DNA from: Nocardia veterana NBRC 100344
Lineage (GTDB): Bacteria; Actinomycetota; Actinomycetes; Mycobacteriales; Mycobacteriaceae
Direction of reading: 5' to 3'
DNA length: 64,000 bases
NCBI RefSeq assembly: GCF_000308855.1
Contig: NZ_BAGM01000004.1
Location: forward strand, 62,001 to 126,000
Shown here: one piece after another, positions 1 through 64,000 of the stretch
Layout: each line of letters begins with the position of its first letter
Position numbering within the stretch: the first letter of the stretch is position 1
The notes under the pieces: model-generated
Databases searched by the model: none
Told to the model about the DNA's origin: nothing
Seen by the model: the letters and a program-made list of their open reading frames with translations, nothing else
Made by a program: the position numbers and the translations under genes

Positions 1-751
1 GTCCTCGAACGCGCAACCCGACGTCACCACCGAAGGGCTGATCCGGGTCGCCGAGGAATACGACCTGATCTCCGATCTCGACGAACTGGTACTGCGCCGC
101 GCCTGTGCCGACGCGGCCCGGCTCCAGCAGACCTTCGCCCAACTCGATCTGACTCTCAACGTGAACGTCAGCGGGCTGGAGCTCGCCGAAACCGACTACG
201 CGGATCGGGTTTCGGGCATCCTCGCCGACACCGGCTGGCCCGCCGATCAGCTCGTTCTCGAGGTCACCGAGAGCGAGCTGGCCGCCGAATCCCAGACCGC
301 CATCGCGAATCTGCACGCCCTGCGCGACAGCGGCGTGCGTATCGCCATCGACGATTTCGGCACCGGTTACTCCTCGCTGAGCCGGTTGGCGACCATCCCC
401 AGCGATATCCTCAAGGTCGATCAGTCCTTCGTCGCCGCGATCCGGTCCGATTCGCCCGCCCCGCCGCTGCTGGGTGTGATCGCGGCGCTGAGCAAGTCGT
501 TGGATCTGCAGGTCATCGCCGAGGGAGTGGAAACCGAGTATCAGGCCGCCGTGCTGACCGAACTCGGATTCGCCCTCGCTCAGGGCTACCACTACAGCGA
601 CTCCCATCCGGTGTCCGAACTGATCAGCGATATGAACGAACATCGCGGCCTGGTCGGCGCCGCCGCCACCGAGCAGGATTTCGCCGCCAAGGGCTGGATA
701 CCGTTGGACAACAACGGCTTCGATCCGAAGGGCTCGAGCAATCGGAGCTGA
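1..751 (+). CDS. EAL-domain cyclic-di-GMP phosphodiesterase, C-terminal part (5' end outside window)
   Basis: The reading frame is open from base 2 of the window to the TGA at 749-751, so only the C-terminal part of the protein is seen. EAL-domain hallmarks are visible: the VNVSG strand, LEVTES with a metal-binding Glu, the IDDFGTGYSSL loop-6 motif, LKVDQSF with the conserved Lys, and VIAEGVET with the catalytic Glu. The EAL signature itself would lie just before the window. The family hydrolyses c-di-GMP to pGpG, and these residues suggest an active domain rather than a degenerate one. The last ~40 residues after QGYHYSDS form a short non-conserved tail. Upstream GGDEF, PAS or membrane segments cannot be judged. 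Confidence 0.9.
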   Translation, partial: SSNAQPDVTTEGLIRVAEEYDLISDLDELVLRRACADAARLQQTFAQLDLTLNVNVSGLELAETDYADRVSGILADTGWPADQLVLEVTESELAAESQTAIANLHALRDSGVRIAIDDFGTGYSSLSRLATIPSDILKVDQSFVAAIRSDSPAPPLLGVIAALSKSLDLQVIAEGVETEYQAAVLTELGFALAQGYHYSDSHPVSELISDMNEHRGLVGAAATEQDFAAKGWIPLDNNGFDPKGSSNRS

Positions 752-820
752 TCCGGCCGGCTCGCCACGCTCGGATCCGCTGCCCCGGGCAGGTGTGAGC
801 CACGGGCAGTCGCAACTACC

Positions 821-1852
821 GTGGCGGATATGACAGCCGACCGACCGGCCCGGCCCCGGGGTCGATTCGATCTGCAGCGGCGCATCGGTGTGCTGCTCGG
901 TCTGTGCTGCGGCGCCGGGGTCGCCGTGCAGGCGCGAATCAACGGTGACCTCGGCGACCGGATCGACGACGGAATCGCCGCAGCCGTCATCAGTTTCGGA
1001 TCCGGACTGATCCTGCTGGCGATCGTCTGCGGCGTTAGCCGACGGCTGCGCTCGGGACTGGGGGAGATCCGTCGATCGGTACGCACCGGGCCGCTGCGGT
1101 GGTGGCATCTGCTGGGCGGCCTGTGCGGTGCGTTCTTCGTTGCCTGTCAGGGACTTTCGGTGGCCACCATCGGGGTCACCGCCTTCACGATCGCGGTGGT
1201 CGCGGGCCAGCTGACCAGCGGACTCGTCGTGGACCGACTGGGCGTCGGACCGGCCGGTATCACGCCTGTGACGCCGGTGCGCCTCGGTGCGGCGGCGCTG
1301 GCGATCGGCGCGGTATGCCTTGCGGTGCTGGGTCGTTCCGGCGGCGATTCCGGTTCCGGTGCAGGCGCCGCCTACCTGCTGATCGCCCTGCCGGCGCTCG
1401 CCGGTCTCGGCCTGGCCTGGCAGCAGGCGGTCAACGGCAGGGTGGCCACGGTCGGCGGCCCGGTGCCGGCCACCACGATCAATTTCGCGACCGGTACCGC
1501 GGGCCTGCTGGTGGTGGAGGCGGTACAGATCGCGCGGATCGGTTGGCCGAGCGGGTTTCCCACCGAGCCGTGGTTGTATTTCGGCGGCGCGATCGGCGTG
1601 TTCTTCATCGCCGTGGCGGCGCTCATCGTCCGGTGGATCGGCGTTCTGCTGTTCGGCCTCACCTCGGTGTCCGGGCAGCTCATCGGTTCGGTGGTCCTCG
1701 ATGTCCTCGCCCCGGCCGGGACCCGGCTGTCGGTGCTGACCATCGTCGGCTGCGTGCTGACGCTGGTTGCCGCCGCGATCGCCGTCGTCGCACAGGGGCG
1801 GCACACCGGCAGCGACCGAAAGCCCGTCGAAAAGCGCCGAACACGAGCGTGA
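821..1852 (+). CDS. DMT-superfamily membrane transporter, YdcZ/DUF606 type
   Basis: This is a 343-residue, strongly hydrophobic protein with about ten predicted helices in two halves. Each half begins with a GxxxAxQxxxNG-like motif: GVAVQARINGDL near residue 35 and LAWQQAVNGRVA near residue 200. The internal duplication and motif are typical of the DUF606/YdcZ branch of the drug/metabolite transporter superfamily, whose substrates are mostly unknown. The start is taken at GTG 821; an in-frame ATG at 830 is equally possible because no clear ribosome-binding site is present. It ends one base before the stop of the convergent tetR gene, so the two share no intergenic terminator. Confidence 0.8.
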   Translation: MADMTADRPARPRGRFDLQRRIGVLLGLCCGAGVAVQARINGDLGDRIDDGIAAAVISFGSGLILLAIVCGVSRRLRSGLGEIRRSVRTGPLRWWHLLGGLCGAFFVACQGLSVATIGVTAFTIAVVAGQLTSGLVVDRLGVGPAGITPVTPVRLGAAALAIGAVCLAVLGRSGGDSGSGAGAAYLLIALPALAGLGLAWQQAVNGRVATVGGPVPATTINFATGTAGLLVVEAVQIARIGWPSGFPTEPWLYFGGAIGVFFIAVAALIVRWIGVLLFGLTSVSGQLIGSVVLDVLAPAGTRLSVLTIVGCVLTLVAAAIAVVAQGRHTGSDRKPVEKRRTRA

Positions 1853-1853
1853 T

Positions 1854-2450
1854 TCACGCCCGGAAGGCGCGCAGCGTGTGCTCGACCAGCGCATCGGCAT
1901 AGGCGTCGTCGAGCGGTCCGGAGCGCAGCAGCCAGCGTTGATAGACCGGGGCGTAGAGCATCTCGAGCAGGAGGTCGAGGTCGGCGTCGGCGCGCAGCTG
2001 CCCCGCCCGCTGTGCACTGCGCAGCCGTACCTTCTTGGCCTCGTCGACCGGGCGCCGGAGCTGCAGGTCGTACTGCTCGGCCAACTCCGGGTCGTTGATG
2101 ATCTCGGTGTTGAGGGCGCGCACGGGTTTCTCGAACTCGGCATCGGCGAATTCCGCGACCGTCGCCCGCAGCACGAGTTTCAGATCGGCCTCGATATCGC
2201 CGGTGTCCGGAAGGACGATCTGGCCGTCCGTCTCGCTCAGGCCGAGAAACGACTCGAAGATCACCGCACCTTTCGACGGCCACCAGCGGTAGATCGTCTG
2301 CTTGCCCACGCCCGCCCGGGCGGCGATGGCCTCGATCGACACCTTGCGGTATCCGACTTCGGAGAGCAGTTCGCGAGTGGCCGCCAGGATCGCCCGGCGC
2401 GACCGTTCGCTGCGCCGGGAACCGCCGGGTCGGCTCTTGGATTCGGGCAT
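1854..2450 (-). CDS. TetR/AcrR-family transcriptional regulator
   Basis: This 198-residue protein has a basic N-terminus followed by a typical TetR helix-turn-helix at about residues 18-62 (AILAATRELLSEVGYRKVSI, then IAARAGVGKQTIYRWWPSK). The remainder is a helical ligand-binding domain resembling the TetR_C_11 class. The gene is divergent from the SDR gene at 2563, and the 112-bp intergenic region holds two GACGAGACGG(A/T)CCGT elements, so it probably represses the SDR gene and itself. The ligand is unknown. The gene converges on the transporter at 821-1852 with a 1-base gap. Confidence 0.9.
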   Translation of the reverse strand: MPESKSRPGGSRRSERSRRAILAATRELLSEVGYRKVSIEAIAARAGVGKQTIYRWWPSKGAVIFESFLGLSETDGQIVLPDTGDIEADLKLVLRATVAEFADAEFEKPVRALNTEIINDPELAEQYDLQLRRPVDEAKKVRLRSAQRAGQLRADADLDLLLEMLYAPVYQRWLLRSGPLDDAYADALVEHTLRAFRA

Positions 2451-2477
2451 GCGAGGACCCTAGCACGCAAACGAGAC

Positions 2478-2492
2478 GAGACGGTCCGTGTT
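2478..2492. promoter_or_regulatory. Putative TetR operator, half-degenerate copy
   Basis: GAGACGGTCCGT at 2478-2489 matches twelve positions of the perfect palindrome at 2530-2544, with the A/T centre flipped. Its right end (gtt) breaks the symmetry. Both copies are preceded by the same GAC/GAG extension. It lies just upstream of a TTGACA hexamer, in the shared TetR/SDR intergenic region. Confidence 0.55.
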
Positions 2493-2521
2493 GACAACGG
2501 CGCGTTGCGACTCCACACTAT
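2491..2521 (+). promoter_or_regulatory. Candidate sigma70-type promoter for the SDR gene
   Basis: A perfect TTGACA lies at 2491-2496. The best -10 candidate is CACTAT at 2516-2521, with a 19-base spacer; tighter spacings give poorer hexamers. The elements sit between the two TetR-like operator copies, an arrangement expected for repression by promoter occlusion. The start site is inferred, not measured. Confidence 0.45.
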
Positions 2522-2529
2522 GTCGAGAC

Positions 2530-2544
2530 GAGACGGACCGTCTC
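2530..2544. promoter_or_regulatory. Putative TetR operator, perfect 15-bp palindrome
   Basis: GAGACGG-A-CCGTCTC is fully symmetric around position 2537. It lies directly upstream of the AGGAGG ribosome-binding site (2549-2554) of the SDR gene. With the related copy at 2478 the centre-to-centre distance is about 52 bp. The divergent tetR gene next door is the obvious candidate binder. Confidence 0.65.
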
Positions 2545-2562
2545 ATTTAGGAGGACGCGATA

Positions 2563-3387
2563 ATGACCACCGGTAAAACCTGGTTCATCACCGGCGCTTC
2601 GCGCGGCCTGGGCCGCGCATTCGCCGAGGCGGCGTTGCAGGCGGGCGATCGCGTGGTGGCCGCCGCTCGCCATATCGAACCGCTGCGCGATCTGGTCGCC
2701 GCCTACTCCGACCGCGCTGCTTCGCTGGCACTGGACATTTCCGACCGCCGCGCCGTCTTCGCGGGGGTGGAGCAGGCGATTTCGACGTTCGGTGGGCTCG
2801 ATGTCGTGGTGAACAACGCGGGTGGCCTGCTGTACGGAATGGTCGAGGAGGCGACCGAGGAGCAGATCCGCGCACATCTGGATGTGAACTTCTTCGGCGC
2901 GGTCTGGGTCACCCAGGCCGTCGTCCCGCAGCTGCGCAAGCAGGAGGGGCACGGACGCATCCTGAACGTCACCTCGATGGGTACGGCCGGCGGGATGGCC
3001 GCCGTGGGCTACTACGGCGCCGGCAAGTCGGCGCTCGCCGCGCTGACCGAAGCCTTGGCGATGGAGGTCGAGCCGTTCGGCATCAAGGTCACCAACCTCG
3101 AGATGGGCGGCTACGACACCGGGCTGTTCACAACCGGAACCACCGCCACCGAACCCCGGCCGGAGTACGACGCGCTGCGCGAGGAGTTGGCGCGTCTGTG
3201 GGGCGACGAAACCGGACCGGCGCCGAGTTCGGCGGCGCCGGTGATTCTGCGACTGGCCGAACTTCCCGATCCGCCCCGCCGCCTGGTCGTGGGCAGCACC
3301 TCTTACGACCAGGTCGGTGAGCTGTACGCGGCCCGGGCCGAAGGGTATCGGCAGTGGGAGTCGCTCAGCCGGTTGGCACCGGGCTGA
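2563..3387 (+). CDS. Short-chain dehydrogenase/reductase (classical SDR)
   Basis: This 274-residue protein has the classical SDR fold signature: TGASRGLG cofactor-binding motif near residue 10, NNAGG near residue 84, the catalytic Ser in NVTSMG, and the YYGAGK Tyr-x3-Lys pair near residue 150. The family oxidises or reduces alcohols and ketones with NAD(P)(H); the substrate cannot be told from sequence. A strong AGGAGG site precedes the ATG by 8 bases. The divergent TetR gene and paired operators suggest induction by a small molecule that may also be the substrate. Confidence 0.9.
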   Translation: MTTGKTWFITGASRGLGRAFAEAALQAGDRVVAAARHIEPLRDLVAAYSDRAASLALDISDRRAVFAGVEQAISTFGGLDVVVNNAGGLLYGMVEEATEEQIRAHLDVNFFGAVWVTQAVVPQLRKQEGHGRILNVTSMGTAGGMAAVGYYGAGKSALAALTEALAMEVEPFGIKVTNLEMGGYDTGLFTTGTTATEPRPEYDALREELARLWGDETGPAPSSAAPVILRLAELPDPPRRLVVGSTSYDQVGELYAARAEGYRQWESLSRLAPG

Positions 3388-3500
3388 GCGGTGGACTAAT
3401 CGTGCGAACCCGCGCCGATCTCGCGGAAATCCGCTGATCGGTCCCGGGTTTGCCCGAAAAGCTCGCCCCGATCAGTGTGGCGCCGACCGATCGCGGCGAA

Positions 3501-5057
3501 TCAGAGCTTGCGCGACCGTAGTTCGTGTCCCTTGGAGGTCTTGCAGCGCCCGGACTCCAGGTCCCACTGCCACCCGTGCAGATTGCAGGTGAGGGTATTG
3601 CCCTCCACCACACCGAATTTCGAGAGATCGGCCTTCAGGTGCGGGCAGCGCCGCTGCACTTCCCAGCCGGCGAGCTCGGTGGACGCGGAATCGTCGTGCG
3701 CCTCGGCGAACCAACCGTCGGCGTAGGCGATGCGCTCGTCGGTGAGGCATTTGAAGAAGGTGTAGAGGAATTCGTTGTAGCCGCCGATCCGCCAGGCCTG
3801 GAAGCGGGTCGACAGGAAGATCGTGTTCACCCAGTCGGGCTCGTTGTCGCGCAGGACGGTCCGCACCAGCTGGGGATCGATGCGGAAGCCGTACCGATAG
3901 CGGCCTTCGCCCTCGATCGGGCCACGCACCAGTCGCTTCGGGAAGTCGAGAACGACGGTTTCCTCGCCCAGTACCAGCCCGACCGGATAACCGATGCCGT
4001 CGCAGATCAGATCGCTCTGCGCCATGATCGGCTCGAACAGCTCCTTGAGCCGCGGCAGTAACGGCGTACCGTCATCGGTTGCCCACGAAGCCTTTTCGCG
4101 TTCGACCACCGGCGCCATGCGCTGCGCCATCCGTTCGATGTAGCCGGCCTTGTCGTCGTAGATCTCGGCCGGATCGAACGGATGGGTCAGGTTCAGTTCC
4201 TTACCGCGCACATCCGCGACGGAACCCGGAATCATCAGCACGCCACCGGAATTCCCGTGGATGCGCATCTGTTCGAGGAATACCATCTGGTCCGGGAAGA
4301 TATTCCCGTTGTCGGCGGAGTAGCGGTTCTCGCCGTCGTCGTTGAGATAGCGCAGCTCGTCGTCGAGGAACACCGGCGGTCCGGCCGAGGGCACCACCCA
4401 GGTGGCGCCCACCTGCTCGATATAGCTGCGCGCGCGGTCCATCCCGCGCTGACGCTTCTGCTTGCCGAAGTTGGCCTTGGTCTTGCTCGGGATGTCGTAG
4501 ACCATCGGGTACCAGATGGCGCCCGAGTACTGCAGCAGGTGGATGTCGACATGTCCGAACTGCTCGTGCAGGACCTCCATGTCGACCGGCCGCGCATCGT
4601 TCATGTTGAAGCACACGGTCTCGCGATCGGAGACGACCAGGCCGGAATCGCCGATCGGCCCGTCGGCCGGCGCCCGCAGCGCGATGATCATGATGTCCAG
4701 CTCGTGCCCGTCCCGGCCGGTGATCGTGTGCTTCACCGAGTCCTGGGTTTCGAAGAACTTGTGGAACCCGAGCTTCTCCAGTTCGCGCTGCAGATCCGGC
4801 ACCGGATAGTCCGGCAGCAGGACGGTCGCGTCCTTGTTCACATGGTCGAGCAGATTCTTGGCGTCGAAGTGGTCGCGATGCAGATGTGAGACGTAGAGGA
4901 AATCGCAGTTGCCCAGCTCGTCCCAGTCCAGCCCGGTGTTGTCCGGGAACGGCACCCAGGACGCGAAGTAGGCCGGGTTCACCCACGGATCACAGAGGAT
5001 CGTCCCGGCCGCGGTGCGGATATGGAATCCGGCATGTCCGACGCTGGTGATCTGCAC
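3501..5057 (-). CDS. Metallo-beta-lactamase fold protein with C-terminal Rieske [2Fe-2S] domain
   Basis: This is a 518-residue two-domain protein. The N-terminal half has the MBL metal motif SHLHRDHFD (HxHxDH) near residue 60. The C-terminal ~50 residues form a Rieske-type cluster site, with CPH in the QRRCPHL segment and [10 protein letters not shown] providing the second Cys/His pair. This architecture is related to CMP-N-acetylneuraminate hydroxylase-like proteins and matches the M. tuberculosis Rv3818 type as remembered. A redox or hydroxylating role is inferred and no substrate is known. It is divergent from the ABM-like gene at 5253 and has no obvious co-transcribed partner. Confidence 0.85.
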
Positions 5058-5252
5058 GAAGAAGTCCCTCCTGAACCGTTGCCAGCCATCCAGGGTAGCT
5101 GCTGGGTTCGGTACCCGGACAGCCCGAGGGCGCTTTCGGCGGGATCGATGCCGGTTAATTCCGAGCTATTGCTATCGCGGGCGCGCCGGAGAAGTCTGAT
5201 GTGCATCGGTGGCGCCACCGGGGCGCTGCCCCGAACACAGAGGAAGTGGATC

Positions 5253-5879
5253 GTGTACGCACGTTCTACGACTATTCGAGCGCAAGTTTCCGCAATCGAC
5301 GCCGGCATCGCGCATATGCGCGACGAGGTGATGCCGGCCCTGGAGGACATGCCCGGCTGTATCGGGATGTCGTTGCTGGTCGACCGGCAGTCCGGTCGCT
5401 GCATCGCGACCACGTCGTGGGAATCCGAGGACATGATGCGCGGGAGCGCCGAGCGGGTGCGCTCACTCCGGGAGCGCGCAGTCCGGATGTTCGGCGCCGA
5501 GGACGCGCGGGTCGAGCAGTGGGAGGTCGGCGCCATGCACCGCGACCACCCCACCCGTGCGGGCGCGTGTGCCCAGCTCACCTGGGCCAAGGCCGACGAT
5601 CTCGGTCGTTTCGCCGACGCGGTCGAGACCTACAAGTCCATGGTGGCGCCGCAGCTGGAACAGATGCCGGGCTTCTGCGCCACCAGCCTGCTGGTCGACC
5701 GGGCGAGCGGCCGCGGGGTCGCGTGCGAGACCTTCGACAGCTACGACGCGATGGAACGCAACCGTGAACAACTCGCGGCGCTGCGCCGCGAAGGCACCCG
5801 CCGAGCAGGCGTCGATGTGCTCGAGGTCGGCGATTTCGAAGTCGCCCTGGCACATCTGCGCGTCCCAGAACTGGTGTGA
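5253..5879 (+). CDS. Tandem ABM-like (dimeric alpha-beta barrel) protein
   Basis: The protein is 208 residues from GTG 5253, chosen because a purine-rich AGAGGAAG lies 6-14 bases upstream and the upstream extension of the frame looks non-coding. Two homologous halves are visible: [17 protein letters not shown] at residue 33 and [17 protein letters not shown] at residue 138, a 105-residue period. Each half ends in an ExWEV- or DVLEVGDF-type strand. This is the layout of fused antibiotic-biosynthesis-monooxygenase/dimeric ferredoxin-like barrels. The members range from monooxygenases to heme-degrading and purely structural proteins, so no reaction is assigned. It diverges from the Rieske/MBL gene across 195 bp. 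Confidence 0.7.
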
Positions 5880-5999
5880 GGCGCCCGGACGGCGTCGTCG
5901 TCGCGACGGCGTCGTTCGCGCTCGATCGGGCTCGTTCGCGCCGAATCATCTGTAGCGGCCTCATCCAGGGCCGTGACCCCGATCTATGGCGGCACCGAG

Positions 6000-6920
6000 T
6001 CACGCGCCGCCGGCCGACACGTCGCCGATGCAGTAGCCGTCGTCGGTCGCCTTCACGGTGTATGTCCGTTCCTGCTGTGCTCCGCCCGCGGTGACCGTGG
6101 CCGAGACCGTGAGATAGGTCCCGTTCAGGACGCTGGAGCTGAGCGACTGGTCGGCGAAGGCCGTCGGCGCGGCGAGCTTGGCCGCATTCGTCGCCAGCGG
6201 AGCACGCGCACTGCGTCCGGTGCCGTTCGGATCCCATGCGGTGGCGACGCTGCACACCAGTGGATGGGTGCTCTCCTCGTCCGCCGGGTCCACCGGGTGC
6301 CCGGTCTGCCGGGCCAGGTAACGCCGCACGATATGGCGCGCATCGGCGGCCTGGGCCTCGGTGCTGGTGCCGAACCCGATCTCGGCACCGCCGGGATAGA
6401 CCCGCGGGCAGGCGTAACCGGTCGCGATATCCGTCCGTTCGGCGACGACGGTCACCCCATCGGCAGCCGACTTCCACACGATCGCGGTGCCGTTGTCGGT
6501 ACCCGGCTGGGCGAGGGCGGACAGGATCGCCGTCTTGTCGGCGTACATGGTGTCCACGTTGCGGGGTGCCATGGTCCAGCACTTGGCTTCCAATTCCGCG
6601 GGCGCCAGTTTCTGCAGATCCGCGGCCCAGCGCCCGACCGCTTCGGTGGCGCGTGCGTCCGCTGTCACCAGCGCGATCGTGACGGAGGACGAATCGGCGG
6701 GGGTCGGATTCGGTGTTTCCGACGCGGTCGCGGTCGCCGATTGCGTTGTGGCCGAACCGGAATCGCGGTGATAGTCGGTGCCCTCGATGCCGACCTGGGA
6801 GTCGCACGCGGCCAGCACGGTCGCGGCCAGCACCGCCGGCACCGCCGCCCACCACGCCACGCCGGTACGTCCTCGTGGCTTCCGTCCGCCTGCACCCGAT
6901 GCTGGACTGGGGCTTTCCAC
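6000..6920 (-). CDS. Secreted lipoprotein of unknown function
   Basis: The protein is 306 residues from GTG 6920, chosen because ACGAGG precedes it by about 9 bases; the frame stays open further upstream, but into the divergent acyltransferase gene. A basic n-region, the hydrophobic stretch AVPAVLAATV and the lipobox LAAC predict a lipid-anchored exported protein. A Ser/Thr-rich linker follows, then a ~220-residue globular domain with several Cys residues (CWTM, YACPRV, LVCSVA, YCIGD) that could form disulfides. No family is recognised. It is divergent from the acyltransferase at 6990, with 69 bp between starts. Confidence 0.7.
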   Translation of the reverse strand: MESPSPASGAGGRKPRGRTGVAWWAAVPAVLAATVLAACDSQVGIEGTDYHRDSGSATTQSATATASETPNPTPADSSSVTIALVTADARATEAVGRWAADLQKLAPAELEAKCWTMAPRNVDTMYADKTAILSALAQPGTDNGTAIVWKSAADGVTVVAERTDIATGYACPRVYPGGAEIGFGTSTEAQAADARHIVRRYLARQTGHPVDPADEESTHPLVCSVATAWDPNGTGRSARAPLATNAAKLAAPTAFADQSLSSSVLNGTYLTVSATVTAGGAQQERTYTVKATDDGYCIGDVSAGGA

Positions 6921-6974
6921 TGCGCTGAACCTCGTTTCCTGTGCGGCGGTCGGTAGCGAAAATGTGACAGCGAC

Positions 6975-6992
6975 TACGCTAGCGGAATTGTG
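6975..6992 (+). promoter_or_regulatory. Candidate -10 element with a leaderless GTG start
   Basis: TACGCT at 6975-6980 fits the TANNNT actinobacterial -10 pattern and ends nine bases before the GTG at 6990. No Shine-Dalgarno sequence is seen between them. This is the expected geometry for a leaderless mRNA beginning at or near the start codon. Confidence 0.45.
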
Positions 6993-7778
6993 GAACCCGT
7001 ATACCGGACGATCATCGGCCTGGCCCGGACCGTCTTCTTCGTACAGGGACTGAAATTCGACGTCAGGGGGGCGGAGAACATCCCCGCGGAGGGGGGCGCC
7101 GTCATCACGATCAACCACACCGGCTATATGGACTTCACCTATGCGGGCCTGCCCGCGCGGACGCCGAAGCGGTACATCCGGTTCATGGCGAAGAAGGAAG
7201 TTTTCGACAACCCGATCTCCGGGCCGATCATGCGTACATTGCGGCATATCCCGGTCGATCGGGGTGCCGGTGCGGACTCCTACAAGGCGGCCGTGGAGTA
7301 CCTGCGCCGCGGCGAGCTGGTCGGGGTCTATCCCGAGGCCACCATCAGTCGCAGCTTCGAGATCAAGGAATTCAAATCGGGTGCGGCGCGCATGGCGATC
7401 GAAGCCGGTGTGCCGATCATCCCGATGACGATCTGGGGTGCGCAGCGAGTGTGGACGAAGGGGCATCCGAAACGCCTGGGCCGCACCAATACTCCGATCT
7501 CGATCGCGGTCGGTGAACCCATTCGGCCGCCCGCCGAAGCCGACGAGCAGGCGGTCGCCGAACTCACCCGGACTGTCCGCTCCACCATGCAGGAGATGCT
7601 GCTCGGGCTGCAGCAGGACTACCAGCACGAGCCCGGCGCCTACTGGGTTCCGGCCCGCCTCGGCGGTAGCGCACCGACACTGGAGGAAGCCGACGCCATG
7701 GACGCGGCCGAGGCGCAGGCGAAAGCCGAGGCACGCGCGGCACGCCGAGCGGCCGAGGCGGGAGGCGCCGACTCCTGA
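6990..7778 (+). CDS. Lysophospholipid/1-acylglycerol-3-phosphate acyltransferase family (PlsC-like), copy 1
   Basis: This 262-residue protein has the PlsC motifs: NHTGYMDF (the HX4D catalytic pair) near residue 37, the substrate-binding segment FMAKKEVF, VDRGAG, and YPEATIS near residue 114. These enzymes transfer acyl groups to lysophosphatidate or related acceptors at the inner membrane face. The C-terminus is a charged Ala/Glu/Arg helix. Copy 2 follows 38 bases downstream and is clearly paralogous (the segment FKSGAARMAIEA occurs in both), so the pair is likely one transcript. M. tuberculosis has three such genes (Rv3814c-Rv3816c, from memory) in the matching position. Confidence 0.9.
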   Translation: MEPVYRTIIGLARTVFFVQGLKFDVRGAENIPAEGGAVITINHTGYMDFTYAGLPARTPKRYIRFMAKKEVFDNPISGPIMRTLRHIPVDRGAGADSYKAAVEYLRRGELVGVYPEATISRSFEIKEFKSGAARMAIEAGVPIIPMTIWGAQRVWTKGHPKRLGRTNTPISIAVGEPIRPPAEADEQAVAELTRTVRSTMQEMLLGLQQDYQHEPGAYWVPARLGGSAPTLEEADAMDAAEAQAKAEARAARRAAEAGGADS

Positions 7779-7816
7779 CCACAGGGGTCGGCCGGGCAGT
7801 ACCAGGAGTTTCACCG

Positions 7817-8569
7817 ATGACGCGAGAGCCGGTTTTCGACGTCCTCACGGGGTTGGTCCGCGCCATCTTCTGGGCGCAGGGCCTGAAGATCGATATCGCC
7901 GGCGGCGAGAACATCCCGCGCAGCGGCGGTGCGGTGCTGGCCGTGAACCACACCGCGTACCTGGATTTCATGGAGGTCGGCCTGGTCGGCCGCGAGTCCG
8001 GTCGCAACGTCCGCTACATGATGAAAGCCGAGCTGGAACACGGCATCGTCGGCTGGCTGATGAAGCAGTGCAAGGCGATCGGGGTCGACCGCACCGCCGG
8101 CGCCGAGTCGTATGCGCGTGCGGTGGCCGCGCTGCGCGACGGTGAGATCGTCGTCGTCTATCCCGAGGCCACCATTTCCCGCAGCTTCGAGCTGAAGGAA
8201 TTCAAATCCGGCGCCGCCCGCATGGCCATTGAAGCCGACGTCCCGATCATCCCGATGACGATCTGGGGCGCTCAGCGCATCTGGACCAAGGACATCCCGA
8301 AACAGCTGGGCCGCCACAACTTCCCGATCAACATCCGGGTGGGCGAGCCGATCGCGCCCTTCGAGCCGGCCGACGACCTCACCACCGAATTGCGTTCCCG
8401 CATGGAGAAATTGCTGGACGCGGCGCAGCGCGACTACGAGATGCCGCAGGGCGCACGATGGGTTCCGGCCCGATTGGGCGGCACGGCACCGACTCCGGAG
8501 CAGGCGAAGGTGCTCGAGCGCGAGGAATTGGAACGGCGCCGAGCGAAGGCCGCCCGTACCCAGCGCTGA
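7817..8569 (+). CDS. PlsC-like acyltransferase, copy 2
   Basis: This 250-residue paralogue of the preceding gene shares long identical segments with it. HX4D is seen as NHTAYLDF near residue 43, VDRTAG near residue 94 and YPEATISR near residue 115. The start is the ATG at 7817. The two copies differ mainly in the region after the first motif (MEVGLVGRESGRN against the shorter equivalent), which may set acceptor or acyl preference. It is probably co-transcribed with copy 1. Confidence 0.9.
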   Translation: MTREPVFDVLTGLVRAIFWAQGLKIDIAGGENIPRSGGAVLAVNHTAYLDFMEVGLVGRESGRNVRYMMKAELEHGIVGWLMKQCKAIGVDRTAGAESYARAVAALRDGEIVVVYPEATISRSFELKEFKSGAARMAIEADVPIIPMTIWGAQRIWTKDIPKQLGRHNFPINIRVGEPIAPFEPADDLTTELRSRMEKLLDAAQRDYEMPQGARWVPARLGGTAPTPEQAKVLEREELERRRAKAARTQR

Positions 8570-8597
8570 CGGACTTGCGAATGCCGAGCACGTCACC

Positions 8598-8840
8598 GTG
8601 GCAACCGGACGCACGGGAGCGGACGGGTCGCCGGAGCTCTATTCGTCGTGGTACCTGCCGAAATATCCGCTGAAATGGGATGAAGTCACCAACTCCTACT
8701 CTCAGGTGACCGATTCGGTGCAGATCACGACGGTCGACGAGTTGACGAACGGGATGTACGCCATGCGCAACAACAAAGGTAAGCCCATCCACGACCCCGA
8801 TGTACCCTTCGAGATCATTTTCGGACGTGGTCCGTGGTGA
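8598..8840 (+). CDS. Small protein of unknown function
   Basis: This 80-residue ORF starts at GTG 8598 with no clear ribosome-binding site. Its composition is protein-like and unlike a high-GC shadow: SWYLPKYPLKWDEV and VPFEIIFGRGPW are rich in aromatics, Ile, Lys and Asn. It lies 28 bases after the acyltransferase pair on the same strand and converges on the MFS gene. No domain is recognised and a truncated remnant of a larger gene is possible. Confidence 0.45.
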   Translation: MATGRTGADGSPELYSSWYLPKYPLKWDEVTNSYSQVTDSVQITTVDELTNGMYAMRNNKGKPIHDPDVPFEIIFGRGPW

Positions 8841-8862
8841 CCGACGCAGAGTAGTCCGGGCA

Positions 8863-10269
8863 TCACCGGCTGATCGCTTTTCGAGCGATAGCGACCGGCG
8901 GGTTCTCGTTGTCCCGATGCGTACCGCCCGAACCGGCGAATGTGATTGCCGCGCCGACTGTTCCGATAACGGTAGCGATCCAGAATGCCCGCGGAAATCC
9001 GGTGCCGAGCGAATCGGCCACCACCGCGGCGCCGAGCTGACTCCCGACCGCGCCGCCGATGGTGCGGGCAACGGTGTTGATTCCGTTGGCGGTTGCGCCG
9101 CGGGTGGGGGCGACGGCGCGGTGGATTCGGGCGGGGAGGGCGGCCATGACGAGACCGGTTCCGAGGCCGATGGGGAGCGCACAGACGGACAGGTGCCAGA
9201 GTTGTGAGTGAGCGAGCGCAAGCAGGGCGGTGCCCGCGGCGGTCACCAGGAGACCTACGGTCAAGGGCAGGCGCGGTCCGCGGCGGGCGATGATCCGGCC
9301 GGCAACCGCGCCGGCGGGCAGGATGACCAGGGTCGCCGGCAGCATCACCAGCCCGGCAGCGGTGACCGAGTCGGCGAAACCGCCGGCAACAGTGGGTGAT
9401 TCGGTCAGTCGGGGAACCAGGACGTAGTACAGGAACTGCATCGTTCCGAGTACGAAGGCCGCGAAGTGGACGACGCCGACCGGCCGGTGCAGCACCAGGT
9501 CCATCTCGATGAGCGGATGCCGCACCCGGCGCTCCACCCCACCGAACGCCGCCAGCAGTGCGATCCCACCCGGGAACAGCACCAGCACCGGCAGCGAAAT
9601 CCATCCGCTGGTGGGCCCCACGGTGAGCGCCAGCAGAATTCCGGCCAGCCCGCAGGCGAGCAGTACCGTCCCGAGGAGGTCGGCGCCGCCGGATTTTCGC
9701 GGTTCGTCGGTCGGGACACAGCGGTAGGTGAGCAGCAGTGCACTCGTGATCACCACCGCGCCGACCACGAAAAGCCAACGCCACGAGGCATGGTCGACGA
9801 TCAGGCCACCGCAGACCAACGCGACACCGGCCGCACCGCTGACCAGCCCGGAGAGCAGCCCGAGCCCGGCGTGCACCCGGCCGGGCGGGAGAATGCTCGG
9901 CACCGAGCCGAATGCGAGCGGCAGTGCCGCGAGGCTGATGCCCTGGCCTGCGCGCGCCGCGATCAGTACGGCGATATTCGGCGCGGCGAGTGCGAGCAGG
10001 GTAGCCGCGAGATAGACCGCCAGCACCCACAACAGGGTGCGGCGGCGGCCGAAGCGGTCGCCGAGGCGGCTCGCCACGGGCGTGAGGATGGCACTGGTCA
10101 ACAGCGGAGCGCTCATCACCGCCCAGGTCGCGGCGGTGGAGTTGGTGTGCAGCCCGTGCTGGATGATCCCGATCGCCGGTACCAGCATGGTCTGCATCAG
10201 GCCGTAGGACAGCACGCCGAGGGCCAGCGCTGTCATGGCTCCCACCGGCTGGACCAGCTGTTTCCGCAT
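8863..10269 (-). CDS. MFS transporter, 14-helix drug:H+ antiporter (DHA2-like)
   Basis: This 468-residue, highly hydrophobic protein has the MFS motif A segment RLGDRFGRRRTL between helices 2 and 3, and further helices consistent with the 14-TM DHA2 group. A GAGGAGG ribosome-binding site precedes the ATG. It is divergent from the TetR gene at 10374, and the palindromes between them make a TetR-controlled efflux pump the most likely arrangement. The substrate is unknown. Confidence 0.88.
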   Translation of the reverse strand: MRKQLVQPVGAMTALALGVLSYGLMQTMLVPAIGIIQHGLHTNSTAATWAVMSAPLLTSAILTPVASRLGDRFGRRRTLLWVLAVYLAATLLALAAPNIAVLIAARAGQGISLAALPLAFGSVPSILPPGRVHAGLGLLSGLVSGAAGVALVCGGLIVDHASWRWLFVVGAVVITSALLLTYRCVPTDEPRKSGGADLLGTVLLACGLAGILLALTVGPTSGWISLPVLVLFPGGIALLAAFGGVERRVRHPLIEMDLVLHRPVGVVHFAAFVLGTMQFLYYVLVPRLTESPTVAGGFADSVTAAGLVMLPATLVILPAGAVAGRIIARRGPRLPLTVGLLVTAAGTALLALAHSQLWHLSVCALPIGLGTGLVMAALPARIHRAVAPTRGATANGINTVARTIGGAVGSQLGAAVVADSLGTGFPRAFWIATVIGTVGAAITFAGSGGTHRDNENPPVAIARKAISR

Positions 10270-10282
10270 CCATCCTCCTCGT

Positions 10283-10297
10283 GCGAACGATGTTCGC
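10283..10297. promoter_or_regulatory. Putative TetR operator O1
   Basis: GCGAAC-GAT-GTTCGC is a perfect 6-3-6 inverted repeat lying 14 bases upstream of the MFS start codon. The same arms recur at 10319-10333, with centres 36 bp apart. The divergent tetR gene is the probable source of the repressor. Confidence 0.7.
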
Positions 10298-10313
10298 GTT
10301 AGGTCAACCTAAC
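10298..10313. promoter_or_regulatory. Perfect 16-bp palindrome between two TetR-like operators
   Basis: GTTAGGT-CA-ACCTAAC abuts O1 and lies 5 bp from O2. Its arms are unrelated to those of the flanking operators, so it may bind a second regulator. TTAGG/CCTAA ends recall iron-box half-sites, but the spacing is 5 bp shorter than the 19-bp IdeR box. Confidence 0.5.
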
Positions 10314-10318
10314 TCGAG

Positions 10319-10333
10319 GCGAACATTGTTCGC
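10319..10333. promoter_or_regulatory. Putative TetR operator O2
   Basis: GCGAAC-ATT-GTTCGC repeats the perfect arms of the site at 10283-10297. It is 40 bases upstream of the tetR ATG at 10374, so occupancy would be expected to autoregulate tetR as well as silence the exporter. Confidence 0.7.
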
Positions 10334-10373
10334 AAGCGGATGATTAGGCTCGAGGAAAGGGACAGGAGGCCGG

Positions 10374-11075
10374 ATGCGTGCGGAACCGCTGAATCGCGAC
10401 CGTATCGTCGCCGCCGCTCGCCGCGTGGCCGATCGGGAGGGCCTGACCGCGCTCACGCTGCGGCGGGTAGCGCAGGAGCTGAATACCGGACAGGCCTCGC
10501 TGTACCGGCATATCGCCGACCGCCGGGAGCTGCTGGCCCTGCTCAACGACGATCTGGCGCGGATGTTTCCCCTGGCACGCACCGGAACCCCGCGCGAACG
10601 CGTGGTCGAGCAGTGGCTCGGCGCGCATCGGGTGCTACTCGAACATCCTTGGGCCGCAGGGGTGGTGGCCGACGCCTCCTCCTCGACCCCGGCGGCCCTC
10701 CCGTTCGCCGAAACGGCGATCTCGGCACTACTGGAAGCCGGCCTCGACCCGGCCGCCGCGGCGCACACCTATCGCGCCGTCTGGCACCTGCTCATCGGTC
10801 ACGTGGTCAACGAACACCCGCTGGGGCACCCCGGAATCGACCTCGGCCCCGCCGAGTACCCGGCCCTGCTCGCCGTCCGCCCGCACTTGACCGGCGATGC
10901 CGCAACGGAATTCGCATGGGCATTGAATCGCCTGCTGGACGGGGTATTGCCCGCCGAGCGGGGTCCGGCCGATCAGCTGGGGTCGGAACCGCGGACGGAT
11001 GCGAACCAGGTGGCCGTGGCGGCAGCCACCACGGTGGCGCCGGCGAAGGCGGGCACGCCGCCGCCGGCGACATAG
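10374..11075 (+). CDS. TetR-family regulator (tetracycline-repressor-like C-terminal domain)
   Basis: This 233-residue protein has an N-terminal helix-turn-helix (GLTALTLRRVAQELNTGQAS followed by LYRHIADRRELL, about residues 20-60) and a long helical effector domain resembling TetR_C_1. It is divergent from the MFS exporter and separated from it by two GCGAAC-N3-GTTCGC sites. The ATG is preceded by GACAGGAGG. The last ~34 codons overlap the 3' end of the convergent membrane-protein gene by 103 bases, and this tail is low-complexity Ala/Thr/Pro, so the C-terminus may be dispensable. Confidence 0.88.
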   Translation: MRAEPLNRDRIVAAARRVADREGLTALTLRRVAQELNTGQASLYRHIADRRELLALLNDDLARMFPLARTGTPRERVVEQWLGAHRVLLEHPWAAGVVADASSSTPAALPFAETAISALLEAGLDPAAAAHTYRAVWHLLIGHVVNEHPLGHPGIDLGPAEYPALLAVRPHLTGDAATEFAWALNRLLDGVLPAERGPADQLGSEPRTDANQVAVAAATTVAPAKAGTPPPAT

Positions 11076-11629
11076 ATCCAGAACAGACCGGCGAAGGGCG
11101 CGACCACCGCGAATTGGGCGTCGAGGAGCAGACGGCGGCCCAGGCGGACCGTGGCGGCGGCATGTGCCGGCCCGTCGGGATCCGGGCGGGTGGGGTTGTC
11201 GATCAGGCGCCCCGGCGGTTCGGTGCGCCGTGCGGCCCCCGAGGGAAACAGGCGGTGGCCGTTCACCTGCACGGTCGCATCGAAAGAACCGTCGGCTTCG
11301 GTCATCGTGACCAGTACCGGATCGAAATAGACCGGAAGCCACCGAGTCCCGTCGGCATCGGTCAGTTCGAGCCACGATCGGCTCCGCAATCGATGCTGCT
11401 GGCGCACCCGCTTCACCCGGAAGTTCCCGGACGGCACGGTTCGCCAGGGCACCACCCCGAACGCCACGGCGAAGCGAAAACCGGCGTACACCAGGACAAC
11501 CAGGGCGACGGCCAGCAGCATCGCCAACTGCTCCAGATCGGCGAACGGCGCCCAGGCGAGGCAGATCACCAGGGCGCCGATCGTGGTGAATACCGGATAG
11601 GCCAGCGGATGGCCGGTTCCGGAAATCAC
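10973..11629 (-). CDS. Membrane protein of unknown function, translationally coupled to the Opp operon
   Basis: The protein is 218 residues if begun at GTG 11629, which overlaps the upstream binding-protein stop as GTGA, a typical coupling arrangement. Two helices lie at the N-terminus (PLAYPVFTTIGALVICLAW and MLLAVALVVLVYAGFRFAV), followed by a ~110-residue soluble domain and two more hydrophobic stretches near the C-terminus. The soluble part contains WLELTDADGTRWLPVYFDP, resembling uncharacterised nocardial/mycobacterial membrane proteins. Its position as last gene of the peptide transporter operon suggests an accessory role, which is inference. Confidence 0.65.
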   Translation of the reverse strand: MISGTGHPLAYPVFTTIGALVICLAWAPFADLEQLAMLLAVALVVLVYAGFRFAVAFGVVPWRTVPSGNFRVKRVRQQHRLRSRSWLELTDADGTRWLPVYFDPVLVTMTEADGSFDATVQVNGHRLFPSGAARRTEPPGRLIDNPTRPDPDGPAHAAATVRLGRRLLLDAQFAVVAPFAGLFWIYVAGGGVPAFAGATVVAAATATWFASVRGSDPS

Positions 11630-13296
11630 TTCAGGAAGCCGACTTTCGTCCAATCGGGCGAGGCCAGGCCGAAGGCGCCGATATTGGCCAGGTTGTCGCG
11701 AACGGCGTAGGTACCCGATGCCTGGTTGAGGGGCAGCGAATAGCCCTCCTGCCAGATCATCTTGTCGCATTCGTTGGCCAACTCGATGGCCTTGGCCGGA
11801 TCCAATTCCGAAATGGTCTCCTCGATCTTCGCGTTGAGCTCGGGTGAGCCGATACGAGCCTTGTTGCCCTGCAGGTTGTTCGGATCGTAGGCGTAGATCT
11901 GCGGAAGCGCACTGAGCGGAAGAACGCTACCGCCCCAGCTGAACTGGGCGAGATCGAAATTGCCGGGGTCGATCACATTGGTGAACAGCCCGGTTCCCGG
12001 AACCGTCTGGATGTCGAGCTTCACACCGACCTTCGCCAGATCCTGCTGCACGATCTTGGCGGTGTCGACCCACTGATCCTGCTGGTACATCACATCCCGC
12101 AGTACCAGCTTGCGGCCGTCCTTCTCGCGGACGTCGCCGTTGAGCTTCCAGCCGAGCGCATCGAGCTCGGCGGCCGCCTGATTCGGATCGAACGCACTCG
12201 GCGCCGAATTATCCTGATAGCCCTTCTGGCCCATCATGTAAATATGGTTGTTCAGCGGTTTCGGATCCGCGACGATCCCGTGCTGACTGGCCGTGACGAT
12301 GGCTTGCCGGTCGATGGCCTTCGAAATGGCCAGGCGCAGTTGGGGATCCGACAGCAGAGCACCGGGCGCACCGTTGAAGGTGATATGCGAGAACGAGGGC
12401 TCCGGGGTGCGCCGGACGACGATGCCCGGGGTGTTCTTCGCCGCGCTGACCAGCTCGAGGCCGGACATGTAGGCGTAGTCGAGTTCGTTGTTCTGCACCG
12501 CCGCCAGCCAGGCACTGTGATCGAGCACGCTCAGGGTGATCGTATCCAGTTTCGGCGCGGGTCCCCACCACTTCGGATTGCGCACCAGCGTGATTCGATT
12601 CTGCGTGCGGTCGATGGGACCGACCATGAACGGACCCGCGCTGAGGGGCAGTGAATTACGGGCGAAATCGTTGAACGCGCCCGGGCTTTCGGTGACCGCC
12701 TTCGGATACAGCGGACTGAACTGGCCCTGCCACTCGGCGTACGGCTTGCTGAACGTCACGACGGCCTGCCGGTCGTCGACGCCGCGTTCAACTTTGGCGA
12801 CCCGATCGAATCCGGTGACGGCGGCCACCTGATAGCCGCGGTCGGCGCCGGCCTGCGCTTGCGCCTGCGACCGCAGATCCTCCCAGGTGATCGGTGATCC
12901 GTCGCTCCACACCGCCTTGGGATTGATGGTGTAGGTGACCTGCTGCGGGTTGGTGTTGGTCAGCTTGATGTCGGTGAAGTAGTTGTGATCGACGGTGAGA
13001 TCACCCTTGGCATCGCTGACGAAGGTGTCCGGCATGGTCGGCTGGATGACCGTGGACGTGCTTTCGTTTCCGCCGTCGACGTGCAGGTAGTTGAACGTCG
13101 CGGGGAAGTCGGTCAACGCCAGCCGCAAATTGCCACCCTCGCGCAGTTCGCCGAGGTCTTTGGGGTTGATGTCGTTGGTCCCGCCGATATCCACATTGCT
13201 CGCGGTGACGCTGGTGTCGGAACTACATCCCGACACGATCAATCCGATCGCGACCGCGGGTATCGCGAGCCGGGCCACTGTCGAACGAATCCGCAT
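11626..13296 (-). CDS. Oligopeptide ABC transporter substrate-binding lipoprotein (SBP_bac_5), copy 2
   Basis: This 556-residue protein has a signal peptide ending in a VSGC lipobox (RLAIPAVAIGLIVSGC), so it should be anchored to the outer face of the membrane. The body is the large periplasmic-binding fold of OppA/DppA type, including YTINPKAVWSDGSPITWEDL, GPFMVGPIDRTQNRI, LVRNPKWWG and LRLAISKAIDRQAIV. It is paralogous to the gene at 13327-15003, sharing the AVWSDGSPITWED segment and a C-terminal LDPAKAIELANE block. AAGGAGAACGAACC precedes the ATG. It is the fifth gene of the transporter operon. Confidence 0.9.
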   Translation of the reverse strand: MRIRSTVARLAIPAVAIGLIVSGCSSDTSVTASNVDIGGTNDINPKDLGELREGGNLRLALTDFPATFNYLHVDGGNESTSTVIQPTMPDTFVSDAKGDLTVDHNYFTDIKLTNTNPQQVTYTINPKAVWSDGSPITWEDLRSQAQAQAGADRGYQVAAVTGFDRVAKVERGVDDRQAVVTFSKPYAEWQGQFSPLYPKAVTESPGAFNDFARNSLPLSAGPFMVGPIDRTQNRITLVRNPKWWGPAPKLDTITLSVLDHSAWLAAVQNNELDYAYMSGLELVSAAKNTPGIVVRRTPEPSFSHITFNGAPGALLSDPQLRLAISKAIDRQAIVTASQHGIVADPKPLNNHIYMMGQKGYQDNSAPSAFDPNQAAAELDALGWKLNGDVREKDGRKLVLRDVMYQQDQWVDTAKIVQQDLAKVGVKLDIQTVPGTGLFTNVIDPGNFDLAQFSWGGSVLPLSALPQIYAYDPNNLQGNKARIGSPELNAKIEETISELDPAKAIELANECDKMIWQEGYSLPLNQASGTYAVRDNLANIGAFGLASPDWTKVGFLK

Positions 13297-13326
13297 GGTT
13301 CGTTCTCCTTTCGTCGGGACGTTCGG

Positions 13327-15003
13327 CTAACTCACGAAGCCGATCTTGGTGTAGTCGTAGGAAGCCAGGCCGGGCGCCCCGAAATTGGCGACGGTCGTCC
13401 GCACACCGTAGTTGCCGGGATCCTGGGTCAGGGGCAGGGAGAAGCCTTCTTCGAAGACCTTGCGGTCGACTTCGTTCGCGAGTTCGATGGCCTTCGCCGG
13501 ATCCAGTTCGTTGAGGGTCCGGTCGATCAGAGCGTTCAACTCGGGTGATCCGATGCGACCGAAATTGGTCTGCAAATTGTCGGGGTAGTACCCGTAGATC
13601 TGCGGGATGCTGGCCAGCGGGAAGGCGTCACCGGAGAACAGGAATTGCGCCGCGTCGAAATCGCCGGGGACCATCACGTCACTGAAGAAGCCCTGGCCCG
13701 GACGGGTATCGATGGTCAACTTCACCCCGATATCGGCCAGATCGCCCTGGATGATCTGTGCGACTCGCACCCAGGTCGGATCGTTGTACATCACATCGCG
13801 GATTTCGAGTTTTCGGCCGTCCTTCACACGCACATCACCCTGCAGTTTCCAGCCGAGGGCGTCGAGTTCGCGAGCGGCGGCATCCGGGTCGAAGGGCGGA
13901 GCGTTGTCCTGATATCCCTCCTGCCCCTGCACGAAGACATGGTTGCCGAGTGGCTTCGGCTTCGCGACCAGACCGTTCTCGATGGCATTCGCGATACCCT
14001 GGCGGTCGATCGCCTTGGAAATCGCCACGCGCAGACCCTGATCGGCGAGTATCGAACCGGGTGCGCCGTTGAAGGTGATGTGCCGCCACAGGTTTCCGGG
14101 TGCGTGCCGGACCACCAGATCGGAACTGCTACGCACCGTGGCGAGATCCTCGATGGAGGTCAGTCGCGCGGCATCCAATTCGTTGTTCTGCAGGGCCGCG
14201 GCATAGGCGGACCGATCCATGACGCTGTAGGTGATGGTGTCCAGCTTCGGGGTATCGCCCCACCACCTGGGGTTGCGGGCCAGCACGATTCGTCCCTGGG
14301 TGCGGTCGGTGGATCGCACGACGAACGGACCGGAGGTGAGGGTGATCCCGTTGACCAAGGCGTGATTGAACGTCTCCGGATCGGCGGTCACCGATTTCGG
14401 ATACAGCATCCCGTTTCCGGCGAACTGTCCGCGCCAATCCGCGTAATGCTGTCGGAAGGTGATCACGGCCTGCCGATCGTCGACCCCGCGTTCCACCTTC
14501 TCGACCCGATCGAATCCGTTGGTGATCGCGATCAGGTACCGCTTGTCGGTTCCGGACAGCGCATGCGCCTGCGAAGCGATGTCCTCCCAGGTGATCGGTG
14601 ATCCGTCGCTCCACACCGCCTTGGGATTGATGGTGTAGGTGATCTGTTGTGGATCGGTGCCGGTCAGCTGGATATCGGTGAAGAAGTTCGTATCGATCGC
14701 CAGATGGCCGGCCGCGTCGATGGTGTAGGAGCGCGGCATCAACGGCCAGACGATTTCGGCGATCTCGAGGTCGTTCCCGTCGACGGACATGGTGTTCCAG
14801 TTCGCCGGGAAGGCACTGACGGCCAGCCGCAGATTGCCACCCTCGCGCACCGCCTCGCGCGGTTGCGGATTGATGTCGTTCGACGTGCCCAGGGCCGCCG
14901 GGCCGCCGGCGGTGTCGAGTGCGGAACATCCGGCCAGCGCGATACTCAGCCCCGCCACCGCGGCAACCGCCGCCAGACGCAGTGCACGCGAACGAATCTG
15001 CAC
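13327..15003 (-). CDS. Oligopeptide ABC transporter substrate-binding lipoprotein (SBP_bac_5), copy 1
   Basis: This 558-residue binding protein has a LAGC lipobox after a basic n-region and hydrophobic core. SBP_bac_5 features are present throughout: AVWSDGSPITWEDI, RIVLARNPRWWGDTPKLDT, HITFNGAPGSILADQGLRVA and the C-terminal IYGYYPDN segment. It follows the double-ATPase gene by 9 bases and precedes its paralogue by 30 bases. Two binding proteins served by one permease pair usually broaden the peptide range; which peptides are imported is unknown. Confidence 0.9.
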   Translation of the reverse strand: MQIRSRALRLAAVAAVAGLSIALAGCSALDTAGGPAALGTSNDINPQPREAVREGGNLRLAVSAFPANWNTMSVDGNDLEIAEIVWPLMPRSYTIDAAGHLAIDTNFFTDIQLTGTDPQQITYTINPKAVWSDGSPITWEDIASQAHALSGTDKRYLIAITNGFDRVEKVERGVDDRQAVITFRQHYADWRGQFAGNGMLYPKSVTADPETFNHALVNGITLTSGPFVVRSTDRTQGRIVLARNPRWWGDTPKLDTITYSVMDRSAYAAALQNNELDAARLTSIEDLATVRSSSDLVVRHAPGNLWRHITFNGAPGSILADQGLRVAISKAIDRQGIANAIENGLVAKPKPLGNHVFVQGQEGYQDNAPPFDPDAAARELDALGWKLQGDVRVKDGRKLEIRDVMYNDPTWVRVAQIIQGDLADIGVKLTIDTRPGQGFFSDVMVPGDFDAAQFLFSGDAFPLASIPQIYGYYPDNLQTNFGRIGSPELNALIDRTLNELDPAKAIELANEVDRKVFEEGFSLPLTQDPGNYGVRTTVANFGAPGLASYDYTKIGFVS

Positions 15004-15012
15004 GACGGACTC

Positions 15013-16899
15013 CTAGCGTGAGACGACGGGAAGCGGCACCGCGTCGATCAACGCGCGGGTGTACTCGTGCTGCGGCGCTGCGAATATCTGCTCGGCGGAA
15101 CCGGATTCGACGATCTTGCCGCGATACATGACCGCGATGTCGTGTGCCAGATTGCGCACCACCGACAGATCGTGCGAGACGAACAGGTACGACAGTCCCC
15201 GATCGGCCTGTAGGTCCCGCAGCAGATTCAGCACGCCCGCCTGAATGGAAACGTCGAGTGAGGACACCGGTTCGTCGAGGACCAGCAGCTCGGGATCCAA
15301 TGCCATCGCGCGCGCGATATTGATGCGCTGCTTCTGTCCACCGGAGAAGTCGGCGGGATAACGGTCGGCATGTTCGGGCCGCAGCCCGACCTGCTTCAAC
15401 AATTCCGGTACCCGCTTGCGGATTTCGTCACGGGAACGGCCGTCGACGCGCAGCGGTTCGGCCAGCGCATCGAAAATCGGCAACCGCGGATCCAGCGACG
15501 ACGACGGATCCTGGAACACGATCTGCAGTTTGCGTCGGATCTCCCGCTTGCGCTGCTTGCTCAGGGTGGCGACGTTCTGTCCGAAGATCTCGATCGTGCC
15601 GGCCTGCGGTTCGACGAGATCCATGATCTGGCTGAGCGTCGTCGACTTCCCGGATCCGGACTCGCCGACCAGCGCGAGCGTGCGTCCCTTGCGTACCTCG
15701 AAGTCGATGCCGTCGACCGCTCGCACCTCACCGGTGCGGCGTTTGAACACGACCCCGGAGGTGACCGGGAAGACCTTGGTCAGTCCGGAAACCCGCAGCA
15801 CCACGTCGGAATCCACGGGCCGGGCCGCCTCGACGCTGTCCACCTCGTGCCGATAGGCGGTGAACAGCTCCTCGGTGCCCACTTCGGCGGTTCGGATACA
15901 CGCCGCGCGATGTCCCGGTGTGGTGTCCCGCAGCGGTGGCTCCGCGTCCAGGCACTCGTCGATCGACACCGGGCAGCGCGGCGCGAACGGGCAGCCCGGC
16001 GGCAGGGCGTGCATGGCCGGCGGCGCACCGACGATCGGAATGAGCGGCGCGCGGGCGGGCCCGTCCATCCGCGGAATCGACCCGAGCAGACCCACCGTGT
16101 ACGGCATTCTGGGGGAGTTGAACAGCTCTGCCGCCGACGCGTTTTCGACGATCCGGCCCGCGTACATCACGGCCACCCGGTCGGCCAGGGTCGCCGCGAT
16201 GCCCATATCGTGGGTGATCATGATGACGCCGGCGCCGGTGATATCGCGCGCCTTGCGCAGCAGATCGAGTATCTGCGCCTGCACCGTCACGTCCAGGGCG
16301 GTGGTCGGCTCGTCACAGATGATGAGTTCGGGATCGTTGGCAATGGCCATCGCGATCACCACGCGCTGGCGCATACCCCCGGAGAATTCGTGCGGAAACG
16401 CCTTGGCGCGCACCGCGGGTTCGGGAATACCGACCAGATCCAGCAATTCCACGGCCCGCTCGGCGGCCTGCGCTTTGCTCATCTTCCGATGGGCGAGCAG
16501 GGCTTCCGCGATCTGATCGCCCACCCGGTAGACCGGCGTGAGGGCCGAGAGCGGATCCTGGAACACCATGCTGATCTTGGATCCGCGCAGCGTCGACAGC
16601 TGCTTGTCGCCCATGCCGAGCAGTTCCCTGCCGCGCAGGCGAATCGAACCGCGCACCCGGGCCTGATCGGGCAGCAGGCCCATCACCGCCAGCGAGGACA
16701 CCGATTTGCCGGAACCGGATTCGCCGACGATGGCCAGCACCTCACCGTCGGCCACGGAGTAGCTCACCCCGCGCACGGCGTCGATGCGGCCCTCCTCGCC
16801 GGGAAAGCTCACATGCAGGTCGGAGACCTCGAGCAGCGGTTCGGTGGTGCGGTGCCGGGCATCGGTGCCCGCGGCGGATGCGGTGGTGCTGTCGGTCAT
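15013..16899 (-). CDS. Oligopeptide ABC transporter, fused double ATP-binding protein (OppD-OppF type)
   Basis: This 628-residue fusion has two ABC nucleotide-binding domains. Walker A motifs GESGSGKS lie near residues 59-66 and 412-419. Signature motifs are FSGGMRQRV and FSGGQKQRI, and Walker B segments are [13 protein letters not shown] and [13 protein letters not shown]. Each half also carries the oligopeptide-transporter C-terminal extension; in the first half it has the Cys-rich [18 protein letters not shown] cluster. It energises the permeases at 16896-18895, and its start overlaps the preceding permease stop as ATGA. The fused arrangement matches OppD of M. tuberculosis (from memory, about 612 residues). 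Confidence 0.93.
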
Positions 16900-17894
16900 G
16901 CCGCCTCAACCCTCTTGTCCGAACCCACTTCATCCGTTCCGGCGCCCCCGGCCTTCCGGCGCTGTGGCTTATCCGGTTTCGGAGACTTCCGCCGTGCCCG
17001 GGCCCGACTCGCACTCGGGTCGAACGCATCCCGCAGGCCGTCGCCGACGAGATTGGCGCACAACACGATCGCGATCAGGAAACCGCCGGGGAACAGGAAC
17101 AGCCACGGAAAGGTCAGCGCCGATTTGGTGCCGAAGGCGATCAGCGAGCCGAGCGATACATCCGGCGGCTGCACACCGAAACCGAGGAAGCTCAAACCGG
17201 TTTCGGACATGATCGCGGCGCCGACCGCCAGCGTGGTGTCGATGATCAGGATCGATGCGATGTTCGGCACGATATGGGTGACGATCACCGACCGGGTGGA
17301 GGCGCCCATATAGCGTGCGGCGCGGACGAATTCGCGCTCGCGCAGGCTCAGCGTCAAACCCCGCACCAGGCGGGCGCTGATCATCCAGCTGAATGTCGCC
17401 AGCAGCACGATCAGCAGCAGAATCGAACTGCTGCCCTTGGTCCGCGGGGCGAAGATCGCGATGATGATGAAGCTCGGCACCACCAGCAGCAGATCGACCA
17501 GCCACATGATCGCCCGATCGGCCCAGCCGCCCAGCAAGCCCGCGATCGACCCGGCGGTGACCGCGATCAACGAGGTCAGCACCGCCACGCAGATACCGAT
17601 GATCAGCGATTTCTGCAGCCCGTGCAGGGTCTGGGCCAGCATGTCCTGGCCGATCTCGTTGGTGCCGAACGGATGTTTCGGCGTCGGCGGCTGCAACAGT
17701 GCGTACGGGTCGCGCTGTTGATAGTCGTAGGAAAGGAACGGCGGGATCGCGAAGGCGCAGATCAACATGAGGATCAGCACGGTCGCGCCGACGAGGGCGG
17801 GTTTGTTGCGAAGGAATCGGCGCCACACCAGCTTTCGCCGGCCGGCGGCGGCGGGCTCCGGCGCGCCCTGCGCGATGATCTCGGTTTCGGTCAT
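16896..17894 (-). CDS. Oligopeptide ABC transporter permease (OppC/DppC type)
   Basis: This 332-residue membrane protein has an N-terminal OppC-type helix ([19 protein letters not shown]) and a BPD_transp_1 domain with the EAA loop at [19 protein letters not shown]. The motif [11 protein letters not shown] is typical of the DppC family. The C-terminal ~60 residues are a charged Ser/Arg/Lys tail after [13 protein letters not shown]. It pairs with the permease at 17918 and overlaps the ATPase gene by 4 bases. Confidence 0.92.
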
Positions 17895-17917
17895 GGTGCT
17901 CTAGTCCTTTTTCGCGA

Positions 17918-18895
17918 TCATCCGACCCGCACCCGCGGATCGAGGATCGCGTACACGATGTCGGACAGTAGGCCCGACACCAGCACGACGAATCCCGCGA
18001 ACACCGTGACGGTCACCACGATGTAAATGTCCTGGGCGTTGATCGCGTCCACCAGCCATTCGCCCACGCCGTGCCAGCCGAAGATCTTCTCGGTGAACGT
18101 GGCGCCGGTGATCAGTGCGCCCAGGCTGTAGGCGAACAGCGTCGCCATCGGAATGAGGGCGGTGCGCAGGCCGTGTTTGTACAGGGCGCGCCGCCGGGTC
18201 AGCCCTTTGGCTCGTGCGGTGCGGATGAAATCACTCTGGAGCACGTCGAGCATGGCGTTGCGCTGATAGCGGCTGTAGCCGGCCATCGCGCCCAGGGCGA
18301 GGCCGAGGGTCGGGACGATCATGTGCTGCAGCCGGTCCACGAATTGATTCCACACGCCGTGGACGGCAGTGGCCGAGGTTTCTCCGGTGTACAGGAATAT
18401 CTGCTGCCCGGTCGCCGAATTTATTTCCAGCGCACCGTATTTCAGCAAGGTCGCCAAAAGGAAGACCGGGGTGCTGAGCACCAGCAGCGAAACGACCGTC
18501 GTGAAGTAGTCGCTGAACCGGTATTGCCGGATCGCCCCGGCCGCGCCGATCAGCACGCCCAACACCGTGCCCACCACCGAGCCGACGATCAGCAACCGCA
18601 GACTGACCCCGATCCGGCGACCCAGTTCCTGACTGACCGGCTGACCGGTCAAGGTCTTGCCGAAGTCTCCGTGCGCCACGCCGGTCACCCAGGTCAGGTA
18701 GCGCTGCGGAATCGGCTCGTCGAGGTGCAGTTCGTGGGCCTTGGCATCGATCACCGACTGCGGCGGCCGCGGATTGCGCTGTTCGAGGCTGTCCAGCGGG
18801 CGAAATGTCAGCGAAGCGAGACTGAACGCCAGGAACGACGCCAGCGCCAGCAGCACGACATAGTTGAGCGCACGTCGCAGCAGAAAGCCGGTCAT
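17918..18895 (-). CDS. Oligopeptide ABC transporter permease (OppB/DppB type)
   Basis: The protein is 325 residues from ATG 18895, chosen because GAGGGGACCG directly precedes it; the frame stays open a further 25 codons without a good signal. OppB features are the N-terminal RRALNYVVLLALASFLAFSL helix, the LGLDEPIP-like segment LHLDEPIPQRYLTWV, and the EAA loop RTARAKGLTRRRALYKHGLR. It is the first gene of the minus-strand operon that continues through the second permease, the ATPase, two binding proteins and a membrane protein. Confidence 0.9.
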   Translation of the reverse strand: MTGFLLRRALNYVVLLALASFLAFSLASLTFRPLDSLEQRNPRPPQSVIDAKAHELHLDEPIPQRYLTWVTGVAHGDFGKTLTGQPVSQELGRRIGVSLRLLIVGSVVGTVLGVLIGAAGAIRQYRFSDYFTTVVSLLVLSTPVFLLATLLKYGALEINSATGQQIFLYTGETSATAVHGVWNQFVDRLQHMIVPTLGLALGAMAGYSRYQRNAMLDVLQSDFIRTARAKGLTRRRALYKHGLRTALIPMATLFAYSLGALITGATFTEKIFGWHGVGEWLVDAINAQDIYIVVTVTVFAGFVVLVSGLLSDIVYAILDPRVRVG

Positions 18896-18925
18896 CGGTC
18901 CCCTCGGGTCGGTTACTAGCCCCTG

Positions 18926-18931
18926 ATCATA
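18926..18931 (-). promoter_or_regulatory. Candidate -10 hexamer of the Opp operon promoter
   Basis: On the minus strand these bases read TATGAT, one mismatch from TATAAT, 31 bases upstream of the oppB-type start codon. No convincing -35 is seen 16-18 bases further up, so it may depend on an activator or an alternative sigma factor. Confidence 0.35.
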
Positions 18932-19043
18932 GGGAATGGTCTGGGGTCCACCGGAGACATCGTGCACCACATTCGGCCCACTCGCAGGCGGGGCGGCGGC
19001 AATTGATTACAGCGACGCCGGTATTTCGGGCAGGATGGAATAG

Positions 19044-19871
19044 GTGACGCGTCTGCCGAAGCCGAAGATGGTGGCCACCGATGTCGATGGCACGCTGCTC
19101 GACGAGTGGGAACGGGTGACCCCGCGGACCCGCACCGCGGTGGCGGCGCTGATCGCCGACGGGGTGCCGTTCGTGCTGGCCACCGGCCGCCCGCCACGCT
19201 GGATCGATCCGGTGATCGAGGGCCTCGGATTTCCGCCGCTGTGCGTCTGCGGCAACGGCGCGGTCATCTACGACAGCGCCGCCGACCGGATCCTGCACAC
19301 CACCACCCTGGATGTGGCGAGCTTGGAATGGATCGCCGAACTGGCCGAGCGGGTGCTGCCCGGCTGTGGACTGGCCGCCGAGCGGGTCGGACGCAGCGCC
19401 CACGACGCCGCCACGCCGCAGTTCGTGAGCTCGCCGGAATACGAGCATGCCTGGCTCAATCCCGACGACACGCAGGTCTCCCGGACCGAGGTCATCGCGG
19501 CGCCGGCGATCAAGATGTTGATCCGGCTGCGCGGGGCGGCCAGCGCCGATATGCGCGCGGCACTCGAGCCGGAACTCGGTGGGCGCGCCGACATCACCTA
19601 TTCCACCAACAACGGCCTGATCGAGCTGTCCGCGCCCGGCATCACGAAGGCCGCCGGCCTCACCGTCGTCGCCCAGCGGCTCGGCGTGGAACCGGCGGCC
19701 ATGCTCGCCTTCGGCGATATGCCCAACGACGTGCCGATGCTGCGGATGGCCGGCCACGGCGTCGCGATGGGTAATGCACATCCGGAAGCGCAGGCCGCCG
19801 CCGACGAGATCACGACTTCCAATTCCGAGGACGGCGTGGCGCGGGTGCTCGAGCGCTGGTGGGACAGCTGA
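19044..19871 (+). CDS. HAD-superfamily phosphatase, Cof type
   Basis: This 275-residue protein has all HAD motifs: ATDVDGTLLD with the nucleophile Asp near residue 12, LATGRPPRW (motif II), a Lys in ITKAAGL, and FGDMPNDVPML (motif IV). The CGNGAVIYD cap junction identifies the Cof/type IIB group, which dephosphorylates sugar phosphates or nucleotides. The GTG start lacks a clear Shine-Dalgarno. It corresponds in position and type to Rv3813c of M. tuberculosis (recalled). It converges on the PGRP gene over a hairpin. Confidence 0.9.
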   Translation: MTRLPKPKMVATDVDGTLLDEWERVTPRTRTAVAALIADGVPFVLATGRPPRWIDPVIEGLGFPPLCVCGNGAVIYDSAADRILHTTTLDVASLEWIAELAERVLPGCGLAAERVGRSAHDAATPQFVSSPEYEHAWLNPDDTQVSRTEVIAAPAIKMLIRLRGAASADMRAALEPELGGRADITYSTNNGLIELSAPGITKAAGLTVVAQRLGVEPAAMLAFGDMPNDVPMLRMAGHGVAMGNAHPEAQAAADEITTSNSEDGVARVLERWWDS

Positions 19872-19883
19872 GTTCGGTGCGAG

Positions 19884-19914
19884 CGCCCGCGCTGCCGAGA
19901 TAGCTGCGCGGGCG
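19884..19914. terminator. Hairpin between convergent HAD and PGRP genes
   Basis: CGCCCGCGC (19884-19892) pairs perfectly with GCGCGGGCG (19906-19914) around a 13-base loop. It lies 12 bases after the HAD stop and 16 after the minus-strand PGRP stop, so it could serve both directions. There is no U-tract. Confidence 0.55.
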
Positions 19915-19930
19915 TCCGCACGGGTTCGCC

Positions 19931-22177
19931 TCAGCCCGCCGGCGCCGGTGCGGCCGGTTGGATGGGCGCGGGCGGGGCACCGGCAGCGGACTCGGGTGCG
20001 GGGGGTGCCGGTTCCGCGTGTGCGTCCGGATTCGCCGGTGCCGCCGGGCCCGGCGCGGCTTGGGCCTGCGGATCAGCCGGTGCTGCCGGGGCCGGTGCGG
20101 CTTGGGTCTCCGGAGCCGCCGGGGCGGCGGGAGCCGGTGCGGCGTGCGGGTTTTCGGCACCCGGCGGTAGCGGGGCCGGAATCGGCGCCGCCGCGGGATG
20201 CTGCGGGTCCGCCGAGTGCTTCAGCAAGGTGGTCACGATCCCGGTGGCGGTGTTGAGGATCAGCGAACCCAGCCGGAAATCGGCGCGTTGACCGCCAGGC
20301 ACGGGGTACGGGCTGCGCAGCGGCGTGCCGAGCGCGCCGGTTTCGGCGCCGAGTTGCAGGAAGCGGTCGAGGATCTGCCCGGCCAGTTCGATGATCGAGC
20401 CGTCGGGTGCCGCGTAGACGTAACCGTTGACGAACTTCGCGTACTGGCCGCCGTCCGCAGTGGGCGTCGGTTCCGAGGCGGCGGCGCCGAGGCGTCCGTT
20501 CGGGCCACCCTGTGCCGCCCAGTATTTCGCGATGATGTTCTTGTCGACCATGCTCAGCAGCCGGCTGGTCAGATTCGCGAGGGCGGCCAGATCTGTCTGC
20601 GGCCGTTGGTTTTTCGGGGCGCTGGGTGCGGCGCCGGCCGCGACGCTCGCCGCGATGCCACGGATCTGGTCCATGCGCGCATAGGCGGCATCGCCGGGGC
20701 AGGTGGTGTTGCCGACGTCGCGATGGGCGAAGACGATCGGCAGATCGACCGCCTCACCCTCGGCGTAGGGGGTGTAGTCGGTGCCCTCGGAATACATCGT
20801 GGTGTGGCCCTCGGGATCGAGTCCGGCGATCTTGGCCCGCCAGCCGACGAATTGACCGGTGGCCTGCAGTTGCGCGTCGGTGGGCGGTTCGCTTTCGAAA
20901 TCGCCCATCATCGCCACCCCGGCGGTGTTCTCGTTGAAACCACCGGCGTGCGCGCCCTGCACCGGGCGGTCCAGACCGCCGTAGCGACCCTCGAAGATCT
21001 GGCCGTACTTGTCGACCAGCGCGTTGTAGCCGATATCGCACCAGCCCAGGGTCTTGGCGTGATACGCGTAGATCGCGCGGACGATGCCCGCGGATTCGGC
21101 CCTGGTGTAGTCGTTCCGGCCGGCCGTGTGGTGCACGGTGATGCCGCCGAGTCCGTCGTCGTAGGTGGGTTCCTCGCAACGCAGCGATTCGTCGGCGCCC
21201 CACTGCGCGCGGGTGATCACCTTCGGACCGCCGCCCGGCAGCGCCGCGGCGACCGAGGTCAGATTGTCGTCGATCGAGCCTCGCCCGGGATTGATCAGCA
21301 CCGCCGACAGTTGCGCGGCGGCGAGCTGAGCGGGATCGTCGGAGCGGGCGATCGCCGGCGTCGTGGCTTTACGGGTGGTCAGTACCTGGACCGCCTTGGT
21401 CTCGCCGACATAGATCGGTTCGGTGCCGGTCCGGGCGGGTGCGGCCGCGTGGTCGCTGCGATTCGTATCGACCGGGTCGGTCGGGAACCACGGACCCCAG
21501 CTGCCGTCGGACTGCTGGGCGCGGATGAGCGAGGTGGTGTCGGCCAGTTCGGCGGCGGTCAGCGCCACCATGCTGAAGGGCGTGTCCCGGGTCAATTCCT
21601 TGACTTCCGCCCCGACCTGATCGGCCATATTCGGCGGCACGGTGCCCGGGGACAGAGCGGGTGCGGACGGGTCGGCGCCCGGGATCTGGGCGGGGTCGAG
21701 CGGGGCGGCGACGAAACCCGGGCCCGAGTGCGCGGGGGCCGGGGGTGTGGACTGCTTCGCGGGAGCGGGGGCCTGGGGAGTGACCGGGCCGGCGTAGGGC
21801 GTCGGGGTCGGCGTGGTGGTCGAATGATCACCGAATTGGGGTAATGGGATCTCGCTGGGTAGCTGGATGCCGGGCGGGGCGGGTAGGCCGGGCGGGATCG
21901 GAACCGACTTGGGCAGCGGCAGTTTCCGCAAGTCGGACAGCCGCAGATCCGGCAGATTCAGACCGGTGAGTTCGCGCAGCGGCAGGACGATGTCCGGGGC
22001 CGAGGACAGGGCCACCTCGGCCAGTTGCGCGGGTATCGCGGCGAGGTCGCTGTCGCCCGCCGGTCGGTAGCTGGAGGACTCGCGCAGTGTCAGCGTCGCG
22101 AGCGGGGCGGCGACCGCGAGGGTCGCGACCACCGGGAGGACGACGGAACGTTTCGGGCGGCGGTACGGCACGAGCAT
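19931..22177 (-). CDS. Secreted peptidoglycan-recognition/N-acetylmuramoyl-L-alanine amidase with LGFP repeats
   Basis: This 748-residue exported protein has a basic N-terminus and a hydrophobic segment at residues 12-28 (signal peptide or anchor). A Pro-rich linker follows, then a PGRP/amidase_2 domain at about 345-495 with zinc-ligand candidates in VHHTAG (His349/350), His485 and Cys493 (AHRDVGNTTCPG). LGFP-type repeats lie at about 535-660 (YWAAQGGPNGRLGAAASEP, FLQLGAETGALGTPL). The C-terminus is Ala/Pro-rich with a 14-residue tandem repeat. The family cleaves or binds muramyl peptides, and LGFP repeats are thought to hold proteins at the mycolate-bearing wall. It matches Rv3811 of M. tuberculosis in position but is longer. 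Confidence 0.9.
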   Translation of the reverse strand: MLVPYRRPKRSVVLPVVATLAVAAPLATLTLRESSSYRPAGDSDLAAIPAQLAEVALSSAPDIVLPLRELTGLNLPDLRLSDLRKLPLPKSVPIPPGLPAPPGIQLPSEIPLPQFGDHSTTTPTPTPYAGPVTPQAPAPAKQSTPPAPAHSGPGFVAAPLDPAQIPGADPSAPALSPGTVPPNMADQVGAEVKELTRDTPFSMVALTAAELADTTSLIRAQQSDGSWGPWFPTDPVDTNRSDHAAAPARTGTEPIYVGETKAVQVLTTRKATTPAIARSDDPAQLAAAQLSAVLINPGRGSIDDNLTSVAAALPGGGPKVITRAQWGADESLRCEEPTYDDGLGGITVHHTAGRNDYTRAESAGIVRAIYAYHAKTLGWCDIGYNALVDKYGQIFEGRYGGLDRPVQGAHAGGFNENTAGVAMMGDFESEPPTDAQLQATGQFVGWRAKIAGLDPEGHTTMYSEGTDYTPYAEGEAVDLPIVFAHRDVGNTTCPGDAAYARMDQIRGIAASVAAGAAPSAPKNQRPQTDLAALANLTSRLLSMVDKNIIAKYWAAQGGPNGRLGAAASEPTPTADGGQYAKFVNGYVYAAPDGSIIELAGQILDRFLQLGAETGALGTPLRSPYPVPGGQRADFRLGSLILNTATGIVTTLLKHSADPQHPAAAPIPAPLPPGAENPHAAPAPAAPAAPETQAAPAPAAPADPQAQAAPGPAAPANPDAHAEPAPPAPESAAGAPPAPIQPAAPAPAG
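20009..20134 (-). repeat. Three tandem 42-bp units encoding the Ala/Pro-rich tail of the PGRP protein
   Basis: In frame these read APAAPAAPETQAAP, APAAPADPQAQAAP and GPAAPANPDAHAEP, three 14-residue units varying at positions 1, 7, 9-11 and 13. The units extend the C-terminus beyond the LGFP domain. Copy number could vary between strains by slippage. Confidence 0.8.
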
Positions 22178-22489
22178 CTCCCATTCAGGTAGAACCGGTG
22201 ACCGTCAGCGTGGAACAGGGTGGCGCGCGGGGTTGATTCCTGACGGATCGATGGTCACACTAGTCCCAAATGCCACAAATCTAAACCTTTGGTTGAGGAT
22301 TAGGGTCTAGGATAGCTCAGACGTAACTTCCCAATAGCCACACCCGGTCAGGACATGCCGAGCGAGCGGTGCGTTCGATCAACCACCACCCACTCGCCGA
22401 ACCCGTTGGGAGGCAACGATGGCTCACCGTCGCCCGATCGAGCGCCGGAGCGGCCGATGGGGGCTGTCCGCAATCCACAGGAGGGTTCG
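22178..22489. other. 312-bp intergenic region between divergent PGRP and SpoIID-like genes
   Basis: No gene is seen. The part at about 22255-22320 is distinctly AT-richer than its surroundings, including AAATCTAAACC and GGATTAGGGTCTAGGATAGC, and probably holds both promoters. No single hexamer pair with good spacing stands out. The right end carries CAGGAGGG, the ribosome-binding site of the SpoIID-like gene. Confidence 0.5.
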
Positions 22490-23977
22490 ATGAGTCGAAC
22501 CGAGAATTTCGCGAGCCGGCTCCGGCGCCGACAGGGCGAACTGCGGCATCGTCGACGGATTCGGCGTGGCGCGGTGATCGGATTGGTCGTCGTCCCGGTC
22601 ACGGGCGGCCTCGTCGTGGCCTTCGCGCTGCCGATGTTCGGATCCGGGACCGAGAACACGGCCTATCAGGCGGTGGCCGGTCCCGGCCACGGTCGCGGGA
22701 TGAGCCAGGTCGGCGCCTTCGACCAGGCCACCGCGGGCGCGACGGCCGACGGCATCCTGGCGCACTACTATCCCGGCGCGCAGCTCGCCACCGTCGGGCC
22801 GACCACCGTGCGGGTCCGACTCACCGTGTACGACAACGAAACCCTCGACGTGTACTCCGATTCCGGACTGACCGTGGCCGGTCGGCGGGTGGTGGCCGGA
22901 CAGGCTGCCCACCTCACCCCGACTCCCAGTGGCGGCGCGAACGTCGTGGTGACGATCGGCTGTGACGGCGATGTGCTGTGGCAGGGCGACACCGACGACC
23001 CCTGGGCGTATCCGGCGGATCCGGGTCCGGATCGGCCCGCCGCCGAACAATTGAAGGTGTGCGATGGCTCGACGTTCCGCGGCGCGCTCGGCGTCGCCGA
23101 GGACGGCGGACGGCCCGTCACCGTGAACCAACTCGACGTCGAGGACTACCTGCTCGGCGTGGTCCCGGCCGAGATGCAGGCCAACTGGGCGGACAAGGGC
23201 GGGGCCGAGGCGCTGCGCGCGCAAGCCATCGCCGCGCGCTCGTATGCCCTTGCCGAACACCGGTATCCGTACGCCCAGACCTGCGACACCACCGACTGTC
23301 AGATGTATCCGGGGACCGAGAAGGAGGACCCGCGCGCCGCCGACGCGGTTCACACGACCGCCGGGCAGGTGCTGCTGCGCGACGGGCACGTCCTGCGCAC
23401 CGAATACTCCGCGGCGCCCGGAGGCGGTCAGCCGATCGATATCAACACCCTCGAGGTAGGACCGGCGCCCGCCGAACTGGAATCGGCGCCCGGCGCCTCC
23501 ACCCCGGCCGCGCCCGCGCCGACCGCCCCGGAACAGGCGGTGCGCGGCAACACCGCCATCGAGACGAAATATGCCGAAAGCGGCGGTGCCGCAGGGCCGT
23601 TGGGAGACCCGATGGGTCCGGAGTCGCTGTTGCCGGGCCGGGTCGGAACCTTCCGACTGTATCGCGGCGGGGTGATCATCTCGACCCCCACGCTGGGCGC
23701 CCAGATCGTCGACTACGCGCGGCTGCTGCAGATCGCTCCCGGGGTGTCGCAGAGCGCGGACCGGGACGCCGCGGCGCCGTCCACAGCCGGCGCCACCGGC
23801 ACGCCCGGAACCGCCGCGACGCCGACGCCGCCACCCGATCCGGCCGATCGGCCGGTCCCGCATCGGTCCGCGCCCGCCCCGGTAGGTGCCGTTGCGCCGC
23901 CGGAGTCGGCGGCCGGGGACAGCGCGGCACCCGATCACACCGCCGCGCTGCCGGCTGAGGGGCGGCCGCAGGAGTAG
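22490..23977 (+). CDS. SpoIID/LytB-domain exported protein with an LGFP-like repeat
   Basis: The protein is 495 residues from ATG 22490, chosen for the AGGAGGG site 3-9 bases upstream. A basic N-terminus and one helix (IGLVVVPVTGGLVVAFALP) predict export or anchoring. GHGRGMSQVGA at 66-76 precedes the SpoIID core (DVEDYLLGVVPAEM from about residue 216, then LRAQAIAARSYAL). In firmicute SpoIID the GHGxGMSQ motif comes last. One LGFP-like repeat (KYAESGGAAGPLGDP) lies near 360-415, and the tail is Pro/Ala-rich. SpoIID is a lytic transglycosylase on denuded glycan; activity here is not established. It is divergent from the PGRP gene, suggesting joint wall remodelling. Confidence 0.85.
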   Translation: MSRTENFASRLRRRQGELRHRRRIRRGAVIGLVVVPVTGGLVVAFALPMFGSGTENTAYQAVAGPGHGRGMSQVGAFDQATAGATADGILAHYYPGAQLATVGPTTVRVRLTVYDNETLDVYSDSGLTVAGRRVVAGQAAHLTPTPSGGANVVVTIGCDGDVLWQGDTDDPWAYPADPGPDRPAAEQLKVCDGSTFRGALGVAEDGGRPVTVNQLDVEDYLLGVVPAEMQANWADKGGAEALRAQAIAARSYALAEHRYPYAQTCDTTDCQMYPGTEKEDPRAADAVHTTAGQVLLRDGHVLRTEYSAAPGGGQPIDINTLEVGPAPAELESAPGASTPAAPAPTAPEQAVRGNTAIETKYAESGGAAGPLGDPMGPESLLPGRVGTFRLYRGGVIISTPTLGAQIVDYARLLQIAPGVSQSADRDAAAPSTAGATGTPGTAATPTPPPDPADRPVPHRSAPAPVGAVAPPESAAGDSAAPDHTAALPAEGRPQE

Positions 23978-24099
23978 GCGGCCCGCCGCGTATCTGCCGG
24001 GGCGCGAACAACGCCGCCGGGCCGACGAGCAGGCGCTCGACACCGACCGGCCTCTGCATCAACTGGCTGCACCGTCTTCTCCCGCGCGGTCGGAACCGG

Positions 24100-24600
24100 T
24101 CAGCCGAGGGCGGTGTCGTCGAGGGATTCGGACAGGTCACGGAGTAGGCCGGCGAGGCGGTCGAGGTCGGCTCTGCTCATTCCGGACAGCAGGCGAATCT
24201 CGTTGTCGACGTGCCGCGGCATGAGGTCGTCGACCACTTCGCGGCCGTGATCGGTCAGTTGGACGCGAATGGTGCGGCGGTCCTTGGTATCCGGAACGCG
24301 GCGGACCAGATCCTTGGCGGCCATCCGATCGATGCGGTTGGTGATCGCGCCGGAGGTCACCATGGTGGCCTTGATCAGATCACCGGCGGTGAGGCCCTCC
24401 GGCCCGCCCGAGCGCCGCAGCGTCGACAGCACGTCGAACTCCCAGTACTCGAGGCCGTACCGAGCGAAGAAGTCCTTCATTTCCCGATCGAGGCGGCGGC
24501 CGAGGCGTTTGAGGCGCCCGATGACGTGGGTCGGCCAGACATCGAGTTCGGGGCGGACCCGTCCCCAGTCCGCGACGACCTGATCCACGGCGTCGCTCAT
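24100..24600 (-). CDS. MarR-family transcriptional regulator
   Basis: This 166-residue protein has a MarR winged-helix: FFARYGLEYWEFDVLSTLRR, then LTAGDLIKATMVTSGAITNR and the wing RRVPDTKDRRTIRVQLTDHG at about residues 45-125. It is divergent from the EamA transporter gene. The intergenic 108 bp holds two copies of an ATCTTAACGTTAAGAT-like palindrome, the classic MarR operator form. It probably represses the transporter pair and itself in response to an unknown small molecule. Confidence 0.92.
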   Translation of the reverse strand: MSDAVDQVVADWGRVRPELDVWPTHVIGRLKRLGRRLDREMKDFFARYGLEYWEFDVLSTLRRSGGPEGLTAGDLIKATMVTSGAITNRIDRMAAKDLVRRVPDTKDRRTIRVQLTDHGREVVDDLMPRHVDNEIRLLSGMSRADLDRLAGLLRDLSESLDDTALG

Positions 24601-24622
24601 GCTTCTCCTCTCGACGGAATGA

Positions 24623-24638
24623 ATCTTAACGTTCAGAT
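24623..24638. promoter_or_regulatory. Putative MarR operator, copy 1
   Basis: ATCTTAACGTTCAGAT differs from the perfect palindrome ATCTTAACGTTAAGAT at one base. It lies 22 bases upstream of the marR start codon and just before the TTGACA hexamer at 24641. Confidence 0.65.
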
Positions 24639-24640
24639 AC

Positions 24641-24670
24641 TTGACATCAAGGCAGTTCCCGAGGTCTTAT
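24641..24670 (+). promoter_or_regulatory. Candidate promoter of the EamA transporter operon
   Basis: TTGACA at 24641-24646 is followed after 18 bases by TCTTAT at 24665-24670. The pair lies between the two MarR-type palindromes. The -10 assignment is weaker than the -35. Confidence 0.45.
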
Positions 24671-24671
24671 T

Positions 24672-24687
24672 ACTTCAACGTTAAGAT
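24672..24687. promoter_or_regulatory. Putative MarR operator, copy 2
   Basis: ACTTCAACGTTAAGAT matches ATCTTAACGTTAAGAT at 13 of 16 positions and keeps the AACGTTAAGAT half intact. Its centre is 49 bp from that of copy 1. It overlaps the expected transcription start of the transporter gene, 21 bases before the ATG. Confidence 0.6.
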
Positions 24688-24708
24688 TATCAATGAGGAG
24701 ATACCGCC

Positions 24709-25707
24709 ATGACACGCGCCGACGGCGTCCGCGGTTCCGGAGCCGCGATCCTCGCGGTGACCGGGCTGGCGCCCCTGGTCTGGGGAACCACCTACGCGGT
24801 CACCTCCGAATTCCTGCCGCCGGAGCGGCCCATGTTCACCGCGCTGATGCGGGCCCTCCCGGCCGGATTGGTGCTGCTCGCCGCGACCCGCGCGCTGCCG
24901 CGCGGGCGTTGGATCGGCCGCGCGGCCCTGCTGGGAGTGCTCAATATCGGCGCCTTCTTCCCCCTGCTGTTCCTCGCCGCCTATCGCCTGCCAGGCGGGG
25001 TCGCGGCGGTATTGGGTTCGGCCGCACCGGTTTTCGCGCTCGCCATCGCGGCGGGGCTGTTGCGGGTGCGTCCGAGCGGACGCAAATTGCTGGCCGGCGT
25101 TATCGGCATTATGGGCGTCGCCCTGGTGGTCTTGCGGGCCGATGCCGCGCTCGATCCGATCGGCGTACTCGCCGGACTCGCCGGCGCCGCGTCGATGGCG
25201 GCCGGAACGGTTCTGACCGGGCACTGGGGCCGGCCCGACGGGGTGGGGCCGCTCGCCTTCACCAGCTGGCAGCTGACCGCGGGTGGGCTGTTCCTGCTGC
25301 CGTTGGCGCTGATCACCGAGGGAGCGCCGCCCGCGCTGGACGGTCCGGCGATCGGCGGCTACCTCTATCTCGGTGTGTTGGGGACGGCGGCGGCCTATGC
25401 CCTCTGGTTCCGCGGCCTGTCCCGTATGCCCGCCACTTCGGTGGCATTTCTCGGCCTGCTGAGTCCGCTGTCGGCGGCGGTGATCGGATGGATCGCCCTC
25501 GGCCAGTCACTGACACTGCTGCAGGTTCTCGGAATGGTGATCGCCCTGGGCGGCACCGTTCTCGGCCAGCTCGGGCCCGGCGCGACGAGGCCCGAACCGG
25601 TGCAACCGCCGGATCCGCAGGAACCGGCGTCCATCGTTACGGGCGAATCCACAACCGCGACAACGTCGCAGCTCGCATCGACACCGCAGAACTCACGGCT
25701 CGGCTGA
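24709..25707 (+). CDS. EamA-family (DMT superfamily) transporter
   Basis: This 332-residue protein has about ten helices arranged as two EamA repeats (TGLAPLVWGTTYAVTSEFLP at the start of the first, LAGLAGAASMAAGTVL at the start of the second). The PVFALAIAAGLL and LSPLSAAVIGWIALGQ segments are typical of EamA exporters of amino acids or metabolites. A GAGGAG site precedes the ATG. It is divergent from marR and followed after 28 bases by an NAD(P)-binding gene, probably in one operon. The C-terminal ~45 residues are hydrophilic and unconserved. Confidence 0.9.
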   Translation: MTRADGVRGSGAAILAVTGLAPLVWGTTYAVTSEFLPPERPMFTALMRALPAGLVLLAATRALPRGRWIGRAALLGVLNIGAFFPLLFLAAYRLPGGVAAVLGSAAPVFALAIAAGLLRVRPSGRKLLAGVIGIMGVALVVLRADAALDPIGVLAGLAGAASMAAGTVLTGHWGRPDGVGPLAFTSWQLTAGGLFLLPLALITEGAPPALDGPAIGGYLYLGVLGTAAAYALWFRGLSRMPATSVAFLGLLSPLSAAVIGWIALGQSLTLLQVLGMVIALGGTVLGQLGPGATRPEPVQPPDPQEPASIVTGESTTATTSQLASTPQNSRLG

Positions 25708-25735
25708 GCCCGACCCCTCGGAGGCACGAAACATC

Positions 25736-26374
25736 ATGCGTATCACTGTTTTCGGTGCGGCGGGCGCCGCCGGCAGCCGAATCGTGCGCGAGGCCCTGGC
25801 TCGCGGCCACGACGTCACCGCCGTCGGCCGCAGCATCGAGGGCCTGCGGGACCTGCCGCGCGAAGCCGCCGTCCGCACGGCCGACGCGACCGACGCCGCC
25901 CAGGTCCGGGGCGCATCCGCCGGGAGTGATGTCGTCATCAGCGCGACCCGGCCGCGTCCGGGGCGCGAATACGAGTTGGCCGCGGTGGCGCAGGCATTAC
26001 TGGAAGGAGTGCGCGGATCCGGCGCTCGGCTGCTGGTGGTCGGCGGGGCGGGCGATCTGATCGTCCCCGGCACCGGGGCGACCGTCGTGCAACAGCCCGA
26101 CTTCCCGCCGGACTGGCGGCCGATCGCGCTGGCCTGCCATGCCCAGCACGAGGTATTACGGAGCACCCCAACCGATGTCGACTGGACCTATCTGAGCCCG
26201 CCCGCCGAGCTCGAACCCGGTATCCGCCGCGGCAGCTACCGCATCGGCGCCGACGAACTGCTCACCGACAGCGCCGGTGTCTCCCGCATCTCGATGGAGG
26301 ACCTCGCCGTCGCACTCCTCGACGAGGCGGAACGGCCGCGGCACCGGCACACTCGGTTCACCGTCGCCTACTGA
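25736..26374 (+). CDS. NAD(P)-binding, NmrA/YwnB-like atypical SDR protein
   Basis: This 212-residue protein has a Rossmann start FGAAGAAGSRIVREALARGH (GxxGxxG), VTAVGRS, and LLVVGGAGDLIVPG in place of an SDR Ser-Tyr-Lys triad. It resembles NADPH-sensing or quinone-type oxidoreductases of the NmrA family. Its reaction is not predictable. GGAGG lies 12 bases upstream of the ATG. A short GC-rich inverted repeat (CGGTGC-GGC-GCACCG, 26382-26396) follows the stop and may end the marR-controlled operon. Confidence 0.82.
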   Translation: MRITVFGAAGAAGSRIVREALARGHDVTAVGRSIEGLRDLPREAAVRTADATDAAQVRGASAGSDVVISATRPRPGREYELAAVAQALLEGVRGSGARLLVVGGAGDLIVPGTGATVVQQPDFPPDWRPIALACHAQHEVLRSTPTDVDWTYLSPPAELEPGIRRGSYRIGADELLTDSAGVSRISMEDLAVALLDEAERPRHRHTRFTVAY

Positions 26375-26579
26375 CCGATCACGGTGCGGCGCACCGGCGT
26401 ACCGAAGTCGGTGGTAGGCGGTAGAGTGCCTGCGCGAGGGAAGGGGGGCCGAACAGCATGGTCGGGGATCACCGCGGTCCGGGCGTGCCACCGGGGCATT
26501 CGTCGCCACCTCCCACGGCCGGCAGCGCCGGAATCCGTGTCGGTCGACCGCATCGATCTCCGATGCCGAGGGGGACAGA

Positions 26580-27170
26580 GTGAGCTATCCGTACGGATCC
26601 GGTTACGACGGGTATCCACCGCCGGGCTATCCACCGCCCGGGTATCCGCCCGCGCCGTATCCGGGCTACCTGCCCTATGGCTATCAGGAACCGCGGCCGA
26701 GCGGTGGCGCGGCGATCACAGCGGGGATCTTCGCGTTGATCCTGGCGCTGGTGGCGGGAGTCGGCGTACTCGGGCTGCTCGGTGGGGCCAGTAGCTTCGA
26801 CGACCCGCTCGACCCGTATGCCTATCGCTCGCACGACCTGGCCACCGTGTTCTATGTGATCGCAGTGGTCGACGGTGTGCTGGCGCTGCTGTGGGCCACC
26901 GGCGGCATCCTGTTGATGAATCACAAGAACAGCGGGCGCGTGCTGCTGGTCGTGCTGTCCTCGCTCGGGCTGCTGGGTGGCGTCGCCGGGATCGTGCTCC
27001 CGCTGGTCAACGGAGTGCCTGCGGCTTCGATCGGAGGCATCGTCGGCGCTCTGCTCGCCGCCCTGATGCTCAGCCTCACCCTGTCCGGTTCGGCCAAGCG
27101 CTGGTGCGGTGTCGGAATGCACGCCTATTCACCGGCTGCGTACTACGGTCAGCCGCCCTACCCGTACTGA
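26580..27170 (+). CDS. Pro/Tyr-rich four-helix membrane protein A
   Basis: This 196-residue protein starts at GTG 26580 behind AGGGGGACAGA. Its first 40 residues repeat GYPPPGYPPPGYPP-like units. Four predicted helices follow (ITAGIFALILALVAGVGVL, VFYVIAVVDGVLALLWA, VLLVVLSSLGLLGGVAGIV, IGGIVGALLAALMLSLTL), ending in a second Tyr/Pro tail (YYGQPPYPY). No catalytic motif is seen. The next gene is built the same way, so the two are probably a duplicated pair acting together. Such Pro/Tyr-rich membrane proteins are common beside actinobacterial envelope genes, but no function is known to me. Confidence 0.75.
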   Translation: MSYPYGSGYDGYPPPGYPPPGYPPAPYPGYLPYGYQEPRPSGGAAITAGIFALILALVAGVGVLGLLGGASSFDDPLDPYAYRSHDLATVFYVIAVVDGVLALLWATGGILLMNHKNSGRVLLVVLSSLGLLGGVAGIVLPLVNGVPAASIGGIVGALLAALMLSLTLSGSAKRWCGVGMHAYSPAAYYGQPPYPY

Positions 27171-27180
27171 GGGGTCGGCC

Positions 27181-27648
27181 ATGGCCTATCCGTACATGCA
27201 GCCTGCCTACCCTGCCGTCCCGCCGAGGCCGGGCGGCGGGTCCGCGATCACAACGGGTGTCCTGGCCCTGCTGCAAGGGCTCGGATCGACTGCATTCTCG
27301 ATCTTCGGGGCCATCTCGACCCGGCACGACCGAATGGACGGCGGCGACTCGACCCCGGATTTCATCGCCCTGACCATCTTCGGCTCGCTGTCGGCGCTGT
27401 TTCTCACCGGCGCGATCCTGCTGCTCTGCCGGCGATCGGCCGGACGTTTCATCGTCATCGCGATGACTTCGCTGGTCATGCTGGTGACCTCAGCCATCGT
27501 CGTCGTCGCGGCGCTGGCCGGAGGTATCGAGCAATCCGATGTGGTGCCGATCGCGGTGATGCTCGCGCTGCTGTTCGCCATCGAACTGCCGATTCTGGTC
27601 TGCGCGGCGATGAGCGCAACCGGGCGCTGGATCGCCGCGCGGCCGTGA
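27181..27648 (+). CDS. Pro/Tyr-rich four-helix membrane protein B
   Basis: The protein is 155 residues from ATG 27181, chosen over upstream in-frame starts because those lie inside the previous gene and GAGGGG sits 7 bases ahead. The N-terminus AYPYMQPAYPAVPPRPGGG echoes protein A, and four helices follow (ITTGVLALLQGLGSTAFSIF, IALTIFGSLSALFLTGAILL, FIVIAMTSLVMLVTSAIVVV, IAVMLALLFAIELPILVC). It lies 10 bases after protein A and is surely co-transcribed with it. Function unknown. Confidence 0.75.
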   Translation: MAYPYMQPAYPAVPPRPGGGSAITTGVLALLQGLGSTAFSIFGAISTRHDRMDGGDSTPDFIALTIFGSLSALFLTGAILLLCRRSAGRFIVIAMTSLVMLVTSAIVVVAALAGGIEQSDVVPIAVMLALLFAIELPILVCAAMSATGRWIAARP

Positions 27649-27683
27649 TCCGCCGTTCGTCCCGGCGGGCCGCACGCCCGTGA

Positions 27684-28955
<1,272 letters not shown>

Positions 28956-28999
28956 GTCCCGAGTAATGCGCCACCCGTACCGCGGACGCAGGAAGTGAA

Positions 29000-31027
29000 A
29001 TGACCGCACAAGTGACACTCGAGGATATGAGCACCGACACGCGCGCGAAATCCCTGCTGCAGCGCATCATCCTGCCCCGCCCGGGCGAACCGTTGGATGT
29101 GCGGACGCTGTACCTGGAGGAATCGACGACGAATGCGCGTCGGGCGCACGCTCCCACCCGCACCTCGCTGTCGATCGGCGCCGAATCCGAGGTGTCGTTC
29201 TGCACCTACTTCAACGCCGTGCCGGCGAGTTACTGGCGGCGCTGGACCATTCTGGACTCGGTGGTGCTGCGGCTGGAACTGTCCGGCCACGGCCGGGTCG
29301 ACGTCTACCGATCGAAGGCCGACGGGTCCCGAATTCACGTGCGCGGCAACGAATTCGCCACGACCACGGCGAGCCGTGAATCATTCACCGCACCGGTCGA
29401 CACCACCACCGTCGAATTCGAGGTCGATCTGGGCCCGTTCGAGGACGGCGGCTGGATCTGGTTCGACATCACGACCGACACCGCGGTCGAATTGCGCAGT
29501 GGCGGCTGGTACGCGCCGATCGAGGCGCCGGGTGAGGGCAGTATCGCCGTCGGTATGCCCACCTTCAACCGGCCCACCGATTGTGTGAACACGCTGACGG
29601 CGCTGGGTTCGGACCCGCTGGTGCTGGAAAAGATCAAGGCTGTGATCATTCCCGATCAGGGCAACCGCAAGGCCGTCGACGAGCCCGGATTCGCCGAGGC
29701 CGCAGCGGTTCTCGGGGATCGGCTCGCCATTCACGATCAGCCGAATCTCGGTGGTTCCGGCGGTTACAGCCGGGTCATGTACGAGGCGCTGAAAACGACC
29801 GACGCGCAGTACATCGTCTATATGGACGACGATATCGAGATCGAGCCGGACTGCATTCTGCGTGCTCTGGCCTTCGCTCGGTTCTCGCGCACTCCCACCC
29901 TGGTCGGTGGCCAGATGCTGAATCTGCAGGAGCGTTCGCATCTGCACACCATGGGTGAGGTGGTCGATCGCGGTATCTGGATGTGGACCGCGGCCCCGAA
30001 CGTCGAATACGACCACGATTTCTCGAAGTATCCGCTGCGCGACCGGGACAACTCGAAGTTGCTGCACCGCCGGATCGATGTCGATTTCAACGGCTGGTGG
30101 ACCTGTGTCATCCCGCGCGTGGTGGCCGAGGAGATCGGTCAGCCGTTGCCGCTGTTCCTGAAATGGGACGACGTCGAATACGGTCTGCGTGCCCGCGCGG
30201 CCGGATATCCGACCGTCACCCTGCCCGGTGCGGCGGTCTGGCATATGGCGTGGAGCGACAAGGACGACGCCATCGACTGGCAGGCCTATTTCCACCTGCG
30301 CAACCGTCTGGTGGTCGCGGCGCTGCATCTCGGCAACGACGGCCGTCCGATGATCGTCAACACCGTCAAGGCGACGCTGAAACACCTGCTGTGCCTGGAG
30401 TATTCGACGGTCGCGATTCAGAATCAGGCGATTCGCGACTTCCTGGCCGGGCCGGACAAACTGTTCGAGCTGCTGCCGACAGCGCTCGGCCAGGTGGCCG
30501 CCCTGCGCAAGGAGTACTCCGACGCGGTGATCGTCGGTTCCTCGACCGAGCTGCCGCTGCCCAGCGGCGCCGATGTCGGCGCGGTCGGCGAACCGCCGAA
30601 TCCGCTGGCGAAGATTGTCCGGCTCGGCAAGGGCGTACTGCACAATCTGCGCCCGGCCAAGACCGAACACCACGAGCGCCCGCAATTGAACGTTCCCACC
30701 CTCGACGCGCGTTGGTTCCTGCTCTCGCAGGTCGACGGGGTTACCGTGACCACAGCCGACGGGCGTGGCGTGGTGTATCGCAAGCGGGATCCGCGCCAGG
30801 CCCGGGAGCTGTTCGCCGAGGCGATGCGGCTGCGCCGGGAACTGGCCGCCCGGTTCCCGGAGATGCGCGACCGGTACCGTGCCGCGCACGCTCGCTTGAC
30901 CAGCACCGCGGCCTGGGAGAACGCATTCGGGATCGCCGGGAGCGACGGGACCGGAGGCGGCAGCGCGCGTAACCACGGAGGGACCCGCGGACGGCGCATC
31001 GAACACGACAATAGCGAGGACAAATGA
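29000..31027 (+). CDS. glfT2: Galactofuranosyltransferase GlfT2
   Basis: This 675-residue GT2 enzyme builds the bulk of the galactan by alternating beta-1,5 and beta-1,6 Galf addition on the decaprenyl-linked primer at the inner membrane face. Visible features: an N-terminal beta-barrel region to about residue 170, the DDD metal motif in YMDDDIEIEPD (Asp276-278), WDDVEYGLRARAAG (Asp390/391) and the catalytic-type His in AVWHMAWSDKDD (~415), then the C-terminal helical domain. The start is ATG 29000; an in-frame ATG at 29030 is possible. The stop overlaps the PAP2 start by 4 bases. Confidence 0.97.
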   Translation: MTAQVTLEDMSTDTRAKSLLQRIILPRPGEPLDVRTLYLEESTTNARRAHAPTRTSLSIGAESEVSFCTYFNAVPASYWRRWTILDSVVLRLELSGHGRVDVYRSKADGSRIHVRGNEFATTTASRESFTAPVDTTTVEFEVDLGPFEDGGWIWFDITTDTAVELRSGGWYAPIEAPGEGSIAVGMPTFNRPTDCVNTLTALGSDPLVLEKIKAVIIPDQGNRKAVDEPGFAEAAAVLGDRLAIHDQPNLGGSGGYSRVMYEALKTTDAQYIVYMDDDIEIEPDCILRALAFARFSRTPTLVGGQMLNLQERSHLHTMGEVVDRGIWMWTAAPNVEYDHDFSKYPLRDRDNSKLLHRRIDVDFNGWWTCVIPRVVAEEIGQPLPLFLKWDDVEYGLRARAAGYPTVTLPGAAVWHMAWSDKDDAIDWQAYFHLRNRLVVAALHLGNDGRPMIVNTVKATLKHLLCLEYSTVAIQNQAIRDFLAGPDKLFELLPTALGQVAALRKEYSDAVIVGSSTELPLPSGADVGAVGEPPNPLAKIVRLGKGVLHNLRPAKTEHHERPQLNVPTLDARWFLLSQVDGVTVTTADGRGVVYRKRDPRQARELFAEAMRLRRELAARFPEMRDRYRAAHARLTSTAAWENAFGIAGSDGTGGGSARNHGGTRGRRIEHDNSEDK

Positions 31028-31623
31028 CCGCACCCGTCTCCGCCGATTCGGCCGGCACTCCGCACCTGCAGGTGGTGGCCGACCCCGAGGTGGCCAAGCC
31101 CGCGGAGGTCCGGATCCTCAATGCGGTTCAGGGCACGATCGGTACGCCGCCGGTGATCAAGGCGGCGCGCGGGATGTCGCATTTCGGTGAGCACGCGCTC
31201 GGCTGGATGGCGATCGGCGCGGCCGGCGCTCTGGTCGACAAGTCCCGGCGCCGACAGTGGGCCGGTGTCGCGGTCGGCGCCTTCGGCGCGCATGCCGCCT
31301 CCGTGGTCATCAAGCGCATCGTCCGCCGCCCGCGTCCGCACGATCCGTCGGTGCAGGTCAACGTGTCGACTCCGAGCAAACTCAGCTTCCCGTCCTCGCA
31401 CGCCACCTCCACGACGGCGGCGGCCGTGTTGCTCGGGAAGTTGACCGGGCTACCCTTGCCTGCGGTGCTCGTGCCGCCGATGCTGCTCTCCCGGGTCGTT
31501 CTGGGAGTGCACTATCCCTCCGACGTGCTCGCCGGATCCGCTCTGGGTGCGGCATCCGCCGCAGCCGTGCTAGCCGCCGAAAAGAGATTCGCCAGTGACC
31601 GCACAGGAAAGAACCCTCGCTGA
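31024..31623 (+). CDS. PAP2-family phosphatase, probable decaprenyl-phosphoryl-5-phosphoribose phosphatase
   Basis: This 199-residue protein has the three phosphatidic-acid-phosphatase motifs: KRIVRRPRPHD (KX6RP), FPSSHAT (PSxH) and SRVVLGVHYPSDVLAG (SRX5HX3D). Its place between glfT2 and ubiA equals that of Rv3807c in M. tuberculosis. The proposed role there is removing the 5-phosphate from decaprenyl-phosphoryl-phosphoribose, before epimerisation to the arabinose donor. It overlaps glfT2 by 4 bases and lies one base from the preferred ubiA start. It is the least certain enzyme of the pathway by experiment, but the family assignment is firm. Confidence 0.92.
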   Translation: MTAPVSADSAGTPHLQVVADPEVAKPAEVRILNAVQGTIGTPPVIKAARGMSHFGEHALGWMAIGAAGALVDKSRRRQWAGVAVGAFGAHAASVVIKRIVRRPRPHDPSVQVNVSTPSKLSFPSSHATSTTAAAVLLGKLTGLPLPAVLVPPMLLSRVVLGVHYPSDVLAGSALGAASAAAVLAAEKRFASDRTGKNPR

Positions 31624-31624
31624 T

Positions 31625-32572
31625 ATGAGTGAAGAGCCGACCGGCACCGACCTCGACGAAGCCGTCCTGAAGGGTCCGCCGAAGACGCTGGCGGGCGGGA
31701 TCGTCAAGGCCGTGCGGCCGCGGCAGTGGGTGAAGAACGTCCTCGTGCTGGCCGCCCCGCTGGCGGCGGGCAAGGATGCGGTCACCGGCGCCTACGTCCT
31801 GGCGGATGCGACCGTGGTCGCGCATATCGCGATCGCGTTCGTCGTGTTCTGTATGGCGGCCTCGGGCATCTACCTGGTCAACGACGCGCTCGACGTCGAG
31901 GCCGACCGGGCCCACCCGACCAAGCGGTTCCGGCCCATCGCCGCCGGTGTGGTGCCGGTGAATCTGGCGTATTCGCTCTCGGCGGTGCTGCTGGTCGGCT
32001 CGATCGCGGTGTCGTTCCTGGCGTCCTGGCATCTGGCCGTCGTGATGGCGGTCTACATCGGCATTCAGTTGGCCTACTGCTTCGGCCTGAAACATCAAGC
32101 GGTGCTCGACATCTGCATCGTGTCCTCCGGCTTCCTGCTGCGCGCGGTCGCCGGTGGCGCGGCCGCCGATATCCGGCTCTCGCAGTGGTTCCTGCTGATC
32201 ATGGCCTTCGGCTCGCTGTTCATGGCGGCGGGTAAGCGCTACGCGGAGTTGAAGATCGCGCTCGACACCGGCGCCAAGATCCGCAAGTCGCTGCAGTACT
32301 ACACGCCCACCTACCTGCGCTTCATCTGGACCCTGTCGGCCACCGCGGTGGTGGTCTTCTACGGACTGTGGGCCTTCGAAACCGATCACAAGCACACCCA
32401 GTGGTTCGCGATCTCGATGATTCCGTTTACCATCGCAGTCCTGCGCTACGCGGTCGACGTCGATGGCGGCGAGGCCGGGGAACCCGAAGAGATCGCGCTG
32501 GGGGATCGCATTTTGCAGCTCCTGGCCATCGCCTGGATCGGAGCGGTAGGTGTCGCTGTCTATCTCACCTGA
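31625..32572 (+). CDS. ubiA: UbiA-family decaprenyl-phosphate phosphoribosyltransferase (DPPR synthase)
   Basis: This polytopic prenyltransferase-fold protein is 315 residues from ATG 31625. That start is preferred over GTG 31595 because the N-terminus MSEEPTG resembles the known mycobacterial start and AGGAAAG lies upstream. It joins phosphoribosyl pyrophosphate to decaprenyl phosphate, the first committed step to the arabinan donor DPA. Active-site Asp-rich motifs are visible: YLVNDALDVEADRAHPTKRF near residue 80 and FGSLFMAAGKRYAEL near 200. It overlaps the aftB reading frame by 23 bases if aftB begins at 32550. Confidence 0.96.
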   Translation: MSEEPTGTDLDEAVLKGPPKTLAGGIVKAVRPRQWVKNVLVLAAPLAAGKDAVTGAYVLADATVVAHIAIAFVVFCMAASGIYLVNDALDVEADRAHPTKRFRPIAAGVVPVNLAYSLSAVLLVGSIAVSFLASWHLAVVMAVYIGIQLAYCFGLKHQAVLDICIVSSGFLLRAVAGGAAADIRLSQWFLLIMAFGSLFMAAGKRYAELKIALDTGAKIRKSLQYYTPTYLRFIWTLSATAVVVFYGLWAFETDHKHTQWFAISMIPFTIAVLRYAVDVDGGEAGEPEEIALGDRILQLLAIAWIGAVGVAVYLT

Positions 32573-34538
32573 CGAGATGCTGGTAGCGGGAGACGAACAC
32601 GGGGAGGGGGCAGACGCGGAGTCGTCCGATCGCGCACTACGGCGCGACGGCGGTGCCGCGCGCCGCTTTTCGGTGCTCTCCCGCACGGTATTCGTCGGTG
32701 GGGTGATCGTCACCGTCGCGTTGTTCGGTATCGGCGCCTGGCAACGGCGCTGGATCGCCGACGACGGCCTGATCGTTCTGCGCACCGTGCGCAATCTGCT
32801 CGCGGGCAACGGCCCGGTCTTCAACGCGGGCGAGCGGGTGGAGACCAATACCAGCGCCGCCTGGACCTATGTCATCTGGTTCTTCAGCTGGATCAGCAAC
32901 GCCCGGCTGGAGTACGTCGGTCTGACTGTCGCACTGACCCTTTCCCTCCTGGCGATCGTCTTCGCCATGGTCGGATCGGCGCGGCTGTGGCGCCCGTTCA
33001 CCACCGGCGCGCCCACGCTGCTGCTGCCGGCCGGTGCGCTGGTCTATATCGCCGTTCCGCCCGCTCGTGACTACGCCACCTCCGGCCTGGAGAACTGTCT
33101 GGTCATCTTCTGGCTCGGCGTGCTGTGGTGGTTGCTGCTGCGCTGGAGCCAGGACGAGAAACCGCGTCTGGCAAACCTTCTCGTGGCCGGCTTCTGGGCG
33201 GGACTGTGCTGGGTCATCCGCCCGGAGATGACCGTGATCGGCGGTCTGGCCCTGGTCGTGCTGTTCTTCTCGCCGATGCCGCGGACTCGGTTGCGGCCGA
33301 TGCTGATTCGCGCGCTGCTGGTGGTGGTCGGCGGCGCGGTGTCGGTCGGCTATCAGATCTGGCGCATGGGCTATTACGGCCTGCCCTATCCGAACACTGC
33401 CGTGGCCAAGGAGGCCGGCGGGGCGAAATGGGGTCAGGGCCTGAAATATCTGTGGGATCTGGTCGGCCCGTACTACCTGTGGATTCCGCTGCTGGTGCTG
33501 ATCGTGGTGGCGGCAGTGCTGATCCGGAGTCGTCGCGGTGGCGCGGCTGCCGAGACCACCGGCGAGGCCCGGCGATCGGCGCGCGTGCAGCAGTGGCTGC
33601 GTTCCCCGGCCGCGGTCGTCACCGTGCTGGTCGGTGGCGGTCTGCTGCTGGTCGTCTTCAATATGCGGGTCGGCGGCGACTTCATGCACGGCCGCATGCT
33701 GCTGCCCCAGCTGTTCTGCCTGATGCTGCCGGTGTCGGTGCTGCCGGTGCGGCTGCCGGCCCGCGGCGCCGGCCGGTCGGGCTGGCTGCGCTGGTCGTTC
33801 GCCGTGCCGGCACTCGCCTGGGTCGGCACCATCGGCTGGGCGCTGTTCGCGGCGAACACCACCGCGAATACCTCGGGCGGTCAGATCAGCGCCTCCGGCA
33901 TCGTCGACGAACGGGTCTACTACGTGCTCAACAGTGGGCACGACCATCCGGTTCTGGCCGAGGACTATCTGGACTATCCGCGGATGCGGGCGATGCTGCA
34001 GGACATCGCCGCGACCCCGAACGGCGGTCTGCTGATCAATTCGCCGTCGTTCATGATGTGGTACGTCGCGCCGCCGCCGCTGCCGATTCCGCCCGGCGGT
34101 TACGGGCATACGGTGTACTTCCTCAATCTGGGCATGACCAGCATGAACGTGCCGCTCAGCGTGCGGGTCATCGACCAGGAGGGGTTGGCGTATCCGCTGG
34201 CCGCCCACACCGACCGGCTGGCCGACGGCCGGATCGGTCACGACAAGAATCTGTATCCGGACTGGGTCATCGTCGACACCGGTATGGTCGACCAGCATCC
34301 GTGGATGCCGTGGTTCCTCGATCAGCGTTGGGTGCAGCAGGCCCGGACGGCGCTGTCGTGTCCGGCCACGCAGGATCTGCTGGCGTCCTATCGGGCGCCG
34401 CTGACCTGGGATCGCTTCAAACACAACATCATCCAGTCGTTGCATTTCGCGAAGTACCGCATCGACCGGGTGCCCAAGTACGAAATCCAGCGTTGCCACC
34501 TGGTGGACCCGACGGCGCCGCTCCCGGCTCCGAACTAG
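32550..34538 (+). CDS. aftB: Terminal beta-(1,2)-arabinofuranosyltransferase AftB
   Basis: This 662-residue GT-C membrane enzyme adds the terminal beta-1,2 arabinofuranose that carries mycolic acids, using decaprenyl-phosphoryl-arabinose outside the membrane. The family signature WQRRWIADDGLIVLRTVRN, with the catalytic Asp pair, opens the first extracytoplasmic loop near residue 65. Many helices and a C-terminal ectodomain follow. The start is taken at GTG 32550 behind GGAGCGG; ATG 32577 is in frame and would avoid overlap with ubiA. The N-terminus is about 50 residues longer than the mycobacterial form I recall. Confidence 0.95.
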   Translation: MSLSISPDEMLVAGDEHGEGADAESSDRALRRDGGAARRFSVLSRTVFVGGVIVTVALFGIGAWQRRWIADDGLIVLRTVRNLLAGNGPVFNAGERVETNTSAAWTYVIWFFSWISNARLEYVGLTVALTLSLLAIVFAMVGSARLWRPFTTGAPTLLLPAGALVYIAVPPARDYATSGLENCLVIFWLGVLWWLLLRWSQDEKPRLANLLVAGFWAGLCWVIRPEMTVIGGLALVVLFFSPMPRTRLRPMLIRALLVVVGGAVSVGYQIWRMGYYGLPYPNTAVAKEAGGAKWGQGLKYLWDLVGPYYLWIPLLVLIVVAAVLIRSRRGGAAAETTGEARRSARVQQWLRSPAAVVTVLVGGGLLLVVFNMRVGGDFMHGRMLLPQLFCLMLPVSVLPVRLPARGAGRSGWLRWSFAVPALAWVGTIGWALFAANTTANTSGGQISASGIVDERVYYVLNSGHDHPVLAEDYLDYPRMRAMLQDIAATPNGGLLINSPSFMMWYVAPPPLPIPPGGYGHTVYFLNLGMTSMNVPLSVRVIDQEGLAYPLAAHTDRLADGRIGHDKNLYPDWVIVDTGMVDQHPWMPWFLDQRWVQQARTALSCPATQDLLASYRAPLTWDRFKHNIIQSLHFAKYRIDRVPKYEIQRCHLVDPTAPLPAPN

Positions 34539-34591
34539 TCCGCCCCGGGCAACGAATCAGTCGTGTATTAGTCTCGGTTTGATAACGCCGA

Positions 34592-34611
34592 CGTATCGAT
34601 TTCACGATACG
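34592..34611. promoter_or_regulatory. Inverted repeat upstream of the first mycolyltransferase gene
   Basis: CGTATCG-ATTTCA-CGATACG has 7-bp perfect arms. It lies 53 bases after the aftB stop and 110 bases before the next start. It could be a weak terminator for aftB or an operator. Confidence 0.4.
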
Positions 34612-34617
34612 CTCGGT

Positions 34618-34631
34618 GACGGACGTCCGTC
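34618..34631. promoter_or_regulatory. Perfect 14-bp palindrome upstream of the first mycolyltransferase gene
   Basis: GACGGACGTCCGTC is fully self-complementary with no spacer, which suits a dimeric regulator better than an RNA hairpin. It is 6 bases downstream of the 34592 inverted repeat. Confidence 0.4.
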
Positions 34632-34721
34632 GGGGGCGCATCGTCGTATGCGCACGGGTGATCATTCGCAGAGAAGAAACGCGGTCGGACGGGCCGCACT
34701 ACGGGAAAGGCCGGACAGGGT

Positions 34722-35828
34722 ATGCGAGGCGTGACTGTGCGATGGGTGCAGCAGAGACGTCGGAGACGGTCGCAGCAACCGTCGGCGCCTCAGCGAGCCG
34801 GATGGCTCAAGCGGTCGGCGGTGGGCGTGGCATTGGCGACGTTGCTGCCGTTCGGGGTGTCGGTGGCAGAGGCCGGACATGCGGCCGCCGCATTCAACCC
34901 GTCGGGTATCGATTTCTGGGTCGATTCGTCCATGGGACCGATCAAGTCCCGCATCTTCCGGGCGGCCGACGGCAACACCAGCCGGGTCGTGTACGCCCTG
35001 GACGGTATGCGCGCTCGCGGTGACCTCAACGGCTGGGAGATCGAAACCAACATCATCCCGGCGCTGCAGGGCGCCAACATCAACGTCGTGATGCCGGTCG
35101 GCGGCCCGTCGAGCTTCTACGCCGACTGGAACGCGCCGAGCAACTTCTTCGGCATCGACACCGCGTCGGCCGGCTCCGCCGGGTCGTCGACAGGTTCGGC
35201 GATGACCGGTTCCTCGAACTACAACGAGACCCTGGGCAAGGCCAACACCTACAAGTGGGAAACCTTCCTGACCCAGGACCTGCCGAACGCGCTCAGCTCG
35301 CGGATGGGCTTCAGCGCCCATCGCAACGGGGTCTTCGGTCTGTCGATGGGCGGTAGCGCCGCGCTGACCCTGGCGGCGTACCACCCGGAGCAGTTCAGCT
35401 ACGCGGGTTCCTTCTCCGGTTACCTGAACATCTCCGCGCCGGGTATGCGGGAGGCCATGCGTGTCGCGATGCTCAGCGCCGGTGGGTACAACATCGACGC
35501 GATGGCGCCGCCGTGGGGCCCGCAGTGGTTGCGGATCGATCCGTTCGTCTTCGCGCCGCGGTTGAAGGCCAACAACACCCGCCTGTGGGTTGCGGCCGGT
35601 AGCGGACTGCCCGCGCCGTCGGACGCGGTCGCTCCGCTCGACATCATCCAGGGCTCGCCGCTGGAAGCGTTGGCGCTGGCCAACACCCGCGCCTTCCAGG
35701 TCCGCATGATGACCCTGGGCGCCGGCAACGTCACCTACGACTTCCCGAATGTGGGTGTGCACAACTGGCACAACTGGGAGGCCGAGGTCTACCGAATGCT
35801 GCCGGATCTGTCGGCCAATATCGGCTGA
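34722..35828 (+). CDS. Antigen-85-type mycolyltransferase/esterase, copy 1
   Basis: This 368-residue secreted alpha/beta hydrolase has a long basic n-region (RRRRRSQQ) and a hydrophobic segment ending near AEAGHAAAA that forms the signal peptide. The mature part shows the antigen 85 layout: VVYALDGMRA, NVVMPVGGPSSFYADW, KWETFLTQDLPNAL, the nucleophile Ser208 in GLSMGGSAAL, a Glu in SPLEALALANTRAF and the His in VGVHNWHNW. The family transfers mycolates between trehalose and arabinogalactan. The usual GTHSW is GVHNW here, as in copy 2 (GVHDW). An extra Ser/Gly loop (residues ~150-165) is unique to this copy. A strong hairpin follows. Confidence 0.92.
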   Translation: MRGVTVRWVQQRRRRRSQQPSAPQRAGWLKRSAVGVALATLLPFGVSVAEAGHAAAAFNPSGIDFWVDSSMGPIKSRIFRAADGNTSRVVYALDGMRARGDLNGWEIETNIIPALQGANINVVMPVGGPSSFYADWNAPSNFFGIDTASAGSAGSSTGSAMTGSSNYNETLGKANTYKWETFLTQDLPNALSSRMGFSAHRNGVFGLSMGGSAALTLAAYHPEQFSYAGSFSGYLNISAPGMREAMRVAMLSAGGYNIDAMAPPWGPQWLRIDPFVFAPRLKANNTRLWVAAGSGLPAPSDAVAPLDIIQGSPLEALALANTRAFQVRMMTLGAGNVTYDFPNVGVHNWHNWEAEVYRMLPDLSANIG

Positions 35829-36187
35829 TCTCAGCGCGATTCGCGGCCCCGCGTCGGTCATCCGGCGCGGGGCCGTGGCATTTCCGGACCCGGCCGAAGT
35901 GATTGCCGAATGCTCGAGCGCCGGGCGTTTGCTGTGTCCCTCTGGGATGGGTTGCCGGAAATCGACCCCGCGCGCCCTTGTGTCGCAGATCACCTTTCGG
36001 AATATTTCCGCGTCGAAACTATTGGCTGCCCCGCCGGATCACCGATACTCGGTGGGTATCGAAGAACCTGCAGTACAGCGGCGAGTGTCTGGCGCCGAAA
36101 CGCTTTGTCGGGGTTGTCCGGAATGAGTGGCGGCCGCGCGGTGTGGGATCCGGTGCGGCCGTCGCTTCAGGTGAAAGGTCGAGTTCG
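35829..36187. other. 359-bp intergenic region between mycolyltransferase copies 1 and 2
   Basis: It holds a terminator-like hairpin at 35844-35875 and otherwise no supported gene. The frame of copy 2 stays open back to 35903, but the upstream codons give a composition unlike the mature proteins and no signal peptide. The AT-richer stretch at about 35990-36060 may carry the promoter of copy 2. Confidence 0.5.
35844..35875 (+). terminator. Strong hairpin after mycolyltransferase copy 1
   Basis: CGGCCCCGCG-T-CGG pairs with CCG-G-CGCGGGGCCG, giving a 14-bp stem (one T-G wobble) and a TCAT loop. It starts 16 bases after the stop codon. Only a weak T-run follows, as is usual in these GC-rich genomes. 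Confidence 0.75.
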
Positions 36188-37282
36188 ATGCGATTTGCGC
36201 GCAGGAAGCCGTTGCTCGGAAGTAGGTCCGGTACCGGGCCCGGTTCGTGGCTCAGGCGCTCGGCGCTGGGTGTGGCATTGGCACTGTTGCTGCCGCTCGG
36301 AGTTTCGGTTGCCGGCAGCGGGGCGAGCGCCTCGGCCGCATTCGATCCGTCGGGCTTCGACTTCTGGGTGGATTCTCCGGTCATGGGCCCGGTCAAGTCC
36401 CGCATTTTCCGGGCCAAGGACGGCAACACCGACCGCGTCGTCTACGCCCTCGACGGGATGCGGGCCCCGCAGACCCTCAACGGCTGGGAGATCGAGACGA
36501 ATGTCGCCCAGGTACTCACCGACTGGAATATCAATGTGGTGATGCCGGTCGGCGGCCAATCCAGTTTCTACGCGGACTGGAATGCGCCCAGCTCGTTCTT
36601 CGGCATCCCGCCGAGCAATTTCGGCGCCTTCAACAGCGGATCCGGTGCGACCGAGACATTCCTGGGCGGTCCGGGCAAGGACTATCGCTACGACTGGGAG
36701 ACCTTCCTGACCGTCCAGCTGCGTAATGCCCTGCGGGATCGGCTCGGCTTCCGGGCCTCCCGCAACGGCGCGTTCGGATTGTCGATGGGCGGCAGCGCCG
36801 CGCTGACCCTGGCGGCGTATCACCCGGACCAGTTCAGCTTCGCCGGTTCCTTCTCCGGATATCTGAACATTTCCGCACCCGGTATGCGCGAGGCGATTCG
36901 GCTCGCGATGATCGACGCGGGCGGTTACAACGTCGATTCGATGGCGCCCCCGTGGGGCCCGCAGTGGCTGCGGATGGATCCGTTCGTCTTCGCCCCGCGT
37001 TTGATCGCCAACAACACCCGCCTGTGGATCGCGGCCGGTAGTGGGGTGCCCTCGCAGCAGGACCTGGGGTTGCCGCTGCCGGCCGCCGCCGACCACATCG
37101 TCCGCGGCGCTCCGCTGGAAGCGCTGGCATTGGCCAATACCCGGGCTTTCCAGGTGCGGATGATGACCCTCGGCGCGAGCAACATCGTGTATTCGTTCCC
37201 GAATGTCGGTGTGCACGACTGGTTCAACTGGCAGGACGAGGCCTACCGGATGATCCCCGACCTTTCGGCCAATATCGGCTGA
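36188..37282 (+). CDS. Antigen-85-type mycolyltransferase/esterase, copy 2
   Basis: The protein is 364 residues from ATG 36188, chosen because a signal peptide begins there (basic RFARRK, then ALGVALALLLPLGVSVAG) and GAAAGG lies upstream. It is the closest paralogue of copy 1: both share FDPSG/FNPSG-type starts, GLSMGGSAALTLAAYHP, YLNISAPGMREA and the ends MMTLGA and DLSANIG. Nucleophile Ser199; Glu in APLEALALANTRAF; His in VGVHDWFNW. The region between NVVMPVGG and the nucleophile carries a different insertion from copy 1. It should act outside the membrane as a trehalose-dependent mycolyltransferase. Confidence 0.92.
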   Translation: MRFARRKPLLGSRSGTGPGSWLRRSALGVALALLLPLGVSVAGSGASASAAFDPSGFDFWVDSPVMGPVKSRIFRAKDGNTDRVVYALDGMRAPQTLNGWEIETNVAQVLTDWNINVVMPVGGQSSFYADWNAPSSFFGIPPSNFGAFNSGSGATETFLGGPGKDYRYDWETFLTVQLRNALRDRLGFRASRNGAFGLSMGGSAALTLAAYHPDQFSFAGSFSGYLNISAPGMREAIRLAMIDAGGYNVDSMAPPWGPQWLRMDPFVFAPRLIANNTRLWIAAGSGVPSQQDLGLPLPAAADHIVRGAPLEALALANTRAFQVRMMTLGASNIVYSFPNVGVHDWFNWQDEAYRMIPDLSANIG

Positions 37283-37664
37283 ACAGCACCCGTCCGCCGC
37301 CGTACGAAGAGGCAACCGCCCGCGAATCCGCAGGGGCAGTTGCCTCTTCGGCGTATCCGGCCGAATTTTCCCGGCCCAGTAGTTGATTCGTCATTTCGGA
37401 CTGTGATTTCCCGGCGAACGCGATAGGGTCACTGCACGTTTACGAATGGTGCGCGGGCGGATTTCAGCCACCCGCAGGGGTCCGTGTTGCCAACCAATGG
37501 GCGGTCGAATATCGTCCAGCGAGCGCAAGTGCGACCGTTCGTAGCCGCGACGTCACTCGTATCGAAAGGTCGGGTTCGATATGGGTGCTGATCCCGCCGT
37601 CGTAGACGGTGGTGGTCGCGGCGCGGCGACAACAGCAGACAGCAGCAGAAAGAGAGCAGTATCC
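37283..37664. other. 382-bp intergenic region between mycolyltransferase copies 2 and 3
   Basis: It contains the hairpin at 37305-37350 and a presumed promoter for copy 3. The frame of copy 3 is open from 37581 but lacks a signal peptide before 37665. The purine-rich GAAAGAGAGCAG just before 37665 is the likely ribosome-binding region. Nothing else is recognised. Confidence 0.5.
37305..37350 (+). terminator. Hairpin after mycolyltransferase copy 2
   Basis: CGAAGAGGCAAC (37305-37316) and GTTGCCTCTTCG (37339-37350) are perfectly complementary over 12 bp. The 22-base loop is GC-rich. CCGAATTTT follows 11 bases later. It lies 22 bases after the stop codon. Confidence 0.75.
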
Positions 37665-38717
37665 ATGCGTTTCGGCAGGTCGGCCGCGCCGGTTTCGCAT
37701 TCGGCGCTCGCGCCGGAAAGAGCCCCGCAGGGGCGGCGAGGTGCTCGGCGTAGTTGGCGCACACGACTTCTCGCTGTGGGTGCCGCGCTGGCGCTACCGG
37801 TCGCGGCGGGCATCATGGCCCCGTCCGCCATCGCCGCACCGATTCACGCGCCCGTGCACCGCACCCCCGCCGGTGGGTACGACGAACTGATGGTTCCGTC
37901 GAGCATGGGCCCGGTGAAGGTTCAGGTGCAGTGGGCGCGCAACGGCGGTAACGGCGCGCTGCTGTTGCTGGACGGTCTGCGGGCCCGCGACGACCGCAAC
38001 GCCTGGTCGTTCGAGACCAACGCGCAGGAGATGTTCGGCAACGACAACGTCACCCTGGTGATGCCGGTGGGTGGCCAGTCCAGCTGGTACGCCGACTGGC
38101 AGGGGCCGAGCAACACCAACGGTCAGAAGTTCACCTACAAGTGGGAGACCTTCCTGACCAAGGAGCTCCCGGATTTCCTTTCCAACTACGGTGTTTCGCG
38201 GACCAACTACGCGGTGGCCGGCCTGTCGATGAGTGGTCCGGCGGCGCTGCGCCTGGCGGCGTTCCACCGCGATCAGTTCAAGTACGCGGCCTCCTTCTCC
38301 GGTCCGCTGAACTGGAACGCGCCGGGTATGCGCGAGGCGATTCGCGTGATGATGCTCGACGCCGGCCGCTTCAACGTCGACTCGATGGCCGCGCCGTGGA
38401 GCCCGCAGTGGCTGCGTTCGGACCCGGTGGTCTTCGCGCCGCAGCTGCGCGGCCTGCCGATGTTCATCTCGTCGGCCAGCGGTCTGCCGGGTGCCTACGA
38501 CCACCCGAACTCCCCGGTCGGCCTGTTCAACACCGGTAACGCGATGGGCATCGAGCTGATCTCGATGGTCAGCACCCGCTCCTTCCAGGCGCGGCTGAAC
38601 TCGCTGGGCATTCCGGCGGCCTACGACTTCCCGCCGACCGGTACCCACTCCTGGCACTACTGGCAGGACGAGCTGGCCAAGGCGCGTCCGGGCATCCTGT
38701 CCGCTCTGAACGCCTGA
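37665..38717 (+). CDS. Antigen-85-type mycolyltransferase/esterase, copy 3
   Basis: The protein is 350 residues from ATG 37665. An unusually long basic lead precedes the hydrophobic core (LLAVGAALALPVAAGIMAPS) and a signal cleavage region near AIAAPIHA. It is the most antigen-85-like copy: YDELMVPSSMGPVKVQVQW, LLLDGLRARDD, VMPVGGQSSWYADW, KWETFLTKELPDFL, nucleophile Ser188 in GLSMSGPAAL and the canonical GTHSWHYW. It lacks the central insertion of copies 1 and 2. It probably provides the main trehalose dimycolate and wall mycolylation activity, which is inference from conservation only. Confidence 0.93.
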   Translation: MRFGRSAAPVSHSALAPERAPQGRRGARRSWRTRLLAVGAALALPVAAGIMAPSAIAAPIHAPVHRTPAGGYDELMVPSSMGPVKVQVQWARNGGNGALLLLDGLRARDDRNAWSFETNAQEMFGNDNVTLVMPVGGQSSWYADWQGPSNTNGQKFTYKWETFLTKELPDFLSNYGVSRTNYAVAGLSMSGPAALRLAAFHRDQFKYAASFSGPLNWNAPGMREAIRVMMLDAGRFNVDSMAAPWSPQWLRSDPVVFAPQLRGLPMFISSASGLPGAYDHPNSPVGLFNTGNAMGIELISMVSTRSFQARLNSLGIPAAYDFPPTGTHSWHYWQDELAKARPGILSALNA

Positions 38718-38742
38718 TCACCGGCCATAACGCAACCGACAT

Positions 38743-38775
38743 CGGCGCCGCGCAGATCTGATCTGCGCGGCGCCG
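38743..38775 (+). terminator. Very stable hairpin after mycolyltransferase copy 3
   Basis: CGGCGCCGCGCAGATC and GATCTGCGCGGCGCCG are perfect 16-base complements with one base between them, giving a stem of at least 13 bp. Outer CGCAAC and GTTGCG arms (38731-38736 and about 38780-38785) can extend it. Confidence 0.8.
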
Positions 38776-38881
38776 GTTCGTTGCGGGACGGCCCTGCTTG
38801 CCTTGTGCGCTGCCATTTCTCAGGTTTGCTGTCCGCGCGTCCTACCGCCTCGAGCGGCCCGCGCGCGGTACAAACACTCCT

Positions 38882-40759
38882 GTGGCAGGTGTGGTTTCCG
38901 GTTTCCGGGGGACAGTTCGTCGCGGCCGCTGGGGGCGGCGGCGACTGACGATGCTGGCCGCGCTGGTGGTTGTGCCGTTGGCTTCCGGGATCGCCGTCGC
39001 ACCCGCGCCCGTCACCGCACAACCCGCGGCCGTGCCGGCGCCCAGCGCCGCGACCGTGCAGAAGGTCGTGTGGCTGTCCGACCGCCGCGTCTCGCTGTGG
39101 GTGAATTCGCCGTCGATGGGCGCACCCGTGCAGGTGCAGCTGTTGCTGGCGCGGGACTGGAATGCCCGCCCGGACGCGCGATTCCCGTTGCTGTTCATGC
39201 TCGACGGGCTGCGGGCCCAGGACGACGAGAGCGGCTGGACCAAGGACGCCGGCGCCGTCGATTTCTACGCCGACAAGAACGTCACCGTGGTACTGCCGAT
39301 CGGCGGCCAGTCGAGTTTCTACTCCGACTGGATGCAGCAGGACAACGGCAAGAACTACAAGTGGGAAACCTTCCTGACCAAGGAGCTGCCGCCGCTGCTG
39401 GAGAACCAGTGGCGGGCCACCGATGTCCGTGGGGTGGAAGGGCTTTCGATGGGCGGTACGGCCGCCATGTTCCTGGCCGGGCGCAACCCCGGCTGGGTGC
39501 GGTACGCGGCCTCGTATTCCGGCTTCCTGACCACGACCAGCGTCGGCATGCCGCAGGCCATCATGTTCGCGATGCGCGATGCCGGCGGATTCGATGCCAA
39601 TGCCATGTGGGGCCCGCCCACCAATCCCGAATGGGCCGACCACGATCCGTATCAGCTCGCGCCCAAACTGAAGGGCATCAGCCTGTACGTCTCGGCCGGT
39701 AGCGGCACCACCGGCGCCTACGACAAACCGTCCGACATTCCGGGGATCAGCACCAATTACGCGGGTATGGGCCTCGAGATGCTGTCCCGGCTGACCAGCC
39801 AGAATTTCGTCGACAAGTTGAACAAGCTGTCGATCCCGGTGCAGGCCAATTACCGTCCCTCCGGCACCCATTCGTGGCCGTACTGGGATTTCGAGATGCG
39901 TCAGTCCTGGCCGCAGGCGGCCGCCGCGCTCGGGGTGGAGGCCGACAAGCCGGCATGCTCGGCCGGTGGCGCGATCGCCGCGGTGGCTCAGGTCGACAAA
40001 TGGCTGGGCGACTGTGTGACCGGTGAATATCAGGTCACCAACGGGATCGCCCAGGACTTCAAGGGCGGCCGGGTGTTCTGGTCCCAGGCCACCGGCGCGC
40101 ACGCGGTGGCGGGCATGATCGGCGGCACCTATCAGGCGACGGTCGGTCCGGGCGGCCCGCTCGGTCTGCCCACCGCCGCCGAGCAGGCCCTTCCGGACGG
40201 TCAGGGCCGCTTCCAGAGCTTCGAGGGCGGCTCGGTCTACTGGTCGCCGCAGACGGGCGCGCAGGTGGTGCGCGGGGCGATCCTGGCCGAATGGGGTCGC
40301 GAGGGCTTCGAACGCGGTCCGGCGGGCTATCCGGTCGGACCGGAAGCCAAGACGCCGGACAAGAACGGAATCGTGCAGGGCTTCCAGGGCGGCCCGATGT
40401 ACTTCAGCGACAAGACCGGCGCCCATCGGGTGCAGGGCCTGATCCTCGGCAAGTACGCACAGCTGGGCTTCGAGAACAGCTGGCTCGGTTTCCCGGCCGC
40501 CGAGGAGCAGCCCACCAAGGATCTGGGCCGCTACAGCAAGTTCGAGGGCGGCAACATCTATTGGAGTCCGCTCTCCGGCGCCTGGGCGGTGCGCAACGGG
40601 CCGATCATGGACGCCTGGGGACAGCAGGGCTTCGAGAACGGGCGGCTCGGCTATCCGATCAGCGACGAGTTCCCGGTTCCCGGCGGGGTGCAGCAGAACT
40701 TCCAGACCGGATTCATCGTGGTCCGCGACGGCAAACCGCCGGAGGTCCACGGGGCATAG
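38882..40759 (+). CDS. Antigen-85-type mycolyltransferase with C-terminal LGFP repeats, copy 4
   Basis: The protein is 625 residues if begun at GTG 38882; the frame stays open to a TTG at 38798 and an ATG at 38951 would still leave a signal peptide. After the signal (MLAALVVVPLASGIAVAPAP) comes an esterase domain to about residue 355: LPIGGQSSFYSDW, KWETFLTKELPPLL, Ser189 in GLSMGGTAAMF, GLEMLSRLTSQNF and GTHSWPYW. Residues ~370-615 are about five LGFP repeats (GPLGLPTAAEQ, GPAGYPVGPE, SWLGFPAAEEQ, GRLGYPISDEF). The same fusion occurs in corynebacterial PS1/cMytA-type enzymes. The repeats probably tether it to the wall. Confidence 0.92.
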   Translation: MAGVVSGFRGTVRRGRWGRRRLTMLAALVVVPLASGIAVAPAPVTAQPAAVPAPSAATVQKVVWLSDRRVSLWVNSPSMGAPVQVQLLLARDWNARPDARFPLLFMLDGLRAQDDESGWTKDAGAVDFYADKNVTVVLPIGGQSSFYSDWMQQDNGKNYKWETFLTKELPPLLENQWRATDVRGVEGLSMGGTAAMFLAGRNPGWVRYAASYSGFLTTTSVGMPQAIMFAMRDAGGFDANAMWGPPTNPEWADHDPYQLAPKLKGISLYVSAGSGTTGAYDKPSDIPGISTNYAGMGLEMLSRLTSQNFVDKLNKLSIPVQANYRPSGTHSWPYWDFEMRQSWPQAAAALGVEADKPACSAGGAIAAVAQVDKWLGDCVTGEYQVTNGIAQDFKGGRVFWSQATGAHAVAGMIGGTYQATVGPGGPLGLPTAAEQALPDGQGRFQSFEGGSVYWSPQTGAQVVRGAILAEWGREGFERGPAGYPVGPEAKTPDKNGIVQGFQGGPMYFSDKTGAHRVQGLILGKYAQLGFENSWLGFPAAEEQPTKDLGRYSKFEGGNIYWSPLSGAWAVRNGPIMDAWGQQGFENGRLGYPISDEFPVPGGVQQNFQTGFIVVRDGKPPEVHGA

Positions 40760-40904
40760 GCCGATAAATCACCTTTAAGCGGTTGGTGAGGGTTCCGGCC
40801 ACGGGAGCCCGGTCCGCGCGGGTTGCCGTTAACCTGGAGCCCGACCTGCTAGGCCTTGTGAAAGAAGTTCTAGCCCTCTGCGAACTAGATCGAGGACACG
40901 ATTC

Positions 40905-41456
40905 ATGCTTCGGACCCGTCCGGTCGGAGAACGGTACGTCGCCGGTGGCAAGGTTGCCGGCATCGTGGTGGCCTTGGCCGCCACCGGTTTACTCGCCGCC
41001 TGTGGCGGTAACGATTCGACGGCGTCGAGCACGCCGACCCTGAAGCCTTCGACCACGACCGCCGCGGCGTCGTCGGCGCAGTCGGCCCCCGGTAGCGCGC
41101 AGCAGCCCGCCCCCGAACCCTCCACGGAGCAGGCGCCCGCGCCGACCAGCGTGAACGAGCGCCCGGAGCCGGCGCAGCCGAGTGCGGCCGACCATCCGCC
41201 GCTGTCGGACAAGGATCAGGCCTACCTGGACGAGCTGAAGAAGCGCGGGGTGACTCCCTCGAGCCCGGACATCGCCCTCACCGCCGCCAACTACGTCTGC
41301 CAGAGCAAGGCCAGCGGTGCCTCCGATCAGGAGGTCAAGACCTTCGTCAACGCGATGGCCGGCACCGATCCTGGCTTCGACCCGCAGAAGATGTCCGTCG
41401 AGCAGGCGGGTCAGATCTATATCGACGTCGCGACCCAGACCTACTGCAACAAGTGA
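40905..41456 (+). CDS. DUF732-type lipoprotein coupled to culp6
   Basis: This 183-residue protein has a signal peptide and lipobox LAAC (IVVALAATGLLAACGG). A Ser/Thr/Pro/Ala/Gln-rich linker of about 65 residues leads to a C-terminal ~90-residue helical domain with two Cys (NYVCQSKA and TYCNK), resembling DUF732. The gene overlaps culp6 as GTGA, so the two proteins are probably made in fixed ratio. DUF732 has no established biochemical role; a helper of the adjacent exported lipase is plausible only from context. Confidence 0.8.
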   Translation: MLRTRPVGERYVAGGKVAGIVVALAATGLLAACGGNDSTASSTPTLKPSTTTAAASSAQSAPGSAQQPAPEPSTEQAPAPTSVNERPEPAQPSAADHPPLSDKDQAYLDELKKRGVTPSSPDIALTAANYVCQSKASGASDQEVKTFVNAMAGTDPGFDPQKMSVEQAGQIYIDVATQTYCNK

Positions 41457-42445
41457 ACGCGCGACGACGTTCCGGATACGGCGGTCGCGGTCCCGGCCGC
41501 CGCCGTCGGCCGGGCTGTCTGCTGATGCTGCTGGGCGCGGTCCTGGTGGTGATCGTGGCTCTGGTGCTGTGGTTCGTGCTCGCGGGCCGGCTGCACGTGC
41601 CGAAGCCGATCCCGCCGAAACCCGGTAAGCCCAGCAGTCAGCCGGCGTCCTGCCCGGATGTGCAGTTACTGGCGATTCCCGGAACGTGGGAGTCGAACAG
41701 CAACGACGACCCGCACGATCCGACCGCCAATCCGGCGTCGTTGATGCTGCACGTCACCAACCCGGTGCGGCAGCAGTTCCCGGAGTCCCGCCTCGACGTG
41801 TACACCGTCCCGTACGTCGCGCAATTCTCCAACCCGATCGCGATCCCGCCGGACGGTCAGGCCTCCTACAACAACAGCCGTTCCGAGGGCACCCAGCGCG
41901 CGCTCGCCGAGCTCACCCAGATGTCCAAGGATTGCCCGTTGACCAATTATGTGATCGCCGGCTTCTCCCAGGGCGCGGTGATCGCCGGCGATATCGCGGC
42001 TCAAATCGGGGCCGGGCAGGGCCCGGTGGCGGCCGACCAGGTGCTCGGCGTGACCCTGATCGCCGACGGTCGCCGGGTGGCCGGTCCGGGACAGGCCGGC
42101 GAGATCGGGGTGGCACCGCCGGGAGTGGGTGCCGAGGTCGCGCTCAAGGGCCTGTCGGTTCCCGGGATCACGATGACCGGGCCACGCGCCGGATTCGGTG
42201 AGCTGGCCGGGCGCACGAATACGATCTGCGCCCCGGGTGATCTGATCTGCGATGCCCCGCCGCAGGCGCTGAATCCGCTGAACATCGTCCCGAGCCTGAT
42301 GACCCTGGTCCACGCAGTGGGAAATCCGGTGCACAGCCTGTACAACACCTTCCAGGTGGACGACAACGGCACCACCGCCACCCAGTGGACGACGAATTGG
42401 GCCGAGGGGCTGATCAAGGATGCGCCGCACCCGCCGCACGGCTGA
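41453..42445 (+). CDS. culp6: Cutinase-like membrane-anchored lipase/thioesterase Culp6
   Basis: This 330-residue protein has an N-terminal anchor (LLMLLGAVLVVIVALVLWFV), a short Pro linker and a cutinase-fold esterase domain. The nucleophile lies in GFSQGAVIAGD; the acid is probably the Asp of CAPGDLICD and the base the His of GNPVHSLYN. The type protein, Rv3802c of M. tuberculosis, is an essential phospholipase A/thioesterase tied to mycolate metabolism, and this gene occupies the same place between the mycolyltransferases and fadD32. It overlaps the DUF732 lipoprotein gene by 4 bases. Confidence 0.92.
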   Translation: MNARRRSGYGGRGPGRRRRPGCLLMLLGAVLVVIVALVLWFVLAGRLHVPKPIPPKPGKPSSQPASCPDVQLLAIPGTWESNSNDDPHDPTANPASLMLHVTNPVRQQFPESRLDVYTVPYVAQFSNPIAIPPDGQASYNNSRSEGTQRALAELTQMSKDCPLTNYVIAGFSQGAVIAGDIAAQIGAGQGPVAADQVLGVTLIADGRRVAGPGQAGEIGVAPPGVGAEVALKGLSVPGITMTGPRAGFGELAGRTNTICAPGDLICDAPPQALNPLNIVPSLMTLVHAVGNPVHSLYNTFQVDDNGTTATQWTTNWAEGLIKDAPHPPHG

Positions 42446-42583
42446 CGGCCCACCCGGCGGCGGTCGTCGTGCTTCCCGAGGAAAAAGTAAACCCGAGGGT
42501 CACTCAGATTTTGGTGAAGGCTGTAAAGTGCAGCGATGATCGCGCCACAGCGCGCACATCCGCACAGCCAGGAGCAAAGGTTC

Positions 42584-43618
42584 ATGACAGAAGCCGCCGC
42601 CGTCAGCGCGACCAGCGGTGCCGAAATGACAGCGCTGGGCGTTCCGGCGCGCGCGTTCCGATTCGCTGCTGCCGGTGAGGGGAATCAGCAGGAGGGCGGT
42701 GCGCGGAAATTCGTCAAACTCGCGCAGCAGGCCGAGGAATACGGCTACGACTCCTTCGCGATCCCCGATCATCTCGGACCGCAGGTCGGCCCGATCGCCG
42801 CGCTGGGCGCACTGGCCGTCGCCACCGAGCGCATCCGGATCGGAACCTCGGTGCTGGCCAACGGTTTCCGGCATCCGGTGGTGCTCGCGAAGGATGCGGC
42901 CACCATCGATGTGCTGTCGCGCGGCCGGCTGGAACTCGGCGTCGGCGCGGGCTGGATCAAGAGTGAATTCGAGGCCGCCGGCCTGCCCTACGAATCGCCG
43001 GGCGTGCGGTTGGAGAAGCTCGACGAGGCGCTGACCATTCTCGATGTGCTGCTGCGTGGGCAGGAATGCCATTTCGAGGGCAAGCACTACCAGGTGCGCG
43101 GCATCAAGGGCACCCCGCGGCCGCGGCAGGGTCCGCGTCCGCCGCTGGTGACCGGCGGCGGCGGACCGAAGATGTTGCGGCTGGCGGCCAAACACGCCGA
43201 CATCATCTCGGTGGTCCCCCGCACCACCAAGGAGGGTAAGGGGCTGCTGTCGGGTATCACCCTCGAAAAGACCATCGAGAAGGTGAAGCTGATCAAGGAG
43301 GCCGCCGGGGACCGGTTCGCCGATATCGAACTGAACTGGACCATCACCGCCGTCGTGATCACCGACGATCGCGAGCGCACCGCCGAGATGGCGTTGGCGG
43401 CCCTTGACAAGGGACTGCATCCGGACCTCGAGGTCGACGTGCAGCTGTCGGTGGAAGACATCCTGAATTCGCCCTATGTGGCCATCGGCACATTCGAGGA
43501 GATCGCCGAGCAGATCCGTAACGTGCGGCGATTGACATCGATGTCCTATGTCGGAGTGTTTCCGACCCAGATGGATGCTTTCGCACCGGTGATCCCGCTG
43601 CTGCGAGAGGAGCCGTAG
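42584..43618 (+). CDS. LLM-class, probably F420-dependent, oxidoreductase
   Basis: The protein is 344 residues from ATG 42584, preferred over ATG 42536 because AGGAGCAAAGG lies just upstream. The luciferase-like TIM barrel is evident: YDSFAIPDHLG, IGTSVLANGFRHPV, SRGRLELGVGAGW near residue 122, GGGGPKMLRLAAKHADI. It resembles TIGR03621-type F420-dependent enzymes. M. tuberculosis has no such gene here as far as I recall. An AT-richer region with TGTAAAGT at 42523-42530 suggests its own promoter. The substrate is unknown; proximity to culp6 and fadD32 hints at an envelope lipid. Confidence 0.85.
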   Translation: MTEAAAVSATSGAEMTALGVPARAFRFAAAGEGNQQEGGARKFVKLAQQAEEYGYDSFAIPDHLGPQVGPIAALGALAVATERIRIGTSVLANGFRHPVVLAKDAATIDVLSRGRLELGVGAGWIKSEFEAAGLPYESPGVRLEKLDEALTILDVLLRGQECHFEGKHYQVRGIKGTPRPRQGPRPPLVTGGGGPKMLRLAAKHADIISVVPRTTKEGKGLLSGITLEKTIEKVKLIKEAAGDRFADIELNWTITAVVITDDRERTAEMALAALDKGLHPDLEVDVQLSVEDILNSPYVAIGTFEEIAEQIRNVRRLTSMSYVGVFPTQMDAFAPVIPLLREEP

Positions 43619-43861
43619 CGAGTCACCCACTGTGCACGCCGGGAAATCGTTCGGCTCGCTCCGGAGACCGCTCCGGGGCCTGCTCTGTAACATGTCCCTG
43701 GCTCGAGTACATCTAGCCGATAGGTGGTCCCCGCGCAGACCACCGGAAAAAGCTGCAGGCATGCTCTCGCACCACAGAGCGCCCGCGGGTGAAAGAGAGT
43801 CGGGGCCTCACAGGTAACAGCGGCCATGTCGCCGTGCTGCGTGTGCCTCGGAGGAGAAGGA

Positions 43862-45784
43862 ATGACGGACGAGACTTTCGACGACTACCTGGACGAAACC
43901 GGGAACATCGCAATTCCCGAGGGCCGCACCCTGGTCGATTACGTCGAGAAGCACACCCGCAACGATGCGAACGATCTTGCGTATCGCTATATCGACTACT
44001 CCCGAGAGCGCGACGGGGAGTACCAGGACCTGACCTGGAAGGAATTCGGCGTCCGGCTGCGCGCGGTGGCCGCTCGCCTGCAACAGGTGACCGAACCGGG
44101 TGACCGGGTGGCGATTCTGGCGCCGCAGGGCCTGGACTATGTGATCTCCTTCTTCGCCGCCATCTACGCCGGAACCATCGCGGTGCCGCTGTTCGATCCG
44201 GACGAGCCGGGCCACACCGACCGTCTGCATGCGGTCCTGGGCGACTGCAAGCCGTCGGCGATCCTGACGGCGAGCTCCTCGGCGGCCGGCGTGCGGCAGT
44301 TCTTCCGGCCGCTGCCCGCCGCGCAGCGGCCCCGGATCATCGCCGTCGACGCGGTGCCGGACACCCTCGGTGAATCCTGGGTGCGGCCGGATCTGGCGGT
44401 CGACGACATCGCCTATCTGCAGTACACCTCGGGGTCCACCCGGACCCCGGCCGGCGTGGAGATCACCCACCGGGCGGTCGGCACCAACCTGCTGCAGATG
44501 GTCCACGCGATCAACCTGGACTGGAACTCGCGCGGTGTCACCTGGCTGCCGCTGTACCACGACATGGGTCTGCTGTGCGTGATCCTGCCGGCGATCGGCG
44601 GCAAGTACATCACCATCATGTCGCCGAGCGCGTTCGTGCGTCGCCCGAGCCGCTGGATCAAGGAGCTGGCCGCGGTCTCCGACGGCGCCGGCACCTTCGC
44701 GGCCGCGCCCAACTTCGCGTTCGAGCACGCCGCGGCGCGCGGTCTGCCGAAGAACGGCGAATCGCTGGATCTGTCGAACGTCATCGGTCTGATCAACGGC
44801 AGTGAGCCGGTGACCACGTCGTCGATGAAGAAGTTCAACGAGGCGTTCGCGCCCTACGGTCTGCCGAAGACCGCGATCAAGCCGTGCTACGGCATGGCCG
44901 AGGCGACCCTGTTCGTGTCCGCGACCCGGGCCGAGGACGAGGCCAAGGTCATCTACGTCGACCGCAACGAGCTCAACGCCGGCCGCGTGGTGAAGGTCGA
45001 TCAGAGTGCGCCCAACGCGATCGCCCAGGTCAGCTGCGGCTATGTCGCGCTGTCGCAGTGGGCGGCGATCGTGGATCCGGAGTCGATCGACAGCGCCGAG
45101 GGGGCGCGCGAGCTGCCCGAGGGCCGGGTCGGTGAAATCTGGTTGCACGGCAACAACATCGGCATCGGGTACTGGGGTCGCGACGAGGAGACTCGCAAGA
45201 CCTTCAAGAACCTGCTGACCAACCGGCTGGCCGAGGGTTCGCATGCGGCCGGTACCCCGGACGACGCCATCTGGCTGCGCACGGGTGACTACGGCGTCTA
45301 CGTCGACGGCGAGCTGTACATCACCGGGCGCGTGAAGGACCTGGTGATCGTCGACGGGCGCAACCACTACCCGCAGGACCTGGAATTCTCCGCGCAGGAG
45401 GCCAGCAAGCTGCTGCGCCCGGGTTTCATCGCGGCGTTCTCGGTGCCCGCCAACCAGCTGCCCGCCGAGGTCTTCGCCGCCAACAGCCACTCCGGCCTGA
45501 AGTACGACGCCGACGACGCCTCCGAGCAGTTGGTGATCGTGGCCGAGCGCGGGCCGGGTGCGCACAAGGCCGATCCGCAGCCGATCGCCGATGCGGTGCG
45601 CGGGGCGTTGTCGCAGCGCCACGGTGTGACGGTGCGCGATGTGCTGCTGGTTCCGGCCGGGTCCATTCCGCGGACGTCCAGCGGCAAATTGGCCCGGCGC
45701 GCCTGCCGGGCCGCCTATCTGGAAGGCACGCTGCGCGGCGGCTATCAGCAGCAGGCCTTCCCCGACGCACCGGACGAAGAGTAG
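43862..45784 (+). CDS. fadD32: Long-chain fatty-acyl-AMP ligase FadD32
   Basis: The protein is 640 residues from ATG 43862, chosen for the GGAGGAGAAGG site. FadD32 activates the meromycolic acid as acyl-AMP and loads it on the N-terminal ACP of Pks13. ANL motifs: [18 protein letters not shown] (P-loop) near residue 185, [12 protein letters not shown] near 345, [19 protein letters not shown] (hinge) and the C-terminal [11 protein letters not shown] with the adenylation Lys. The family insertion typical of fatty-acyl-AMP ligases is present. The 243-bp upstream gap should carry a promoter. A hairpin follows the stop, unusual for a gene normally run on into pks13. Confidence 0.97.
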
Positions 45785-45808
45785 GCCGTGTTCCCGGTGA
45801 CCCTCCAC

Positions 45809-45848
45809 CGAGCCGGTTACGGGGCTTCTCGTCGCCCCGGCCGGCTCG
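45809..45848 (+). terminator. Hairpin between fadD32 and pks13
   Basis: CGAGCCGG pairs with CCGGCTCG, and inside it GGGGC with GCCCC, separated by small internal loops (TTAC and GG). It lies 24 bases after the fadD32 stop. It could terminate or attenuate transcription into pks13, 192 bases downstream. Confidence 0.6.
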
Positions 45849-45947
45849 CCGAGCACTGCATGGTGTCCGGACGATTCGTCCGTTGGCGCGCTGCGCAGCA
45901 GGTCGGCAGCGGTGGTGGCGTCGCCGGGACGTCCGGTCTTTTCCGGG

Positions 45948-45974
45948 TTGTCCACAACCCGCTACTTATCCACA
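45948..45974. promoter_or_regulatory. Two DnaA-box-like nonamers upstream of pks13
   Basis: TTGTCCACA (45948-45956) and TTATCCACA (45966-45974) both match DnaA-box consensus forms, with 9 bases between them. They lie 66-92 bases before the pks13 ATG, within the likely promoter. Confidence 0.4.
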
Positions 45975-46039
45975 TGACGGCGAACCGGCTGTCAATCCCC
46001 GCCCGCGCAACATTCGCACCCAGGTAGCTTGAGGAATTG

Positions 46040-49000
46040 ATGGCTGACAACGAGGGCACCCAGACGACCGAAACCACCGGCGCCGAGACCGAGCTCGCGG
46101 CGGGCGCACAGGTCGAGCAGCAGACCGCTGCGTCCGACACGGGCGCGGCCGAATCCGGTGGTGCGGGGAAATCCGGCACCACCGATATGTCGGTAGCCGA
46201 GTTGCGCGAGTGGTTGCAGCGCTGGGTGGCCGACGCCACCGGCCAGCCGATCGAGCAGATCACCGTGGACCGGCCGATGGAGGAATTCGGCCTGGCCTCC
46301 CGCGATGCGATCGCCCTGGGCGGCGATATCGAAGAACTCACCGGCGTCATGCTGAACGCGACCATCGTGTATCAGCACCCGACCATCGCCTCGCTGGCCG
46401 AGCGGATCATCAACGGGGAGCCGGAAGCACCGGAGGAGACTGCGGACGACGCGTTCTACACCGCCGGATACCAGCCGGGCGCGGCGCACGATATCGCTAT
46501 CGTCGGTCTGTCCACGCGACTGCCGGGTGCGGGGGATACGCCGGAGTCGACCTGGGAGTTCCTGATCAACCGCGGGGACGGCATTCGGGAGCTGCCCGAG
46601 GGGCGGTGGGCCGAGTTCATGGCCGACCCGGATGTGGCCGCCGCGGTCGAGAAGGGCAACACCCTCGGCGGCTACCTCGATCAAGATGTCATCAAGGGCT
46701 TCGACGCCGAATTCTTCGCCATGTCGCCGGTCGAAGTCGAGCGTGTCGATCCGCAGCAGCGGTTGATGATGGAACTGACGTGGGAAGCGTTGGAGCACGC
46801 GCGGATTCCGGCGAATACGCTCAAGGGCGAGTCGGTCGGTGTCTTCCTCGGTAGTTCGACCAACGACTTTCAGCTGGTTTCCGCTCTGGGGCTGGGGAAG
46901 TGGGATCCCGACGCGCCCGCATCGGCGGATGCCTACGCGCTGACCGGCGGTTCGTCCGCGATCATCGCGAACCGCATCTCCTACTTCTACGATTTCCGCG
47001 GCCCCTCGGCCGTGGTCGATACGGCCTGTTCGTCCACCCTGGTCGCCGTGCACGACGCCGTACGCGCACTGCGCAACGGCGATGCGGACCTGGCTCTCGC
47101 CGGTGGCGTGAATATGCTTCTGGCCCCGGCGATTACGCTCGGCTTCGATTCGGTCGGCGCGGTCGCGAAGGACGGACACATCAAGGCGTTCGCCGCCGAT
47201 GCCGACGGTATGGTGCGGTCCGAAGGTGCGGGCATGGTCGTGCTCAAGCGGCTCACCGATGCCGAGCGCGACGGCGACCGCATCCTGGCCGTCATCAAGG
47301 GGACCGCGGTCAATTCCGACGGCCGCTCGAACGGACTGCTGGCGCCGAATCCGGACGCTCAAGCCGATGTGCTCCGGCGCGCGTACCGCGATGCCGGTAT
47401 CGCGCCGTCCTCCGTCGACTACATCGAGGCGCACGGCACCGGAACGCTGCTGGGTGACCCGATCGAAGCCGACGCCCTGGGCCGGGTGATCGGCCGTGGT
47501 CGTGACGAGGACAAGCCCGCGCTGCTGGGTTCGGCGAAGACCAATTTCGGTCATCTGGAATCCGGCGCCGGTGCTGCCAGCCTTGCCAAGGTGATCATGG
47601 CGTTGCAGCACAACGTCATTCCGCCCAACATCAACTATTCCGGGCCGAACCCCTACATTCCGTTCGAGCAGGCGCATCTGAAGGTGGTCGACGAGCCCAC
47701 CGAATTCCCGCGCTACAGCGGAACCGCCACCATCGGCGTGAGCGGATTCGGCTTCGGCGGCACCAATGCGCACGTGGTCATTCAGGAGTACGTGCCCGCC
47801 ACCTCGGCCGACGCGGAAAGCGAAGCGGCCTCGGCTGATTCGTCGGATTCCGACTCCGCCACGCTCGCGGCCGAACTGGACGACGAGGCGACCGATGTAC
47901 TCGCCGGCGCCGAGGCCATCGTCGAGGGCGCCGATCCGCTCGCCGAGCCGGAATCGGCCGCACCGGTCGCCGAATGGACCGAAGCGCGCACCGAGCCGCT
48001 CCCGGTGATCCTGCCGGTCTCCGCCTATCTGCCCTCGCGTCGCCGCCGCGCCGCGAGCGATCTGGCCGATTGGCTGGAATCCGAAGCGGGACAGGCGACT
48101 CCGCTCGAGGATGTGGCCCGTTCGCTGGCCAAGCGTAACCACGGCCGGTCGCGCGGCGTGGTGCTGGCGAAGACCCACGAGGAGGCCGTCGCCGGTCTGC
48201 GTGCCATCGCGGCCGGTAAACCCGGGCCCGGCGTCTTCACCGCCGACTCGCCCGCCGCTCAGGGCCCGATGTGGGTGCTCGCGGGATTCGGTTCCCATCA
48301 CCGGAAGATGGGCAAGCAGCTCTATCTGGAGAATTCGATCTTCGCCCGCACCGTGGACGAGGTCGACGAGCTGGTCGTCGACGAGGCCGGATATTCGGTC
48401 AAGGAGATGATCCTCGACGACGCGCAGGACTGGGATGTGGGTACCTCCCAGGTGGGCGTGTTCACCATTCAGCTCGGTCTGGCTGCGCTGCTGCGCGCCC
48501 ACGGCGCCGAGCCGTTCGGTGTGGTGGGGCATTCGCAGGGTGAGGCGGCCGCCGCCTACATCTCCGGCGGCCTGCCGCTCGAGGACGCGGTACGCGTGAT
48601 CTGCGCCCGTTCGCGCCTGATGGGCGAGGGCGAGCAGATGATCACCGACGACCAGGTGCGCAATATGGCCCTGGTCGAATACAGCGCCGAAGATATCGAG
48701 AAGGTGCTCCCCGAGTACCCGGATCTCGAGGTCGCGGTGTACGCCGCCCCGACCAACACCGTGATCGGCGGCCCGCCCGATCAGGTGCACGCGATCGTGG
48801 CGCGCGCCGAATCGGAGGGCAAATTCGCCCGGGTGCTGCAGACCCGCGGCGCCGGCCACACCTCGCAGATGGATCCGCTGCTCGGCGAGCTGGCCGCGGA
48901 GCTGGCCGGTATCGAGCCGACCAAGCTCACCACCGATCTGTACTCGACCGTGCACAAGGCCACCGTCTACAAGGCGGGTTCGGACCCGGTGCACAACGAG

Positions 49001-51418
49001 GACTACTGGGTTACGAATATGCGCGGGTCGGTGTATTTCACCAACGCGATCCGCCGCGCGGTCGACGCCGGAATCACCACCTACCTGGAACTGGCGCCCA
49101 ATTCCGTGGCGCTGATGCAGGTCATGGGCACTACCTTCGCCGCGGGCGTGCACAATGCCGCGCTGATTCCGACACTCAAGCGTAAAGAAGACGAGGCGGC
49201 GGGGGTCATCTCCGCGCTGGCGCAGCTGTACGTGCAGGGCCATCCGGTCGACCTGTCGTCGCTGCTGCCCGCCGGCGAGTACGCCGATGTGCCGCGAACC
49301 GCCTTCCTGCGCAAGGAATACTGGCCCAAGGTCAGCATCGCGACGGGTTCCGGCAGCGGACGCGCGCCCGGTGCGCATGTGGCGCTGCCCGACGGCCGCC
49401 ACGCCTGGGAGGTGCAGGCGGCGTCCGTCACCGATCTCGCCGCCCTGGTGAATGCCGCTGCGGCACAGGTCCTGTCGGATGTGGCATTGGGTGCGACCGT
49501 CGCACACGCCCCGCTACCCGCCTCCGGCACCCTGACCACGACGCTCACCCCGCATCCGGGCGGCGCCTCGGTGCAGGTGCACGTCCGGGAGGGCAACGCG
49601 TTCCGGCTGCTGTTCGACGCGGTGGTGACCGCGAGCGCGCCGTCCGCCACCGGGACGGCACCCGCCGTCGCGCAGCCGGCGGCGGCCGAAACCGCGACCG
49701 CCGCAGCGGAACCGGAGGCGCCCGAGAGCTTCGGCGAACGCTGGGACCCCAACGGTAAGCAGACCGTCGAGGAACGTTTGGCCGTCATCGCCGCGGAATC
49801 CATGGGTTATGCCGTGGAGGATCTGCCGATGGAGATCCCGCTCATGGAGCTGGGGCTCGACTCGCTGATGGCGATGCGGATCAAGAACCGCGTCGAATAC
49901 GAATTCGACATTCCGTCGCTGCAGGTCTCGGCGGTACGCGATGCCAGCCTCAACGAAGTCGGCAAGGTGCTGCGCTACGCCATCGAACATCGCGACGAGA
50001 TCGCGGCGATGGCGGAAAAGCAAGCCGCCGAAGGCGGGTCGCTCACCGTGGACGACAACTTCGTCGCCGCCGCGCGTGCCGCGATGGAGGCCGGCGAGGA
50101 TCCGGCCGCCGCGGTGCAGCAGCAGGTGGCGGCCACGGAACCGGCGACCGCCGATACGGCCGAGCCGGAGAACGCGAGCGGCGCCGCAGGTTCGGCGAGC
50201 AATGCCGTCGAGTCGGCGGACACGGCTGCCGATGCGAAGAACGGCTCCGTTCCCGCGCCGGCGGCCGCCGTATTCGGTGGCGGCCAGGTGGCCGGCACCA
50301 AGGAGCCGGAAGCCGATGTGCCGCCGCGTGATGCGGCCGAGCGGCTGACCTTCGCCGCCTGGGCGATGGTGACCGGCAAGTCGGCGGGCGGCATCTTCAA
50401 CACCCTGCCGATTCTCGACGAGGACACCGCGCAGAAACTCGCGGCTCGCCTGTCGGATCGGGTGGGCAGCGAGATCGACGTGGATGACGTGCTCGACTGC
50501 GAGACCATCGAACAGCTGTCGGATATCGTTCGCCGGCACCAGGATTCGGCGACCGAGGTCGAGGGGTTCATCCGTCCGCTGCGGCCGCTGGCCGAGGGCT
50601 CGACCGAGATCCCGATCTTCGTCTTCCACCCCTCGGGTGGCAACACGCTGGTGTACGAGCCGCTGCTGAAGCGGCTGCCGGAGAACACCCCGATGTACGG
50701 CTTCGAGCGGATCGAAGGCTCCATCCCGGAGCGGGCCCGTGAGTACGCCGCCGAAATCCGCAAGATCTTCCCCTCCGGTCCGTACGTGCTGTACGGCTGG
50801 TCGCTCGGTGCCGTCTTCGCCCTGCAGGTCGGCCAGATCATGCGTGCCGAGGGCGATGACGTCCGGCTCGTCGGCCTGATCGATCTGGCACTGCCGGTCG
50901 AGGACGAGGACACCTCGCCGGAGGGCCGTCGCGCCCGGATCGAGCGTTTCCAGGCGTTCGCGCAGAAGACGTACGGAATCGAGGGGCAGCTCGACGACGA
51001 GATGCTGCAGGAACTCGCGGACGCCTCCGACGAGGAGCAATACGAGATCATCATGAGCCTGCTCAAGTTCGCCGACGTGAAGATCCCGGGCGGTGTGCTG
51101 GAGCATCAGCGCACCTCGTGGCTGGACGGTCGCGATCTGCAGAAGGCTCGACCGTCCCACTATGAGGGCGACGTGACGCTCTATCTGGCCGACCGCTACC
51201 ACGACGGCATCATCGAACTCGAGCCTCGTTTCGCCGATCGTCAACCGAACGGCGGCTGGGATGGTTATATCCCCAACCTGGAGGTCATCCACATCCCCGG
51301 TGACCACCTCCAGATCATCGATGAACCGCGCGTCGCGCAGATCGGTGCCGACCTCACCCGGAAACTGGCGGCGATCCGCAATGAAGCAGACGATGCGCCC
51401 GGGAAGGGAGAGCAGTGA
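46040..51418 (+). CDS. pks13: Mycolic-acid condensing polyketide synthase Pks13
   Basis: The protein is 1792 residues from ATG 46040. Pks13 condenses meromycoloyl and carboxyacyl chains to the 3-keto mycolate precursor and transfers it to trehalose. Domains in order: N-terminal ACP with Ser87 (FGLASRDAI); ketosynthase with Cys330 ([13 protein letters not shown]), EAHGTGT and [10 protein letters not shown]; acyltransferase with Ser832 ([13 protein letters not shown]); C-terminal ACP with Ser1275 ([10 protein letters not shown]); an Ala-rich linker; thioesterase with Ser1588 (YGWSLGAVF) and a His in PGDHLQII. All active-site residues are intact. It is slightly longer than the mycobacterial protein because of Ala/Glu-rich linkers. 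It overlaps accD4 by 4 bases. Confidence 0.98.
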
Positions 51419-52959
51419 GTACGACCGCTGAAAGGCTTGCCGACCTGCGGAAGAAGCTGGAACTCGCGCAGGAACCAGCCGGTGAAGCGGGGGCCGCCAA
51501 GCGGGCCAAGAAGGGCATTCCGTCACCCCGCGAGCGGATCAACATGCTGCTGGACCCGGGCACGTTCGTCGAAATCGGCGCCCTGGTACGCAATCCGGCC
51601 GATAAGAACGCCCTCTACAGCGACGGCGTGGTGACCGGCCACGGGATGGTCGAGGGGCGCCCGGTAGCGGTGTTCTCGCACGACCAGACCGTCTACGGCG
51701 GTTCGGTCGGCGAGATGTTCGGCCGCAAGGTCGCCTCGATCATGCGGTTCGCCGCCAAGATGGGTTGCCCACTCGTCGGCATCAACGACTCCGGTGGCGC
51801 CCGCGTGCAGGAGGCGGTGACTTCGCTGCGCTGGTACGGCGAGATGGCGATCGCCATGGAGGCGCTGTCCGGCGCGGTGCCGATGGTGTCGCTGATTCTC
51901 GGCAACTGTGCCGCGGGCGCGGTGTATCAGCCGATCTGTACCGATGTCGTGATCGCCACCGAATCCGCGCACATGTTCGTCACCGGCCCGCAGATCATTC
52001 GCGAGGCCACCGGTGAGGATGTCAGCCTCGAGGAGCTGGGCGGCGCCTACAACCAGGCCGACTACGGCAACATCCACCACGTCGCCAAGGACGAGAAGGC
52101 GGCATTCGAGTGGGCGCGCGAATATCTGAGCTATCTGCCGTCGAGCTGCCAGGAGGAGCCGCCGATCGTCAACTCGGGTCTCGAACCCGAGATCACCGAA
52201 TCGGATCTGGAGCTCAACTCCATCGTCCCGGATTCCGACAACGCCACCTACGACATGCACGAGGTGCTGCTGCGGATCTTCGACGACGGCAATTTCCACG
52301 AAATCGGATCCGATATGGCGCGCAACGTGATCACCGGTTTCGCCCGGGTCGACGGGCGCCCGGTCGGTGTGGTCGCCAACCAGCCGATGTATCTGGCGGG
52401 CGCGCTCGATGCCAAGGCCTCGGACAAGGCCTCGCATTTCGTGCGGCTGTGCGACGCGTTCGAACTGCCGCTGGTGCTGGTCGTGGACACCCCGGGCTTC
52501 ATGCCCGGTGTGGAGCAGGAGAAGGTCGGCGTCATCAAGCGCGGTGGCCGCTTCCTGTTCTCCTTCGTCGAGGCCTCGGTGCCGAAGGTGACGGTCGTGG
52601 TCCGCAAGGCGTACGGCGGAGGCTGGGCGGTGATGGGGTCCAAGGCGCTCGGCGCGGATGTGTACTTCGCCTGGCCGACGGCCCGCATCGCGGTGATGGG
52701 CGCGGAGAGTGCGGTCGGCCTGGTCGGCCGGCGCCAGCTGGAGGCCGCGCCGGAGGATCAGCGCGAGGCGATCCGCAAGCAGATGATCGACTTCTACAAC
52801 GCGACCGTCGCCACCCCGTGGCCGGCGGCGGAACGCGGCTACATCGACGCGGTCATCGAACCTGCCACGACCCGGCTGGAGTTGCGGCGGGCGCTGACTC
52901 TGCTGCGCGACAAGAAACTGCAGCGCAATCCGCGCAAGCACCACCTGCTGCCGCTGTAG
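51415..52959 (+). CDS. accD4: Acyl-CoA carboxylase carboxyltransferase subunit AccD4
   Basis: This 514-residue carboxyltransferase starts at a GTG that overlaps the pks13 stop. With a biotinylated alpha subunit encoded elsewhere it carboxylates the long alpha-branch acyl-CoA used by Pks13. Carboxyltransferase N- and C-domain features are clear: [14 protein letters not shown] and [11 protein letters not shown] (first oxyanion hole) and [13 protein letters not shown] with [14 protein letters not shown] (second). [15 protein letters not shown] is the usual acyl-pocket segment. It is the last gene of the plus-strand envelope run and is followed by a strong hairpin. Confidence 0.97.
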
Positions 52960-52966
52960 GACAGCA

Positions 52967-52998
52967 CCGCCCCGATCGACACCCGTCGGTCGGGGCGG
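52967..52998 (+). terminator. Hairpin after accD4
   Basis: CCGCCCCGATCGAC and GTCGGTCGGGGCGG form a 14-bp stem (one T-G wobble) with an ACCC loop, 7 bases after the stop. It should end the pks13-accD4 transcript. Confidence 0.78.
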
Positions 52999-53183
52999 CC
53001 GGCAGGCGCTTGCCCAGGACGCTTGCGTGCGGAAGAACGGGCCACACGGCGGCCGGCCACCTGTTCTCCGACCCCGAATCCGGGTGTTCGACGGGCAACG
53101 GTAACGCCTGGTTGAACGCCCGGTAGCGCGTGTCTTTCCTCGAATAGCCCGGGTGCCCGCCGCTCATATGAGAGCCTTCAGCT

Positions 53184-53384
53184 ATGGGTACCTCACCGAA
53201 GGCTGTACTCGAGGGCGGTCCGCAAGACCTGCCACAACGCATCGTCCCCATCACCCCGCCCGGCATCGAATTACGAGTCCAGCACGCCGGTGGCTACGAA
53301 CGCTTCAAATCGACCGCACGCCGCCAGGACACGTCGGAAGGCAACCTCCCCGTCTACGAATGGGTCGAGCACGTCGACACCTAG
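53184..53384 (+). CDS. Small DUF5988-like protein
   Basis: This is a 66-residue protein from ATG 53184. The sequence KAVLEGGPQDLPQRIVPI, then PPGIELRVQ, GGYERFKSTARRQD and LPVYEWVEH, is the pattern I recall for DUF5988, a small actinobacterial family often found near secondary-metabolite or signalling genes. No function is known. It stands alone between the accD4 terminator and the emb terminator, with its own short upstream region. Confidence 0.65.
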   Translation: MGTSPKAVLEGGPQDLPQRIVPITPPGIELRVQHAGGYERFKSTARRQDTSEGNLPVYEWVEHVDT

Positions 53385-53511
53385 ACACGGACGAAAGCCA
53401 TGACCCGACGCGATACTCGGGCACCGGCCACGCCGACGCCGACACCCTGACCGGGATCGCGGGTCGGAACCACTACGAGTGACATTCGGTCGCACCATCG
53501 CGAATACGACA

Positions 53512-53542
53512 GCGGGCGGCGCACATTCGGTGCGCCGCCCGC
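53512..53542 (-). terminator. Hairpin ending the emb transcript
   Basis: GCGGGCGGCGCAC and GTGCGCCGCCCGC form a perfect 13-bp stem with an ATTCG loop, 20 bases beyond the minus-strand emb stop at 53562. Confidence 0.78.
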
Positions 53543-53561
53543 CGTTCGTCTCGGGGCCGGA

Positions 53562-56500
53562 TCAGAACACCCGCAGGCGCCCCGGACTCCAGAACCCGGA
53601 ACGGGTCGCGGTCCCCGTATCGATCGTGGCGGGCCGGGCGTCGGAGTAGTACCGGTCGTAGCGCTCCAGCGTGCCCCAGTCGCGCGCCCAGTTGTCCTTC
53701 AGGTAGGTCGGAATCGTGGTGGAACCGGCCAACATCTGAGTGAAGCCGAGCGGCCCGCCGAACTCCTCCGCCTGCCAGGTGTCGGTCGAGCTCACCGCCA
53801 GCGGACGATCCGGCAGGATGCGGTAGTTCGGCATGGTCGCCACCCCGTAGCGGTGCGGGAACGGGTTCTGGCAGGGGAACTGCAGGCCCACCGCCCAGTC
53901 CTCGAGTACCGGCTGCTCGGATCCCAGGAACTTGTTGAGCGTCACCATCTTCGGCACCCGCGGCGGGGTGAACGCCAGCCATTGATCACCGATCAGGACG
54001 TTACGGTTCGCCGAGATCCGCACGGCATCCGCGTCCGGGGCGATCTCCGACAGCGGAATACGCAGATTGCGCCACGACGGCGCCGGACCGATATCGCGGG
54101 GAACGTAGCTGCCCTCGAATTTCACCGAACCGTCGGGCTGCCGCTTGCCGTAGTCGAGCTTCAGATCCTGGCCGTACTGCAGTGCGCCGGTCTGATCGAA
54201 GGACAGGATGCGCCCGGCCGCGGAGATGACCACCAGCGGCGAATCGGCGGACCGAGCGGGCAGTTCGTACCAGCTCGAGGTCAGGTGCGCGGGCTGCTGG
54301 ATACCGCGCTGATAGCTACCCATCACCGGTGTCGTCTTCGGGTCGAGACCGTAGGGCAGTGCCACCGTGGAACCGTTGACACCGGCCTCGGCGGTCTGGC
54401 CACCCCCGGTGCCCGCGTTCTGGCCCTCGGCGAAGTTGGCGCCCACCGACTGGTTCGAGGTATTGCCGGTGCCCGGCTTGACCTCGACCGCATCGGCTTT
54501 CAGATCGGTCGGAACACCGTTGGGATCGAAACCGGTCGGGTCGGCGCCGGCCAGCGGATCGTTGTCCTTCGGCGGGTGCGCCGGGTCGATGATCGGATTC
54601 AACCGTCCGGCGTTCGGATCGGCCTCGACCAGCACATCGTCGGCGATTCCGCAGCGGTTGCCGTCGATCGCGTCGATGTTGCCGCGGGCGAGCGAATACG
54701 CCGGATACTGTGTGACCGCACCCTTGGCCAGCGACAACACCTCGAACAACACCATCGCCGCCGCGACGATCGTCAACGGGATGGCGGCGAATTTGCGAAT
54801 CCGCCTGCCACGCGCGGATTTCGAGCTGGCCGGCGGTTTCGCGTAACCCTCGCGCAGCGCCTGCCAGGCCACCACCGCCAGGGCGAGACCGAACAGGACC
54901 AGCATCAGGGTGTTGGACTGGAAGCCGTGCAGCGACACCGTCTTGTCGAACCACGGCACGCCGTAGCTCGAGACGTACCAGTAGCCGTTGATGCCCGAGA
55001 ACGACAGTGCCAGCGCGAACAGCAAGGCCGCCAGGAAGATGGAGCGGTTCTTGCGCGACCGCAGCGCCGTCGCAGAGACCGCCACCGCGGTCACTGCGGC
55101 GAGGGAACCGGCGATGCCCGCGTAGGCGCCGAAGTGGTGGGTCCACTTCGTCGGGTTGAACATCATGAAGAAGATCGTTCCGCAGACCACCCCGATCAAC
55201 CGCCAGGTCGGACCGCTGGAGATGCCCGGAATCTGCTTGCGCCGCAACAACACCAGGGCGGTGGTGATCAGGCACAGGATCATCACGATGAAGGCGAACC
55301 GCCGTGAGACCGAACCGTCGACCGTCTGGACGAACAGGTAGTAGTAGCGCAGATAGTCCTCGTACCAGGCCAGGTTCGGGCCGGTGAGGCGGCGGACCCG
55401 GTTGGCCTCCTGAATTCCGGCGAAGGTCTGGTCGCTGTAGACGACCGTGAGGACCAGGAAGCCGGCGGCGGCGATCGGCGCCAGCAACGGTAGTGAGGAA
55501 ACGAATCCCGAGGCACGCCAACCGTTTCCGGCGCGTTCCTGCAGATCACGTTTGCGCCGCACCACGATTCGGACCAGCGGCCGGATACCGGCCAGCAGCG
55601 CCGCCACGCACATCAGACCGGTCGGGGCGGCGGCGAGGGTGAACGCGGCGACCAGCACCGCGGCCGCGGCCGGCAGCAACCGCCCGGTCGCGATGGCGCG
55701 TTCGATGGAGACCCAGGTCAGCAGGGCGCCGAGCGCGACGATCGGTTCCGAGCGCAGCCCGTTGTCGTAGGGCAGCCAGAAGGCGAGGAAGACCAGCCCG
55801 CCGGTCCACAGCGCGACCTTCGAGGTCCGCACGCTGCGACCCAGTCGCGGCACCACTTCGCGGCTGATCACCATCCAGCACAGCATTCCGCACGCCAGCG
55901 CCGGGATGCGCACCCACGGGCTGGCGGTGGAGATCTGGGCGAAGACTTGGATGACGTCGTAGTACCAGCCGAACGGCGCCTCCGGGACGCCGTACCAGCG
56001 GAAGTAGTTGGCCAGATAGCCGGCGTGCGGCGCCACCCGGACCATGGTCAGGATGTAGCCGTCGTCGGAGGTGTTGGCGCCGATGAAATGCCACAGCAGC
56101 AGCGTGCCGAGCACCGCGCCGTCGGCCCAGGTCGGCTGGAGCCAGTGCGCCGGGAAGAAGCGGCGGTGCCCGCGGCCGTCACCGGTGTCCAGGCGCCCCA
56201 GGGCGGCGAGCGCGATCAGGGTGCACAGTACCGCGGCGAGCATCGCCACCAGCTTGATCACCGTCGGCGAGGACGAGAACCGAGAATCGATCGTCATGTG
56301 GAACGACAGTCCGGCCGGCGCCGCGCCTTTGAGGTCCGAGAAGACACCGACCACCTGCGGTCGCAGATCGCCCTGCAACGCGCCGTCCACCGGCACCGTG
56401 ACCGTCTCGGTGCCGCCGGCGGCGGTCGGCCGCTCGACCTGCTTGGTCAGCCCCTCGAAGTGGGCGTAGGTGCGGTCGATATCGGAGGTGATGGTGATCG

Positions 56501-56933
56501 TCGTGCAGCCGTCGAGTTCGGACCGCTTGGCCGAGGCGACGATCGCGTTGCGATCCACCACATCGACGGAATCGCTGGTGACGCGCACGAACATGCCCTC
56601 GAGGGCGGCCCGATCGCCCTGCGGCGGCGCGGTGTTGAGCAGCATGCCGCCCTGCGGCAGCTGCGCCACGGTCGAACAGGGGATCGACGCCCGCAGATCC
56701 ACCGGGACCTGCGACATCAGAGGCGCCTCGACATTGCCGATGGTCCCGCCCTGCGGCCAGTTCACCTCGGCGGTGGTCTGCTGCACCGGCAGGAACGGGG
56801 TGGCGAGCGCGAAAATCGCACCGAGCAGACCGGCGATCACGGCGATCAGCCGGGCGGTGCGGAAATCACGCGAGGTCACCGGTTTCTCGGTGACCGCCGG
56901 TTTTGTCAAGACAGCTGTTGCGGCGTCGGGCAC
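53562..56933 (-). CDS. Arabinosyltransferase of the EmbA/B/C family (EmbC-like copy)
   Basis: This 1123-residue GT-C enzyme starts at a GTG. It has an N-terminal helix (LIAVIAGLLGAIFALATPFLP), a ~170-residue carbohydrate-binding-like ectodomain, and the catalytic loop NTSDDGYILTMVRV with Asp290/Asp291 and Met297, the residue equivalent to codon 306 of mycobacterial EmbB. Some 13 further helices and a C-terminal ectodomain follow. Emb proteins extend arabinan using decaprenyl-phosphoryl-arabinose. The stretch EAPFGWYYDVIQVFAQISTA looks closer to EmbC than to EmbB. It is separated from the upstream paralogue by a hairpin at 56982-57012. No clear Shine-Dalgarno precedes the start. Confidence 0.92.
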   Translation of the reverse strand: MPDAATAVLTKPAVTEKPVTSRDFRTARLIAVIAGLLGAIFALATPFLPVQQTTAEVNWPQGGTIGNVEAPLMSQVPVDLRASIPCSTVAQLPQGGMLLNTAPPQGDRAALEGMFVRVTSDSVDVVDRNAIVASAKRSELDGCTTITITSDIDRTYAHFEGLTKQVERPTAAGGTETVTVPVDGALQGDLRPQVVGVFSDLKGAAPAGLSFHMTIDSRFSSSPTVIKLVAMLAAVLCTLIALAALGRLDTGDGRGHRRFFPAHWLQPTWADGAVLGTLLLWHFIGANTSDDGYILTMVRVAPHAGYLANYFRWYGVPEAPFGWYYDVIQVFAQISTASPWVRIPALACGMLCWMVISREVVPRLGRSVRTSKVALWTGGLVFLAFWLPYDNGLRSEPIVALGALLTWVSIERAIATGRLLPAAAAVLVAAFTLAAAPTGLMCVAALLAGIRPLVRIVVRRKRDLQERAGNGWRASGFVSSLPLLAPIAAAGFLVLTVVYSDQTFAGIQEANRVRRLTGPNLAWYEDYLRYYYLFVQTVDGSVSRRFAFIVMILCLITTALVLLRRKQIPGISSGPTWRLIGVVCGTIFFMMFNPTKWTHHFGAYAGIAGSLAAVTAVAVSATALRSRKNRSIFLAALLFALALSFSGINGYWYVSSYGVPWFDKTVSLHGFQSNTLMLVLFGLALAVVAWQALREGYAKPPASSKSARGRRIRKFAAIPLTIVAAAMVLFEVLSLAKGAVTQYPAYSLARGNIDAIDGNRCGIADDVLVEADPNAGRLNPIIDPAHPPKDNDPLAGADPTGFDPNGVPTDLKADAVEVKPGTGNTSNQSVGANFAEGQNAGTGGGQTAEAGVNGSTVALPYGLDPKTTPVMGSYQRGIQQPAHLTSSWYELPARSADSPLVVISAAGRILSFDQTGALQYGQDLKLDYGKRQPDGSVKFEGSYVPRDIGPAPSWRNLRIPLSEIAPDADAVRISANRNVLIGDQWLAFTPPRVPKMVTLNKFLGSEQPVLEDWAVGLQFPCQNPFPHRYGVATMPNYRILPDRPLAVSSTDTWQAEEFGGPLGFTQMLAGSTTIPTYLKDNWARDWGTLERYDRYYSDARPATIDTGTATRSGFWSPGRLRVF

Positions 56934-56981
56934 GGATGGTGATGTTATCTGCCCACACTGAGAGTGACCGTGTTCACGGGA

Positions 56982-57012
56982 CGGGTTCGGCCACCCGGAT
57001 CGGCCGAACCCG
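56982..57012 (-). terminator. Hairpin between the two emb genes
   Basis: CGGGTTCGGCC and GGCCGAACCCG form an 11-bp stem with a 9-base loop, 34 bases after the stop of the upstream emb gene (57046) and 49 bases before the start of the second. It could terminate, attenuate or stabilise the 3' end of the first message. Confidence 0.6.
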
Positions 57013-57045
57013 CACCCGTGCCCGGTCTGCGCCGGTACCTACCTG

Positions 57046-60000
57046 CTATTTCACCTTGATCGGCGCGTCCTTGGCCCAGCCCCACCGCGTCTGCACGGTG
57101 ACCCCGATATCGGCCGGCCGGGCCTCGGGAACGTAGGGGGTGAACTTTTCCAGCGAACCCCAGTCCCGGCCCCAGTCGTCGTTCAGATAGGCCGGCACGG
57201 TTTGGGCGGACAGCAGCAGACCCGTCCAGCCCAGGGGGCCGCCGCCGATGTCGTCCTGCCAGGCGTTGGAGGCGTCCGATCCGACCCGGTCCGGCAGGAT
57301 GCGCCACTTCGGCACCTCGGCCACCCCGTCCTTGTGGTCGAACGGGCGTTGGCAGGGGAAGGCCAGTCCGACATGCCAGTCCTCGAGGACCGGGTCGGTA
57401 TGGCCGACCACCGAGTCCAAAGTGGCCAGCTTCGGCAGCCGCGGCGGAGTGACCGCGAGCCACTGACGGGGCGTCAGATCGTTCGCGACGGCCACGATGC
57501 GGACCGCATCGGTGCCGTCCGGGATCCGATCCAGCGGCACCCGCATATTCCGCCACGACGGTGCGCCGCCGATATCGAGCGGCATGAACGAGCCGAGCGG
57601 GCGCACGGTGCCGTCGGCGGCACGGTCGCCGAATTCGACCCGCAGATCCTGACCGTAGGTGACCACACCGTCGGCATTCACCGACTTGATCCGCCCGGCC
57701 GCCGTCACCACCAGCACCTTGCGGGCCGGGTCCCGGCGCGCGTCGGCCAGATCCATCCGGTACCAGCCCGAGGTCAGATGTGCCTGCTGCTTGGTGCCGG
57801 TGGTGTAGCTACCCAGAACCGGCGTGCGTGCCGGGTCCAGTCCGAACGGCAGGGCGACCGTACTTCCGTTGACACCCGCCTGTTCGGTGGTCCCGCCGCC
57901 GGTGCCGGCGGTGGTGGTGCGGGTGGTCTTGTTGGCGGAATCGGTATTGACCGAATTCGCGCCGCCGGTGGTCGTCTCCTCGGCGTCGGCGGTCAGATCC
58001 TTGGCGACGCCGTTCGGGGTGAATCCGACGTTGTCCGCACCCAGCGCCTCGGCGGCGGAGCCGGAATAGGGCTGCAGCAACGAATCGGCGGTGTCGGTTT
58101 CGGTCAGCACCGCATCGGCCAGTGAGCACGGATTCCCGCCCAGCGCACGGATATTCGATTGGGCGATGGAATAGGCCGGATACTGGGTGAGCGCGCCCTT
58201 GCCGAGCGAGGCGACCTCGAACAACACCATGGCCGCCGCGGCGACGGTGAGCGGCTGCACGGCCCAGGTGTCGAAACGCCTGCGTTCCCGCGGTTTCCGA
58301 TAGGGCTCTCGGTAGTACTGATAGGCGGCGAGCAACAGGCACAGCACCGCGAGCCCGAGGAAGAGGGTCGACAGACCCTTGCCGGCGATCAGCGGCGCCT
58401 TGTCGAACCACGGCACGCCGTAGCTGGAGACGTACCACCAGCCGTTGGAGCCGGTGAACGTGACCGCCAGCAGGAAGAACACGGCGGCGGCGAACAGCGA
58501 CCGGTTGTACCGCGCGCGGATTCCGTTGATTCCCACCGCGACCGCGGTCAGCGCGGCCAGCGATCCCGCCAATCCGGCGTAGACGCCGAAGTGGTGGGTC
58601 CACTTGGTGGGGGTGAACATCATCAGCAGCAGCGACATGAAGACGATGCCGAGAATGCGGGCCGAGGGCCCCTTCGAGGTGCCCGGGATCCGTCCGCTCT
58701 TACGCAACATGACCAGGACACACGCGAGCAGGCACAGCAGCATGCCGAGGATGCCGAAGCGGCGCGCCAGCGAACCGTCGGGCGCCAGCATCAGCAGGGA
58801 ATCCCAGCGGGTGCGCTCGTCGAACCAGGCCACATTCGGTCCGATGATCTTGCGGACCCGGGTGGCCTCCATGACCGAGGCCAGGGTCTGATCGGCGAAG
58901 ACGACCACCAGTACCAGCGTGCCGGCGGCGATTCCCGGTGCCAGCAGAGCGCCGAAGCGCAGGACCGCCGCACCGAGCGATCCGCCGCCGCGGGCCCGGG
59001 ACACGATGTGCTGCAACACCGGTCGCGACCCCGCGATCAGTGCGGCGATGCAGATCAGTCCGGTCGGCCCGGCCGCGAGCGAGAAGGCGGCGATGAGCAC
59101 GGCCACCGCGGCGGGCAGCAGGCGTTTCGTCGCGATCGAGCGTTCGATCGAGCACCAGGTCAGCAGCGCGCCCAACGCGATCAGCGGTTCGGGGCGCAGG
59201 CCGTTGTCGTAGGGCAGCCACGCGACCAGGAACACCAGGCCCGCGGTCCACAGCGCCACACCGTCGCGCCGCACCCGAGACCCCAAGCGCGGCAACACCT
59301 CCCGGCTGATTACGAGCCAGCACAGGATTCCGGCCAGCAGCGCGGGCAATCGCATCCACCAGCCGGCGTCGCTGACTCGGGTCATCCAGGCGAGTACCTC
59401 GTACGGCCAGCCGAACGGCGCCTCGGCCACTCCGAACCAGCGGTAGTAGTTGGCCATATAGCCCGAATGTTTCGACGCTCGGGCCATATTCAGGATGTAG
59501 CCGTCGTCGGAGGTGTTGGCGCCGATGACATGCCAGAGCAGCAGCGTGCCCAGCACCACCGCGTCGGCGAGGGTGAATCGCCACCAGTGCGCCGGGAGGA
59601 AGCGGCGCGGCCGCCGGCCGTCCGCGGTATCGATCAGGTGCAGGCAGATCAGGGCGATCACCGTGAAGATCACCGCGCCGATGATCGCGGCCAGCTTCAG
59701 CGCACTCGGCGACGAGGAGAAACGGGAGTCGATGGCGGCGTGCAGCTGGGTGTCGGCGAGCCGATCGCGGGTGAGATCGGTGAAGACGCCGACCATCTGG
59801 GGCCGGATGTCACCGCCGACGGTATTGCTGAACGGCGTGCCGTCCTGCCGGGTCACGCCGGTCAGCTCGACCGTGGTGGCGGCCGCGGTGGAGCTGATCA
59901 CGAAGCGCGCGCAGCCGCCCACCTCGGCCAGCGGGGCCGACAGCAACGGGATGTCGCGTTGCAGCACCGACAGGGTGCGTCCGCCGGGTTCGTCGACGAC

Positions 60001-60297
60001 CTTGGCGAGCAGTCCCTTCGCCGAGGCGTTCGGCGCATCCGCCGGCACCGTGGACAGCACCGTGCCACCGGGCAGATCGCGGAATGCGCTGCAGGGCAGC
60101 GACACGTCGAGGGTCAGCGGCACATACGACACCAGCGGCGCGTCCACTGCGACCGACTGCGGTTGCGGCCAATCCAGACTCGCCCGGTCCTCCTGGACCG
60201 GCAGCAGCGGCGTGGCGATCGCGAGGAGGACGGCGATCAGCCCGGACAGCAGGGCGATCACCCGGATGCGGGGAAACGCTGGAGAGTCTGCGCGCAC
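57046..60297 (-). CDS. Arabinosyltransferase of the EmbA/B/C family (EmbB-like copy)
   Basis: This 1083-residue paralogue of the following gene has an N-terminal helix (VIALLSGLIAVLLAIATPLLP) and an ectodomain to about residue 200. The catalytic loop NTSDDGYILNMARA carries Asp264/Asp265 and Met271 at the position equivalent to EmbB codon 306. The following stretch (YYRWFG, WMTRVSDAG, SREVLPRLG) is EmbB-like. A C-terminal ectodomain contains YGQDLRVEFGDRAADG and QPFDHK-like segments. It synthesises arabinan outside the membrane; the exact linkage cannot be told. It lies 47 bases after the GT-C-like gene, so the two are probably co-transcribed. The start is GTG 60297. Confidence 0.92.
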   Translation of the reverse strand: MRADSPAFPRIRVIALLSGLIAVLLAIATPLLPVQEDRASLDWPQPQSVAVDAPLVSYVPLTLDVSLPCSAFRDLPGGTVLSTVPADAPNASAKGLLAKVVDEPGGRTLSVLQRDIPLLSAPLAEVGGCARFVISSTAAATTVELTGVTRQDGTPFSNTVGGDIRPQMVGVFTDLTRDRLADTQLHAAIDSRFSSSPSALKLAAIIGAVIFTVIALICLHLIDTADGRRPRRFLPAHWWRFTLADAVVLGTLLLWHVIGANTSDDGYILNMARASKHSGYMANYYRWFGVAEAPFGWPYEVLAWMTRVSDAGWWMRLPALLAGILCWLVISREVLPRLGSRVRRDGVALWTAGLVFLVAWLPYDNGLRPEPLIALGALLTWCSIERSIATKRLLPAAVAVLIAAFSLAAGPTGLICIAALIAGSRPVLQHIVSRARGGGSLGAAVLRFGALLAPGIAAGTLVLVVVFADQTLASVMEATRVRKIIGPNVAWFDERTRWDSLLMLAPDGSLARRFGILGMLLCLLACVLVMLRKSGRIPGTSKGPSARILGIVFMSLLLMMFTPTKWTHHFGVYAGLAGSLAALTAVAVGINGIRARYNRSLFAAAVFFLLAVTFTGSNGWWYVSSYGVPWFDKAPLIAGKGLSTLFLGLAVLCLLLAAYQYYREPYRKPRERRRFDTWAVQPLTVAAAAMVLFEVASLGKGALTQYPAYSIAQSNIRALGGNPCSLADAVLTETDTADSLLQPYSGSAAEALGADNVGFTPNGVAKDLTADAEETTTGGANSVNTDSANKTTRTTTAGTGGGTTEQAGVNGSTVALPFGLDPARTPVLGSYTTGTKQQAHLTSGWYRMDLADARRDPARKVLVVTAAGRIKSVNADGVVTYGQDLRVEFGDRAADGTVRPLGSFMPLDIGGAPSWRNMRVPLDRIPDGTDAVRIVAVANDLTPRQWLAVTPPRLPKLATLDSVVGHTDPVLEDWHVGLAFPCQRPFDHKDGVAEVPKWRILPDRVGSDASNAWQDDIGGGPLGWTGLLLSAQTVPAYLNDDWGRDWGSLEKFTPYVPEARPADIGVTVQTRWGWAKDAPIKVK

Positions 60298-60344
60298 CCA
60301 GCGATGCTAAGCGACCCGAGCGACGGGTCACGTGGCGGCAGCGA

Positions 60345-62282
60345 TCAGTGCAGTCCGCGCACGTCCCACACGACGACCCCGTCCACCACCCGGCCCGGAA
60401 CACCGAGCAGCTGATCCAGGGTCGCGCGAACCGCGCCACCGTGCTCGGACGGCGGCAGCACCACCACATCGGCACGCCAGTAATCGAGATCCGCGCGCGC
60501 CTGCGCCCGGGCCTTGTCGTCGACGGATTGGATCCGATCGGTCTGCTGCGCGCGCATCAGCATGGTGGCGGTGGGGCGATCGTCGGGGCCGTAGCGTCCC
60601 TTCTTGTCCGCGGTCGGCCCGACGAAGTACCCACCGGCCAGCGGGAAGCGGAAATCGGCGTCGATCTGCCAGTTCAACGGCCGCGCGTTCAGGCGGGTGG
60701 GTGGCGGCGCGATCACCACGGAACCGCCGCTGAGGTAGTTGTCGACCGTGCCGTCGGTGAAGAACTGCGGGGTGGCGTCGCGGTGGGTCACCGGCAGCAC
60801 GGTCGGCACCAGCGGGACCAGTGCCAGGGCCACCGCCGTGAACCAGATCGCCGGGCGCAGGTCCGAGGTGGCGGTCCGGGCATAGTGGAGCATCCGCTGG
60901 GTCGCCAGGGCCAGGATCGCCGCGACGGCGGGGATCGCGGCGAAGGTGAACCGGGTCTCCAGCACGGTATTCAGCAACGGCACCCGATCGAGCCAGTGCC
61001 ACGGCAACCGGATCCCGGTATCGGATCTGCCGATGGTCAGCGAGACACCCAGCGACAGGACGCTGAACACCACGATCACCGCGGCCGCGGCCCGCACCAC
61101 CCGGTGTTCCGGATTTCGCTTGCGCCACAACCAGATCGAGGTCACCGCGATCAGGACGAGCAGCGGCCAGCCGAAATACGCGTTCTCCTCGGTGGGGTTG
61201 ATGGCCACGTTCTTTCCGGGCGCGAAGACCCCGCCCAGCGATTGCGACGGAAACTGGGTCAGGGCCTCGAGGTCGTTACCCATCGGCCCGTGATCGATGG
61301 ACCGGTAGCTCTGCGGGCCGAAGAACTGCCACCACAGCGGCAGCGCCGTCGCCGCCACCGTGATCACCGCGCCCAGCGCGAGCGTCGGCGTCACGGCTCG
61401 CGCCACGCGCAGGCCGGTGCGGGGTTGGTGCAGGTAGTAGACGAGGGCGAACAGCCCGAAGCCGAGGGCGAAGATCAGCAGCGGTTCCTCGCCGAGGGCG
61501 ATCTGCAGCGAGACCAGTACCGCGAGGACGACCGCCTCGCGAATCCGCCGGGTGCGCGACACCGGATCGCCGCCGAGCGCGCGGCGTGCCATTCGAATCA
61601 CCAGCAGCGCCAGCACGGGCAGCAGCCCCAGGCCGACGAAATTGGGATGCGCACTCGCATGCGACACCATCGCCGGGGCGAAGCCACAGAACACACCGCC
61701 CAGCGCGGCGGCGAACCGCGACCGCACCAACTCCCGGGAGAACAGCCAGTACCAGGCGAAACCGGTGCCGGAAAGGCCGAGCGTCAACACCAGGACGAAG
61801 GTCACTGTCGGCCCGAACAGCAGTGTGACCGGGGTGAGCGGAATTCCGACGCCGAACATGGCGGTGTTGGCCATCATGTTCACGCCGTCGGGATAGTTCT
61901 GCAGATCGGTCCCGAGCGGATTGTGCAGCTGGGCGACCGCGTGCGCGGTCACGGCGAAGAACCATTCCCACATGGATTGGTCCTGGCCGCTCTCGACCAG
62001 ATAGCCGTGCGTGGTGTCACGCCACTGGCCGGAGAGGACGGCGATCGCGAAGATCAGATACAGCGCGGCCACCGCGATATCGCCGCGTGCGGTCGCCGAC
62101 CAGGTCCTGATGCGGTCGGCGAGACCCGTGGGGCGAGCGGAGCCGACGGCGGTGAGCTGCGGAGATCCCGAGGTGACGGGGTCGGTATCCCGCGCCTCGG
62201 TCTCCGTCGCATCGACCGTGACCGCGCCGGCCCTCCCCACCGGGTGCGATTCGTCCGGACCTGTTTCCCCGCCCTGTACCAC
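60345..62282 (-). CDS. Polytopic membrane protein, probable GT-C-type glycosyltransferase
   Basis: The protein is 645 residues from GTG 62282, chosen because GGAGGAG lies 8 bases upstream. About eleven helices and a C-terminal ~180-residue soluble region are visible. The first extracytoplasmic loop holds VESGQDQSMWEWFF with an acidic residue where GT-C enzymes keep their catalytic Asp, followed by NPLGTDLQNYPDGVNMMANT, a motif I associate with uncharacterised actinobacterial membrane glycosyltransferases. It sits between aftA and emb, where M. tuberculosis has no such gene to my memory, so an arabinan or galactan modification is plausible but unproven. Confidence 0.72.
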   Translation of the reverse strand: MVQGGETGPDESHPVGRAGAVTVDATETEARDTDPVTSGSPQLTAVGSARPTGLADRIRTWSATARGDIAVAALYLIFAIAVLSGQWRDTTHGYLVESGQDQSMWEWFFAVTAHAVAQLHNPLGTDLQNYPDGVNMMANTAMFGVGIPLTPVTLLFGPTVTFVLVLTLGLSGTGFAWYWLFSRELVRSRFAAALGGVFCGFAPAMVSHASAHPNFVGLGLLPVLALLVIRMARRALGGDPVSRTRRIREAVVLAVLVSLQIALGEEPLLIFALGFGLFALVYYLHQPRTGLRVARAVTPTLALGAVITVAATALPLWWQFFGPQSYRSIDHGPMGNDLEALTQFPSQSLGGVFAPGKNVAINPTEENAYFGWPLLVLIAVTSIWLWRKRNPEHRVVRAAAAVIVVFSVLSLGVSLTIGRSDTGIRLPWHWLDRVPLLNTVLETRFTFAAIPAVAAILALATQRMLHYARTATSDLRPAIWFTAVALALVPLVPTVLPVTHRDATPQFFTDGTVDNYLSGGSVVIAPPPTRLNARPLNWQIDADFRFPLAGGYFVGPTADKKGRYGPDDRPTATMLMRAQQTDRIQSVDDKARAQARADLDYWRADVVVLPPSEHGGAVRATLDQLLGVPGRVVDGVVVWDVRGLH

Positions 62283-62360
62283 TGATAAAACTCCTCCGAG
62301 CCGACGATCAGCCACCCACCGTACTCATCGGCGTAGCGGAACGCAGGCGACGAAGGTTAG

Positions 62361-62400
62361 TTATCCACAGGAATTCCGCAAATCCACAAACTTATCCACA
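62361..62400. promoter_or_regulatory. DnaA-box-like cluster between aftA and the GT-C-like gene
   Basis: TTATCCACA occurs at 62361-62369 and again at 62392-62400, with a related AATCCACAA at 62381-62389, all on the same strand within 40 bp. The spacing (about 20 and 31 bp between starts) is regular. They lie in the 155-bp gap before the GT-C-like start. Confidence 0.45.
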
Positions 62401-62437
62401 GCGATTCGTGATCCGTCCCGACCCGGGTCACCGCCGG

Positions 62438-64000
62438 TCAGCGACGCACGATCAGCGTGAACGGGCCGATATCGGTGATGCGGAAGTGCGGATCGGCGAA
62501 CAGCGTCCCCGGAAATTCGACGGTATAGCGCCGCACATTCGGATCGTTCGGATATACGTCCTCGGACAGGCGCAGCGTGTAGTTCTCGCCGCTGCGCCGG
62601 AACAGGAACGCATCGGGTGCGCGCCAGGGGGAATGGTTCAGCGCATCGATCAGCTCCGCCGAGGACTTCAGCTTGCTCCAGCGTCCGATCTCCGCCGCCC
62701 GGGCCGGGAAATCGGCCAGCGGGTTGGCGTAGTGCGAGGTCAGCGCCTGGAACCCGTAATACGGGTAGTACGACAGGAAGCTGGTGTCGGCGGTCAGGAC
62801 CACCGTCTCGTCGCGCGGCCGCCCGGTTTGTTCGACGAGGGCCTGGTCGATGCGGCCGTAGTACGACACCGCCGACGGGCTGCGCTTGTCGGCGCGCACC
62901 CCGGCACCGTCGGTGTCGGTGTACGCGGTGGTGATCTCGGCATTCAGGATGCCGGGGATGCTCTGGGTGAAGGCCAGCGCGCCGAGCACCGCGACCACCG
63001 CGGTCACCGCGCGGAACCGGCGCGGTTCGTCGACGGCCTGATAGATCGCCCGCGCGCCCTCGACGAATCCGAAGGCGCCGGCCGCGGCCAGCAGCACCTG
63101 CAGAATCGGCTCCAGCCGGAATGCCAGTCCGGTCGTGCCCGCCGCGGTGACCAGCATGGAGGCCAGCGACCACAGATAGATCGCGACCACCGAGATGCTC
63201 AGCGCCTGCGCGCGTCGCGAACTGCCCGCACGCAGCACCAGCCAGATCGTGCCGAGCAGGCACAGCGCGCCGAGTAGCGGTTCGGAGAAGTCGAACATCG
63301 GGAACGCCAGCCGCGATCCGGATTCGGGCAGATAGTGCAGGGCGGTGTTGGATTCCGGCAGGTGCCCGGTCAGTACCTTCGCCAGATACGGGCCCCACAC
63401 GATGAGCGCCATGATCGCGGCGATCACACCCATCACGATCAGGCGCAGCAGAATCGGCCACAGCAGCCGGAAGATTCCCAGCCTGGGCGCCCGCGGGCGG
63501 TGCACGGCGAGCTCGCGCTGCTGCCACCACAACGTGGCCCAGGCAACCAGTCCCATCAGCACCACGGTGAAGACGGCGACGCCGAAGAACAGGGTGTAGA
63601 ACATGCCGGACAGCCCGAGGAAAGCGCCGGCACCGATCGTCGCGCCCCAACCGCCGGCCGTAGGTGCGGGTTCCGGCACCGCGTCGGCGTCGGCGGCGCC
63701 CGGGGCCGCGAATTCGGCCGGTCGATAGAGCGCGCCCCACGCCAGTACCATCGCCGGCGCGAACAGGATCACCAGTACGGCGCTGTAGGCCTCGGGCGAG
63801 GCGAAGGCGACCATCACCGCAGTGGTGGCGGCCGCCACCGCGACCGCCCAGTCCCAGCGAATCAGCTTGGACCACAAAACGAGTGCGAGCACCGAGGCCA
63901 CCGCGAGCGAGACGATCGCATACGGCTTGAACGTCTCCCACCCGGCCGCACCGAGTAGATTCGCGACCCGGCCGCCGATCCAGAACCAGCCCGCCGGGTA
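62438..64000 (-). CDS. aftA: Arabinofuranosyltransferase AftA, C-terminal part (start beyond window edge)
   Basis: The minus-strand frame is open to base 64000, beginning in YPAGWFWIGGRVAN, so the N-terminal ~120 residues are missing. AftA attaches the first arabinofuranose to the galactan. About ten helices are seen, then the conserved C-terminal domain with TADTSFLSYYPYYGFQALTS, HYANPLADF, DAFLFRRSGENYTLRLSEDV and FADPHFRITDIGPF. The catalytic Asp loop lies outside the window. It heads the convergent arabinan block aftA, GT-C-like gene, emb, emb. Confidence 0.95.
   Translation of the reverse strand, partial: YPAGWFWIGGRVANLLGAAGWETFKPYAIVSLAVASVLALVLWSKLIRWDWAVAVAAATTAVMVAFASPEAYSAVLVILFAPAMVLAWGALYRPAEFAAPGAADADAVPEPAPTAGGWGATIGAGAFLGLSGMFYTLFFGVAVFTVVLMGLVAWATLWWQQRELAVHRPRAPRLGIFRLLWPILLRLIVMGVIAAIMALIVWGPYLAKVLTGHLPESNTALHYLPESGSRLAFPMFDFSEPLLGALCLLGTIWLVLRAGSSRRAQALSISVVAIYLWSLASMLVTAAGTTGLAFRLEPILQVLLAAAGAFGFVEGARAIYQAVDEPRRFRAVTAVVAVLGALAFTQSIPGILNAEITTAYTDTDGAGVRADKRSPSAVSYYGRIDQALVEQTGRPRDETVVLTADTSFLSYYPYYGFQALTSHYANPLADFPARAAEIGRWSKLKSSAELIDALNHSPWRAPDAFLFRRSGENYTLRLSEDVYPNDPNVRRYTVEFPGTLFADPHFRITDIGPFTLIVRR

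Follow-up and report, generated by a model that had tools for sequence, protein, structure and literature searches.

Mycolyltransferases, which are drug targets, complete the outer barrier of mycolate bacteria, and the question raised by this locus is why the enzyme is retained in so many copies. The array of Nocardia, in which each copy type has its own conserved features, offers a clean set for asking it. A profile search of the window, the 64-kb stretch of DNA analysed here, which comes from Nocardia veterana of the Nocardia nova group, identified four PF00756 genes in tandem on the forward strand (34722-40759), flanked by aftB upstream and DUF732-culp6 downstream, with fadD32 one gene beyond culp6. 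The Ag85 genes of Mycobacterium lie likewise between aftB and culp6-fadD32, a placement seen in L129, a locus of another genus. The row of four mycolyltransferase genes described in the first-pass annotation was thus confirmed; its antigen-85-type label holds for copies 1-3 but not for copy 4, which is of the PS1/CmytA type.

34722..35828, + strand: copy 1, mycolyltransferase of the first-position type (GVHNW, Ser/Gly loop); PF00756 E 4.4e-37, best PDB match Ag85C, triad intact
36188..37282, + strand: copy 2, mycolyltransferase of the second-position type (GVHDW, Ser/Gly loop); PF00756 E 7.6e-36, c2 clade in 56/56 arrays
37665..38717, + strand: copy 3, Ag85-like mycolyltransferase (GTHSW, without long loop); PF00756, best PDB match Ag85C (E 4.4e-56), c3 clade
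38882..40759, + strand: copy 4, PS1/CmytA-type mycolyltransferase with five C-terminal LGFP repeats; PF00756 and PF08310 (five stretches), PDB 6sx4 E 1.9e-156

Alignment showed Ser, Glu and His to be invariant across all four copies (S208, E315 and H347 in copy 1), as had been claimed from the sequence at first pass. An inactive MPT51-like (FbpD) copy, already discounted there, is ruled out because the catalytic residues are kept in 4/4; the array differs in this from L129, which has an MPT51-type copy and where catalytic-residue loss is visible in L129_3. The structure model of copy 1 superposes on Ag85C (3hrh) with TM scores of 0.81/0.92, and copies 1-3 carry the Ag85 alpha/beta-hydrolase fold, as judged from the model for copy 1 and from sequence for copies 2 and 3. 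Fold and triad are thus those of the mycobacterial Ag85 complex (FbpA/B/C). The Asp, Arg and Trp of the Ag85 trehalose pocket, which we take to correspond to D94, R97 and W349 of copy 1, are also invariant in all four copies. Most likely, all four are active enzymes for which trehalose monomycolate would serve as the mycolic acid donor and arabinogalactan or trehalose monomycolate as acceptor, via an acyl-Ser intermediate.

Copies 1 and 2, which share 70% identity, have GVHNW and GVHDW in place of the GTHSW of copies 3 and 4, as previously noted, and carry differing loop insertions of 40 and 36 amino acids where copy 3 has 12; genus-wide, these His motifs are type-specific with some variation. 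Cmt1/CmytC, a protein O-mycoloyltransferase (PDB 4h18), belongs to the same superfamily, but PDB searches of copies 1, 3 and 4 placed copies 1 and 3 nearer Ag85 and copy 4 nearer PS1.

Among 43 Nocardia arrays with both flanks, 30 contain four copies and 13 contain five; seven further Nocardia arrays have 6-8 copies. Two arrays (L071 and L083) were counted as having three copies only through an artefact of the counting, since in both the open frame of copy 1 extends back into aftB. In L063, copies 1 and 2 are present, but the remainder of its 10.5 kb contains neither copy 3 nor copy 4 nor culp6; arrays reaching contig ends (G004, G032, G053) were left out. In other genera, 37 of 40 loci have two or three copies; Nocardia has three Ag85-type enzymes and one LGFP enzyme, and elsewhere in the family the LGFP enzyme is accompanied by one or two of the Ag85 type. 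A phylogeny of the copies (L096_5 being too short for inclusion) recovered the distinct types as clades. Copies 1 and 2 are not the recent paralogues they had been taken for: both types are present in 56/56 arrays. A recent species-level duplication is therefore rejected, and by this distribution the event dates back to the origin of the genus. Across the arrays examined, type order is constant and loop length and LGFP state nearly always so.

The four-copy array, as judged from these sequences, is an ordinary feature of the genus, and it was already known in that published Nocardia genomes list such genes. The fbp genes of N. farcinica (nfa1810-1830) and N. seriolae UTF1 (ORF-144 to 148 and 150) form the same kind of array, their adjacency being read from the ORF numbers; the available portion of that paper (PMC5336288) gives genes and similarities and does not mention loops, LGFP domain or transcription signals. 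In the available portion of a paper on N. brasiliensis small RNAs, a mycolyltransferase figures only as a predicted target, a word search of the main text of the N. cyriacigeorgica genome paper gave no match, and no description of the loop or transcription signals of the Nocardia array was found in the accessible portions of the open-licence PMC literature.

Copy 4 resembles the C. glutamicum mycoloyltransferase A (PS1, CmytA, csp1; 6sx4) over nearly its whole length, the PDB match (E 1.9e-156) covering residues 68-646 of the 653-aa ORF from 38798. Five PF08310 stretches (LGFP repeats) lie at its C-terminus, a domain overlooked at first pass. The copy 4-type clade brings together 57 copies from Nocardia and 37 from other genera (support 0.98); by sequence, copy 4 is the orthologue of PS1/CmytA. 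The LGFP domain reportedly binds the wall in C. glutamicum and, by analogy, probably holds copy 4 to the cell wall. The aligned start column reads GTG in 42/43 sequences and ATG in 1/43, making GTG 38882 the best start, and a conserved -10-like element lies just upstream. Copy 4 is thus likely to be leaderless, a feature proposed here for Nocardia only and not for PS1/CmytA.

38869..38874, + strand: -10-like TACAAA upstream of copy 4, at a distance of 7 nt from its GTG start; conserved as TAC/TAG plus AA/GA in 41/43 aligned sequences
40004..40735, + strand: LGFP-repeat domain of copy 4; matched by PS1 (PDB 6swz) over residues 403-646 in the ORF from 38798

Promoter-like elements also recur upstream of other copies:

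34578..34589, + strand: conserved box TTTGATAACGCC 5' of the putative -10 of copy 1, from an alignment of 43 sequences
34608..34613, + strand: -10 TACGCT of the putative copy 1 promoter; TANNNT in 43/43 aligned sequences
36044..36049, + strand: possible, tentative copy 2 -10 GATACT, kept in only part of the genus (15 matches)
37385..37664, + strand: conserved region with the putative promoter and the leader of copy 3; nhmmer matches in 54/56 arrays, none in L055 and L063
37487..37515, + strand: putative copy 3 promoter, -35 TTGCCA (37487-37492), 17 nt, -10 TATCGT (37510-37515); scan match, TANNNT in 53/53

Upstream of copies 1 and 3 the three middle bases of TANNNT are free, and the background frequency of the pattern is about 1% per position. 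The promoter scan by itself found one site for copy 3 against 0.9 expected; the copy 3 -35 is mostly TTGCNN across ungapped sequences. The block upstream of the first copy gave 43 hits, in 41/56 arrays at E <=1 and in 26 arrays at E <=1e-3, that of copy 3 matched 54/56 arrays at E <=1e-3, and that of copy 4 gave 43 hits in 37 arrays (30 at E <=1e-3); the models were built from sequences of the group to which the window belongs, and many of the more remote matches score weakly. The search of the arrays found no clear promoter for copy 2 (15 hits). An iterative search, run for four rounds, gathered 44 of the 48 copy 2 upstream regions supplied to it from the 56 arrays; along the way another, unlike motif emerged, so that drift is likely. 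A known RNA family in 34400-41100 was also rejected: Rfam gave five matches (best E 0.0018), all below the gathering threshold.

A stable hairpin lies directly past the stop codon of each of copies 1-3, at the positions where strong hairpins had been noted from the sequence:

35844..35875, + strand: terminator-like hairpin after copy 1; inverted repeat of 14+14 nt, 93% complementary, with covariation
37305..37350, + strand: terminator-like hairpin after copy 2; inverted repeat of 17+17 nt, 94%
38743..38775, + strand: terminator-like hairpin after copy 3; inverted repeat of 16+16 nt, 100%

No inverted repeats (minimum 8 nt) were found in the window after aftB, copy 4, culp6 or the LLM gene, the end of copy 4 giving a stem of 8.0 under looser scoring. 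In a crude survey of 41 gene ends in the window, 10 scored at least 11 and five at least 14, three of these five being the ends of copies 1-3, which exceeds a chance pattern. Across the genus, stems scoring at least 11 follow 29/43 c1, 15/22 c12x, 40/56 c2 and 42/60 c3 copies, compared with 1/52 c4 copies, 1/38 culp6 genes and 1/20 extra y copies (copies whose downstream 80 nt left the fetched stretch being omitted), and with 1.7% of 777 coding 80-mers and 0.6% of 181 shuffles. Such stems are not exclusive to copies 1-3, since similar ones occur at aftB ends (16/49 loci) and after the LGFP copies of other genera (11/36). In the copy 1 stem, 95.3% of cells are paired and both partners vary in 11 of 15 pairs, among 17 of 25 clade sequences and for a structure derived from the same alignment; shuffles reached the score in 0/500 cases and the count of such doubly changed pairs in 6/500. 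The consensus fold of the copy 3 hairpin (19/19 clade sequences) retains only five pairs because arm lengths differ.

The hairpins are not canonical terminators. A canonical terminator scan gave two sites against 4.3 expected, none of the three hairpins among them, and no U-tract (at least 5 T in 8) follows the hairpins, whose tails CATTTCCG, GCGTATCC and TCGTTGCG contain few T; a canonical U-tract terminator was thus rejected at all three. According to the available part of a review (PMC12288462), however, mycobacterial terminators mostly lack a poly-U tail and lie <50 bp from the stop codon, and NusG stimulates termination at poor U-tails. The hairpins after copies 1-3 would be imperfect terminators at best.

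These observations suggest, with a probability of roughly 0.8, a genus-wide locus of four mycolate-transferring enzymes, mostly with their own promoters, in which copies 1-3 end in imperfect terminators. From aftB onward the locus comprises a pair of Ag85-type enzymes with loops, a third Ag85-type enzyme without a long loop, the PS1/CmytA-type enzyme bearing LGFP repeats, DUF732 and culp6. Copies 1, 3 and 4, and probably copy 2, would each have a promoter, and the hairpins would yield mainly single-gene messages. Some read-through is likely given the T-poor tails in the window, the lack of canonical calls and the lack of a clear copy 2 promoter; copy 4, which has no such hairpin, may be transcribed into DUF732-culp6. 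Gene content, triads, the copy 1 fold and the recurrence of promoter-like blocks and of hairpins are observed directly; that the enzymes are active, that the promoters and terminators work, and that the copies divide the labour is what we infer. The recurrent promoter-like blocks and the hairpins together support the proposal of separate control rather than one operon. That proposal had been drawn from the hairpins alone; the genus comparison adds the promoter side.

A single operon starting at aftB or copy 1, its hairpins stabilising the RNA or marking where it is processed and so fixing the level of each segment, would agree with the common strand of all genes, with the poor tails and uncalled terminators, and with the extra y copies, which mostly (19/20) have no strong hairpin before c3. 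It is unlikely, however, given the TANNNT conserved 5' of copies 1 and 3, the conserved start and -10-like element of copy 4, and gaps of 183, 359 and 382 nt before copies 1, 2 and 3. The tails also argue for termination, being T-rich in a directional manner: the 8 nt 3' of 126 such stems contain 38% T and 8% A, compared with 19% T after 155 coding stems scoring at least 10. The same bias, exceeding the 24% A found upstream, makes it highly improbable that the hairpins act at the DNA level, as palindromic operators recognised by a regulator, instead of as RNA; stems begin a median 13-20 nt past the stop codon and their sequences vary between species and copies, although covariation is blind to the distinction between RNA stem and DNA palindrome and the copy 3 stem is perfect across 16 bp. 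That the four genes are redundant dosage copies acting on the same substrates is a more serious possibility, if a doubtful one: every triad is intact, but the constant order, the nearly constant loop length and LGFP state, and the His motifs that differ by type, with some variation, favour distinct enzymes.

The Ser/Gly loop of copies 1 and 2, present genus-wide, is a new lead:

35130..35249, + strand: 40-aa Ser/Gly/Ala/Thr-rich loop in copy 1, with predicted disorder (pLDDT <50 at model residues 95-118)
36581..36688, + strand: Ser/Gly-rich loop of copy 2, 36 aa, from sequence composition

Both are Ser/Gly/Ala-rich, presumably flexible segments, with disorder predicted for copy 1 only. The loop measures 34-50 aa in c1 (41/41), 27-37 aa in c2 (52/52), 11-12 aa in c3 and 8 aa in c4; it reaches at least 20 aa in all measurable c1 (41/41), c12x (22/22) and c2 (52/52) copies and in none of c3 (0/60) or c4 (0/57), copies unmeasurable by the pattern (c1 2/43, c2 4/56, y 3/20) being left out. 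In C. glutamicum, putative O-mycoloylation sites lie on flexible Ser-rich segments, mycoloyltransferases included; as described in the available part of PMC11066868, a disordered surface loop of Cmt1/CmytC bears its putative sites. The loop of copies 1 and 2 resembles these sites. Because it is class-specific, disordered by prediction in copy 1 and similar to the C. glutamicum sites, and because Cmt1-like genes are present in the genome (L013, L018), it may be speculated that the loop is a lipid tether in the outer membrane, mycoloylated by the enzyme itself or by Cmt1, with copy 4 anchored to the wall via LGFP and separately controlled isoforms on opposite faces; this remains a rather unlikely reading. 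With this loop, the question whether proteins are mycoloylated in Nocardia as well can be addressed directly. Outside the array there are 13 dispersed paralogues, and among the three compared with the PDB, L013 and L018 are closest to Cmt1.

The four tandem mycolyltransferase genes occupy a conserved cell-wall locus. The window has a G+C content of about 67% and belongs to the N. nova group, as copy 1 shares 91-93% identity with its counterparts in N. nova, N. elegans, N. africana and related species. The gene order is as follows.

29000-31027, protein with a glfT2 domain
31595-32572, decaprenyl-phosphate phosphoribosyltransferase (553 bits, above the cut-off of 474)
32550-34538, aftB-like arabinofuranosyltransferase (721 bits, under the 1050-bit cut-off)
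34722-35828, + strand, mycolyltransferase copy 1
36188-37282, + strand, mycolyltransferase copy 2
37665-38717, + strand, mycolyltransferase copy 3
38882-40759, + strand, mycolyltransferase copy 4
3' of the four mycolyltransferases, DUF732 protein, ahead of the culp6-like gene
after DUF732, culp6-like cutinase (367 bits, under the 570-bit cut-off)
42536-43618, LLM-like gene, identified by eye
after the LLM-like gene, fadD32 (1216 bits, above the cut-off of 975)

Copy 1-like genes are present in all 59 Nocardia genomes searched, the source genome counted. Across 56 arrays (55 fetched plus the window), every array has a copy of the c2 clade and a first copy, of tree class c1 in 34 and c12x in 22. 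A classified c3-clade copy is missing from L062, L063 and L096, and a classified c4 (PS1/CmytA type) copy from these and L095; L062 and L095 end at a contig end, and L096 ends with the fetched stretch, within a c3-like frame. L063 is a true exception within the stretch fetched: copy 3, copy 4 and culp6 are absent from the approximately 6.6 kb past copy 2 (oriented 3893-10501), which contain no N run. Its array seems to be broken after copy 2, by rearrangement or misassembly. In L096, a gap of approximately 4.7 kb (oriented 3858-8569) separates copy 2 from the next mycolyltransferase.

Both aftB and culp6 were seen in 43 arrays, of which 30 have four copies and 13 have five; the raw count was 28, 13 and two three-copy arrays, the former figure becoming 30 because both three-copy counts are artefacts. 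The 13 partly seen arrays hold two copies (L062, L063), three (L095), four (L069), five (L065, L096), six (L051), seven (L075) or eight (L060, L072, L073, L076, L105), and in those with six to eight the repeated unit is c3 or a c3-c4 couplet. In other genera, 37 of 40 loci have two or three copies, 36 of them with an LGFP copy that is always final in the row; L129 has three copies without LGFP, L130 one copy approximately 9 kb off, and L111 and L139 none. Neighbouring-numbered mycolyltransferase genes appear in the published material consulted for N. farcinica and N. seriolae (PMC5336288; PMC6436429).

The hairpins that the first-pass annotation placed after copies 1-3 were all recovered by an inverted-repeat search (35844-35875, 37305-37350 and 38743-38775). 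When stems were scored in the 80 nt past each stop codon, the threshold of at least 11 was reached after 29/43 c1, 15/22 c12x, 40/56 c2 and 42/60 c3 copies, and rarely after c4 (1/52), culp6 (1/38) or the extra y copies (1/20); null rates were 1.7% of 777 coding stretches and 0.6% of 181 shuffles. Such stems also follow aftB (16/49) and DUF732 (15/44; the window's own 80 nt there fall within the culp6 coding region) and, in other genera, 30/50 non-LGFP and 11/36 LGFP copies. An alignment of the copy 1 stem from 17 of 25 clade members, from which the structure tested was itself derived, showed pairing in 95.3% of cells, changes on both sides in 11 of 15 pairs, and a covariation score of 0.541, compared with 0.205 in shuffled alignments and no more than 0.125 in slid controls.

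The stems have a directional, imperfect U-tail: over the 8 nt 3' of 126 stems T reaches 38% and A 8%, with A at 24% upstream, and T is 19% after coding stems (n = 155). The tails of the window's three stems are poor. One paper cited in a review that covers mycobacterial terminators names the U-tract as a requirement in its title. A canonical terminator scan made no call at the three window stems. The review itself, in the sections available, describes mycobacterial terminators as mostly lacking a poly-U tail and lying no more than 50 bp from the stop codon, with NusG assisting at poor U-tails (PMC12288462). Elsewhere in the window, a strong inverted repeat at 19871-19931 separates two convergent crude gene calls and is likely a two-way terminator.

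Promoter models were seeded from six close relatives in the window's own group, towards which the match counts lean: at E up to 1 they matched first-position copies (43 matches in 41 arrays), copy 2 (15 arrays), copy 3 (54 arrays, although the gene itself lies outside the L062 sequence and is only partial in L096) and copy 4 (43 matches in 37 arrays), and at E up to 1e-3 they matched 26, 10, 54 and 30 arrays, respectively. The copy 3 model gave an extra weak match (E 0.053) ahead of the window's copy 2. A -10 TANNNT with free middle bases occurs in 43/43 copy 1 sequences and in each of the 53 copy 3 sequences (of 54) that are free of gaps (background about 1% per position), and most copy 3 sequences have a TTGCNN -35. 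For copy 4, 42 of 43 sequences use GTG as the start codon and one uses ATG, and the aligned start is in frame with a copy 4 ORF in 40, the available sequence of the other three including no copy 4. Because a -10-like element stands only 7 nt ahead of this conserved, in-frame start, the arrangement points to leaderless translation of copy 4.

Together, the conserved promoter-like blocks and recurring hairpins favour separate control rather than one operon, as originally proposed, and the favoured reading has the genes transcribed as separate units, an imperfect terminator following each of the first three. The copy 4 transcript possibly runs into DUF732-culp6. The copy 3 leader (37385-37664) is long and conserved, with approximately 145 nt from the inferred start to the ATG; it gave no above-threshold Rfam match and may hold a further regulatory element. 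Around the putative copy 1 promoter, positions 34578-34660 contain the conserved box TTTGATAACGCC together with inverted repeats (CGTATCG..CGATACG; GACGGACGTCCGTC), a possible operator.

PF00756 was found in all four proteins, and the catalytic residues are intact as first described, with Ser, Glu and His invariant. Copy 1 is predicted to adopt an Ag85 fold (mean pLDDT 82), its model matching Ag85C best (TM 0.81 by query, 0.92 by target); Ag85C is also nearest to copy 3 by sequence. Copy 4 has five LGFP repeats, which the first-pass annotation overlooked, and aligns with C. glutamicum PS1/CmytA over almost its full length. The genome has 20 PF00756 matches, 18 of them strong (E < 1e-20): the four window copies, one further gene of the copy 2 type at another site, and 13 genes that are dispersed. 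Among the three dispersed genes compared with the PDB, L013 and L018 are nearest to Cmt1, and L006 matches PS1 and Cmt1 with roughly equal scores.

Copies 1 and 2 had been taken for recent paralogues. In a tree of 359 sequences they group together (121 array copies, gene L002 and two copies of another genus; support 0.997), the c2 clade has support 0.94, and first-position copies do not form a single clade (inner nodes weak, 0.49-0.88). The duplication is therefore no younger than the sampled genus, both types being present in all 56 arrays. The copy 3 clade joins 60 Nocardia copies and 17 relatives (0.99), and type 4 joins 57 Nocardia copies and 37 from other genera (0.98).

Copies 1 and 2 carry a Ser/Gly-rich loop (35130-35249 and 36581-36688). 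Measured from the DW to the WETF motif in Nocardia arrays, it spans 34-50 aa in c1 (41/43 measured), 38-43 aa in c12x (22/22) and 27-37 aa in c2 (52/56), versus 11-12 aa in c3 (60/60) and 8 aa in c4 (57/57); extra y copies have 12-37 aa (17/20 measured), at least 20 aa in two. Ser, Gly, Ala and Thr make up 51-62% of the loop in the long-loop classes, and in copy 1 it is predicted to be disordered (pLDDT < 50 at model residues 95-118). Among the 80 copies from other genera, a comparably long Ser/Gly loop occurs in one, L125_2. The His motif is GVHNW in 32/43 c1 and 22/24 c12x sequences (two of the latter from another genus), GIHAW (25), GLHAW (11) or GVHDW (10) among 57 c2 sequences, and GTHSW in 43/60 c3 and 42/57 c4. 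In C. glutamicum, according to the parts of the report consulted, putative O-mycoloylation sites map to flexible Ser/Gly/Ala-rich regions, including those of three mycoloyltransferases, and the three putative sites of Cmt1 fall in a disordered loop (PMC11066868). By analogy, the copy 1/2 loop may be an O-mycoloylation site. The portions of the literature searched contain no account of this loop or of the array's conserved transcription signals.

Triad defects among the 359 sequences are confined to L075_4 and L093_3 (fragments), L075_6 (Ser to Ala), L076_6 (His to Arg) and the MPT51-like L129_3. In repeated-c3 arrays, the first PS1-type copy lacks one of the catalytic residues in two species (copy 6 of L075 and of L076), a parallel to MPT51, and has a short open frame of 454-488 aa in 7/7 such arrays (L051, L060, L072, L073, L075, L076, L105).
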